Virus record (IMG/VR): IMGVR_UViG_3300025118_000033
Location: 1-45,522 of that record
Source of the DNA: a virus
DNA: 45,522 nt
Direction: 5' to 3' (one strand)
In this document: in pieces, positions 1-45,522 of the stretch
Numbering within the stretch: the stretch's first letter is position 1
Layout of the letters: each line of letters opens with the position of its first letter
Translations under genes and position numbers: made by a program
Notes under the pieces: generated by a model
Seen by the model: the letters and a program-made list of their open reading frames with translations, nothing else
Databases searched by the model: none
What the model was told of the DNA's origin: nothing

Positions 1-14
1 AAGGAATATAAAGC

Positions 15-428
15 ATGAATTGGATATTAATATCAGTGATTTTATTTTTAATATTGCTTTTATCGGCAGCACTTAATATATTTTTGCTGTGGTATGGGTG
101 GAAATCTATACAACAAATAAAATATTATGATGATGAATTAACAGAAACCATGACTGTTATTCACAATTTTACAAATCATCTTAAATCCGTATATGAATTA
201 GAAATGTTTTATGGGGACGAAACATTGAGACACTTATTACGACACGCACAAGATTTGACCGAAGCGTTTGATGAGCCTAATTTATATGCGGAAGATGACA
301 TAACAGAAGAGGAATTTATCAATGACGACATCACAGAAAGTCGCGCCAAAGAAGAAAAGGCGCCGCAGGATCCGCAGAAGCAAAAATTCAAAAAATTATT
401 TCACACAAATTCACGAAGACGCAATTAA
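15..428 (+). CDS. small membrane-anchored protein, function unknown
   Basis: This 137-residue protein has one strongly hydrophobic N-terminal segment (about residues 4-28), then a hydrophilic, acidic region and a basic C-terminus. This predicts an inner-membrane anchor with a cytoplasmic tail. The start is supported by AAGGA about 7 bases upstream, at the window edge. Its last 107 bases overlap the sigma-factor gene in another frame, so the acidic-to-basic tail is written in DNA shared with the sigma factor's basic N-terminus. I do not recognise a family. Its link to late transcription rests on position only. Confidence 0.7.
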   Translation: MNWILISVILFLILLLSAALNIFLLWYGWKSIQQIKYYDDELTETMTVIHNFTNHLKSVYELEMFYGDETLRHLLRHAQDLTEAFDEPNLYAEDDITEEEFINDDITESRAKEEKAPQDPQKQKFKKLFHTNSRRRN

Positions 429-1056
429 TGAATATAATCTTCCAGAGACCACCTTCAAAAGAAGGGAAGAATTATATGTCAAATTATTGCAGCCAGTATT
501 TAGTCAATTAGTCGATAAGATTGTTTTCACATATAGATTTACAATTTTACCAAATATTGAGGTACTAAGAGACGAGTGTAAAATTTGGTTGATTACTGTT
601 TTAAATAAATTTGATCCCTCCAAGGGATCAAAAGCCTTTTCATATTTTTCAGTCATAACAAAAAATTGGTTTATACAGCAGGTTAAAAAAAATAAGAAGA
701 AAAATCAAAGAGAAATAGAACTTTCTGAACTTTCGAGAGAGCTTGAATTAAGGCACGTTTCCACCACCAACGATTATGATGAGACTAGGGAAAAGGATGA
801 GTTTTGGAAGCATCTTTGGACTGAAATAGAAACATGGGATACCGATAAATTGAAGGAAAATGAGAAAAAAGTCCTTGAAGCTGTAAAAATCTTACTAAGT
901 TCGCCAGATGATATAGAAATTTTTAATAAGAAAGCTATTTATTTGTACATGAGAGAAATTACTGGCTTGAACACAAAACAGATTGTAAACTCTTTGAATA
1001 GAATGAGAAAAAAATATAAAACGTTCAAGACAAAATGGGATCGGGGAGACTCATGA
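322..1056 (+). CDS. gp55: late-transcription RNA polymerase sigma factor, T4 gp55-like
   Basis: This 244-residue protein resembles the T4 gp55 family of phage late sigma factors, which replace the host sigma on RNA polymerase and recognise a short TATAAATA-type -10 element. A very basic stretch (residues 10-20, KKKRRRRIRR) is followed by the family-like KNYFTQIHEDAINEYN. Residues about 75-125 look like sigma region 2: a helix carrying DECKIWLITVL, then NKFDPSKGSKAFSYFS and an aromatic, basic helix (KNWFIQQVKKNKKK). The start at 322 has AGAGGA upstream and overlaps the preceding gene by 107 bases. T4 gp55 is about 185 residues, so this one is longer at both ends. It should control the virion genes that follow. 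Confidence 0.82.
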   Translation: MTTSQKVAPKKKRRRRIRRSKNSKNYFTQIHEDAINEYNLPETTFKRREELYVKLLQPVFSQLVDKIVFTYRFTILPNIEVLRDECKIWLITVLNKFDPSKGSKAFSYFSVITKNWFIQQVKKNKKKNQREIELSELSRELELRHVSTTNDYDETREKDEFWKHLWTEIETWDTDKLKENEKKVLEAVKILLSSPDDIEIFNKKAIYLYMREITGLNTKQIVNSLNRMRKKYKTFKTKWDRGDS

Positions 1057-1356
1057 ATGAAAAAAACAGAAAAATATATTGAAGAAGCCATTAAAAATAT
1101 TAGAGATGACAGAGATATAACTCGTCGTCTTCTTGATGACGTGATGGTTTATCTTAGTAAAAGTGAAGAAAGACATAAGGAGGTTGGATTAACCGCCGCC
1201 AAATATGTCGAGACCCTCCAAAGATCAAACGAACAATTGGTTAAAATTTCCACTCTTTTACAAAAAAAAGAATCAAAACAAGTCGGTTTAACTCTCGACG
1301 ATAAACGAGATATCTTTGATTTAATACAGGGAGGTGCAGAAGAGGATGGCAATTGA
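1057..1356 (+). CDS. small coiled-coil protein next to the sigma factor
   Basis: The product is 99 residues, mostly charged helix with a central region rich in AAKYVETLQRSNEQLVK that looks like a coiled coil. The C-terminus ends in a hydrophobic/acidic patch (DKRDIFDLIQGG) followed by an acidic tail. The ATG directly follows the sigma gene's stop codon, so the two are translationally coupled. The size and C-terminal patch recall T4 gp33, the late-transcription coactivator that binds the sliding clamp through a C-terminal hydrophobic/acidic motif. That is only an analogy; a structural or small-terminase-like helical protein is also possible. Confidence 0.7.
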   Translation: MKKTEKYIEEAIKNIRDDRDITRRLLDDVMVYLSKSEERHKEVGLTAAKYVETLQRSNEQLVKISTLLQKKESKQVGLTLDDKRDIFDLIQGGAEEDGN

Positions 1357-2290
1357 GGATCGATACAAACGCGCCATGCAAAATACGGATGTGTTAAACC
1401 CGAGAAATTCAAAGGACAATGCGCCAAAGCCTCAGGTTTATGAAGAACAAGATCTCTTTATTTCCATTGCAGATCATCACTATACCGATGTTCGTAGAGA
1501 TTTCCAAGCAGAAAAGTGCGTCGGCCTGGGGAAACTACGCAGGATGAATCGTATTGAAGTTGCACAAACTAATGGTGGTACACCCTATCACATGCCCGAC
1601 TTTTCATATTTTGCATTCGATGCCAGAAATCCAGCCTCTTCCGATGCTGCCTGCCCAGATCCTTATATGCAGCCAGTCGACGATGGCCGTTTTCCTGCCA
1701 ACTTTAAAAGAGATCTCTGTAAACAGATCTCCTCCACTGTTGAAATGAGAATAAATGAGGATCCAGGCGATAAAGACTATGCTGGTACGGTTTGCGGAGT
1801 TTCTAGTGGTATTACTGGAAGGGCGAATGGCAGCACATCTCGTCTCCAATTCCTGGACACCCAAACTCCGAATTCGGTGCTCAAGCCAGATTTTTATTAT
1901 GGCCCAGGCGCCACAACCCGCGCAGAATTTAATTCGGGGCGCGCGGTGCTCAAGCCAGATTTTTATTATGGCCCAGTCGCCGCAACCCGCGCAGAATTTA
2001 ATTCGGGGGGCCCCCCGTCGCCCATCCCACCAGTCGGGCCCATGCCCCCTTCTAATTTGGGCCGCGCCGCGATGATGGCGGCCATAGACGAAATCGGGCA
2101 CGGAGACGTGCCACCGAAAAGCGACGAGGGCCCAGATATTCAGAAGTATTTTAGGGATTGCGGCCGGAAGACTTGGGCTTCCGCCCCCGCTGCCGCTGCT
2201 TGTGAACCGAACAAGCTTACGGGTACAGCTTACGGGTACCCCAGGCCACGGGGCCCAATGGTGCGCAGCATTTATATCTTGGGCCTATGA
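1346..2290 (+). CDS. virion-type peptidoglycan hydrolase, N-terminal part (frame broken)
   Basis: This is the 5' part of a gene that should run to 2648. The ATG at 1346 (MAIEDRYKRAMQ) is preferred over a GTG at 1334; AGGGAGG at 1328-1334 serves either. The N-terminal about 170 residues are unrecognised and cysteine-containing. A Pro/Gly/Ala-rich linker follows, carrying two imperfect 23-residue repeats. The frame stays open to 2226, where an exact 13-bp tandem duplication shifts it, and reading then runs into a stop at 2290. Removing one copy joins this part to the CHAP domain and gives one 429-residue protein. Its place just before baseplate genes suggests a tail lysin that opens the cell wall during injection. 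Confidence 0.65.
   Translation: MAIEDRYKRAMQNTDVLNPRNSKDNAPKPQVYEEQDLFISIADHHYTDVRRDFQAEKCVGLGKLRRMNRIEVAQTNGGTPYHMPDFSYFAFDARNPASSDAACPDPYMQPVDDGRFPANFKRDLCKQISSTVEMRINEDPGDKDYAGTVCGVSSGITGRANGSTSRLQFLDTQTPNSVLKPDFYYGPGATTRAEFNSGRAVLKPDFYYGPVAATRAEFNSGGPPSPIPPVGPMPPSNLGRAAMMAAIDEIGHGDVPPKSDEGPDIQKYFRDCGRKTWASAPAAAACEPNKLTGTAYGYPRPRGPMVRSIYILGL
1875..2012 (+). repeat. 69-bp imperfect in-frame tandem repeat
   Basis: Two copies (1875-1943 and 1944-2012) encode the 23-residue unit that starts VLKPDFYYGP and ends TRAEFNSG. The copies differ at a few bases (for example ggcgccaca against gtcgccgca) and the period is 23 whole codons. The reading frame is kept, so this is a genuine diverged protein repeat in the lysin linker, unlike the exact frame-breaking duplications nearby. 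Confidence 0.85.
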
Positions 2291-2648
2291 AGAGGGCGCC
2301 AGAAAGCTGGGTAAAGCCCTCCCCTTTGAAAGACACGAATCTGTTAAACATTTATATTATCATATGATCGGCACCCAGTATTGGCCGGCGAGCGATAAAG
2401 AACCAATCGATAGGCATAAAGACGCGACAATTATTCCGGGAATTGCTTTTTGGGATCCAAATTTGATTCAGCCGGGAGATCATGTGTCTTTTTATGGCCA
2501 TTCGGCCATCGAGGGAAATTGGGGCTCGAAAGTCAGAAAGGTCACCCGTGATTTGGCGGAACATAAAATAGGCGCAGAACATATGCTGGATTTGTCGGAA
2601 CAAGTGGGTTGGAATATCCGAGGATTCGTCAGACCGCCAGATATATAA
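2202..2648 (+). CDS. CHAP/NlpC-type peptidoglycan hydrolase catalytic domain (C-terminal part of broken gene)
   Basis: The open frame contains a CHAP-like amidase/endopeptidase domain. The nucleophile cysteine lies in GAQWCAAFISWAY (codon at 2262), QPGDHVSFYGHS carries the catalytic histidine (codon at 2499), and IEGNWGSKVRKVTR followed by RGFVRP is a typical end of the fold. In the repaired protein these would be Cys302 and His381 of 429. The apparent ATG at 2202 is out of frame with the gene's real beginning and is probably not used; the domain should be translated from 1346. As written, the catalytic domain is separated from its N-terminal part by the 13-bp duplication at 2214-2239. Confidence 0.75.
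   Translation: MNRTSLRVQLTGTPGHGAQWCAAFISWAYEEGARKLGKALPFERHESVKHLYYHMIGTQYWPASDKEPIDRHKDATIIPGIAFWDPNLIQPGDHVSFYGHSAIEGNWGSKVRKVTRDLAEHKIGAEHMLDLSEQVGWNIRGFVRPPDI
2214..2239 (+). repeat. exact 13-bp tandem duplication that breaks the lysin gene
   Basis: The unit AGCTTACGGGTAC occurs at 2214-2226 and again, identically, at 2227-2239. Thirteen is not a multiple of three. With one copy removed the reading goes from KLTGTPGHGAQWC straight into the CHAP domain without a stop. Either an assembly error or a recent mutation explains it. Confidence 0.95.
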
Positions 2649-2657
2649 AAGGAAATC

Positions 2658-2774
2658 ATGTCACAAAAGTCACCAACTTGGTACCCAGGCCAAAGAAAAA
2701 GTCCAAATAATCCAGATCTTTCAGAAGAAAAAGTCCAAATAATCCAGATCTTTCAGAAGAAACTAAAAGCTTAG
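2658..2774 (+). CDS. putative baseplate/tail protein, N-terminal fragment of a twice-broken gene
   Basis: The ATG at 2658 has AAAAGGA just upstream and starts MSQKSPTWYPGQRKSPNN. After about 24 residues an exact 32-bp duplication shifts the frame, and a TAG stops it at 2774. With one copy removed, reading continues as SEETKSLVDASYGNLKVTT into the open frame that contains 2801-3355. This is therefore the true N-terminus of the gene that ends at 3663. Confidence 0.7.
   Translation: MSQKSPTWYPGQRKSPNNPDLSEEKVQIIQIFQKKLKA
2696..2759 (+). repeat. exact 32-bp tandem duplication
   Basis: Bases 2696-2727 are repeated without a mismatch at 2728-2759, with three further matching bases on each side (2693-2762). 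Thirty-two is not a multiple of three, so the second copy throws the gene starting at 2658 out of frame. Deleting one copy restores a continuous reading frame. Confidence 0.95.
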
Positions 2775-2800
2775 TCGATGCTAGCTATGGAAACCTAAAG

Positions 2801-3355
2801 GTGACCACTAACGGCGCCAATTTTATAAGCTTGCAGCCCAAGTTTGTCTCTCTTCGAAGAGCTAAGGTTATTAAAAAATATGATTCTTGGATCGTGTTGA
2901 GCGGCGATGCTCCATTTGGACCTGGAACCGGTTATTCTAAAATCACACCGAAATGTGCAACGATTGATTTGGTTGTGGGTCGAATGGCCTCCGTTAGCGA
3001 TGCTAGCAATAATCCTAAAGGTTATGTGATGAATAGCTTCAAGAACGATGCATCGAGAATTTATATTTCACAAAGAAGTGATATAGATAAGATTTTGAAT
3101 ATAGCTCCCGGAACAGTTCAAAATCCAGAAGGAAAATCAGCAATTGCCCTAATTTCAGACTCTATCCGATTATATGGTCGAGCGGGAATTAAGCTTGTAA
3201 CCGCCGAGCAAGGAGAGAGTCTAAGTGACAGCGGCGATGTTAAAACAATACCTGGGATCGACTTAATCGCGGGCAACAATGATGCCGACATGCAGCCGAT
3301 TCCAATGCCGACATGCAGCCGATTCCAATGGGTAAAAATGTCGCCGGGGCCCTAG
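2801..3355 (+). CDS. putative baseplate/tail protein, middle fragment
   Basis: This open frame holds the central part of a protein that, after removing the 32-bp and 23-bp duplications, would be 316 residues and run from 2658 to 3663. The GTG at 2801 is the first possible start here but is probably internal. The sequence is beta-rich, with alternating hydrophobic residues and several glycines (SWIVLSGDAPFGPGTGYS, ISDSIRLYGRAGIKLVT), as in phage baseplate or spike proteins. The last 20 or so residues, from MPTCSRFQW on, are out-of-frame translation after the 23-bp duplication. No family is recognised with certainty. Confidence 0.65.
   Translation: MTTNGANFISLQPKFVSLRRAKVIKKYDSWIVLSGDAPFGPGTGYSKITPKCATIDLVVGRMASVSDASNNPKGYVMNSFKNDASRIYISQRSDIDKILNIAPGTVQNPEGKSAIALISDSIRLYGRAGIKLVTAEQGESLSDSGDVKTIPGIDLIAGNNDADMQPIPMPTCSRFQWVKMSPGP
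3284..3329 (+). repeat. exact 23-bp tandem duplication
   Basis: Bases 3284-3306 recur identically at 3307-3329. The duplication is not a multiple of three and truncates the frame ending at 3355. Removing one copy reads NNDADMQPIPMGKNVAGALD and continues into the 3313-3663 frame. Confidence 0.95.
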
Positions 3356-3663
3356 ATAAAATTACCAAAAGAATCGGAGAATTGTGTAGCATTATTAATG
3401 AATTGTGGGCCGCACAGCAGTCTTTTGCACAAAAATTAGCTATGCATACTCATGATGTTCCCGGCGTGACTCCGGGCCTCGGCGCCGCGAAAAGTATCCC
3501 ATCAATAGATCTTGCATCAGCCGTACCCCCATATATTCAAGCCATGGTAGAACAACAGATAAATGCATTTAGAACAAAAACAAATGCCGAAGTTATACAG
3601 TGGGTCGAAGATAACGAAATGGGATACGATTCTATTAATAGCCAGCACAATAGGACAAATTAA
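3313..3663 (+). CDS. putative baseplate/tail protein, C-terminal fragment
   Basis: This is the C-terminal third of the 316-residue protein that begins at 2658. It has a helical stretch (ALDKITKRIGELCSIINELW), a histidine-containing MHTHDVPG motif of the kind found in many phage tail and baseplate proteins, and a further helical end. The ATG at 3313 lies inside the duplicated segment and is probably an internal methionine. The stop at 3661-3663 overlaps the ATG of the next gene (TAATG), which implies coupled translation with the 1786-residue protein. A baseplate role is inferred from position between the lysin and gp25. Confidence 0.7.
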   Translation: MQPIPMGKNVAGALDKITKRIGELCSIINELWAAQQSFAQKLAMHTHDVPGVTPGLGAAKSIPSIDLASAVPPYIQAMVEQQINAFRTKTNAEVIQWVEDNEMGYDSINSQHNRTN

Positions 3664-6600
3664 TGGATGACTTGTTAAGAGAAATTCTCGATAAATTATC
3701 GATAAAACTATCTGGCGACATATTAAGCTCAGCCGACCTTTCTGATATAGACGACGAAGTTCTTGAAGCATTCGATGATGTGGTCCATTGGCCTTCGTCC
3801 TCTGAATTCAAGGGCTTGTCGGATGAGGACATCTCCGATATGTACCGTAACCGTGTATCAAACGCGATGAACGATGTCCTAACAAGTGAAAAAGATTCTC
3901 TTTTAAAAGTATTAAAATCACACATAATAAAACAAATTATTGATTCAGAAACAGATGAAGAAGCAATTAGAAATATTTTAGCACTAATCGACACAAAAGA
4001 GGAAAATTCACCTTTATTCTTTTCGTTTTTTCTTAATTTGCCTGGTGCTCTTGAAAGTATAATTTTCAAATCCAGCGGATACGTCGGGGCTGATTTAGAA
4101 GAGATTATAGAATTTTTTAGGGAAAAACTAGATCTTTCAGAGTTTTTGCCAGATTATTTCTATGAGCCTTTTGATTTTGTGGAACTTCTTGGTGATGACG
4201 CAATTGAGTTTTTTACTTTTATTTCTGACAATAGGGCGGTCCTCGGCTTAAGCTCTGCCGACCTTCTCCACATCGCAGAAATTACAAATCAAACTTTTCT
4301 GATATTTAAAGCAGAATTTGGAGAAATATTTGGTGAATCTACATGTTCATTATTAGACGAACCCGAAAAACCACCCACCCAAGCTTTAGAAGAGGATCCT
4401 TGTACCACTGCAAGTCTCTCAACAACACCCCTCCCCCCAGATTGGACTTCGGCAGATACAGATCGTGTTTATTATAACGAAGATACTTGCTCTTATTGTT
4501 TGGTTTACAAGACAACTTATATTAAAACGGGAGGCCCCGATCTGGAAAACAGAAAAGAAGAAAGCAAGATCCCGGCCGCTCAAAAAATTCTTGATCTTTT
4601 AAATAAAGAATATACCGAGGAAGAGTTCACTGATATTATATCTTCGGTAACTGTTAAAAATTATTATCTAAGTCCCAAACCGTTTATAAAAATGATATTC
4701 TTGGTTGAAATACCAGCTGGAAAGATCAAAGATTTAAAAACAATTGAGGTAAAAGAACAGGAAGAGGGCACTTTTGTTGAATATTATGCTTTAGATTCTT
4801 TTTCTAAAAATATAGAAATATTAGCAACCAAATTAAGATTCTATCAATCACAATATGTCGCGGCAATTTTTCGTGGAGGCCCCCAATATGAAAATTTAAA
4901 TTTCTTTACCGAAGCAGATTATTTATTTCTTTTTAGAGAAAATTTAGTTTCCCTGATGGCCGCTTCTGATGCAAATCCGGATGAATATCTGGATCTTGGT
5001 ATCGAGTTTGTTCTTGGTTCATATGAAATAAAGAGTATTTTCCTGGCAAAAACAGGATTCTTAAATAAAGAACTTATGAATGGATTTCAAGAGTTTTCTA
5101 CAAGTGAGCCGCAGAATAGATCGACCACAATGAACTTCATAAGCAAGCTTTCAGATATCATATTCGATATACAGTCTCAATCATATGATAAATTTGTTGA
5201 TAAATATTATTATCCCACGATTATTGCACGACCGCCCGCCGATCCTACTGATAGTAACGCTTTATTAAAAAAAATAGGAAGTCTTTCAAAAGATCTTTTG
5301 ACGAGCGAGACTTTATATGCGATGTCCTCAACTCCATGTTTGACACAAGAGGAGGTGGATAAACGTAATAAACAAATAAAAAAAGAAGATTCGGACGGAA
5401 AGTTAAGCAATTTCGCAGATAAATATAGTATCTCTGTTGAAGATGCTTTTTTCGCATCAATGCCCGATATTCTTAAAAGGATAACCAAAGAACAAGGCAA
5501 AGGCGCCCTAAATGCACTGGGGAGAGAATTTTTGGGAAAGCTTGGGGTTTGTGGCTTGGGCGATATTCTGGGAATGTTGGCAAATACTGCTTTTAGTTTC
5601 CTCAGTTTGGCAGAATATAAAGCAGCGATTGCAGAATGTGCTTTATCAAATCTAAAAATGGAGTGGTTAGAAAAATCCTATCCAAAACTTTTAGCTCTGG
5701 ACAACGGCTTCGACATCAATGCAAAATACACAGAGATAGTTGGGGATTATCTTTTGCCGTGGGAATATCTACCGCAAGATTATCGTGCAGGTAGAAAAAG
5801 CGGCGGTGCTGTCTATTCGATAGGCTTAATCGATGGAAGTGCACCTTTGGAAACGCCCACTACACAGTATTCTCAAGGAGATGCTCCACCGACTATGGAT
5901 GCTGAAATAAGATTCCGCGCCCTAAAAGACGCAATTAGCCTGACAATTGATATAAATGATTTATTTGATTATTTAAAAAATCTTCCTGGTAATGGATGGA
6001 TGAAATTTTTGGTGGAAGGAATGCAGGTAGCCTTAGAATCTTGCGAGATTCCCACCATTGGTACCCTTAGTATAGGCGCAAATTGGTGTAAAGAAACACC
6101 AGACGGCAAAAAGAAAAAAATATCATTTCCAAAAATTCCAGAATTAAAAAATACACCCTCCGCGCTTGATTTTATTGTTAATAGCGCGCTAAACTTAATT
6201 ATAAATTTGGCTGTGAAAACAATAACAGAAATTTTAAATAATATATTTCAACAATTGGCGTCAAGCATATCTGGCACAAAGAACTTTTCTGCATCTGGCG
6301 CAGAAACTTCCGAAAATACTCCTCCCATATACATAAATGAGGAAAATTATTTTAGAAATAAAATAAAAGATGCATCTCCAGATCTAACGGAGCAGCAGAT
6401 TTCCGAGATATATATGAGTGTTTTGGCTAAGGTTTTTGGCCAACAAATATCTGTTTCTCAAATAACTACCGAAGAAATGGTTTTCTTTTTGGATACTGGC
6501 CTTTCTCAGCTTTTAAATGAGTTTGAAAAAATAAATTTGTTGGAAGGAGGCATTGATAATAATGTGTTCGAGGCAATTCTTGATTTGGTCGAGAATACAT

Positions 6601-9023
6601 CTCTGGCCAATTATTTCAGCAAAAAAAGCAACATAGTTGCATATTTTCAGGAATTGTCTATACATCTTGATATTGATGAGATAAACGATGATTTTTTAAA
6701 ATCTCTGCAAGCGCCCGTTTCCACTCCTTACGACGGCGTTTGGTGCACCACGCCCGATTCTGGTTTTTCAAATGCATTGGCGACAAAGGATGACACTGCC
6801 AGTGAAGAACAGCAGTCGGAAATTTTAAATCAAAAAAAGGATGCCGCGAAAAAACAGTTATGTGATATTTCTCAAATTTTAGGAAGCTCAAATCCTCTTT
6901 TTGGTAAATTAAATGAACAGCTTTTCGGTGAAAACGGACTTCTTTCCAAACAAGTATCGAAAGTAGAATATAATTTTATAAAGAAAGGCGCAGAAATAAT
7001 TTTGGAAGCTATTAATATATCCTATCGGGGCGACCTTTTTGGTGTCGAAGGATTAATAAATATTATATTGCATGATCCGAACTGGGCTATTGGTAATTAT
7101 CCCGAATTCAGAGTGCCAGAAGCAGAGAGTGAAACATTGGCCCTATATGACATGCAATGGAACCTGCTTAAGCACGCCAGCATATTCATTGGCCACGAGT
7201 CATTATTGGGCGAGGGATATAATATACATTTTACATTTGGGGATCCATATCATGAGCTTAAATTCATAGAAAATTATACACAAGATTCCAGCACCAGCTC
7301 AGCATTCACAACAGGAACAGTCACAGTTCCAGCGCGAGTAACACTAGAATCTCTTTTTCAGCCGCATCAGCCGTACCGAGATCCGGATACTCTTATAAGT
7401 TTATCAAATCTTCCAAATGATAATATTTATGATACACCATCTACATTTTTGAGAATTTTGATTGAAGATAAGCTGGGATTTTTAGAAGAAGAGGTTCGAT
7501 CAAATTTTATAGATATATATATCAGTGACGATGGCGCCATCTCTGCGTTATCAAATGTGATAAAATTTTATTTTAGTCGAGCGATATATGAAGCTCAAAA
7601 TAAGTCTCTTGCTTTTACTTATGAGAACTGGCGATTTATTGCTGGAACTTTGAATTCCCCATCACGAACCCGCAGCATATTGGGTCTTTCTACCGTAATG
7701 GATGATCTTGAAGAATTTTATCAAAGATTAAAAGAAGATGAAAGAATTTATGCTTCCGATAGAAGTCAAATTGTGGAGCCCCCCTTCAACCGGGTGCTTA
7801 AAAAATTACATGTAATTCAAAATTATCCGCTAGTATTAACACTGTTTAGAATTTATGTTTTAGAGTTCATATATAAAAGTTTATATTTTTTTAAGACGTT
7901 TTCAATTGATTTTTTTAATAAGGAAATAATATCTAAATATATTGCGATTAATATAATGAAAGATTTAGAAGATCTCCTAGAAGAAGAAGAATATTATAAT
8001 TTTTTAGAAATAGCTGTGCAAATGTATACAAAAAAAATAGAGGCCGGCCTCGGGAAATTTCCAAGCATCAATGCAACAAGAGCCATAGAAACAATTAATG
8101 AAAAAATTATTCAATGGGTAGATGGCGGCATGACAAAAAACAAGAAAGAAATAATAGCCTCCACAACCAATCAAATTGAAATAGTAATCGCGGCGATCCT
8201 GGAAGAAAACTTTCCAGATATTTTAGAAGATCTAAAATCAGCCCTCCCTCCCGTATATCCAATTATGTCTCCATTTATTTTTAAGTTTATAGAAGGATCT
8301 TTGATTGGAGATGATCCTGGTCCAAGAAATGTGGCATCCGATGTTGACAACTACCAGTATAGTTTGGCCGATTTGTCGCCCGGTCAGCCAAATGGTTTTT
8401 TAATATTGGAAAAATATATTTATATCGAAGATAAAGATAGTCCAATTCACGCAGTCAAAACAAGACCTGAAAATTTATTCGGCGTCGTAAATCTATACGA
8501 GTGGGAAGAGTGGGTTAAAAAATCTGGCTTGAGCGGGTCGATATCTGATTATTGGAAATCTTGGAGGTACGGACTTAGAATCTGCATGAATACAAAATCA
8601 TCAGACGGTGATGATCTTGAAATTCCTATCGAAGAGCGCCAAAACAACAAATCTTTTATAATACAGAATTCTGATGGCACATCGATGCTCTCAATTCCGG
8701 TGGTCGATAGCAGAATAGAGATTCCCGTAAACACTCAAATTACAGATATTAAAGAGTCTATCGTAGATGAATACGATGTAGGATGTTTGGTTCTTGAAAT
8801 GTCGGACTCTTTTGAATTTAAAAATTTATTATCAACTTGTATAGCTTTGCCTCGATTAATTTCATTAATTACTATTTATAGTGTGGATAATTCGATTGAA
8901 TCACTATTAACAGGAATGGATAAGAATATAAGTTCACCAGTGCAAGAATGGTGGATTCGTGGCGCCAAAACATTTGAGAATACCAAGCGCCAAATAATAG
9001 AGACTATATTGGGGGGAGTGTAA
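3663..9023 (+). CDS. giant virion protein (1786 aa) upstream of gp25
   Basis: One uninterrupted frame encodes 1786 residues. The first 230 residues are acidic and helical, ending in a Pro/Thr-rich, cysteine-bearing linker (residues about 225-275). The middle is mixed, with a stretch of alternating small and hydrophobic residues (about 830-880) that could insert into a membrane or form a buried helix. The C-terminal third is helical and then beta-rich. I recognise no domain. It is joined at both ends by TAATG overlaps, so it belongs to the baseplate operon. It could be a baseplate hub or wedge protein or a tape-measure-like protein, although it lacks the long uniform coiled coil expected of a tape measure. 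The assignment as virion protein is inferred from position and size. Confidence 0.75.
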   Translation: MDDLLREILDKLSIKLSGDILSSADLSDIDDEVLEAFDDVVHWPSSSEFKGLSDEDISDMYRNRVSNAMNDVLTSEKDSLLKVLKSHIIKQIIDSETDEEAIRNILALIDTKEENSPLFFSFFLNLPGALESIIFKSSGYVGADLEEIIEFFREKLDLSEFLPDYFYEPFDFVELLGDDAIEFFTFISDNRAVLGLSSADLLHIAEITNQTFLIFKAEFGEIFGESTCSLLDEPEKPPTQALEEDPCTTASLSTTPLPPDWTSADTDRVYYNEDTCSYCLVYKTTYIKTGGPDLENRKEESKIPAAQKILDLLNKEYTEEEFTDIISSVTVKNYYLSPKPFIKMIFLVEIPAGKIKDLKTIEVKEQEEGTFVEYYALDSFSKNIEILATKLRFYQSQYVAAIFRGGPQYENLNFFTEADYLFLFRENLVSLMAASDANPDEYLDLGIEFVLGSYEIKSIFLAKTGFLNKELMNGFQEFSTSEPQNRSTTMNFISKLSDIIFDIQSQSYDKFVDKYYYPTIIARPPADPTDSNALLKKIGSLSKDLLTSETLYAMSSTPCLTQEEVDKRNKQIKKEDSDGKLSNFADKYSISVEDAFFASMPDILKRITKEQGKGALNALGREFLGKLGVCGLGDILGMLANTAFSFLSLAEYKAAIAECALSNLKMEWLEKSYPKLLALDNGFDINAKYTEIVGDYLLPWEYLPQDYRAGRKSGGAVYSIGLIDGSAPLETPTTQYSQGDAPPTMDAEIRFRALKDAISLTIDINDLFDYLKNLPGNGWMKFLVEGMQVALESCEIPTIGTLSIGANWCKETPDGKKKKISFPKIPELKNTPSALDFIVNSALNLIINLAVKTITEILNNIFQQLASSISGTKNFSASGAETSENTPPIYINEENYFRNKIKDASPDLTEQQISEIYMSVLAKVFGQQISVSQITTEEMVFFLDTGLSQLLNEFEKINLLEGGIDNNVFEAILDLVENTSLANYFSKKSNIVAYFQELSIHLDIDEINDDFLKSLQAPVSTPYDGVWCTTPDSGFSNALATKDDTASEEQQSEILNQKKDAAKKQLCDISQILGSSNPLFGKLNEQLFGENGLLSKQVSKVEYNFIKKGAEIILEAINISYRGDLFGVEGLINIILHDPNWAIGNYPEFRVPEAESETLALYDMQWNLLKHASIFIGHESLLGEGYNIHFTFGDPYHELKFIENYTQDSSTSSAFTTGTVTVPARVTLESLFQPHQPYRDPDTLISLSNLPNDNIYDTPSTFLRILIEDKLGFLEEEVRSNFIDIYISDDGAISALSNVIKFYFSRAIYEAQNKSLAFTYENWRFIAGTLNSPSRTRSILGLSTVMDDLEEFYQRLKEDERIYASDRSQIVEPPFNRVLKKLHVIQNYPLVLTLFRIYVLEFIYKSLYFFKTFSIDFFNKEIISKYIAINIMKDLEDLLEEEEYYNFLEIAVQMYTKKIEAGLGKFPSINATRAIETINEKIIQWVDGGMTKNKKEIIASTTNQIEIVIAAILEENFPDILEDLKSALPPVYPIMSPFIFKFIEGSLIGDDPGPRNVASDVDNYQYSLADLSPGQPNGFLILEKYIYIEDKDSPIHAVKTRPENLFGVVNLYEWEEWVKKSGLSGSISDYWKSWRYGLRICMNTKSSDGDDLEIPIEERQNNKSFIIQNSDGTSMLSIPVVDSRIEIPVNTQITDIKESIVDEYDVGCLVLEMSDSFEFKNLLSTCIALPRLISLITIYSVDNSIESLLTGMDKNISSPVQEWWIRGAKTFENTKRQIIETILGGV

Positions 9024-9403
9024 TGGCGTCAGGATTATCGGCAGCGTTGCCGCTAACAGTTAGCATAGAAGATGGTCCATATCGCCTAAATAAGACCATC
9101 AATGAGTTATCGACTCAAAATCTAAAGATGGTTGTTCTTACTAATCCCGGAGAAAGAATTATGAATCCTGATTTCGGTGTCGGAATTAGTAGATATTTGT
9201 TTGAACAAGCCGGAAGTAATGCTTTTGATCAAATAAAATCAAGAATAAGTCAGCAAGTTGGTAAATATTTATCTTATATCAATATTATGTCTATTAATAT
9301 TGGTAATTTTACTGAACTTTCAAATGCTGTAAGAATAGTTATTACATACAATATTCAATATTCTAATGAGAAATTAATATTAGACTTTATAGTTACGGAG
9401 TGA
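9023..9403 (+). CDS. gp25: baseplate wedge protein, T4 gp25-like
   Basis: This 126-residue protein matches the gp25/GPW family, the small conserved wedge protein that initiates sheath assembly at the baseplate in contractile tails. The family's core is visible: LSTQNLKMVVLTNPGERIMNPDFG-type sequence (residues about 32-55), where a strand is followed by a PGER turn and a DFGVG motif, then helices and two terminal strands. T4 gp25 is 132 residues, so length agrees. Its start overlaps the stop of the giant gene (TAATG), with GGGGGGAG upstream as ribosome site. It sits directly before gp6, as in T4-like genomes. Confidence 0.9.
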   Translation: MASGLSAALPLTVSIEDGPYRLNKTINELSTQNLKMVVLTNPGERIMNPDFGVGISRYLFEQAGSNAFDQIKSRISQQVGKYLSYINIMSINIGNFTELSNAVRIVITYNIQYSNEKLILDFIVTE

Positions 9404-9415
9404 GGATTTTAAAAT

Positions 9416-11206
9416 ATGGCCAAGAAAAAAGTACCAATTATATATACCAGCAGAGATTTTGATTCTATAAAATCAGATTTGGTAAATTATGCTAAAAGAT
9501 ATTATCCTGATATTTATCGCGATTTTAATGAGGCTTCATTCGGCTCTCTTATGCTGGATACGGTATCCTATGTGGGCGATATTTTGTCTTTTTACGTTGA
9601 TTATCAAGCAAATGAATCTTTTTTAGATACGGCCGCCCAATATGATAATGTTGTTAAATTAGCTCGACAAATGGGATATAAATTTGGAGGCATTCCAAGT
9701 GCTGTTGGCCAAGTCCTATTGTATGTTTTGGTGCCCGCGAATGCTCTGTCTCTGGGCCCAGATAGTCGTTATTATCCAATTTTAAGAGAAGGAACTTCTT
9801 TTATTACTACTTCTGGCGCTTCTTATATTTTATCCGAAGATGTCAAGTTTGGAGACGTTAATACTACCATGGTCGCCGCCCGAGTTAACGAATCTACTGG
9901 CATACCGACCTTTTATGCTCTAAAGACGACGGGTAAGGTGATTTCCGGTCGAATTTCAGAGGAAACAATAACTATCGATGAATTTCAGAGATTCAGAAGA
10001 ATCCAATTATCTTCAACAAATATAGTGGAAATCCTTTCTGTTACAGACGCTGAGGGAAATGAATATTATGAAGTTGACAATTTGAGTCAGAATGTTATTT
10101 ACAAAAGTATTCCAAATAAAACCAACAGTATGGACTTAGCACAATTTTTGCGACCGGTCATAGTTCCCAGGAGATTTATATTTGAAAGTGACGGATCACA
10201 ATTTTATTTACAGTTTGGATATGGATCAGAAGAAGAACTAACTTTAGATTCAGTAGCAGATCCTTCAAATGTCACTCTTCAAATATACGGAAGAGATTAT
10301 GTTACCGATCCGACTTTGGATCCATCCAAATTGATGAATACTGATAAGTTGGGAATTTCACCGTCGAATACTACATTAGTAATCAAATATAGAAAAAATA
10401 CGGCACTTGATGTTAATGCTTCTGCTGGCTCTCTCAATAGGGTGGGAAATTTAAAAATAGATTTTAATACCTTGGTTGGACTTGATGCTACTAAATTAAA
10501 TACCGTAAGGGGGTCAATTGAGGTTTCCAATGAAAAGCCAATTTCAGGCAATACGACAATTCCCAGCATTGAGGAAATAAAGCAGAGATCTCTTGCAACT
10601 TTTTCTGCCCAAAATAGGGCAGTAACTTCTAGAGATTATGAAAATTTGTGTTATGCCATGCCTCCCAAATTTGGTTCAATTTATCGTTGTAATATATTGG
10701 TTGATGATGATTCATTTAAGAGAAATTTAAATTTATATGTTTTATCACAAGGATCGAGCAATAAGTTAGATTTAGCAAGTACTCAAATAAAGGAAAATCT
10801 TAAAATTTGGCTAGGCGGCCAAAAAATGATTAACGATTCTATAGATATTTTAGATGGCAAAATAGTAAATTTAGGAATTAAATTTGAGATTCTTTCGGAT
10901 CCGAGCTTTGGCAAGACCGATGTGCTTGGGTCGTGCAAGGCGGCGTTGAAAGAAAAGTTTGAAAGCCCTCTTCAAATGGGGGAACCGCTTTATTTAACCG
11001 ATATATATTATCTCCTAAACGGCTTAAGGGGTGTCATAGATACGAAAACAGTTAGTTTGGTCAACAAAACCGGAGGAGTCTATTCTGATGTTTTTTATAG
11101 CGTCGGAACCAATATGTCTCCAGATGGCAGGTATTTATATTGTCCAAAGAATGTAGCTTTTGAAATAAAATATCCAGGTGAAGATATTAGGGGCGTCATA
11201 AAATAA
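9416..11206 (+). CDS. gp6: baseplate wedge protein, T4 gp6-like (Baseplate_J family)
   Basis: This 596-residue protein resembles the gp6/Baseplate_J family, which forms the inner ring of the baseplate wedge. The N-terminus carries the conserved run IYTSRDFDSIKSDLVNYAKR, then DFNEASFGSLMLDTVSYVGD and YQANESFLDTA (residues about 10-70). The middle is beta-rich, and residues about 380-420 (IEEIKQRSLATFSAQNRAVT) match the helix-strand part that precedes the DYE motif typical of Baseplate_J proteins. T4 gp6 is 660 residues. A 12-base gap separates it from gp25, and its stop overlaps the next ATG. Confidence 0.88.
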   Translation: MAKKKVPIIYTSRDFDSIKSDLVNYAKRYYPDIYRDFNEASFGSLMLDTVSYVGDILSFYVDYQANESFLDTAAQYDNVVKLARQMGYKFGGIPSAVGQVLLYVLVPANALSLGPDSRYYPILREGTSFITTSGASYILSEDVKFGDVNTTMVAARVNESTGIPTFYALKTTGKVISGRISEETITIDEFQRFRRIQLSSTNIVEILSVTDAEGNEYYEVDNLSQNVIYKSIPNKTNSMDLAQFLRPVIVPRRFIFESDGSQFYLQFGYGSEEELTLDSVADPSNVTLQIYGRDYVTDPTLDPSKLMNTDKLGISPSNTTLVIKYRKNTALDVNASAGSLNRVGNLKIDFNTLVGLDATKLNTVRGSIEVSNEKPISGNTTIPSIEEIKQRSLATFSAQNRAVTSRDYENLCYAMPPKFGSIYRCNILVDDDSFKRNLNLYVLSQGSSNKLDLASTQIKENLKIWLGGQKMINDSIDILDGKIVNLGIKFEILSDPSFGKTDVLGSCKAALKEKFESPLQMGEPLYLTDIYYLLNGLRGVIDTKTVSLVNKTGGVYSDVFYSVGTNMSPDGRYLYCPKNVAFEIKYPGEDIRGVIK

Positions 11207-12681
11207 TGGCTATTAAAAAATATTTTGCAAATGCTGACAATACCATAACAAATGCCTTTGAGGCAAACTTACAAACTCGCGGTACTGGTGCAAATATGGG
11301 CCTCTCAGACATTTTGGAGACCTTTTCCATTTATGGGCAAGCCTCCTCGGGATCAACCGAGCTTGAGAGAATATTAATTGAGTTTCCAATTAATCAAATA
11401 ACAGCAGACAGGGCGAGCAATATTGTTCCTGCTTCTGGCAGTGTTAGTTTCTATCTCAATATGTACAATGCACGCAGCAATCAAACATTGCCGCGAGAGC
11501 TTAAATTGGTAGTTCTTCCCATATCCCAATCTTGGCAAGAGGGTACTGGTCTGGATATGGAAGAATATAAGGATGTCACAAAGGGTAATAATGGCTCCAA
11601 TTGGGTTAACGCAGGAATCGGCGCGCCCTGGACAAGAGAAGGCGGCGATTATTTAACTTCTTCATATTCTCAAATTTTCCCAATAGGAAATGAAGATTTG
11701 GAAATTGATATAAGTGCCCTTGTTGAAGATTGGATTGATGGAACAATTGCAAATTATGGTATCGGAATTCACCTAACATCGAGTCAAGAGGCCTATTTTT
11801 CAAACTCTTTGGGAGCAGATGTCGGAAGTCAATTATTTAATCCAGATGGATCCACAGATACCTATTATACAAAGAAATTTTTTGGAAGAGGAACGGAGTT
11901 CTTTTTCTCAAGACCAGCAATTCAGGCCCGGTGGGATTCCTCAATAAAAGACGACAGGGGAAACTTCTATGCAAGTAGCTCTCTAGTTCCCGCAGCGGAT
12001 AATATGAGAACACTCTATCTTTATAATGTGATAGGAGGAAGATTAAGAAACATCCCAGCAGTTGGAACCGGTGAAATTTATGTTAAAGTGTATACATCAG
12101 CATCAGCAGGAACAGATTTAACCCCGACTCCCATAACAGGGGGCTATGTTTCACTTGGTATTTATTCGGCATCTTTTACTCTAGACACGACCGTCAGTAC
12201 AGTATATGACAGGTGGTATAGTTCAGGCTTGACAGATATTTATCATACTGGAACTTTTGATGTAAAACAATATGCAGTGAGTACACACAATCCCTATGGA
12301 AATTTAGTGACAACACTTACAAATTTAAGGCCGACTTATACAACTTCCGAGACAGCCCGATTCAGATTTTATGAGCGACAAAAAGATTGGAGTCCGACTA
12401 TTTACACAGTAGCTACTACGGTAACAGATACACTTGTTAATGAAAGTGCATCTTATCAAATTCATAGGATAATTGATGATTTAGTTGTAATTCCATATAA
12501 TACGGGAAGTGATAGAGGGACACAAATGTCTTTTGATGTGAATGGAAATTATTTTGATTTTAAGATGGATCTTCTAGAACCTGGGTATTCTTATGGGATT
12601 AAGATAGCTTATTATAACGAAACAGTTGATAGTTATGTTGAGCAGCCTCATGAATGGAAATTCAGGGTAGAAGAAGTATGA
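11206..12681 (+). CDS. virion protein with DNRLRE-like beta-sandwich
   Basis: The 491-residue product is almost entirely beta-strand. Residues about 45-205 resemble DNRLRE-type domains: ERILIEFPINQI, SVSFYLNMYNARS, LKLVVLPISQSWQEGTG and VEDWIDGTIANYGIGIHLT follow that fold's order of a hydrophobic strand, a decorated arm, a W-containing loop and the NYGI strand. The C-terminal half is less typical and may be immunoglobulin-like. It follows gp6 in the baseplate operon, where T4 has its outer wedge genes, so it is probably an external baseplate or fibre-attachment component. Carbohydrate contact would be possible but is not shown. Confidence 0.75.
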   Translation: MAIKKYFANADNTITNAFEANLQTRGTGANMGLSDILETFSIYGQASSGSTELERILIEFPINQITADRASNIVPASGSVSFYLNMYNARSNQTLPRELKLVVLPISQSWQEGTGLDMEEYKDVTKGNNGSNWVNAGIGAPWTREGGDYLTSSYSQIFPIGNEDLEIDISALVEDWIDGTIANYGIGIHLTSSQEAYFSNSLGADVGSQLFNPDGSTDTYYTKKFFGRGTEFFFSRPAIQARWDSSIKDDRGNFYASSSLVPAADNMRTLYLYNVIGGRLRNIPAVGTGEIYVKVYTSASAGTDLTPTPITGGYVSLGIYSASFTLDTTVSTVYDRWYSSGLTDIYHTGTFDVKQYAVSTHNPYGNLVTTLTNLRPTYTTSETARFRFYERQKDWSPTIYTVATTVTDTLVNESASYQIHRIIDDLVVIPYNTGSDRGTQMSFDVNGNYFDFKMDLLEPGYSYGIKIAYYNETVDSYVEQPHEWKFRVEEV

Positions 12682-15600
12682 CCATAAAAAACCTTTTTGA
12701 TGGAGATATTCCATATAAAGTATTAAGTGAGGATCCGGCAGATATACGAAAAGATGCCGAATCTTTAGATAATATTAATGCGACATTTAAAAACTATAAT
12801 CGTTTCATTCCTCAGGTTGATTTTGGAATTCCAGAGAATTTTGCAAGATACGGATCTGCCGAAAAATATTATGAAGATGCCATTACTAGAATATATGGCT
12901 ATTATCCTTATGATGGATCTTCGAAGGAAAAACAGATATTCTTAAATAAGTCAACATATATTGATTTATGGATGCTGGATAATAAATATCCGAGAACAAA
13001 TGGATATGCATTATTTTCAGCAAATGGATGGGGCAGTGTAACAACATCGCCCATAGCATCTACTGCTTTCTACGGAGAACCAAGCACTCAAGAGTATATT
13101 TATTTTGAAGGCGGCCCTCATACTGCCTCGGGAGGCATGATTGGAAAGCCCCTTCAAAAAACTTTTGATGATTCAAACATCTATGATGAGGACATTTATG
13201 ATGATGTTGGTTACGCCGGGAAAGGAACAAGAGAAAGCAATCTCAAAACAAACTTCGATAACGGAATAACAATAGAATTTTGGTTTAAAAAGGAAGACTT
13301 TACAAACTCTAATACAGAAAAAGAAGTAATATTTGATTTATGGAACAATATAACTTCTTCGGCTACTTCTTACGGACGCGTTTTATTGCAAGTTACTGGA
13401 ACTGCCGGGTCTTCTCCATTTACTCTGTCAGTTCAGTCTGGAACTGCTGGTTTCACCGAACAACCATTTGGTTCGACTCTAACTACCGCTTCTTTTGAAT
13501 CTTTCGGACACTATGCTTTTAGAATCTATAATTCAGGTTCGAGTTTAGTTACAGATTTTTATGTAAATGGTGAACCAACAGAAACCGCTTTAACTGGCAA
13601 TCTTAATGAAATCGATGGCGCCCTAAACGCACAAATAGGAGCGCTTACAAGTCCCGCCTTTAGTGGAAGTGGCGAATTTGCCGACAGAGGATGGGGAAAG
13701 CTTTCCGGATCTATCGACGAATTCAGATTTTGGAAGGAAACGAGAACCTCAGAAGATATTGGACGATATTGGTTCACACAAGTTTATGGAGGAACCAATA
13801 CGGATATATCAAACGCCGCTTTGGGAGTTTATTACAAATTTAATGAAGGGATTACGGGAGATTCTTCCATCGACTCAACGGCCCTTGATTATTCTGGTCG
13901 AATTTCAAACGGAACTTGGACTGGCTATACATCAGATTCTAGAACAACGGCCTCTGCGATTGTGGAGGCTGGAGCGGCAGTAACGGAATTTTTGGATCCA
14001 ATCATTCACTCCACAAACCCACTTGTGCAAGCTGTTCTGACAGAAATGAAAAATTCTGGTTCCGTACATGATTTTCAAAATAATGCACAAATTTATAATA
14101 GTATTCCCACTTGGATTATAGAAGCCGACGACGAGGAGGGTGGTACTCTAAAAAATCTAGCGCAAATAATGTCAAGTTATTTTGACACCCTTCATCTTCA
14201 AATAGAGCAGCTTCCAAGACTCAAAGATATTACTTATGTGAGCGGCACCAATGAAGAAAATGTATTCGCAGATGAACTTTTGGAGGGGAGTGGATTTGTA
14301 GCCCCTGAGATATTTGCAGATGCATCAGTTTTAAATCAAATATTTTCAAGAAATGAAACTGAACATTTTGAAGAAGAGCTTTATAAAACTAAAAATTTAA
14401 TTTATAAGAATATCTATAATAATTTACTTTATATTTACAAATCAAAAGGTACTGAAAAATCTTTTAGAAATTTAATAAGATGTTACGGTGTTGATAATGA
14501 GCTTATCAAATTAAATTTATATACCAATAATTTAAGTTATGAAATAGAAAATAAGCTAAGATTTGATACGGCCAAAGAAAGATATGCTGATTTTTATTCG
14601 CCATCTAATTTTGGAGCAACGGTTTATCAACAAACCGCCAGCGGAGATTCAAATAGTATCAGTTTTATTTCGGCATCTTCTGCGGATTTAGAAAAATACA
14701 CTTCTTTTACTCTAGAAATTGATATTATTTTTCCAAAAAAGAGAGATCCGTCCCGCGAGGATTATTTTTTAACATCATTTAATACTTCTTCGCTTTTTGG
14801 TTTCCATTCCGCTGATCCGACCACACCGACAGACTTTACTTGGCCCGGAACCGACTATGATTTGAGTGTTTATGCAGTACGCCCAGACGATAACGATAAT
14901 CAAAAAGATGCATATTTTTTATTAACCAGTTCATTTTTCGGAATAGAATTACAGACAGACACCTACGCAGATGTATACGAAAATAAAAAATGGCACTTTA
15001 CAGCTAAGGTAATTCCAGAAAAAACTCATTGTAATTTAGCATCCGGCACACTTGATACAACCTATCGTGTTGAATTTGCTGGCATAAATACTGATATTGA
15101 TATCGTAAGAGAAGAATTTGTTTTAACTTCTTCAATATCTGATGATTCTTATCTAACAATTCCGAAAAGATTGTACATGGGATCCCATCGAACTAACTTT
15201 ACCGGTTCTCTGATACACCAGACTGATATTAAAGCTTCTTTTTATAGATATTGGATGAAATATCTTGGTGATTCTGAAATTAAATCACATGCGATCGACA
15301 TTCAGAACACGGGTATAGCAAATCCTGCCGAAAATGCATACAATTTTGTCACTTCTCTCACGGGAACTTACATTCCAAACAAAAAAATGTTGGCTTTAAG
15401 CTGGAATTGGAATCAAATTAGCTCCTCTGATGCCAGTGGCCAATATCTTGTGAAAGATCTTTCTTCTGGATCGGCCGAACTGACCAGCGAATACCGCTGG
15501 ATTGGCGAAACGGTGGGGAGAATACACCCCGGCAAAGGCGATTTTTATAACGCAGATGATTCGTCGGTAATAAATGTAGAATATATTCCAATTGGTAGAT

Positions 15601-18600
15601 CTTTAGACCCAGAAATCTTAAATCCAGCATATGATCTGGTAAAAATACTCACCCCGGCCGAAGATAATGCGTTTACTAGACAAAGACGCCCAGTTAATTT
15701 TTATTATTCTATAGAAAAAAGCATGTATCAAACAATTAGTGAAAATATGATGCAATATTTATCATCGGTTGTTGATTTTTCAAATTTATTTGGCCAACCG
15801 GTTGATCGATATAGAACAAGTTACAAAAATTTAGATAAATTAAGAAATCTTTTCTTCGAAGGTATAGAAAACGAGCCAGATATCGAAAGGTATATTGAAT
15901 ATTATAAATGGGTTGATTCTTCTCTCTCAGAAATGTTAAAAGAGCTAATTCCGGCAAGTTCTAACATCTCAGACGGCATAAGGACAATTGTTGAGAGCCA
16001 TGTGCTTGAAAGAAACCAATATCGATACAAATTAGCAGAATTGGGTACACCCGCTTACATGGACGACCTCACAGCAACCATAGAAAGTGTTGCCCTCTTG
16101 GTTGAGTGGAAATTTGGAACGCCAACATTGCCATCATCACCGCCACCCACGAATGAACATTGTTATTGGTGGAAATATAGGGCCGACAGAACAAATCCCG
16201 AGATAACATCAGGTGATGCGGCAGTTGATGCCGACAGAAATATGATTCTTTCTGCGTCGATTAGTGCTCTCACACGCACCCAATCACGCCCGGTGAAGTT
16301 TTTAATGAATTTAGAGCCAGCATTGCGTGGCGGCCTAACATCGAATAACAATAATATTATAACTAATGTAAAAAGTTCCATTCAATTTGGTAATTCTGCG
16401 GGAATTATCATTGCAGAGTCGGAAGTTAAGGAATTTAAGGACTGTCAGGATGTTTTTAAACCTAATTTAAAGCAAAAATTCTCTTTTGAGGCCGAAAACC
16501 GCGATGATAAAGAAGGATATGCTACCGGTGAGGGTGATTTGTTGGTCCCGTTCATCGCAGTTAGCTCATCAGTCATAACGGGATATAATAAAGAAATAAA
16601 TACAAACTTTAAGCCGGGTTTTGGGGTAACTAACCTCCATATTGATTCATATGAAAATTATGAAGTACCAATGCAGGGCCCGTTTACTGAAAAGTGGGTT
16701 GGCGGAAATCAACATAGGCATGTTCCTCTCAATCAAGGCACCGATAGTAGAACTAATAGGCCAGAAGCGTGGGCATTAACATTCCCCACCTCTCCGGTGT
16801 CAATGAAGTTCGTATATCAGCCTCCGACTATCCCCCGAGCCGTATTTTATCGCGATTTGATAGCAAAAAGACCAGTAAATATCAAAAACATCAAAGATAA
16901 TACAACCACAGGAGAACTTGGAAATTATAGTAAAGATTATGAGATTGTCCAAACTTGTGGTAGAACAACCAATAATTCTGCCTTTATAAAGGCCGGTGGC
17001 TTTGAAGTCGTCAATATTCCTTCCCCTTATGTGGCAGGAATGGATGATTATGCAAAGCCACAGCGAGGAAGATCGGCTTGGGTCTTCGTTAATCGATTTT
17101 CTTCTCCGGGCTCACCAGATACGGCAGGTGATTCCAACGGAGGGCCCGCCCTGGATCCGGAAGCTGCTGAATATTCTCCATATAATAACATAAATTATAG
17201 AAATACGACAGTTCGAGATCCCTATAGACTTCTTTTGGCATCTCATGTAAATCAATTTGGCTATTATTCGGATGTTTTTGGAATAGGCAACGGCCCCTCG
17301 GTTGTTAATTCACTGAATTATGCTGGCACCGCTAGCATCTATCAAGTTAATCGGAATCCAGTTCGACAAATGAAAGATTCCGGCTCAACATCATTGACCG
17401 CCTCCGTTTATGATAATTTTTATGTGCAGCACCCCATTCCTAGAACCGATATGCAATATGCATGGATAACAGCATCGGCCCTTTCATATGATACCTTTGG
17501 TTATCTTCCTTACTCTGGAGAAGTTTCTTCGTCTAGTGGGCCCATTTCTCTTGTAACCTTTTCTTCTGCGAGTGATTATGTATCAATATATTATCAACAG
17601 AACTATTTCGGGCCCACGGCCTCGATAAATATCCACCTCTTTGGCTTTGATAAAAATTCGTTGCCCGTATTGGGTACAGGCGGCTCTTATTCTTTTACTT
17701 CGAGCTACTATATTCCAACGGTTTATAATTGGCTTAATTATAATGTTTACGAGCCTTTGGAATATTCAAGTTCTTTCATAGGATATAGGCCCTCGGTTGC
17801 AAATATTTCAGATTATGTGAATTCCGCTCTAATTCCAGATGGGTTTACTAATCAAGATGCATTTGATTATGATGCCGGCCCTGCTGCACTATTAAATGCT
17901 ATATTATTAAAGCGTAATGGCCCCTATCAACATCCTTCGTGGAAACAAATTCGAGGAAACGAACATCCATTGGTGAGATATTGGAATAGTCATGGAAAAA
18001 CCGCATATAACCTTCCGGGGGGAACCCTTTATTCCGATCCATTTGGGAATGTTAAAATGCCTGAAAATGGAGCTTTCAAGATTTTAAAGGATCCGGCGGT
18101 AATAAGCAAATATAAGCCTTTGGGTCATGGTTTAAAAATCGCGAAAATTCAAGAAAGCGAAGGATATCCTCCATTTTATACGCTGGAAACAAGCAAATTG
18201 CGAAGCAGCTATGGGAATATGCTAACATATTTTGCAAATAAAGAAATATCAAAGGACAATTACTTGACAGAAGACGGATCTAGGTTGCCTTATGTGGGAA
18301 TATTCGAGATGTATTCCGAAAATGCATTAAACGATAATATTAGCCCGGTAAGAGAATTTGGCTATCTTTCATACTCGGAACAGGTGTATCCATCTTCCAT
18401 TAATTGTTATTCCAAAGAAAATCGAGAAAGAGTAGGATATCAGAACACATTTTGGAAAGATTCTCGACTGGAAAGAACAACTCTTGGAGAATCTAAATTC
18501 GGAGGAGATAATTCACAAGGAACTCTCTATCCAGATTCGTCGGCAAGTTCTTCTCAGAGTTCTTGGGCCCTAGATGCAAGGGATAATTTTTCAACAAGCC

Positions 18601-21600
18601 CCCATTTAACTGCCATCGACTATTCATCAGGATCTGAGGGTGCTGGTGAATTACAAAATGATTATACAACAGTTAACAACTCTTTTACTGACAGTGGATT
18701 TTTAAGCTTGATACAGGCTTCTCCTTTTTATAATAGAAAACACACGATGGGAACAACTGGATCTGTTGTGGGAATTACTGGTATGGAAGCAATTGCTTCT
18801 AATGTTGGATCTCCTACATATCTATGGCTCGAAGAGGCCAGTGGTATTTGGGGCCCCATTTGCGCCCCTCCCTTAATTATGTCTACCTATTCTAATTCTG
18901 CCGGTTATGTTTCTGTATTCGGGGGTTCGGCCAAATTTGAAGCAGATAAATTTGCGGGCTATGTTGAGGACGGCGTTTTTATCTCGGCTTCTGCCACTCC
19001 GTTTTATGATAAATATGAACAATATAATCTTAATATGAGATTAAAAAACAAGGATATGTCGCTAATACCAGAATTTAGAATAGGAGATCATATCCAGAAA
19101 TATTTAACCGATTCAAATGGATTTGTTTCTGAAAATGCAGCATCGTTTTCGATTTTCGGTGCGGATTCTTCATTGGCGCCCCAAAATAGCTCAGAGGATA
19201 ATTTTTATCGCATTTATTCTTTCTCTGATTTTATGGAATATTTTGAAGTTTTTGATGAAGATCATAAAGAGTTCGGAGTTCCACAAACTTTGACCCTTTC
19301 TTGTAAAGCTTTGATGAAATTCATTCCTTACGACGGGTTTTATCCAGCAGAGAGAACTCTGGAGATTGCTCAGGCATTTTCTCAATCATACGGAGATCAT
19401 ATTTTAGGAAAAGTGCCCTTACACAGATCTAGAAGATCTTTGTACGCCCCATTGTTCTCCCCAGGAATTTTATTTAACACAATAAAATCGGGAGTTGCAG
19501 TGGATTATCCTGTTTTGAGTGCCGAAAACGCGGGGGTTTTCGATTTTAGACAAAGGGTGGTCGAAGCGACCGGCACGACCGGGGGCGGGGAATTTACAAA
19601 CTATACAGTTTCCAACACCGATTATTACGGTATTGGGACAATTTTCTCTCTTAATCCGGCCAAAACCGGCCGCTGGAATACAAGAATACCCTTTGAGGCA
19701 CTATTGGAGCCTGAAAGAATTTATAATATTAATTTCGTACCGATGGAACCACATCCAAGTTGTAGTGTAAATACTTTATATAGTGCATCATTGGGAGATA
19801 GCGCCCCAGCAAATAATAGATATAAATTAATGATTTCTAATTTCACCTCAGAAACTATCAATTTCTTTTTGAAAGATGGTTTAACGAAAATCTCTACTGA
19901 ATCCCGCGATGCCGATGCCGCTACTTTTAAGTATCCGACCAAAGTAGGATCTTATTATGGTTTGAGAATAAAAATGAGAAGAAGTCTTAATAAGGCAAGA
20001 GAATTTAATTATCCTTCGTGGGCTCCCTTTGAAACCCCTCAAGATCCAGACCCGCGCCTTGGTTCTGGATCGGAGGGCATTTATAGTGGTTCTGCCACCG
20101 GAGTATATGAGACAATGACAATGTATAGTCGACCCTCGGCATTTGGACCTCCTGTCCTCGCCGGAAGGGCCATTAATGGATATTCTGCCGCCGGGTTCGG
20201 AGGTGATTGGACCATTCAAGCGCCATGGAAAGATTCTACAAGCGGATATAATCCATCATTTACTCCTCCTTATTATAGTGGTGAGGCCTGGGCCGATATA
20301 ATTTTTCAAGCGACAACAGATACGATGACTTTAGACGATATTTTTGCAACAGCTTCGGTTAAATATTGGAGAATAGATCCGGGCGGACCCACCACGACCG
20401 CCACGGCCTCACTTTGGAACCCCGGATCCAATATAGATAGTTTCGCACTTGGCACATATCTGATGCAAGACAGTAACGCTAACGATAATTCTATGCAATT
20501 ATCTGCCTCTATAAACATTTTCAATAAAGAATATACAGAATCATCAGCGGCCCCGGTTTGGACAATTCAAACTAAATTTGAGACACCAATCTTAAACTTT
20601 AATGATAAAACGGAAAGGGGATTAAATTTTGATAATATAACACTTCCGGCCCCCGCTGGCTGCGGCCCCTTCGCTCCCCCCGGCGCCGGCGGTCCTCCTT
20701 GGGAGGGGTGGGGAGGACAAACTACCACCCCAATCGGAATGTGGCATCAATTTGGACTCGTTCCAGAAGAAAAAGAAGGCATTTATTTGGAAATTGGAGA
20801 CATTCCTAAAGACTGGTTAGACAATAGAGCAGTAGATAGCGATATATCTTCGTCTTATAATGCCAGTGCTTCTGCGGGCCCCCTTTTCCCACGGCTCGGC
20901 ACTCGCACTGGAAAAATGGAATCCTTGGCAGAGTTAGTAAATTTCGGAACTCAAAGTAAAAAATTAGGTCAACTGAAAGACTCCAAGACAGTTTACGAAG
21001 CAATTGTGGCAGTTCCATTTATAGAAAACCCGGTCAAAACACGCAGCAAGGTAAAAAATCCATCTATAGATATTCGTAATGATAAGAGGCTCTTCTTTGA
21101 GATCCCGGAAGGCATGATTAATTATTCTTTGAGAATTCTTGGTGAAGAATTAGATCTTTCTAGGGCTTTTGAGCTTCAAGCTAACGACTCAATTATTGAT
21201 ATGGTTGATAAGGTAAAAAATAAATATGTTTTTCCTCCTCAATTTGATTTTATAAGAAATTCAAAAGCGAAACCGGTGTCTATGTACATTTTTGAATTTG
21301 AGCACACATTTGATAAGAACGATCTATCATATATGTGGCAAAATCTTTCTCCAAAATTTGGAACAAAATTTAAAGAATCGTCAGCAACACTTTCTCATCC
21401 AATGATAAAGGGAGAGTTGTTGGAAGATTTAAAAGATAAAGTGCAATGGATGGTATTTAAAGTAAAACAGAGGGCCAATACTAATTATTATAGCAACGTC
21501 GTAGGAGGACCAACAGTAGAAGAGACTGAATTTGGTTATAATTGGCCATATGATTATTTTTCAATGGTTGAATTTGCTAAAATTGATGCAACCGTTGATT

Positions 21601-21788
21601 TTGGTAAAACACTAGATGAACCAATGGAAACACTTTTAACTGCATCACAAGTTCCGCTGCCACCTACTTATGGAGATGCCATGTCTTATACAAATACCAG
21701 AACATCGAAAGAGAATAGAGACTCAGAAACTGATGTTGAGTCGAGAGTGCAGGCAGATGTGAAAAAGAAAATAAGGGATATTGATTAA
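12678..21788 (+). CDS. giant baseplate/tail protein with LamG-like domains (3036 aa)
   Basis: This is the longest gene here. I choose the ATG at 12678, which overlaps the previous stop as ATGA, over an upstream ATG at 12654. Residues about 190-365 form a laminin-G/concanavalin-like domain (GITIEFWFKK, FGHYAFRIYNSG, VTDFYVNGEP, SGSIDEFRFWKETRT). A second LamG-like segment spans about 670-870 (FTLEIDIIFPKK, KKWHFTAKV, RLYMGSHRTNFTGSLIHQ). The centre is long, aromatic and Ser/Tyr-rich. A Pro/Gly-rich linker lies near residue 2660, and the last 300 residues are helical. It takes the place of gp7 and following wedge genes in T4 order. Surface sugar binding is plausible from the LamG folds but unproven. 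Confidence 0.82.
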   Translation: MTIKNLFDGDIPYKVLSEDPADIRKDAESLDNINATFKNYNRFIPQVDFGIPENFARYGSAEKYYEDAITRIYGYYPYDGSSKEKQIFLNKSTYIDLWMLDNKYPRTNGYALFSANGWGSVTTSPIASTAFYGEPSTQEYIYFEGGPHTASGGMIGKPLQKTFDDSNIYDEDIYDDVGYAGKGTRESNLKTNFDNGITIEFWFKKEDFTNSNTEKEVIFDLWNNITSSATSYGRVLLQVTGTAGSSPFTLSVQSGTAGFTEQPFGSTLTTASFESFGHYAFRIYNSGSSLVTDFYVNGEPTETALTGNLNEIDGALNAQIGALTSPAFSGSGEFADRGWGKLSGSIDEFRFWKETRTSEDIGRYWFTQVYGGTNTDISNAALGVYYKFNEGITGDSSIDSTALDYSGRISNGTWTGYTSDSRTTASAIVEAGAAVTEFLDPIIHSTNPLVQAVLTEMKNSGSVHDFQNNAQIYNSIPTWIIEADDEEGGTLKNLAQIMSSYFDTLHLQIEQLPRLKDITYVSGTNEENVFADELLEGSGFVAPEIFADASVLNQIFSRNETEHFEEELYKTKNLIYKNIYNNLLYIYKSKGTEKSFRNLIRCYGVDNELIKLNLYTNNLSYEIENKLRFDTAKERYADFYSPSNFGATVYQQTASGDSNSISFISASSADLEKYTSFTLEIDIIFPKKRDPSREDYFLTSFNTSSLFGFHSADPTTPTDFTWPGTDYDLSVYAVRPDDNDNQKDAYFLLTSSFFGIELQTDTYADVYENKKWHFTAKVIPEKTHCNLASGTLDTTYRVEFAGINTDIDIVREEFVLTSSISDDSYLTIPKRLYMGSHRTNFTGSLIHQTDIKASFYRYWMKYLGDSEIKSHAIDIQNTGIANPAENAYNFVTSLTGTYIPNKKMLALSWNWNQISSSDASGQYLVKDLSSGSAELTSEYRWIGETVGRIHPGKGDFYNADDSSVINVEYIPIGRSLDPEILNPAYDLVKILTPAEDNAFTRQRRPVNFYYSIEKSMYQTISENMMQYLSSVVDFSNLFGQPVDRYRTSYKNLDKLRNLFFEGIENEPDIERYIEYYKWVDSSLSEMLKELIPASSNISDGIRTIVESHVLERNQYRYKLAELGTPAYMDDLTATIESVALLVEWKFGTPTLPSSPPPTNEHCYWWKYRADRTNPEITSGDAAVDADRNMILSASISALTRTQSRPVKFLMNLEPALRGGLTSNNNNIITNVKSSIQFGNSAGIIIAESEVKEFKDCQDVFKPNLKQKFSFEAENRDDKEGYATGEGDLLVPFIAVSSSVITGYNKEINTNFKPGFGVTNLHIDSYENYEVPMQGPFTEKWVGGNQHRHVPLNQGTDSRTNRPEAWALTFPTSPVSMKFVYQPPTIPRAVFYRDLIAKRPVNIKNIKDNTTTGELGNYSKDYEIVQTCGRTTNNSAFIKAGGFEVVNIPSPYVAGMDDYAKPQRGRSAWVFVNRFSSPGSPDTAGDSNGGPALDPEAAEYSPYNNINYRNTTVRDPYRLLLASHVNQFGYYSDVFGIGNGPSVVNSLNYAGTASIYQVNRNPVRQMKDSGSTSLTASVYDNFYVQHPIPRTDMQYAWITASALSYDTFGYLPYSGEVSSSSGPISLVTFSSASDYVSIYYQQNYFGPTASINIHLFGFDKNSLPVLGTGGSYSFTSSYYIPTVYNWLNYNVYEPLEYSSSFIGYRPSVANISDYVNSALIPDGFTNQDAFDYDAGPAALLNAILLKRNGPYQHPSWKQIRGNEHPLVRYWNSHGKTAYNLPGGTLYSDPFGNVKMPENGAFKILKDPAVISKYKPLGHGLKIAKIQESEGYPPFYTLETSKLRSSYGNMLTYFANKEISKDNYLTEDGSRLPYVGIFEMYSENALNDNISPVREFGYLSYSEQVYPSSINCYSKENRERVGYQNTFWKDSRLERTTLGESKFGGDNSQGTLYPDSSASSSQSSWALDARDNFSTSPHLTAIDYSSGSEGAGELQNDYTTVNNSFTDSGFLSLIQASPFYNRKHTMGTTGSVVGITGMEAIASNVGSPTYLWLEEASGIWGPICAPPLIMSTYSNSAGYVSVFGGSAKFEADKFAGYVEDGVFISASATPFYDKYEQYNLNMRLKNKDMSLIPEFRIGDHIQKYLTDSNGFVSENAASFSIFGADSSLAPQNSSEDNFYRIYSFSDFMEYFEVFDEDHKEFGVPQTLTLSCKALMKFIPYDGFYPAERTLEIAQAFSQSYGDHILGKVPLHRSRRSLYAPLFSPGILFNTIKSGVAVDYPVLSAENAGVFDFRQRVVEATGTTGGGEFTNYTVSNTDYYGIGTIFSLNPAKTGRWNTRIPFEALLEPERIYNINFVPMEPHPSCSVNTLYSASLGDSAPANNRYKLMISNFTSETINFFLKDGLTKISTESRDADAATFKYPTKVGSYYGLRIKMRRSLNKAREFNYPSWAPFETPQDPDPRLGSGSEGIYSGSATGVYETMTMYSRPSAFGPPVLAGRAINGYSAAGFGGDWTIQAPWKDSTSGYNPSFTPPYYSGEAWADIIFQATTDTMTLDDIFATASVKYWRIDPGGPTTTATASLWNPGSNIDSFALGTYLMQDSNANDNSMQLSASINIFNKEYTESSAAPVWTIQTKFETPILNFNDKTERGLNFDNITLPAPAGCGPFAPPGAGGPPWEGWGGQTTTPIGMWHQFGLVPEEKEGIYLEIGDIPKDWLDNRAVDSDISSSYNASASAGPLFPRLGTRTGKMESLAELVNFGTQSKKLGQLKDSKTVYEAIVAVPFIENPVKTRSKVKNPSIDIRNDKRLFFEIPEGMINYSLRILGEELDLSRAFELQANDSIIDMVDKVKNKYVFPPQFDFIRNSKAKPVSMYIFEFEHTFDKNDLSYMWQNLSPKFGTKFKESSATLSHPMIKGELLEDLKDKVQWMVFKVKQRANTNYYSNVVGGPTVEETEFGYNWPYDYFSMVEFAKIDATVDFGKTLDEPMETLLTASQVPLPPTYGDAMSYTNTRTSKENRDSETDVESRVQADVKKKIRDID

Positions 21789-22837
21789 TGCGCTTTATGG
21801 ATAAAAAAGAAGAAGTCCTCGATATAGAGCTTACTGATTACGGAAAATATTTACTTTCTCAGGGAAAGTTTAAGCCGGCCTATTATGCCTTTTATGATGA
21901 TAATATTCTATATGATGGAGAATTCGCCGGGATTGTGGAAAGTCAGAGTGCAATCGGCAATAGAATAAGAAATGAAACCCCGCAATTACAAGTTCAATCC
22001 AAATTTTTAGAAAACAATCAAAAAAGTATGGAAATTGACCTTGGCGGCGTTACTCAATTGGTTTCTATTTTATCTAAAGATAGGTATGTTTTAAATAAAA
22101 TTTTAGGAACTTCGGAAATTGGTAATCAAAATGCGCCTGCTATATCGCTCAAAGTTTTACAAGGCGAGATCACAGGCACCATAGAAAGGGTCTATCAGCC
22201 GCCAACTTTGAATCCGCTTAAAAAGCCAAATTTGCTTCCAATTCCTCAAATAAACATGGATTTAACTTTTGAAATTAAAGTAGCTACGTTGGATGCTGCC
22301 GAGACAGAGAGTCCATCTCCGGCATCCTATCTTCCCACATCAGAACGATTGACTGATTTTATGGATAAAGAGCTTTTTAGCAGGCCCGCAGCAGATGGTT
22401 CTTATTTAAAGGTAAAAAGTGATTATTTATTGTTTGATTTGGATGAAAAAAATACTAATTTTCTTAGGGAAAACTTCGAAGTGGAAGTATACAAGATTGA
22501 TAATGAATCTTCGGCAGAAGAGAGGTTAATCCCATTGACTTTTATGCGAGATGTTACACCTCAAATGAAAAATGGAATTTTATTGGATGTAGATGATTTT
22601 GACGGAACATCCTATGCATCTGTCTTTCCGTCTGTTGATAATGTAGAATATTATTTTGATATTTTCGTTGATGAAGAAATAGATCGACGGTTAATTTTAA
22701 ATGCAATTTCTCTCTTGAAGTCAAAGGGTCTTTATACTGATGAAGAATTTATGTCGGATGATATTTTTGCTAAGTTAGAAGTGGCAGACATCTATGGTAA
22801 GGTTGTTGATGATAGTGATATAATAAAGTGTGATTAA
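21788..22837 (+). CDS. virion protein with LTD-G N-terminal module
   Basis: The 349-residue protein starts MRFMDKKEEVLDIELTDYG. The pattern LD..LTD.G...L..G followed by FYDDNILYD recurs at the N-terminus of the 320-residue protein at 28987-29949, so the two share an N-terminal module. That match supports the ATG at 21788 over the one at 21797. The rest is mixed, with an acidic C-terminus (DEEFMSDDIFAKLEV). The start overlaps the stop of the 3036-residue gene (TAATG), which places it in the baseplate/tail operon. Function is unknown beyond a probable structural role. Confidence 0.75.
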   Translation: MRFMDKKEEVLDIELTDYGKYLLSQGKFKPAYYAFYDDNILYDGEFAGIVESQSAIGNRIRNETPQLQVQSKFLENNQKSMEIDLGGVTQLVSILSKDRYVLNKILGTSEIGNQNAPAISLKVLQGEITGTIERVYQPPTLNPLKKPNLLPIPQINMDLTFEIKVATLDAAETESPSPASYLPTSERLTDFMDKELFSRPAADGSYLKVKSDYLLFDLDEKNTNFLRENFEVEVYKIDNESSAEERLIPLTFMRDVTPQMKNGILLDVDDFDGTSYASVFPSVDNVEYYFDIFVDEEIDRRLILNAISLLKSKGLYTDEEFMSDDIFAKLEVADIYGKVVDDSDIIKCD

Positions 22838-22861
22838 TTATGATTAAAGGTAGAATAAATT

Positions 22862-24754
22862 ATGGCGCCCAAATTTGAATTAGCAAGAAGAGGATTTTCT
22901 AGGGCCCGCCCAAACAGCAAGAAAAGAAAAGTAAGATCTTTTCCGAATATGCTTTTTGAAAATGTGACAATATCAAATTCTAATTCATCGGAAACTCTGA
23001 AACTGAATGTCGAGATCTCTTTAGTGTCTCAATCAGACTCATCAGGATCTCCTCTTTTTGATCTTTCAAATAACACTTCGATAAACATGAAAATCATACA
23101 GTGTACCGATAAAAAAACCAGTGAAGCCCTTAAATTCCTTTCTCAATACCGAGATAAAACTTTATTTTTACAAACCATGGAAGACGCTCGAAATAGTAAT
23201 AAAATAAAGGTCGTTACTTTAACTCCTCGGGAACCGCTTCGAACAACAAAGGGGAAAATGAACCCAAAAATAAGAGTAACAAATACCAAAAACTTAGCAA
23301 AAAGAAAATATTTTTACCCACTCAACACTAGTTTTGAAAACAAGGGATCTGCATCTCCAGAATATCTTACGATTTTTGCTTTTATGTATAATTCGGTGGA
23401 TTCCGGAATTGAAGAAACAATAATAGGCAATTCCATTGAGGGAATTTATTATCAAAGTGTTATACAAGATAAAAAATTACAAAATAATGTCAATATCGCT
23501 GATTTAAGAGAATTTAATTTTGAGGAACTATTAGATTTTGAGATTTTGGGTGATTCGCCCACGACAAAAGAAGACTACTTCTCAGAAATTTTTCAAACCA
23601 TTGATCAGGCGGGGTTTATTAAGTTTATGTTTTTCTGGGATAAGGAACAATTTATTATAGAAAAAAGCTTATATGGAAATATGTTAAGCCAAGGAACGAA
23701 TTTAAAAGCTCGACAAAAAATGTTAAATTATTCGAAAATTTCAAACCTTTCAATCTTTCGAAGGAGAATTAAAAAGACTTTGGGTTTTGAAAAACAAATT
23801 TCTTCTTTTGATTTGGAACAGGTGGAGAAGGTAATTGTAAGCAGCGCAGATGATGACGCTGGTAATTTGATGCAAAACACCACTTTTAATTTTGAGGATT
23901 CAAAAACAGCCGAAATAAAAGAGTCTCTTGAAATAAAAAATGTTAATTATAGATCTTTTTTCGTCAATGACTATGGTTTGAGCAAGTTTAATTTTGGCAA
24001 GTATCAATATGGCATATCAATAAGAGTTGAGGACGGAATTTTAAAATATTTAGTTAATTCTTTGATGACTCTTAACAAAAATATTACAACTTTAGAAAAA
24101 TATTATACAAATTCTTCATCTCCCATGGTTAGCACTCCTTCTATTGAGAAGACGGTGGATGATTTATTGAGTATCCTCTCTTGTATGAAGAAAATAAACA
24201 GGAGAAGATTGGCGAGCTTAAGGCAGGATTTCAAACAAAATATTTTAAGCCAAGATGGAGCGGCAAGATTTCTGGATCTTAATATGAAATTGGCAAGCAA
24301 AATAGAGTCTGCAATTGGCAAGAGCTATAAAACATCGATTTCAAATAAGGGAAAATCAAAAGTTAAAAATGAATTAACGTCTGATTTATTTATTCTGGGA
24401 GATGAAAAATATTTTAACAACTATATCGACATACAAAATATTAATGACATTGTTTATAATTATTTAGGCATCGAGGATGATCTATCTGTGGGAGCTTCTG
24501 GCTTTTCTGTAGAAAATATTAAAAATCGATTTTTTGATGAATTCACAAAACTAATTGTATATGATGATAATATGGGGAATATAAATTTCTCTGAAATAGG
24601 AAAACAAATTTACGAGGATAATATATTCAGTAGCAAACAGTCAGATATTCGATCTAGTTTATTTGATTTTAGAGAATCTTATTATTCTTATTTGATTTTA
24701 GAGAATCTTATTATTCTTATTTATCTCCTGCTCAAATTTCAGATGAGGAAATAG
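22862..24754 (+). CDS. large virion protein, N-terminal part (frame broken)
   Basis: The ATG at 22862 (MAPKFELARRGFSRARPNSK) is preceded by AAAGG. The first 30 residues are basic; the rest is mixed alpha/beta without a recognised domain. At 24661 an exact 29-bp duplication shifts the frame, so the last 20 or so residues (LILENLIILIYLLLKF) are an artefact that mimics a membrane segment. Removing one copy continues as YYSYLSPAQISDEEIDN and joins the frame that ends at 25596, giving one 901-residue protein. Position among tail genes suggests a structural role. Confidence 0.7.
   Translation: MAPKFELARRGFSRARPNSKKRKVRSFPNMLFENVTISNSNSSETLKLNVEISLVSQSDSSGSPLFDLSNNTSINMKIIQCTDKKTSEALKFLSQYRDKTLFLQTMEDARNSNKIKVVTLTPREPLRTTKGKMNPKIRVTNTKNLAKRKYFYPLNTSFENKGSASPEYLTIFAFMYNSVDSGIEETIIGNSIEGIYYQSVIQDKKLQNNVNIADLREFNFEELLDFEILGDSPTTKEDYFSEIFQTIDQAGFIKFMFFWDKEQFIIEKSLYGNMLSQGTNLKARQKMLNYSKISNLSIFRRRIKKTLGFEKQISSFDLEQVEKVIVSSADDDAGNLMQNTTFNFEDSKTAEIKESLEIKNVNYRSFFVNDYGLSKFNFGKYQYGISIRVEDGILKYLVNSLMTLNKNITTLEKYYTNSSSPMVSTPSIEKTVDDLLSILSCMKKINRRRLASLRQDFKQNILSQDGAARFLDLNMKLASKIESAIGKSYKTSISNKGKSKVKNELTSDLFILGDEKYFNNYIDIQNINDIVYNYLGIEDDLSVGASGFSVENIKNRFFDEFTKLIVYDDNMGNINFSEIGKQIYEDNIFSSKQSDIRSSLFDFRESYYSYLILENLIILIYLLLKFQMRK
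24661..24718 (+). repeat. exact 29-bp tandem duplication
   Basis: Bases 24661-24689 are repeated identically at 24690-24718, with two more matching bases before and four after. Twenty-nine is not a multiple of three. The duplication converts a continuous 901-codon frame into two overlapping pieces. Confidence 0.95.
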
Positions 24755-24837
24755 ACAACCTTTCCCGCACCAATTGGCAAAACGCCAAATATAATAATTT
24801 AGAATTTAAATCATTTAATTCACTATCAGATCCATCG

Positions 24838-25596
24838 ATGGGTGCGTCTTATTATTTACAAAATTTGGGAGTCTATATAGAAGATAGTGACGATACTTTT
24901 CTTATAAATCCACCAACAGCCGCCGATCAATCTTATATTCCTTCTGACAAGCTTTTTGGAACAACCGATAAAGTTGTGGCTGATGATTTGCATAAAAATA
25001 TAGATCTCAACAAGGCGACCAATGTTAAAGAGAGCATGCCATTGATGGCAGTCGCAAATTCACAGCCCGTGATAAACGGAATATCTAAATTTTATTATCA
25101 AAACGGCATCCAACAATTAAATCAAACTTCTTTTGATTTAGAAAATCCAAGAAATATGTTAGATACAAAAAGAAATATGAGCACGTTTGATGAAGAACTG
25201 ATGAATATTCCCAATCATATCCGGGCACTTTTTGGTTCAAAATCAACCATGGTGAGAAATCAGTGGGAAAATATGGAAATAGATTTTGCCGCTGATCCAA
25301 ATTCATTTAATATGATAAAGGAAAATTATACTAATCTAATTATAGTAGAGTGCCTAAAGGGATTTAGTTTAGATACCGACAAAAGAGAAGAAGTTAAGGC
25401 GCCCATTTTTTCAAGACTCAAGACAGAGGATATTGAGAATATTAGTTCAGGAGAGTATCTTTTTTGTCGAACAAGAAAATATCATGATTTAGCTTTTCAA
25501 ATCGGAGCGCAATCAGACAAGAATATAAAATCTGCATTTTATATTGATCAATATTTTATTATCAGTAACGGTACTTTTAGCTCATTTTTCATTTAG
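24838..25596 (+). CDS. large virion protein, C-terminal part of the gene starting at 22862
   Basis: This frame is open from the duplication at 24718 onward. The ATG at 24838 is simply the first methionine in it, has no ribosome site and is probably internal. The sequence is hydrophilic and mixed (SYYLQNLGVYIEDSDDTF, MLDTKRNMSTFDEELMNIPN). It gives the last 290 or so residues of the 901-residue protein. The following gene starts at 25607, 10 bases after the stop. Confidence 0.7.
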   Translation: MGASYYLQNLGVYIEDSDDTFLINPPTAADQSYIPSDKLFGTTDKVVADDLHKNIDLNKATNVKESMPLMAVANSQPVINGISKFYYQNGIQQLNQTSFDLENPRNMLDTKRNMSTFDEELMNIPNHIRALFGSKSTMVRNQWENMEIDFAADPNSFNMIKENYTNLIIVECLKGFSLDTDKREEVKAPIFSRLKTEDIENISSGEYLFCRTRKYHDLAFQIGAQSDKNIKSAFYIDQYFIISNGTFSSFFI

Positions 25597-25606
25597 GAAT
25601 AATTAC

Positions 25607-28600
25607 ATGGCAGCAGCATCAGAAGACAAAAAAGTAAAAGACGCATCCGGAGATACATCTTCAGCGACCCCATATACTCCAGTAGCGCCCTCTTTCGTTG
25701 GAAGGGGAGATAAATTTGTACTTTCAGATAATTATGAGTCATCGCCAGACCCCATTCGTCAGCGACTCAGTGCATACTGGATATCTAACGGCAATGGCAT
25801 TTCTTTTGCTCCAAGAACTAGTTCAAATCTTAAAATTGAAATAACGGCACCTCTTGATACTTTTGATCTCTCTCAAGAAATAATAATTTCCGAAATTTCA
25901 TCTTTTGGAGGAGGTGCTACTGATGTTGCCACCGGTGCCTCCGGAGAATTGGGCCCCACCGCAACACAACTGGCCTTCGATAACCTCACACAAGCTATTG
26001 AATCTGTCATCGATGGGGATAATATTTTTCAAGATTTTGTAACTACTCTCCCAAGACCTGTGGAATATCCGTCTGTCAATAGTTCCATCGCGCCCTTTGG
26101 GGATTTTATGGGGGATACAGATTTTATATATAATTATGGTGATGAAAACTATGAAAAGGTTGCCGATGATGCACTATATCAAGAAAAAGCCCTTATTAAT
26201 TTTTATTCTTATTTAGATTCATTATCTCTCACAGCCGTACCGTCTGAGGAGCCTACCGATAAGTTTGAACGGCTGAGTTCAGCTCAGAGACTAGTCTTGT
26301 CAACAGCAACAGACATTGCTTTGTCTGATATCTTGAATATGGAAGATTATTATGTTGCCGCGAGCGCCTTTGAAAATTTTCAAAAATTAGAAACCATGCA
26401 AAATAGATTTCCTTTTTATACAAGAACTAGTATCACTCATAGTCCTGCTCCACCCCCAACAGGATACTCTTCTGGGCCAACTGGTAATGATGAGGTGAGT
26501 CACACGATGAATACTAATAGTCTTAAAGTTGATCTGATGTCTTATATTTCAGATTTGGAGACAATTTCAGCCGAAAAAAGAGCAGATTTTGTAGACTTAC
26601 CTAGCTATACTTCAAATAAGAGTGTCGCTTCCTATAGAGATAAAATTGAGAATTCTTTTGATGTTAATTCAATAATTGAAACTGGCTTCTTGGAGTCTAT
26701 AGACTTTTGGTCTTATTCAGACGAAGCTCTCTCTTCTGGCGCCATAACAAACTCTCCCCGTGCAAAGGCGTTTTTTGGGCCCGATACCATGGCGGCCATG
26801 TATGTTGTGGAAAATTTGGCCAGCGGCGCCCCATCGGCATACTCATCTGGATATGGAAATGCACACAGCCAGTTAAGACACAAGTTAGATGAGTTGGCTG
26901 AAAAATATACACGAACTTATGATCAAATTTTGGATGGAATTCAGCCGTATTCTGAGGTTTTATTTTATAAAATAGAAAAATATGATCCATCAAGTTCAAC
27001 ACTTCTTCAAAATTTCTGGATTCCGGCTCCAGATACAACCAATGAAATTATAATAAATTATATTGATAGTCAAGTTAAATATGGCAAAAGATATTCTTAT
27101 AGTGTTTATGCCTATAAGCTTGTATTGGGATGTGAATATAAATTTTTTAGAGTTGTAGAATCTTCAATTGGGGATCCGCCTGTTCTTCCTCTCTTTCACG
27201 AGGAGGTTGTCAATTTTTATAATTGGTGGCAACAGCTTTGGACGTCTATTAAAGCATGGCTTGGTACGTCTATTTATTATTTAATAGAAAGCGACACGGT
27301 ATTAGATGAGGATGAAAAATGGGCTTATGAGGCGATATATAACAATTGGGTTAGTGCCTTTTGGGTCTTACAAGATAAAGTACATGATTATGTAAATGCC
27401 CAGCGCGCCTTAGGCACTACCTTCGCGGGAGTACTTACAACAGACGAATTGGATGAGTTAGAGCTAAGTCTTACATTATGGGGTAACGCATGGCTGCAAT
27501 ATAAAAATAAGCTGGATGCATATATAGAGCTTGCATATGAATATGCACAAACTTCTGTTGGTGATTCAACTGAAGAAGAGGGCCTCACCTCTATCTCCGG
27601 AGAGCGCTATGACCAATCCGAGGATCTCAGGAATGCTCATGACATGTTGTTTAAGCAGATGGAAAAGACATACCCCCTCTGGTGGGAGTACTACAATCTT
27701 GTAGAAGAACTTTACCCGGAAACATCGATGTTGGAAGTAGCGTCAAGCCCGCGTTCTAAATCTTATAAGGTGGCAATTCTTCCATCATTTAAGCTTTTAA
27801 AAATTCCGGTTTTTGAGGATTTTGGCACCATCTTAGACAACCCGCCCATTTATCCAAATGTTAATATTGTAACATATGCTGGCATTAGTCAATATATCTC
27901 TCCTTTTTTAAATTCTGCTTTTGGTGAGGTAAAAGAATTTCCCGTTATTCTTGACGACAGTGAGGCTACATTTTATTCTCTTTTTAGAGAAGCAAGAAAA
28001 ATAAATAGTGTTGATCCAATTTTATTTAAAACCGATGAATTTGAAAATTTAGTTAAAAAATTCGAAGTTTACAGGCTTGATAAAAAGCCAGTCACTTATT
28101 ATGATTTTAGAAACAACAAAAGAGCAGAAGTGGAAACTTTATTTGATGACGGCAGACGCCCAATACCGTCTGCGTCGCTATTGGAGTTGATTCAGCCAAA
28201 CAAAAAATATTATTATATGTTTCGGGGAGTAGATCGCAGGGGAATTCCGTCCACTCCTTCTGCTGTATATGAAATAGAAATGGTCGATATAGATGGAATA
28301 ATTTTCCCGCTCATTCAAATAGTTGATATGGGTTTGGAAAGGATATTGGCCAAAAATAAGTCGGGTAGAAGATTGTTGAGCGTTGTTCCTAGAATATCTC
28401 AAGTAATGCCAAGATATTCCACGGAATATGCAGACACATATAAGACCGGTGCAGATTATGGTTCTTTATTGGGTTCCGAGGCAGAGCCATTGTTTGGTAA
28501 CTCTTTTAAAATTCGTCTTACGTCTAAGAAGACGGGTAAAATGATAGATTTAAATATTGCGTTCAACACACAGACTCATGAATTGCCGACAATAAAACCA

Positions 28601-28891
28601 CATATGGGAGAAATCTACATGCCTGGATTGACGGGGCTTCCAACTACTACTCTAGGAGAGGCAGGTGCGGGCGGAACGGGAGGTTCGGCTGGAACGGGCC
28701 CATCGGGCGGAACGGGAGGTTCGATGGCGCCTTCAACAGCATCGACGGCTGTGGCGGGTGTGGCTACTTATGAGAATGATTTCAAAAAATCAGCTTCATC
28801 CACTCGGGCAGGATCTCATTCTCGTGCTGTCGCAGGAGTGGCTACTTATGAGAATGGTTTCAAAGGAACTGCGGAGAAACCGGAACCGTAA
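25607..28891 (+). CDS. large virion protein with Fn3-like segments and repetitive C-terminus (1094 aa)
   Basis: The ATG at 25607 (MAAASEDKKVKDASG) with AGGAAT upstream is a better start than an out-of-place ATG at 25544 inside the previous gene. Residues about 445-515 (FYKIEKYD through KRYSYSVYAYKLV) and about 815-905 (FEVYRLDKKP through YYYMFRGVDRRGIPSTPS) look like fibronectin-III-type beta sandwiches. The middle contains a helical stretch with many tryptophans (about 540-710). Residues about 1018-1094 are Gly/Thr/Ser-rich and hold two copies of VAGVATYEN. Family unknown; a tail or baseplate component is inferred from context. Confidence 0.75.
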   Translation: MAAASEDKKVKDASGDTSSATPYTPVAPSFVGRGDKFVLSDNYESSPDPIRQRLSAYWISNGNGISFAPRTSSNLKIEITAPLDTFDLSQEIIISEISSFGGGATDVATGASGELGPTATQLAFDNLTQAIESVIDGDNIFQDFVTTLPRPVEYPSVNSSIAPFGDFMGDTDFIYNYGDENYEKVADDALYQEKALINFYSYLDSLSLTAVPSEEPTDKFERLSSAQRLVLSTATDIALSDILNMEDYYVAASAFENFQKLETMQNRFPFYTRTSITHSPAPPPTGYSSGPTGNDEVSHTMNTNSLKVDLMSYISDLETISAEKRADFVDLPSYTSNKSVASYRDKIENSFDVNSIIETGFLESIDFWSYSDEALSSGAITNSPRAKAFFGPDTMAAMYVVENLASGAPSAYSSGYGNAHSQLRHKLDELAEKYTRTYDQILDGIQPYSEVLFYKIEKYDPSSSTLLQNFWIPAPDTTNEIIINYIDSQVKYGKRYSYSVYAYKLVLGCEYKFFRVVESSIGDPPVLPLFHEEVVNFYNWWQQLWTSIKAWLGTSIYYLIESDTVLDEDEKWAYEAIYNNWVSAFWVLQDKVHDYVNAQRALGTTFAGVLTTDELDELELSLTLWGNAWLQYKNKLDAYIELAYEYAQTSVGDSTEEEGLTSISGERYDQSEDLRNAHDMLFKQMEKTYPLWWEYYNLVEELYPETSMLEVASSPRSKSYKVAILPSFKLLKIPVFEDFGTILDNPPIYPNVNIVTYAGISQYISPFLNSAFGEVKEFPVILDDSEATFYSLFREARKINSVDPILFKTDEFENLVKKFEVYRLDKKPVTYYDFRNNKRAEVETLFDDGRRPIPSASLLELIQPNKKYYYMFRGVDRRGIPSTPSAVYEIEMVDIDGIIFPLIQIVDMGLERILAKNKSGRRLLSVVPRISQVMPRYSTEYADTYKTGADYGSLLGSEAEPLFGNSFKIRLTSKKTGKMIDLNIAFNTQTHELPTIKPHMGEIYMPGLTGLPTTTLGEAGAGGTGGSAGTGPSGGTGGSMAPSTASTAVAGVATYENDFKKSASSTRAGSHSRAVAGVATYENGFKGTAEKPEP
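28748..28864 (+). repeat. two-copy protein repeat AVAGVATYEN, period 78 bp
   Basis: The 13-residue block AVAGVATYENxFK is encoded at 28748-28786 and again at 28826-28864, a period of 26 codons. The copies differ by synonymous and non-synonymous bases and stay in frame. They follow a GGT/GGC-rich segment that itself contains two identical 18-base GlyGlyThrGlyGlySer units. Confidence 0.8.
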
Positions 28892-28986
28892 TTTATGACA
28901 TCGACACACGACTTATTTATAGTTAATTTATTTTTGATTATAATTATTTTAAACACTATTTATTATGAAACAAAGGAAGTATAGAC
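28892..28986 (+). promoter_or_regulatory. longest intergenic gap; possible late promoter
   Basis: This 95-base gap is the longest in the window and is about 80 percent A+T. It contains ACTATTTATTA at 28955-28965, also found before the gene at 31015, and CTTATTTATAG further upstream. A ribosome site AAAGGAAG lies about 8 bases before the ATG at 28987. No clear terminator hairpin with a T-run is seen. A late promoter for 28987 onward is plausible but not demonstrated, because CTATTTATTA also occurs inside a gene at 27270. Confidence 0.3.
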
Positions 28987-29949
28987 ATGGCTTTTTTAGA
29001 CAATAGCGGAGATATAATTTTGGATGCCGTTCTAACAGACGAGGGTAGGTTGCGTCTCGCACGCGGCGATGGAAGTTTCACAATTGTTAAGTTTGCTTTA
29101 GGTGATGATGAAATAAATTATGAAAGTTATGACCCGAATGACACACGAGGTACTGCCTTTTACGCCATCGAGATTTTGCAAACTCCTGTTTTGGAGGCAT
29201 TTACCAACGATACAAGCACAATGAAATCAAAATTGCTTTCAATTCCACGAACGAATATTTTGTATTTGCCGGTTATTCTGTTAAATCAAGTGCTTGGGGT
29301 TGCTAAAGATAGTGGCACGAATGCTATTCTTGTTACATGTGACGATGAAACAACAAAAGCTTGGGCCACTGGAGATTATAGCTCTACACCCTATTTAAAC
29401 GGCTTTGATATGACTTCCGGGCTGAGTTTGAGAGCCGATCAAGGCTTAAATACCTCCGAAATAAGCCCAACTATGGACTTAGATGTAGATTTGGTAGAGA
29501 CCCAATATATTGTAGAAATTGATAGTCGGCTAGGAGAACTATATTCCACTGCTGGCAGCAGAACAAGCTGGTCTTATATCAATGATGACTCTATCGCATC
29601 TTATTCTCTTTCGAGATCATCGCGTCCGATAACTTCAACAGCAATATCTGCCAGAGGCGCTGCGAGAGGTGCCGTCTCTGCCGACAATTACGTCACAGAA
29701 AACACATCCGTCACTCGCTCTCCGGACGAAGTAATCGACGGCCCAAGGGGTACGATTTTGGAGTGTAAAGTCCGAGCATCTATGGAGCTTCAAACGAGCA
29801 CTTATTTATTTGATTTATTGGGGGGAACGTTTAACCTTGGTACGAGTCCCGTTGTTCCTCATTATTTTATTGATACGACAATGCGAATAACTGGCGCAAC
29901 TACAGGATATAGGATTGATATTCCAATTCGATTTGTTAAAAAGGTATAA
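28987..29949 (+). CDS. virion protein with LTD-G N-terminal module
   Basis: The 320-residue product begins MAFLDNSGDIILDAVLTDEG and continues RLRLARG and FALGDDEINYE, the same N-terminal pattern as the protein at 21788. The rest is beta-rich, with a Ser/Arg/Ala-rich low-complexity stretch (about residues 205-240) and a strand-rich C-terminus ending in DIPIRFVKKV. It stands first after the longest intergenic gap and may head a transcription unit. A tail or baseplate structural role is inferred from position and shared module. Confidence 0.75.
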   Translation: MAFLDNSGDIILDAVLTDEGRLRLARGDGSFTIVKFALGDDEINYESYDPNDTRGTAFYAIEILQTPVLEAFTNDTSTMKSKLLSIPRTNILYLPVILLNQVLGVAKDSGTNAILVTCDDETTKAWATGDYSSTPYLNGFDMTSGLSLRADQGLNTSEISPTMDLDVDLVETQYIVEIDSRLGELYSTAGSRTSWSYINDDSIASYSLSRSSRPITSTAISARGAARGAVSADNYVTENTSVTRSPDEVIDGPRGTILECKVRASMELQTSTYLFDLLGGTFNLGTSPVVPHYFIDTTMRITGATTGYRIDIPIRFVKKV

Positions 29950-29961
29950 TAGGAAAAAACA

Positions 29962-30987
29962 ATGGCCACAATATTTAAAAAACTAGTTCCTGATACGGAC
30001 ATAGCTAATACAAGAACAATGCTTCATGAAGCAATTCCGATTACTGGAACTATCGTTTCGGGAACCTATGAAGAGCTAAACATTAAAGATTATGCTCATG
30101 GGATGTTCCAGAGCGTATACGATTATCCATATTTGAGTTCTTCTGCAAATCATATTTTTGATTTGACGGTTGGTTATTCCTCAAACTCTGCTCTTGCCGA
30201 TGCTGCTTCCGTTCAAAATACTAAGAAAATTAATATTTATAATCAAATGGCCCAAGTTTTGGTTGGATATGACGATCTCGGAAACTTAAGAGAGTTTGAT
30301 CAGGATGGCGATTTCTCGGGCGGAACAAAACTAGAAGAATGTGTCTTCATAAATCTGGCCAGATTATTGACCAAAGACGAAATTAAAAAGCAATCTTTCT
30401 TCTTGACCGTTTTGACCGGTGGCACACCCGGCGCGCCCACTGATTCTTTAATAATTCATGATTCCGGAGCGATTTCCTCTTATAGAGTTAATTCGCCTGC
30501 TGGAGATTATGCAGTCTTGTATACAGGTTCAGCAGTAGCCAACACAGGAGTCGGTCTTCTTTATTACCAAGCAGGAATTGCCGTTTTAACCGCTTCTGTT
30601 TTTGATGGAGAGTTTGGAGCGCCAGACGCAACATATGACACTGCGTCAATTGATACTGTTTTAACTGGAGCGGAAATTTCTTCTTCTTGTGATGGTTTGA
30701 GAAATCGATGGGAAAACTTGGATTTTAACAATACAACCGAATTAAATAGTACAATTTATTTCTGTCGTGTTAATACAAATGATTTTAATTATAGTTCAAA
30801 TCCAACATATTTAAGCGAAAGCCAGATAAGAGTTAAGAATTTTGCCGAAGATTCTCCTGTTTCTTTTATTACCACCATCGGCCTTTATGGCGCGGATAAT
30901 TCACTATTGGCAGTTGCCAAAGTGTCGGAGCCTTTGCAAAATGATCCAACAAATGAGATTACTCTTCGAGTTAGATTGGACTATTAA
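29962..30987 (+). CDS. tail/baseplate structural protein, paralogue of next gene
   Basis: The product has 341 residues, is beta-rich and lacks recognisable catalytic motifs. Its C-terminal half matches the neighbouring 388-residue protein: GVGLLYYQAGIAVLTAS corresponds to GVILYNEGFVLLTGS, and ITTIGLYGADNSLLAVAKV to ISKIGIYDKDKNLIGVASV. AGGAA precedes the ATG and a 12-base gap separates it from 28987. I recall similar conserved structural proteins in marine T4-like phages but cannot verify this here. Confidence 0.78.
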   Translation: MATIFKKLVPDTDIANTRTMLHEAIPITGTIVSGTYEELNIKDYAHGMFQSVYDYPYLSSSANHIFDLTVGYSSNSALADAASVQNTKKINIYNQMAQVLVGYDDLGNLREFDQDGDFSGGTKLEECVFINLARLLTKDEIKKQSFFLTVLTGGTPGAPTDSLIIHDSGAISSYRVNSPAGDYAVLYTGSAVANTGVGLLYYQAGIAVLTASVFDGEFGAPDATYDTASIDTVLTGAEISSSCDGLRNRWENLDFNNTTELNSTIYFCRVNTNDFNYSSNPTYLSESQIRVKNFAEDSPVSFITTIGLYGADNSLLAVAKVSEPLQNDPTNEITLRVRLDY

Positions 30988-30989
30988 AA

Positions 30990-31009
30990 TAATAAATGAC
31001 TATTTATTA
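30990..31009 (+). promoter_or_regulatory. 8-bp perfect inverted repeat before the 388-aa virion gene
   Basis: TAATAAAT (30990-30997) and ATTTATTA (31002-31009) are exact reverse complements around a 4-base spacer, filling most of the 27-base gap between two virion genes. The downstream arm is part of ACTATTTATTA, also present at 28955. The gap has no Shine-Dalgarno sequence, and an in-frame ATG-to-TAG minicistron of four codons (MTIY) begins at 30996. It could be a promoter element or a weak RNA hairpin; AT-only stems of this length form by chance too. Confidence 0.35.
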
Positions 31010-31014
31010 GTGTC

Positions 31015-32181
31015 ATGACTCTTAAAAAATTCGAAAAGAAAGATATTCTTTATAATATCTTAGAAACAACTCCGAAGATAAAATTTGATATCTATGATTC
31101 TATAGTATATTATAATAATAGGTCTCCGATCAGCGGCGCTTTTACAGATAATATAGGGCATATTCCGAGCGGGCATGTTTCACTATATGAAATGAATGTG
31201 GACAGGCCGAGCACGAGTTTAATTTATCCATTTATATATAAAGATGGAAGTTCGGTAAAGTTTAAAAAGACTTCAACAACTAGTTTTGCAGTAACCTCAT
31301 ATGGATCGGAAATAACAGGCTCATATCCTCTTTCGGCAAGCATCACGAGAGATTTCGCCCCAAGCGGCCCATCTTCTGGTGTGCGACCACAATTGAGCGC
31401 CCTAAAAAATACTCTAAATTTTTATTCTATTTTAAGTAAAGAATATACAAATTTAATAAATTATGAGAGATCATCGGATCCTGCCGTAAACATCATTTCT
31501 ATTCCATCAATTTTTTATGGCTCTTCAATAAAAAAGGGAACTGTCGATCTCAAATTTTATGTTTCCGGTACTCTTATTGGTCAGCTTCAAGATGAAAAGC
31601 AAAATGGAGAACTTATCCAAGTTGGCCCTTCTGGAAGTATTGGCTCTGCCTCTTGTGCTGGAGTTATTTTATACAACGAGGGCTTCGTTCTTTTAACCGG
31701 CTCGTGGGCTTTGAGTTCCCATACTGAAGATTATGATCCCCCTATCGGTGGTCTTGAAAATCCGTCGTGGATTTATTATGCAGTTGGCGCCAATGATGAC
31801 ACATCTCCGGGAACAATCCCAAGTTCGAGTTATTCTATGGAATTTCTGGGAAGAAATTATACCCCAACGTTGATGATGTTTGCCAATATAGAAAAGGCGC
31901 AATTAAATCACTCAAATAATTCGACTTATTTGGAATATGGGCAAAATACCACACCACTCACAGGTACCTATCTTTATGAAGAAAACCCGGATTTAATAAT
32001 TAAAAATACTGTTAGTTCGTCCTTTATAGATCCCTCCGGTTCTTTTGAAAAAATAACATATATTTCAAAAATTGGAATTTATGATAAAGATAAAAATTTA
32101 ATTGGCGTTGCATCGGTCGCCAAACCTGTGAAAAAGACACTAGAAAATAATTTGACATTTAAACTTAAAGTAGATATTTAA
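31015..32181 (+). CDS. tail/baseplate structural protein, paralogue of preceding gene
   Basis: The product has 388 residues (MTLKKFEKKDILYNILETTP) and is mostly beta-strand, Ser/Thr/Tyr-rich. Its C-terminal half aligns with the preceding gene product, ending with the same strand pattern (NNLTFKLKVDI against NEITLRVRLDY), so the pair arose by tandem duplication. No Shine-Dalgarno sequence is visible before its ATG; the stop overlaps the ATG of the RuvC-like gene (TAATG), which ties it to the replication genes downstream. Function beyond virion structure is unknown. Confidence 0.75.
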   Translation: MTLKKFEKKDILYNILETTPKIKFDIYDSIVYYNNRSPISGAFTDNIGHIPSGHVSLYEMNVDRPSTSLIYPFIYKDGSSVKFKKTSTTSFAVTSYGSEITGSYPLSASITRDFAPSGPSSGVRPQLSALKNTLNFYSILSKEYTNLINYERSSDPAVNIISIPSIFYGSSIKKGTVDLKFYVSGTLIGQLQDEKQNGELIQVGPSGSIGSASCAGVILYNEGFVLLTGSWALSSHTEDYDPPIGGLENPSWIYYAVGANDDTSPGTIPSSSYSMEFLGRNYTPTLMMFANIEKAQLNHSNNSTYLEYGQNTTPLTGTYLYEENPDLIIKNTVSSSFIDPSGSFEKITYISKIGIYDKDKNLIGVASVAKPVKKTLENNLTFKLKVDI

Positions 32182-32693
32182 TGATTTTAGGACTTGATAT
32201 AAGTACAAGTATTATAGGCGTCTGTATCCTCGAAAATGACAAAATAATTTATACAGACTATGTTGATTTACGCAAGACTGGTTCATTCTTTGAAAAAGCC
32301 AGAAAAGTAGAAACAACTTTAAAAGAGGTTAAAGAAAAGTACGATGTAAAACACATTTTTATAGAACAAGCTCTCATGTTTTTCCGAAGAGGCGGCTCGA
32401 CTGCCAAAACTATGTCAATTCTTCAACGATTTAATGGCATTATATCTTGGATGTGTTATAATATATATGATATGGAACCGAACTATATAAGTCCGATCAG
32501 TGCTCGCTCTAAATGTGGCATAAAAATAGCCCGAGGCAAGAAGGCAAAAGAAGTTGTTATGGAACACTTCATTGAAAGTAAAGAATTTGAGATTATTTAT
32601 ACCAGATTTGGAAATGTTCAAAAATATTGCTATGATATTGCAGATGCAATTGTTGTTGCCCGCGCTGGACACTACTTATTACAAGGGAAATAG
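32181..32693 (+). CDS. RuvC-like Holliday junction resolvase
   Basis: This 170-residue protein has the RNase H-like fold of RuvC-type junction resolvases. The four acidic metal-binding positions expected for the family are visible: Asp6 in MILGLDISTSIIGV, Glu62 in HIFIEQAL, and Asp152 and Asp155 in YDIADAIVVARAG. Length matches RuvC (about 170 residues). The enzyme would cut four-way junctions and branched replicative DNA so that it can be packaged, the job done in T4 by the unrelated endonuclease VII. It opens the replication/recombination island and is coupled to the previous structural gene by a TAATG overlap. Confidence 0.85.
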   Translation: MILGLDISTSIIGVCILENDKIIYTDYVDLRKTGSFFEKARKVETTLKEVKEKYDVKHIFIEQALMFFRRGGSTAKTMSILQRFNGIISWMCYNIYDMEPNYISPISARSKCGIKIARGKKAKEVVMEHFIESKEFEIIYTRFGNVQKYCYDIADAIVVARAGHYLLQGK

Positions 32694-32699
32694 TCTAAA

Positions 32700-33287
32700 A
32701 TGTCTAAAATGAAGCTTATTATGGAAAATTGGAGAAATTTTGAAATAAATGAAGGATGGAAAGAGGAAGCAGCAAGCCAAGATAAAGAAGAAGAGCGCGG
32801 CCAGTCAAGAGAGCAAATGAAGGCCGGAAAATTAACTTGGAGACAGTTGGATCAGGCGCTGAAAATCGCACAAGCAGTAAAAGCTGGCAAACTTAGTCGA
32901 GAAAGACAAGAGCAGTTGGCAAAAGATTTGGGCAGCGATGTAATGGCCCTCGTGGCCTCATTTGTGCCAGTCATCGGCGGCCTCGTCGCCGCAAAAAACA
33001 TCGTAAATAGAGTAAGGGGGATTTATAAAATTTATGGGCAGGAGGAAGACGAGGTTACAAAAGCAAATCCAGTTTTAGATGCATTCAATCTCGATGACGG
33101 TCTTCAAAAATTAGTTGATGATGGTTTAGAAAAAGAATTTATGGAAAAAATGTTCAAAGATGTCGAAACACAAATAAAAACCAATCCTGATGCCCCCATA
33201 CCAGATATGGATATTATGATAAAGAAGTTTGTCAATAATAAAAAATTATTTGGAAAAACCGGATATGCTGTCGAAGAGCCAGAGTAA
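32700..33287 (+). CDS. putative capsid-targeted internal protein with N-terminal tag
   Basis: The 195-residue protein begins MSKMKLIMENWRNFEINEGW. The stretch FEINE-G fits the T4 prohead protease rule (Ile/Leu-X-Glu before Gly/Ala/Ser), as in T4 internal proteins whose short N-terminal capsid-targeting peptide is cut off. After the tag come a charged helical region, a hydrophobic segment (about residues 80-105, VMALVASFVPVIGGLVAA) and an acidic C-terminus. It may be packaged in the head and even ejected, but this is inference. AAGGGA lies upstream of the ATG. The hydrophobic segment could also be a membrane helix. Confidence 0.7.
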   Translation: MSKMKLIMENWRNFEINEGWKEEAASQDKEEERGQSREQMKAGKLTWRQLDQALKIAQAVKAGKLSRERQEQLAKDLGSDVMALVASFVPVIGGLVAAKNIVNRVRGIYKIYGQEEDEVTKANPVLDAFNLDDGLQKLVDDGLEKEFMEKMFKDVETQIKTNPDAPIPDMDIMIKKFVNNKKLFGKTGYAVEEPE

Positions 33288-33304
33288 AAAAACTAAAATA
33301 GTTC

Positions 33305-33333
33305 TTGACAAAGAAGATATCAGATGCTATACT
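33305..33333 (+). promoter_or_regulatory. near-consensus sigma70 promoter immediately before the primase ATG
   Basis: TTGACA (33305-33310) matches the -35 consensus fully and TATACT (33328-33333) matches the -10 at five of six bases, with a 17-base spacer, the optimum. The expected transcription start, seven bases after the -10 element's last base, is 33340, which is the A of the primase ATG. This would yield a leaderless mRNA for the primase and downstream SbcDC. Confidence 0.6.
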
Positions 33334-33339
33334 AAGAGT

Positions 33340-34263
33340 ATGAAAGAAAAAATCTCTCTATTATCAGACATTCTTGGATCTTATTATGAGTCAAATGATG
33401 AACATCTTTTTCAATGCCCCTACTGTAAACATCATAAAAGAAAATTTTCTGTCAACATTAAGCGCGGAGTTTATAAATGTTGGATTTGTGATGCAAAAGG
33501 TCGAAGTCTCTATCGATTAATACGTCGATTTGGATCTTTTAAGCAACAAGAAACTTGGAAAGCTCTTTCGGGAGAAAAAACAGATTTAAATGGGTTTGAT
33601 AACCTCTTCGAAGAAGACGAGAAAGAAAATTTTGAACAGATATTACAAATGCCACCAAGTTTTAAGAGTTTGTGCGGCAATAAGAGGTTCCAGACACCCC
33701 TAAAATATCTTAAAGATCGCGGAATTGATAAAAAAGACATCTTAAAGTGGAAGATGGGCTTTTGTTCCGATGGTCCGTATAAGGGAAGGATTATTATCCC
33801 GTCTTTTAACGAAAGCGGTGACCTTAACTATTTTATTGCGAGAACATTTACCGACAACTACAAAAGATATTTAAATCCCCCAGTTAGTCGAGACATCATA
33901 TTCAATGAATTATACGTTGATTTTGATAAGGAGGTAACAATTGTTGAAGGTGCATTCGATGCCGTTAAAGCCGAAAACGCGATTCCTATTTTGGGATCAA
34001 CGATTAGAGAAACATCGAGAATATTCAGAAGAATAGTTCAAAACGACACACCAGTTTTGTTGGCATTAGACCCAGATGCAAAATACAAGGCTGAAAACAT
34101 CAAAAGATTGTTTTTGAAATACGGAATTGAGATCCGTGAAATACAATATGATGACGAGAGGGACATAGGTGATATGTCCAAAGAAGAAGTTAAGAATTTA
34201 AGTCAGAATGCACCGCTTATTAAGGAAGAGGATTCCTTGGTTTCGGCAATTTCTAATTTATAG
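33340..34263 (+). CDS. DNA primase, DnaG/T4 gp61-type
   Basis: The start at 33340 gives 307 residues beginning MKEKISLLSDILGSYYESND, close to how phage DnaG-type primases start. A zinc ribbon follows with Cys26/Cys29 (QCPYCKHH) and Cys47/Cys50 (KCWICDAKG). The catalytic core has GRIIIPSFNESGDLNYFIAR and NYKRYLNPP, then a TOPRIM domain with the metal-binding Glu in VEGAFDA (about residue 204) and the DPDA motif (about 244-247). It lays RNA primers for lagging-strand synthesis together with the phage helicase, which is not in this window. The frame is open up to a TTG at 33229 and an ATG at 33265, so a longer form read from the upstream operon cannot be excluded. Confidence 0.88.
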   Translation: MKEKISLLSDILGSYYESNDEHLFQCPYCKHHKRKFSVNIKRGVYKCWICDAKGRSLYRLIRRFGSFKQQETWKALSGEKTDLNGFDNLFEEDEKENFEQILQMPPSFKSLCGNKRFQTPLKYLKDRGIDKKDILKWKMGFCSDGPYKGRIIIPSFNESGDLNYFIARTFTDNYKRYLNPPVSRDIIFNELYVDFDKEVTIVEGAFDAVKAENAIPILGSTIRETSRIFRRIVQNDTPVLLALDPDAKYKAENIKRLFLKYGIEIREIQYDDERDIGDMSKEEVKNLSQNAPLIKEEDSLVSAISNL

Positions 34264-34272
34264 GAGAGAAGT

Positions 34273-37200
34273 TTGAGAATTGCCCACATTGCAGACACAC
34301 ATATTAAGAATTTAAAGTATCATTATGAATACAGAATTATTTTCAACGAGCTATATGATATTTTAAGAAGGGAAAAGCCAGATTATATCGTTCATTGTGG
34401 TGATATTGCTCACACAAAAACACAAATTAGTCCAGAATTTGTCGAAATGTGCTCTGATTTTTTGAGTAATCTCGCTCATATCGCACCAACTTACGTCATT
34501 CTGGGAAATCACGACGGAAATCTGCGCAATAGTAGCCGTCAGGATGCCCTCACACCTATCGTGGAGGCTTTAGCTCACCCAAACCTATACTTGCTTAAGA
34601 AATCGGGCGAAACACCTCTATCGGCGAATGTAACACTAAATATTTTGTCTGTTTTTGATGAGGAGGGGTGGGTTAAACCTTCGGATCCGAGCAAAATTAA
34701 TATTGCTCTTTATCACGGATCCGTTTCCGGTGTTGTCACTGATACAGGCTGGGTTATGACTCATGGAGAGCACCCTATTGAGATTTTTGAAGGACATGAT
34801 TACGGCTTATTGGGAGATATTCACAAAACTGACCAAAGACTTGATGCCGAAGGTAAAATTCGCTATCCTGGATCCACAATCCAGCAAAATCACGGCGAAA
34901 CAAACGACAAGGGATTTTTACTATGGGATATTCAAAGTAAGGAAGACTTTACTTGCCAACATTTTAATATTAAGAACCCAAGACCCTTCATGACCATCGA
35001 ATTGACACCAAAAGGTAAGATGCCGAGAAGTGCAGCCAAAAATATTCCGCAATCTGCTAGACTTCGATTGGTCTCAAACAACAATTTACCCCTCGATGTA
35101 ATGAGGAAGGCAACAGAGGTGGCAAAACGAAGGTTTAAACCAGAGAGCATTACCTTTTTGAACCGAGCAACCGGAGAAAAAGGAGATATCCAGAATATTA
35201 CAGATGGTTTAGAGACTGAAGACCTTAGAAATATTCAAATTCAAGAGGAACTCATCAAAGAATACTTGAAAGATTTTGAGGTTGACGATGAATTGATGCA
35301 AAGGGTCATTAATTTAAATTTAAAATACAATAAGATTGCCGAGGAGAACGAAGAGGTCTCTCGAAACATCAATTGGAGGCTTCGATCTATTGAATGGAAC
35401 AATTTATTTAATTATGCAGAGGGGAATAGCATTAATTTTGATAGCCTAGAGGGCATCGTCGGCATTTTCGGAAAGAACTTTTCTGGAAAGTCGAGTATTA
35501 TTGATTCAATCTTATATACAGTGTTCAATTCAACATCAAAAAACGACAGAAAAAACCTAAATATTATAAATCAAAATAAAAAAGTCGGATCCGGTAAGGT
35601 TAAGATCTCTATCGGAGATAAGGATTATTATATTGAGAGAAATTCAGAAAAATATACTAGAAAATTAAAAGGATCTGTAACTCAGGAAGCAAAAACAAAT
35701 GTAGAATTCACAGTTTATGATCCTGCACTTGGAGATATGGAGAGCCTCAATGGTTTGACGAGAAATCAAACTGACAAGAACATTAGAAAGGTTTTTGGAA
35801 CATTGGAGGACTTTCTTTATTCATCAATGGCCTCTCAACTCGATTCTCTTACCTTTATTAAAGAGGGTTCAACAAAGAGAAAGGAGATTCTTGCCAAGTT
35901 TCTTGATTTGGAATTTTTTGAACATAAATTTCGATTAGCCAAAGAAGATGCATCCGATACGAAGGGCGCCCTAAAAAAATCAGAGGGAAGAGACTTTAAT
36001 AACGATATTTTATTTGCACAAGAAGAGCTTGAGAATGCCAACAACGATCTTGAAAGGAAAAAACACCACTGCGAGACTATCAAGTTCAACATTTCTCAAT
36101 GTAATAAAGAAATGGGAGAAATAAATGAAAAGATAAAGTCAATTCCTGCCGAAATTATAGATGTTATGAAAGTTCAACAAGAATTAAATGACAAAAAGAA
36201 CCAATTAATCTCCGTTTCAGACCAAAATAGTGAGTTTTATATAGAAAGAGATGCAGATAAGGAGAAATATCGAAAGATTCTTCTTTTTTTGGGAGAATTT
36301 GATAAGAAAGCCCTCTTTGAGAAACAGGAAAGGGTTCATGAATTATTAAATCAACTAGTAATCTTAGAAAATTCATTGAGTGTAGAAGAGGAAGAGCTTA
36401 AAAGAAATAAAAACAAGCTCCAGTTGCTTCAGGGAATTCCCTGTGGTACCGCACATCCCAAATGTAAATTTATTAAGGATGCATATGTTTCTAAAGCAAC
36501 CATCCCACTCAACGAAAAAGAGGCCGAGAACCTCTCGGGGCAAATTGATGACCTGAACGACGATATTGAGGAGATTAACCCCGATGAAGTTGAAGATCAT
36601 ATAGGAAAATACAATGAAATTGTTAATAAAAAGAATGCACTGTCCAATAAAATAACAAATTATGACCTTAAAATAGAGAAAAATGTTAGTATCATTAAAA
36701 ACTTGATGTCTGAAATAGAAATATCAGAAGAAAAGGTCTCAGAATATGAACTAAATAAGGAAATTATTGAAAATCTGGGGAATTTGTCACAAAAGTTAAG
36801 AGGCTTAAAAATCAAATCACAAAATTTTCAAAGCAATCATGAAAAGTGTACATCATCTATTCTGGATATATATAAGTCTGTCGGATCTTTAGAGCAAAAA
36901 GTTAATAATTTGATAACTCAGAGGAACGAATACCTTGATTTACAGGAAGAATTCTCTTCTTATGATCTTTACCTGCGCTGCATGCACCCAAATGGGATAG
37001 CCTATGATGTTATTAAGCGCAAATTACCCGTAATCAATGATGAGGTTGCCAAAATCCTGGCAAATATCGTTGATTTTGAGGTTTTCTTCGAGGATGACGG
37101 TAAAAGACTTGATATCTTTATTAAACATCCACGCCACGAACCTCGTCCGCTAGAAATGGGGTCTGGAGCCGAGAAAACAATTGCCGCCATGGCAATTCGC

Positions 37201-37431
37201 TTGGCTCTGTTAAGTGTTTCTTCTCTTCCAAAGTCGGATTTCTTCATTCTTGATGAACCTGGGACGGCCCTGGATGAAGATAATATGCAAGGGTTTGTTG
37301 ACATACTTGATTTGATTAGATCATACTTTAAGACCGTCCTTCTTATCTCCCATCTGGACAGTCTTAAAGATTGTGTTGATATGCAAATTGTAATTGACAA
37401 GAAAAATGGGTATGCTTTTATCCAGCAATAG
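34273..37431 (+). CDS. fused SbcD-SbcC (gp47-gp46) recombination nuclease
   Basis: One 1052-residue chain holds both halves of the Mre11-Rad50/SbcDC complex, which processes DNA ends for recombination-dependent replication. Residues 1-340 are the SbcD/gp47 phosphoesterase: IADTH (Asp8, His10), HCGDIAH (Asp44), LGNHD (79-81), YHGS (His148) and GDIHK (His184). From about 370 it becomes SbcC/gp46: Walker A GKNFSGKSS (about 400-408), coiled coils, a CGTAHPKC hook apex (Cys724 and Cys731), signature MGSGAEKT (about 962), Walker B FFILDEPG (about 990) and the SHLD H-loop. In T4 these are two genes of 339 and 560 residues. The TTG start has AGGAGA five bases upstream; no ATG is nearby. Confidence 0.92.
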   Translation: MRIAHIADTHIKNLKYHYEYRIIFNELYDILRREKPDYIVHCGDIAHTKTQISPEFVEMCSDFLSNLAHIAPTYVILGNHDGNLRNSSRQDALTPIVEALAHPNLYLLKKSGETPLSANVTLNILSVFDEEGWVKPSDPSKINIALYHGSVSGVVTDTGWVMTHGEHPIEIFEGHDYGLLGDIHKTDQRLDAEGKIRYPGSTIQQNHGETNDKGFLLWDIQSKEDFTCQHFNIKNPRPFMTIELTPKGKMPRSAAKNIPQSARLRLVSNNNLPLDVMRKATEVAKRRFKPESITFLNRATGEKGDIQNITDGLETEDLRNIQIQEELIKEYLKDFEVDDELMQRVINLNLKYNKIAEENEEVSRNINWRLRSIEWNNLFNYAEGNSINFDSLEGIVGIFGKNFSGKSSIIDSILYTVFNSTSKNDRKNLNIINQNKKVGSGKVKISIGDKDYYIERNSEKYTRKLKGSVTQEAKTNVEFTVYDPALGDMESLNGLTRNQTDKNIRKVFGTLEDFLYSSMASQLDSLTFIKEGSTKRKEILAKFLDLEFFEHKFRLAKEDASDTKGALKKSEGRDFNNDILFAQEELENANNDLERKKHHCETIKFNISQCNKEMGEINEKIKSIPAEIIDVMKVQQELNDKKNQLISVSDQNSEFYIERDADKEKYRKILLFLGEFDKKALFEKQERVHELLNQLVILENSLSVEEEELKRNKNKLQLLQGIPCGTAHPKCKFIKDAYVSKATIPLNEKEAENLSGQIDDLNDDIEEINPDEVEDHIGKYNEIVNKKNALSNKITNYDLKIEKNVSIIKNLMSEIEISEEKVSEYELNKEIIENLGNLSQKLRGLKIKSQNFQSNHEKCTSSILDIYKSVGSLEQKVNNLITQRNEYLDLQEEFSSYDLYLRCMHPNGIAYDVIKRKLPVINDEVAKILANIVDFEVFFEDDGKRLDIFIKHPRHEPRPLEMGSGAEKTIAAMAIRLALLSVSSLPKSDFFILDEPGTALDEDNMQGFVDILDLIRSYFKTVLLISHLDSLKDCVDMQIVIDKKNGYAFIQQ

Positions 37432-37450
37432 GACTAATTATAGAGTATAA

Positions 37451-37458
37451 AAGGAGGG
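37451..37458 (+). promoter_or_regulatory. strong Shine-Dalgarno site of the holin-like gene
   Basis: AAGGAGGG in the 30-base gap after the SbcDC fusion is among the best ribosome sites here. It stands 3 bases before ATG 37462 and 9 before ATG 37468, so the second may be the main start. Dual starts are known in holin/antiholin control, but both forms here would differ by only two residues. TATAAAA lies just upstream (37446-37452) and could be part of a promoter. Confidence 0.45.
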
Positions 37459-37461
37459 TTT

Positions 37462-37662
37462 ATGACCATGGTAGAAACAGCAAAAGGTGTAATTGATATC
37501 GCACTTGAAAAGATGGTTTCCCGCAAGTTGCTTGTTTGGGCAACCGCTACTGGTCTTATGTTTACTTCTCACATCGATAGTGGCGATTGGCTCATTCTGA
37601 GCGCGCTGTATATCGGTGGTCAATCTGTAATCGACGCGATTGTTAAATTGAAGGGAGCCTAA
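37462..37662 (+). CDS. holin-like small membrane protein
   Basis: This 66-residue protein has two hydrophobic segments, about 23-36 (LLVWATATGLMFTS) and 42-57 (DWLILSALYIGGQSV), separated by a short polar turn with His and Asp, and basic residues before the first (VSRK) and at the C-terminus. Small size, two membrane spans and charged ends fit class II holins or pinholin-like proteins, which open the inner membrane at lysis. No endolysin gene lies beside it. Many phage membrane proteins share these properties, so the call is moderate. Confidence 0.6.
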   Translation: MTMVETAKGVIDIALEKMVSRKLLVWATATGLMFTSHIDSGDWLILSALYIGGQSVIDAIVKLKGA

Positions 37663-37665
37663 AAG

Positions 37666-37968
37666 ATGAAACTAACAAAATCCCAGTTAAGAAGGCTCAT
37701 CAAAGAGGAGCTTAATGAAATGATCAGCGATCAAGAAAAGGAAAAGGAAAGAGCCAGTCTTGAACACAAATTCAAGGTTGATGGAATTATGAAAAGAGTT
37801 ATGGAACTCTCTGATGAAAATCCACTATCTGATAGTGTTGGTCATATAGGCACCAAAAATATATTTTTGACACACCTTCAAGATATTAATTTTGATTGGG
37901 CTTCCCCTTCTGCTACAGAAGACGAAGTAGAAAATATATTTCGTCAATGGCACCCAAGGATAAAATAA
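37666..37968 (+). CDS. small protein with MKLTKxQLRxxIKEE N-terminal tag
   Basis: The 100-residue product starts MKLTKSQLRRLIKEELNEM, a basic/amphipathic peptide that recurs almost unchanged at the N-termini of the proteins starting at 39180 and 44878. The remainder is a hydrophilic, mostly helical domain ending in FRQWHPRIK, unlike the other two. A shared tag on unrelated bodies suggests a localisation signal, such as capsid targeting. GGAG precedes the ATG at good distance. Function of the body is unknown. Confidence 0.7.
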   Translation: MKLTKSQLRRLIKEELNEMISDQEKEKERASLEHKFKVDGIMKRVMELSDENPLSDSVGHIGTKNIFLTHLQDINFDWASPSATEDEVENIFRQWHPRIK

Positions 37969-37972
37969 AAAA

Positions 37973-38374
37973 TTGATTAATATCAACATTGGAGATTTAT
38001 TTAAGTCGGTCGGCATGTTCTTAATTAAAAACTGGCAAGGTGTCGGCTTGGTTATTATGATTATCCTCTTTTTTATAACAAAAAATGATTATTCATCACT
38101 CAAAAAGTCGATGGATGTAATGAGTACAAGCTATGAAGAGCAGATTGCAACATTGGAAGCTCTCCACCAAAAAGAGTTGGCCGCCCGAGAAGAGGCTATA
38201 GCCAAATTTGAGCGTGATCTGATAAATCTGACAGAAAAATATAATGAGTCGGTAGCCGATTTAAGCAAAAATAAAGAAAAAGACATAAAAAAGTTCATCA
38301 GAGATTTCGACGAGCAGCCAGAGGAGTTGGCCAGAGAAATTGAGGAGGCTTTTGGATTTGAATATGTGGAGTAA
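37973..38374 (+). CDS. membrane-anchored coiled-coil protein, inner-spanin-like
   Basis: The product (133 residues from a TTG at 37973, or 119 from the ATG at 38015) has one membrane helix (about residues 22-36, GVGLVIMIILFFIT) near its N-terminus, then about 80 residues of charged coiled coil (EEQIATLEALHQKELAAREE) and an acidic end. That is the topology of inner-membrane spanins, which act with an outer-membrane partner to complete lysis. The TTG lacks a clear ribosome site. Its 3' end overlaps the next gene, as in overlapping spanin pairs, but the next product has no lipobox. Spanin is a hypothesis. Confidence 0.6.
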   Translation: MININIGDLFKSVGMFLIKNWQGVGLVIMIILFFITKNDYSSLKKSMDVMSTSYEEQIATLEALHQKELAAREEAIAKFERDLINLTEKYNESVADLSKNKEKDIKKFIRDFDEQPEELAREIEEAFGFEYVE

Positions 38375-38795
38375 AATCACATTATTGTTTCTTTTTGGTT
38401 TTTTAAATTCAGCACAAGCTGCCGATGGCAAATTTACCTTTATTCAAGAAGGAAAGGCAGCACCCTTTACTGGAACATTATTTGATCCCGAGGCAACAGC
38501 CAGATTATTGGCAAATCACAAGTTTCTAAAAGAAGAATATGATTTAAAACTCGGATTCGAACTGCAAAAGCAAGAAGCACAATGCCAACTTAAAATTGAT
38601 CAACTAAATATTACAATTGACACAGAAAGAGAAAGATTCAATTCAACATTAGTTTTAAAAAACACAGAAATCGAGCAATTAAACAAGATCATCCGAAAGA
38701 AGCCTGGAAAGAACGCCCTTATTTGGGGTGTTATCGGAGGCTTTGCAATTGGTGTCGGGGCAACTATTGGAATAACATATGCGGTGAATAAATGA
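38364..38795 (+). CDS. secreted coiled-coil protein with signal peptide and C-terminal membrane helix
   Basis: From ATG 38364 the product is 143 residues. Residues 1-19 (MWSKITLLFLFGFLNSAQA) form a signal peptide with an AQA-A signal peptidase I site; no lipobox cysteine is present. A coiled-coil region (about 55-110) follows, then a glycine-rich membrane helix (about 118-140, IWGVIGGFAIGVGATIGITY). The protein would cross the inner membrane with its middle in the periplasm. GAGGAGG stands 15 bases upstream, and TTG codons at 38352 or 38358 may be used instead. Together with the previous gene it may form an envelope or lysis unit. Confidence 0.62.
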   Translation: MWSKITLLFLFGFLNSAQAADGKFTFIQEGKAAPFTGTLFDPEATARLLANHKFLKEEYDLKLGFELQKQEAQCQLKIDQLNITIDTERERFNSTLVLKNTEIEQLNKIIRKKPGKNALIWGVIGGFAIGVGATIGITYAVNK

Positions 38796-39175
38796 AAAAA
38801 GACTTAAATGAAGTTGCCAAATATGAAAATGCTATTTCTAAGAAATATGGGAAAGAAGCAATACAGCACCCAAAAGCCGACTGGGATGATGAAAAAGAAA
38901 AAGATTATCAGCAGCAAATCCGCGAATTACACAAAAAAGAAATAAAACATCGAGAAAATAATGAAAAAGTAGAAGTTGATGGAGTTTTAATATCTAAAAA
39001 ACTAATTAATAAAGACAATAATAGGATTTGTCAAACATGTCGTTCTTATTCTTTTGATTCGCGTGATGATGTTTATATGACAAAATTTGATTGTTGTTTT
39101 AAGTGCTACATTCAGTGGGTCGAAGGTCGCGAGGAAAGGTGGAAGTCTGGATGGCGCCCACAACAAAAGGAATAA
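38792..39175 (+). CDS. zinc-ribbon protein, function unknown
   Basis: The 127-residue protein starts at an ATGA overlap with the previous stop. Its N-terminal 75 residues are charged and helical. A C-terminal zinc-binding site is formed by Cys80 and Cys83 (ICQTCRSY) and Cys101/102 and Cys105 (DCCFKCYIQW), followed by a basic, tryptophan-rich tail. A CX2C pair spaced 17 residues from a CCX2C pair is typical of a treble-clef or ribbon finger. Nucleic-acid or protein binding is possible; no specific family is recognised. Confidence 0.65.
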   Translation: MKKDLNEVAKYENAISKKYGKEAIQHPKADWDDEKEKDYQQQIRELHKKEIKHRENNEKVEVDGVLISKKLINKDNNRICQTCRSYSFDSRDDVYMTKFDCCFKCYIQWVEGREERWKSGWRPQQKE

Positions 39176-39179
39176 AATA

Positions 39180-39449
39180 ATGAAACTTACAAAATTTCAA
39201 TTGAGAAAAATTATCAAAGAAGAGATTGGAAAGGTTATCGAAGGCGCGCCCTCTGACGCTTTCGGAGATACGGAAGGAGAGAAATATTGGGGAAAGGCTG
39301 CTGAATTGGGTGGTGAATCTGGAGAACTTCCAGATCTCGGGACATCAAAGACTAGTGCTAGAGATGCTCTTCTTGCCATCGGTGCTCTGGCACTGCAATC
39401 TGGAATGACAAAAGAAGAGGTCCTAGAGGCCCTAACTCAGAGTCTATAA
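39180..39449 (+). CDS. small protein with MKLTKxQLRxIIKEE N-terminal tag
   Basis: The start at ATG 39180, with AAAAGG about ten bases upstream, gives 89 residues; a longer frame from 39087 overlaps the zinc-ribbon gene and is not needed. The protein opens MKLTKFQLRKIIKEEIGKVI and then EGAPSD. VIE before Gly is close to the T4 prohead protease rule. The body is Gly/Asp/Leu/Ala-rich with a helical end (ALLAIGALALQSGMTKEEV). It shares only the tag with the proteins at 37666 and 44878. Confidence 0.68.
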   Translation: MKLTKFQLRKIIKEEIGKVIEGAPSDAFGDTEGEKYWGKAAELGGESGELPDLGTSKTSARDALLAIGALALQSGMTKEEVLEALTQSL

Positions 39450-39471
39450 AAAAGAAAAAGGAATTAAATAA

Positions 39472-39987
39472 ATGGCTACAACATTAGAAATTATTACAGG
39501 GATTAATCAGGCAGCAGCAAATGCCTACGATGGATCCCACGACGAGCGCTTCGTAACCGGAGATGTCAAAAAGATTGGTCTAAATCGGGAAGAGGGCTGC
39601 CCAATCATTGATAGTCGGGTTTCTGATGGTTTCGGCGTGAAAATTGTCGGAGACATGCTCCAAATTAACTATGAATCAAATGTTGCCCTGTCTTCTGTTT
39701 ATGCAGTTGGCTTTGAGGAAGAGTGCGAACGCAAAATTCAACAGATCGCAGACTTTTTGAAGAAGGAATATAAGGCTATCACTGGAAAATCACTCTCAAT
39801 CACTCCACAAGGCGAAGCAAAGTGCCTCGTCCAGAATACATCAAGAGTGAGAACATTTGTGACAGCACACAAGATGTACAAGATTGGCGGAATGAAGCAG
39901 GTTACCACCCTTGGTGAGGCAGTGACCGACACGATGGCTGTCAATTACCACAAATTTTTAAAAGAAGGCGGATTCGCCAAAGAATAA
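39472..39987 (+). CDS. conserved-looking phage protein upstream of terminase
   Basis: The 171-residue product (MATTLEIITGINQAAANAYD) is soluble and mixed alpha/beta, with a central helix (EEECERKIQQIADFLKKEY) and a strand-rich C-terminal half (RVRTFVTAHKMYKIGGMKQV). AAAAAGGA precedes the ATG. In T4 the small terminase subunit lies directly before the large one, so this gene occupies the gp16 position. However, the sequence does not look like the helical, coiled-coil gp16 family, and I leave the function open. Confidence 0.7.
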   Translation: MATTLEIITGINQAAANAYDGSHDERFVTGDVKKIGLNREEGCPIIDSRVSDGFGVKIVGDMLQINYESNVALSSVYAVGFEEECERKIQQIADFLKKEYKAITGKSLSITPQGEAKCLVQNTSRVRTFVTAHKMYKIGGMKQVTTLGEAVTDTMAVNYHKFLKEGGFAKE

Positions 39988-39990
39988 AAA

Positions 39991-41580
39991 ATGTCATACA
40001 CACTCTCCAAAAAGGAAATAGTAGCTGAAATACTAAAGTGTGGAAAAGATCCGATCTACTTCGTAAATAATTACGCAAGAATCTCACACCCGATCAAAGG
40101 TCTTATTCCATTTAAGACTTATGACTATCAGACTGACCTTTTAACAGATTTTAATGATTACCGCTTTAATGTAATCCTCAAAGCACGCCAGTTGGGCATC
40201 TCAACTATTGCTGCTGGCTATATTGTTTGGATGATGCTGTTTCATAGAGACAAGAACATCCTCGTTATGGCCACAAAATTCAAAACAGCGGCTAATCTTG
40301 TCAAAAAAGTCAAGGCAATTATGAAAAATGTCCCAGACTTTCTTCTTATCGCCAATATATCAATTGATAATAGAGCGTCTTTCGAGCTTTCCAACGGTTC
40401 ACAAATTCAAGCAGCCTCAACTTCCGGCGATGCTGGTCGTTCCGAAGCACTTTCTCTTTTGGTGATTGATGAGGCCGCACACGTTGAAAACCTAAGCGAG
40501 CTTTGGGCCGGCCTGTATCCTACAATTTCAACTGGTGGTCGAGTGATCGCTCTTTCTACTCCAAATGGTGTTGGAAACTGGTTTCACAAGACATATAGCG
40601 AGGCAGCGGAGGGGTCAAACGACTTTCACCCCGTTGTGCTGAATTGGGACGTTCACCCTGACCGAGATCAGGAATGGTTTGAGAAAGAAACAAGAAATAT
40701 GTCCAGACGAGAGATCGCTCAGGAGCTTGAATGTAACTTCAATACATCAGGCGAGACAGTTATTCATCCGGATGATATCAAGTGGCTGGAGAATAATGTT
40801 AAAGACCCCAGATACAGGACAAGTTTTGACAGAAATATGTGGATTTGGGAAGAATATAATCCCGAATGCACTTACCTCCTTGTTGCCGATGTCGCAAGAG
40901 GAGACGGGGCAGATTATTCTGTTTTTCACATCATCAAATTAGATACAATGGAAGTTATAGCAGAGTATCAAGGAAAACCCAGTTTAGATATGTATTCCAG
41001 CATTTTAATGCAGGCTGGCAAAGAATATGGTAATTGTTTGTTGGTTGTTGAAAATGTTGGCATTGGCATTTCCGTTTTGGAAAAATTAATTGAGTTGCAA
41101 TATCCGAATTTATATTATTCGATAAAGGGTACCCATGAATATGTAGATAGCCACCAGGGAGCAACGAACAACTCTGCTGTCCCAGGATTTACAACATCTT
41201 TAAAAACCCGACCTCTTATCGTTGCAAAATTAGAAGAATTCATTAGAAACAAACTAATTAAAGTATATTCGGTTCGCTTTTCTAACGAATTGCGAACTTT
41301 TATTTGGCACAATGGCAAACCTCAGGCGATGAGGGGATATAATGATGACCTTATTATGGCATTAGCAATTGGTTGTTGGGTGAGGGATACAGCATTGAGT
41401 GTTAATAAGAGAGAATTAGAATATAAAAAGGCGTGTTTGGATTCCATGATTAGAGTTAATACAAAAATTAATACAACAATCCCAGGAATGCAGGGATATA
41501 ATAGAAAAGAAGCATTAGATGAGAAGATGTTTAAAGCAAAAGAAGATTATGAACAATATTCTTGGTTAATAAAAGGATAA
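39991..41580 (+). CDS. terL: terminase large subunit, T4 gp17-like
   Basis: This 529-residue packaging motor has both expected domains. The ATPase has the variant Walker A KARQLGIST (64-72), Walker B LLVIDEA (156-162, catalytic Glu161) and the coupling motif ALSTPNG (187-193). The RNase H-like nuclease has Asp300 in LLVADVARGDGADYS, Glu354 in VVENVGIG and Asp452/Asp453 in GYNDDLIMALAI. It docks on the portal, pumps DNA into the prohead and cuts the concatemer. T4 gp17 is 610 residues. No intein or intron interrupts the gene, and it lies four bases before the portal gene. T4's tail sheath and tube genes, normally between the two, are not here. Confidence 0.95.
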   Translation: MSYTLSKKEIVAEILKCGKDPIYFVNNYARISHPIKGLIPFKTYDYQTDLLTDFNDYRFNVILKARQLGISTIAAGYIVWMMLFHRDKNILVMATKFKTAANLVKKVKAIMKNVPDFLLIANISIDNRASFELSNGSQIQAASTSGDAGRSEALSLLVIDEAAHVENLSELWAGLYPTISTGGRVIALSTPNGVGNWFHKTYSEAAEGSNDFHPVVLNWDVHPDRDQEWFEKETRNMSRREIAQELECNFNTSGETVIHPDDIKWLENNVKDPRYRTSFDRNMWIWEEYNPECTYLLVADVARGDGADYSVFHIIKLDTMEVIAEYQGKPSLDMYSSILMQAGKEYGNCLLVVENVGIGISVLEKLIELQYPNLYYSIKGTHEYVDSHQGATNNSAVPGFTTSLKTRPLIVAKLEEFIRNKLIKVYSVRFSNELRTFIWHNGKPQAMRGYNDDLIMALAIGCWVRDTALSVNKRELEYKKACLDSMIRVNTKINTTIPGMQGYNRKEALDEKMFKAKEDYEQYSWLIKG

Positions 41581-41583
41581 AGA

Positions 41584-43533
41584 ATGGCCGACCAAAAGAA
41601 AAACCCCAATAACTCACAATCAGAACTTTTTAGGAGATTAACGAGATTATTTTCGGGTCCAATCGTAAACTGGCGTACCCAGATGAATCGAAAGATTCGA
41701 AGAACGGCACTTGACAAATATTCAACAGATTTCAGATCAGCAAGTGGTCAACAATTTAAAAAATCAGAATATAGCCCCTTTGATGTCATGCATTCGAAGA
41801 TCATGGCTCAACAAAATAGAGCCGAGAGATATATTGATTATGAACAAATGGAATATATGCCAGAATTGGCCTCCGCAATGGATATTTATGCTGATGAAAT
41901 GACAACACACTCTGCTCTTTCTCCTATGATGGATATTGAGTGCCCAAACGAAGAAATCAAAGCGGTTCTTCGCTCTCTTTATGAAAATGTTTTAAATATT
42001 AATCATAATTTGTTTGGATGGTGTCGCTCAATGTGCAAATTCGGAGATTTTATTCTTTATATGGATATTGATGACCGTATCGGTGTAAAATCTGTCATCC
42101 CAATCCCACTGAAAGAGATTGAAAGGATGGAGGGCGAAGATCCTACTAATCCAAACTACGTCCAATACCAGTGGAACTCTGCTGGTATGACTTTTGAAAA
42201 TTGGCAAATTGCTCATTTCCGAATACTTGGAAATGACAAATATTCCCCATATGGTACCTCCGTGATGGAATCTGCTCGACGTATTTGGCGTCAGTTGGTT
42301 CTTATGGAAGATGCAATGATGGCTTATCGGATTGTCCGTTCAGCAGAACGAAGAGTTTTTTATATCGATGTCGGAAATATTGCCCCGCAAGATGTAGAAA
42401 CCTTCATTCAAAAGACAATTACATCTATGAAACGAAATCAGGTTGTTGATGCGAATACGGGAAGAGTCGATTTGAGATATAACCCTCTTTCGGTTGAAGA
42501 AGACTACTTTGTTCCAATTAGGGGAGGAGAATCATCTAAAATTGAGTCACTTCCTGGCGGTCAATTTACTGGTGATATTGATGATGTGAAATATCTTCGA
42601 GACAAAATGTTCTCTGCGATAAAGATACCGTCCGCATATTTGTCAAGTGATACAGAAAGTGTGGAGGATAGGACAACACTTGCACAAAAAGATGTTCGCT
42701 TCGCAAGAACCATCCAAAGACTCCAGCGCTCTGTTATTGCCGAGTTGGAAAAGATTGGAATCGTTCATTTATATACTTTGGGATTTAGAGGCGATGATTT
42801 AGTAAGTTTTCGATTAAAGTTAAATAATCCATCCAAAATTGCCGAACTTCAAGAATTGGAGCACTGGAAATCAAAATTTGATATTGCCGGCGGCGCCACC
42901 GAAAACTTTTTTAGCCGTCGTTGGATTGCTCAAAACCAAAACATTTTTAGTCTTTCCGAAGAGGAGTTTGTTAGAAACCAAAGAGAAATGTTCCACGATA
43001 GAAAATATGAAGCAGAACTTAATGCCGCAGGAGAATCTGCCGCCGAAGCCGCTGCTGGAGGGTTTGGGGATCTCGGCGCCGACGATCTTGGCGATCTCGG
43101 CGATCTCGACGATCTCGGCACCGGTGAAGACCTTGGCGATCTCGGCGCCGGCCCAGACCTTGGCGGTGAAGGGGAAGAGGGCCCCCTTTTGGCAGCCCCA
43201 GCGAAGCGAAATGATGATCGTGACGATAGAAACCGCCGATATACTAAAAATTCTTTAGGAAAAAAGGCCAAAGGAAAGAGATATGTTCCCACCCCGATTG
43301 ACGGGAGAAATGGCAGAGAACAAAATTATACAGCCATGGCATTTCCAAGAGCAAAGGAAATAGTACCAGGAATGGAAAACTTAATGGGTCTTTCTCGGGG
43401 TATTTACGAAACTAAACAACCTAATTATAATAAAGAAGAAGCTCTTTTGTTTGAAGCAAGCTCAAGAGTTAAAGATTTAGTCGCAGAATTAGAAAACTTG
43501 GAGATTCAAATAGATGAAAATGAAACACAATAA
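41584..43533 (+). CDS. gp20: portal protein, T4 gp20-like
   Basis: This 649-residue protein matches T4-type portal proteins, the dodecameric ring at the head vertex through which DNA passes. Visible family features include YSPFDVMHSKIMAQQNRAER-type N-terminal helix, ELASAMDIYADEMTT (about 95-110), a stretch with ENWQIAHFRI and YGTSVMESARRIWRQL (about 205-240), FYIDVGN with the following helix and NRxxV strand, and DKMFSAIKIPSAYLS (about 340-355). T4 gp20 is 524 residues. The extra length is a C-terminal extension with DLG repeats (43066-43170) and a basic segment. AGGATA precedes the ATG. Confidence 0.93.
   Translation: MADQKKNPNNSQSELFRRLTRLFSGPIVNWRTQMNRKIRRTALDKYSTDFRSASGQQFKKSEYSPFDVMHSKIMAQQNRAERYIDYEQMEYMPELASAMDIYADEMTTHSALSPMMDIECPNEEIKAVLRSLYENVLNINHNLFGWCRSMCKFGDFILYMDIDDRIGVKSVIPIPLKEIERMEGEDPTNPNYVQYQWNSAGMTFENWQIAHFRILGNDKYSPYGTSVMESARRIWRQLVLMEDAMMAYRIVRSAERRVFYIDVGNIAPQDVETFIQKTITSMKRNQVVDANTGRVDLRYNPLSVEEDYFVPIRGGESSKIESLPGGQFTGDIDDVKYLRDKMFSAIKIPSAYLSSDTESVEDRTTLAQKDVRFARTIQRLQRSVIAELEKIGIVHLYTLGFRGDDLVSFRLKLNNPSKIAELQELEHWKSKFDIAGGATENFFSRRWIAQNQNIFSLSEEEFVRNQREMFHDRKYEAELNAAGESAAEAAAGGFGDLGADDLGDLGDLDDLGTGEDLGDLGAGPDLGGEGEEGPLLAAPAKRNDDRDDRNRRYTKNSLGKKAKGKRYVPTPIDGRNGREQNYTAMAFPRAKEIVPGMENLMGLSRGIYETKQPNYNKEEALLFEASSRVKDLVAELENLEIQIDENETQ
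43066..43170 (+). repeat. Asp-Leu-Gly repeat in the portal C-terminal tail
   Basis: GATCTCGGC-like units recur about eight times and encode an acidic low-complexity run of the form GDLGADDLGDLGDLDDLG and so on. The segment is far richer in G+C than the flanking portal sequence. It lies between the conserved portal body and a basic region (DDRDDRNRRYTKN), so it is probably an exposed flexible linker. Confidence 0.8.
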
Positions 43534-44332
43534 GAAGCGCAATAGCGCTTTTATTTTCGAGGTGCTAATCAGGGAACTGGCCAAAACCATTATGGAAAAA
43601 AATGATAATAAGAAAAAAATTATTATGAAGCTCATTAAGGAACACTTTAGGGGAAATACTGTTTTGGCTAAGGATATGGATATTTATAAATCAATTCTGG
43701 ACACCAAAAACGTCGAGAGGCATACAGCGGAAAGATTAATTTTCGAATCAAGAATGCAGAAAAAGACTATCAATCATCGAGAACTTTTCAAAGAACAGAC
43801 GGCGATAATCGACAAAATAAATAAATTTATATCTCCAGAGGCATTTTCCAATTTTATTCCAAATTATAGAGATTTGGCAACAGTTTTTCAAATTTTTAAT
43901 CCAAAAGTAAAAACAAAACAAAGAGTATTGTTGGAAAATCATATGATCAACATTATGATTACCGAAGAAGAGCGCGAAAAAGAATTTTTAAAACCAATTG
44001 ACAACCTAACTTATAAAACATTTGTTCAAAAGTTTAATGAGAAGTATTCTAATAAGCTAATAAAAGAACAAAAAGAATTATTGAGTAAATATATCGGTTC
44101 CTTTGCTGATCACGGTATCGAATTGAAGATGTTTTTGAATGAGGAAATCCCCAGACTTACAAATATCGTCAAAAATTCTCTTAATTTGAAAGAAATCAAA
44201 AATGATCAAGATATGGTGGAAAAGACAAAAAAAGTTATTAAAATTTTGGAAACGACATCAAGGAGAGTCTTGGATAATAAATTTGTTCATGATATTTTAA
44301 AAATTCAAGGTCTCGTTAAGGAACTGGCTTAA
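43514..44332 (+). CDS. helical protein between portal and prohead genes
   Basis: The 272-residue product is basic and almost wholly helical (MKMKHNKKRNSAFIFEVLIR), with no recognised domain. It overlaps the end of the portal gene by 20 bases; ATG 43514 and ATG 43520 are both possible starts. In T4 the genes after the portal (67, 68, 21, 22) encode prohead core and protease proteins, so a role in prohead assembly is plausible from position. Sequence alone does not settle this. Confidence 0.72.
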   Translation: MKMKHNKKRNSAFIFEVLIRELAKTIMEKNDNKKKIIMKLIKEHFRGNTVLAKDMDIYKSILDTKNVERHTAERLIFESRMQKKTINHRELFKEQTAIIDKINKFISPEAFSNFIPNYRDLATVFQIFNPKVKTKQRVLLENHMINIMITEEEREKEFLKPIDNLTYKTFVQKFNEKYSNKLIKEQKELLSKYIGSFADHGIELKMFLNEEIPRLTNIVKNSLNLKEIKNDQDMVEKTKKVIKILETTSRRVLDNKFVHDILKIQGLVKELA

Positions 44333-44881
44333 ATGGCAATTACAATCCAGATTGGAAAAGCAGCGCGCCAAGAGAAAATTACTTTAGAATTAAAAGCTAG
44401 AAAATCTCTTGATGGAAATATTATGATCTTTGATCACGAAGAGATGGATATCGTAATTATGCCGACTAAGAGCAAGGTTGTAACTTTTGCCAAGAATGAT
44501 TATTCTGAAACCGTTTACGAGGCTCAAAATAGACTATTTGAATTTTTAAAACGAAATGGTGTTGTCGAATATGAGTCAATCAGAGGAGGCAGCGTTTATG
44601 GATCATTGGAGGGTTTAATTCCGACTTCTAAAAATAAAGAAATAAATCCAGTAGATTATACAATTTATGGTATTTATAAGTTCTTAAAAGAAGAAAAACC
44701 ATATTATGATTACATCGATGATTATGAACAAATGCTTGACAATTATTATACACATCCGACAGATCAAGACTCTACAGAACTTGGTGAAGTGCCGCAAGCC
44801 TCTGAAAAGGGTTCAATCAAGCCCGGATATACTTATCAGCCATATTGGATGAGCTACATGCTCGAAGGAAAAGAAAAATGA
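44333..44881 (+). CDS. unknown protein in head-assembly cluster
   Basis: The product has 182 residues (MAITIQIGKAARQEKITLEL). The N-terminal about 60 residues form strands, followed by a helix (YEAQNRLFEFLKRNGVVEY), then an acidic Tyr-rich segment (YYDYIDDYEQMLDNYYTH). It starts directly after the previous stop (TAAATG) and its own stop overlaps the next ATG (ATGA). The strict coupling of these genes suggests a common role in prohead formation. No family is recognised. Confidence 0.72.
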   Translation: MAITIQIGKAARQEKITLELKARKSLDGNIMIFDHEEMDIVIMPTKSKVVTFAKNDYSETVYEAQNRLFEFLKRNGVVEYESIRGGSVYGSLEGLIPTSKNKEINPVDYTIYGIYKFLKEEKPYYDYIDDYEQMLDNYYTHPTDQDSTELGEVPQASEKGSIKPGYTYQPYWMSYMLEGKEK

Positions 44882-45216
44882 AACTTACATCAAAACAATT
44901 GAGAAAGATTATTAAAGAAGAATTAGAAAATAGTTTAGAAGAAAGCCGCGAGCAACATCTTACCGGAATTGGAAACAAAATCAACCGGCTACAAAAAGCT
45001 CTTGAGGATGTGACTCGCTCTATTGCCAATGAAGAAGAAGCCGCCAACGGCGACGACACAATATTGATGGATATTCGAACTCAAAATAGTTATTTAGCAA
45101 AACAACAAGAGCAGACAAACTTGTCTTCTAAAATTTCACTACTCTTAAAACAACTTCGCCAACTACAAGATGCTCCCGAAGGGAAGGGGAATGTGGGGCA
45201 ATTAGAGAGGGATTGA
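44878..45216 (+). CDS. small coiled-coil protein with MKLTxxQLRxIIKEE N-terminal tag
   Basis: The start at ATG 44878 (ATGA overlap) gives 112 residues; an earlier ATG at 44845 lies inside the previous gene. It opens MKLTSKQLRKIIKEELENS, the third copy of the tag in this window. LEE before Ser at about residues 20-23 fits the T4 prohead protease rule (Leu-X-Glu before Gly/Ala/Ser). The body is charged and helical, probably coiled coil, ending LKQLRQLQDAPEGKG. Its place in the head cluster makes an internal or scaffold-associated head protein the best guess. Confidence 0.7.
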   Translation: MKLTSKQLRKIIKEELENSLEESREQHLTGIGNKINRLQKALEDVTRSIANEEEAANGDDTILMDIRTQNSYLAKQQEQTNLSSKISLLLKQLRQLQDAPEGKGNVGQLERD

Positions 45217-45223
45217 ATTCAGC

Positions 45224-45511
45224 ATGTCTCTTTTATATTTTATTTTGTCAGCCTACGGATTGACTCAATTAATCTGTTATGCCAAAATTTTTAATAAAAT
45301 CCGACCAAGTGGCTACTTTTGGAGATGTCCAATGTGCACTGGCTTTTGGGTTGGTATTTTTTTATGTGGAATAAACCCTTTTACGGAACTATTTACATAC
45401 GAACTTAATGTTATGAATTTCTTTATTTGTGGCTGCCTAAGTTCTGGAACTTCTTATATCTTAAGCACGGTATTTGGAGATAACGGCATAAATCTACGAG
45501 GAGGTGATTAA
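45224..45511 (+). CDS. membrane protein with CPMCTGFWVG motif (DUF1360-like)
   Basis: This 95-residue protein has a hydrophobic N-terminal segment (about 2-20), a CPMCTGFWVGIFLCG motif (about 36-50) leading into a second membrane segment, and a third hydrophobic stretch near the C-terminus (about 66-85). The motif resembles DUF1360-type small membrane proteins with a CPxCxGFW signature, whose function is unknown. AGAGAGGG lies about 15 bases upstream of the ATG. It is an odd resident of a head-gene cluster. Confidence 0.68.
   Translation: MSLLYFILSAYGLTQLICYAKIFNKIRPSGYFWRCPMCTGFWVGIFLCGINPFTELFTYELNVMNFFICGCLSSGTSYILSTVFGDNGINLRGGD
45499..45508 (+). promoter_or_regulatory. perfect 10-base Shine-Dalgarno site for the gene at the window edge
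   Basis: AGGAGGTGAT is fully complementary to the usual bacterial 16S rRNA 3' end, with 8 bases between the AGGAGG core and ATG 45513. It is the strongest ribosome site in the window and suggests that the next gene is made in large amounts, as expected for a scaffold, protease or capsid gene. Confidence 0.8.
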
Positions 45512-45512
45512 C

Positions 45513-45522
45513 ATGTTTATAA
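45513..45522 (+). CDS. start of next gene, cut by window end
   Basis: Only ATG TTT ATA and one more base (Met-Phe-Ile) are visible after the perfect ribosome site. Product unknown. Gene order after a T4-type portal would suggest a prohead protease or core protein nearby. Confidence 0.5.

Follow-up and report, generated by a model that had tools for sequence, protein, structure and literature searches.

We hypothesize that a 3036-residue viral protein, encoded within a T4-related tail operon, is probably a peripheral protein of the baseplate wedge in a T4-related lineage, one that fills the role of T4 gp7 and P2 gpI ('BW3') and additionally carries LamG modules and an outer C-terminal half. 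A wedge scaffold with modules of a glycan-binding type is the best-supported account of this giant protein. Its gene was examined in a window (the whole stretch of DNA analysed) of 45,522 nucleotides, which corresponds to positions 1 to 45,522 of the IMG/VR virus record IMGVR_UViG_3300025118_000033; all features described here lie on the plus strand.

Translation of this 45.5-kb record confirmed the gene at 12678..21788 (+) as a single open reading frame of 3036 aa without internal stop, as had been described from the sequence beforehand. An alternative in-frame ATG lies at 12654, 8 codons 5' of 12678, and the downstream start is preferred because its ATG and the stop codon of the gene before it form an ATGA overlap and because the homologues begin there (M[S/T]IKxLF). 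The gene is part of a T4-related tail operon: upstream are a gp25-like wedge protein (9023..9403, +; PF04965 above cut-off), a gp6-like wedge protein that is the expected partner of the giant (9416..11206, +; PHROG baseplate wedge subunit, E 1.3e-22) and a protein of 491 aa (11206..12681, +), recognised by synteny and by BLASTP (E 4e-7 to its Mel-JY01 counterpart), while several unidentified tail genes, RuvC, terminase and portal follow on the 3' side. Counterparts of the 491-aa gene occupy the same place in Flavobacterium phage immuto and Microcystis phage Mel-JY01 (the nearest cultured phages by terminase and gp6) and in an uncultured 484-kb phage; the protein is a distant relative of a CBM96-bearing Mel-JY01 protein in the same operon place, whose CBM96 match (E 5.5e-5) is below the cut-off. 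The preliminary description had assigned the giant to the position of T4 gp7. The order of the wedge block is indeed conserved, but the giant does not directly follow gp6, as the 491-aa gene stands between them and T4 has none there.

No match to the giant protein was found in PHROGs, nor by tblastn against 50,697 phage records. Scanning IMG/VR with the full-length protein revealed 60 homologous loci, the majority full length, with best-segment identities of 28-57% (one partial, near-identical record being the exception); they come from uncultivated, mostly marine, relatives of T4. The gene order gp25-gp6-491-giant-349-(630)-(252)-1095-320-341-388 is kept wherever the contigs reach, gp25 being present in 50 of the 60 loci, gp6 in 52 and the 491-aa gene in 53. 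Insertion hot spots are present in the proteins, whose lengths run from 2918 to about 4077 aa, and conservation is uneven along an alignment of 58 sequences: the best conserved segments are the helical core and its flanks, rather than the lectin domains. The family must be common, since a scan with a C-terminal profile gave at least 586 confirmed stretches. The 'Far-T4' viruses, a T4-related group that includes Rhodothermus phage RM378, have been linked to marine Bacteroidetes hosts (PMC7198788), and we infer that the window is a member of this group. Four short MAG contigs (L172, L173, L175 and L176) say nothing firm about hosts, and a copy in a WOR-3 'chromosome' (L174) was rejected as a stitched fragment with 100-N gaps on its borders.

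Two LamG-type folds are supported in the N-terminal part of the protein. Downstream of an N-terminal region seen in the family alignment and the AlphaFold2 model (residues 1-190, 12678..13247, +; conserved YY..YPYDGS), the first LamG/concanavalin-A-like domain (LamG1; residues 192-361, 13251..13760, +) matches PF13385 with E=1.3e-7 and 32.3 bits, above the curated cut-off of 27.6, and Pfam also detects it in 25 of 32 aligned relatives. The second (LamG2) is a LamG-type beta-sandwich at residues ~627-875 (14556..15302, +), located between two conserved helical parts and not detected by the Pfam scan. An AlphaFold2 model of residues 1-1180 (mean pLDDT 65.8; 26% helix, 21% strand, without a long coiled coil) contains confident beta-sandwiches at about 197-352 and 627-859. 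A PDB comparison of this model brought up pentraxin, laminin LG and neurexin domains, and several of these alignments extend over both LamG domains. The two domains that had been proposed at about 190-365 and 670-870 are thus both borne out, the former by Pfam and the latter by its predicted fold. The Mel-JY01 homologue matches part of LamG2 (iE 1e-4), and the LamG1 profile matches other tail proteins in the set formed by immuto, Mel-JY01 and the 484-kb phage, which is consistent with a shuffled module. Judged by their modelled folds, these domains may bind glycans.

Resemblance to known wedge proteins centres on a gpI/gp7-like core (residues ~448-620, 14019..14537, +) that is helical in the model and contains a strongly conserved 'IYKSKGTEKSFRNLIRCYG' motif; within residues 450-620 lies 'NIYNNLLYIYKSKGTEKSFRNLIRCYG', the G-T of which, along with several flanking residues, is invariant among 39 relatives. 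When these relatives were scanned singly, 20 of the 39 touched TIGR02242 ('phage tail protein domain'; best E 0.0032), more than touched any other NCBIfam family, and 4 of the 39 touched Tail_P2_I (best E 0.024), all below the curated cut-offs and in related sequences that are not independent. The giant of the window itself reaches 12.7 bits against TIGR02242, far under the curated 51.85, and T4 gp7 is likewise without a match to these NCBIfam models. In profile-profile alignment the KGT motif LYIYKSKGTEKSFRNLIRCY (residues 584-603, 14427..14486, +) falls on T4 gp7 732-751 ('YDFYSTKGIEASYKFLFKVL'; 'FYSSKGT' in Aeromonas phage P19), and the core segment profile aligns with P2 gpI at its KGT motif. 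Each of the two comparisons scored above 150 of 150 column shuffles, with pairwise E values of only 0.002-0.006 and a pairwise hhalign probability of about 12%; other segments of the giant gave much lower profile-profile scores. The matches to TIGR02242, Tail_P2_I and T4 gp7 are weak, none reaching significance by itself, and all lie on the same core residues.

T4 gp7 was not picked out by hmmsearch with the core profile among ~370 T4/P2/Mu ORFs, a result that weighs against strong claims of homology. Because of this negative and the modest pairwise E values, the apparent homology between the core of the giant and that of gp7/gpI is suggestive and unproven. Searching PDB sequences with the core profile returned repeat artefacts (IcmE/DotG) only, parts of the core have low confidence in the N-terminal model (some pLDDT under 50), and no wedge protein is among the PDB matches listed for that model. 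NF058619, Mei5, CREPT and similar hits from the family scans of relatives were taken as chance matches.

The operon place of the giant is held by much shorter proteins of 1265 aa in immuto, 1336 aa in Mel-JY01 and 1400 aa in the uncultured 484-kb phage. All three match the core, with E of 3e-14 to 3e-17 (iE 1e-15 for the cultured homologues), and all three share a second conserved helical part (residues ~1000-1125, 15675..16052, +; EKSMYQ..IS, YKW.DSSL..ML..L.PAS and ESH.LERN), with iE of 4e-4 to 1e-11; sequence searches of these phages found no LamG1, middle or C-terminal half. The immuto (QQO92079) and Mel-JY01 (WWT39511) proteins, both annotated as hypothetical, accordingly agree with the giant in operon position, core (residues 440-620) and second helical part, and differ from it in having no LamG1 and no detected C-terminal half. 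The giant therefore reads as a wedge protein of ~1300 aa to which a LamG domain has been added and a half of ~1350 aa appended, and these parts account for its size. Of the gp7-like wedge scaffold put forward in the preliminary description, the KGT core, the gene order and the shorter cultured homologues speak in favour, while the match to T4 gp7 itself is weak and covers the core only.

Treating the giant as one unit, as had been done originally, needs qualification, as some relatives encode the C-terminal half in a gene of its own and the cultured ones lack it, at least at the sequence level. Two adjacent genes replace the giant in 10 of the 60 loci (L029, L030/L060, L032, L033, L036, L039/L040/L050 and L045, the slashes joining near-copies); the second genes differ in their N-termini, and the breaks fall between about residues 1450 and 1740, a gene-break zone that corresponds to 17025..17897 (+) in the window. 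Mapped onto a core tree, the split state requires three changes, of which strongly supported branches force one only. In a second set of 80 loci, 59 are fused, and in 13, among them a contig with an in-frame stop, the core and the C-terminal half occupy separate frames. The pair L005/L232 was excluded as a gene split, since its one stop leaves the frame unchanged.

The C-terminal region (residues 2060-2995, 18855..21662, +) has a confident predicted structure (mean pLDDT 73.6, pTM 0.82, in one prediction from 38 sequences), for which a PDB fold search gave no significant match (best E 1.8); nor did sequence profiles of the region match anything in PDB or Pfam. Weak matches to jelly-roll capsid proteins (E > 0.03) were not significant and were discarded. 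In BFVD the model has seven significant matches at 18-32% identity, including A0A0F7LAZ6 (uncultured marine virus), A0A516M7I0 and A0A1B1IV21. All appear to be family members: like the giant, these viral proteins combine the same C-terminal fold with great length, and, being deposited as uncharacterised, they extend the family without providing a known comparator. The model supports a fold that is absent from solved structures, and this fold is potentially the new element of the giant. The chances seem evenly balanced that the C-terminal ~1000-1350 residues constitute an unsolved large fold, occurring in hundreds of viral contigs, that forms an outer baseplate or adsorption structure and was acquired by a gp7-like wedge protein, with repeated fusion and splitting.

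The open reading frame, the LamG folds, the gene order, the shared core and the split or fused state are what the analysis shows; from them, by analogy with T4 and other phages, we infer where the protein would sit in the wedge, in what stoichiometry, that it may bind glycans, and what its C-terminal half may do. In T4 and its relatives, two gp6 subunits and one gp7 subunit assemble into a heterotrimer (PMC6300606). The core of the giant (residues ~450-620 together with ~1000-1125) would likewise associate with two gp6-like subunits, the product of the gene two upstream, as (gp6)2-(gp7)1. As LamG1 precedes the core and LamG2 lies between its halves, the two would stick out of the wedge, and six sets of them could engage surface glycans through six-fold contacts of low affinity. 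An additional structure on the outside would be built by the C-terminal ~1350 residues; it may hold receptor-binding proteins, which attach to BW3 (T4 gp7, P2 gpI) in several phages (PMC10811340), or may brace the wedge. Fusion to the wedge protein would fix a 1:1 ratio and bring about co-assembly.

The giant resembles established wedge proteins in several respects. Like T4 gp7, P2 gpI, Mu gp48 and TssG (BW3), it is encoded after the gp6/gpJ gene of the operon, and it appears to share with BW3 proteins a helical motif of KGT type, after which a beta-strand follows; T4 gp7 is also a large, peripheral wedge protein, as is proposed for the giant. By contrast, the giant is three times as long as T4 gp7, only about 20-40 residues align by profile, and its LamG domains and C-terminal half are missing from T4 gp7. 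Enlargement of a wedge protein by inserted carbohydrate-binding modules is already known from Bacillus phage Vp4, whose BW3 Gp119 (831 aa) carries such modules and binds cells, whereas its plain relative in Deep-Blue, Gp177 (341 aa), has none (PMC11406892); the giant can therefore be regarded as an extreme variant. Gp119 nevertheless differs in having CBM folds instead of LamG, in its far smaller size, in coming from an unrelated phage family, the Herelleviridae, and in lacking a counterpart of the C-terminal half. Since the family is widespread in uncultivated viral contigs yet unannotated, a name for it would supply a large T4-related lineage with a baseplate anchor. The giant also suggests a route by which a wedge protein absorbs host-recognition modules and a neighbouring gene; the cultured phages with shorter homologues make the wedge assignment testable, and the C-terminal region, a large predicted fold without solved counterpart, is a target for structure work.

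The LamG folds, the variable length with its insertion hot spots, and the fact that most of the protein is unrelated to any wedge protein would also be expected if the giant were primarily an adhesin or receptor-binding structure (fibre- or tailspike-like) on the baseplate, with the KGT-like helices serving for attachment only and another protein acting as gp7. We consider this unlikely: the gene sits in the wedge gene block, shorter relatives have the core without LamG1, and the helical core and its flanks are better conserved than the lectin domains. No fibre or spike family is matched in Pfam or PHROGs, nor any such fold in the PDB search of the C-terminal region, and a fibre or spike proper was rejected for want of such family or fold support. 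Great length, and nothing else, would suggest a tape measure protein, a highly improbable identity that was rejected on its mixed secondary structure and gene position: the N-terminal model has a mixed fold and no long coiled coil, the gene is located after gp6, length differs among relatives through domain insertions, and a 1786-aa gene 5' of gp25 is a better candidate place. The mapping onto a long fibre or tape measure that had been named at the outset as speaking against a wedge did not occur.

A different question is what the LamG domains do within a wedge protein. LamG/ConA-like folds frequently act as structural modules, and the evidence on these two domains is their fold, so that they could be spacers or mediate protein-protein contacts within the large baseplate, with no glycan binding. 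This is a genuine though lesser possibility, and, as it concerns mechanism, its probability overlaps with that of the wedge explanation. Against it are the neighbouring gene, which encodes a CBM96-related protein, and phage Vp4, whose BW3, bearing carbohydrate-binding modules as insertions, binds to host cells (PMC11406892).

The long middle of the giant, described as aromatic and without recognisable fold, indeed yielded no fold in sequence searches. Its aromatic character is not distinctive: F/W/Y make up 12.9% of residues 900-2900, compared with 13.1% of the whole protein and 13.0% of the upstream neighbour.

Insertions in the giant 3036-residue protein, the proposed baseplate-wedge protein, are concentrated at three hot spots, near residues ~1154, ~1452 and ~2004-2032; the second lies close to the zone (residues ~1450-1740) where some relatives have two adjacent genes instead of one, and 16 of the 37 full-length relatives carry at least 40 additional residues there (up to about 320). 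The profile of its first LamG domain (residues 192-361) also matches tail proteins other than the giant's counterparts, one in the Microcystis phage Mel-JY01 (34176-35951; iE 9e-4) and, marginally, one in the Flavobacterium phage immuto (28000-29073; iE 0.07), which suggests from sequence that tail genes exchange LamG modules by shuffling. Among the downstream tail proteins, the 349-residue (21788-22837) and 320-residue (28987-29949) products have a weakly similar N-terminal domain in common (27% over 119 residues, E 0.001), and the 341- and 388-residue proteins a C-terminal region (21% over 182 residues, E 1e-8).

One homologous locus, L174, is a phage fragment (9481-13654) in the MAG 'chromosome' of WOR-3 bin77 (CP070664.1), containing part of the gene for the 491-residue protein that precedes the giant and the giant's first 1215 residues; we rejected a prophage, as the fragment is stitched in between 100-N gaps and is thus an assembly chimera.

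The 1786-residue protein encoded upstream of the gp25-like gene (3663-9023) has no match in PHROGs or Pfam, and tblastn finds it in just 14 of the 60 loci; it is a candidate for the tape measure or a hub protein. Two overlapping reading frames, 1334-2290 and 2202-2648, are possibly a single frameshift-broken gene; judged by its sequence, the latter product (GAQWCAAFISWAYEEG) looks CHAP/amidase-like. The former contains an imperfect internal repeat, LKPDFYYGP..ATRAEFNSG.
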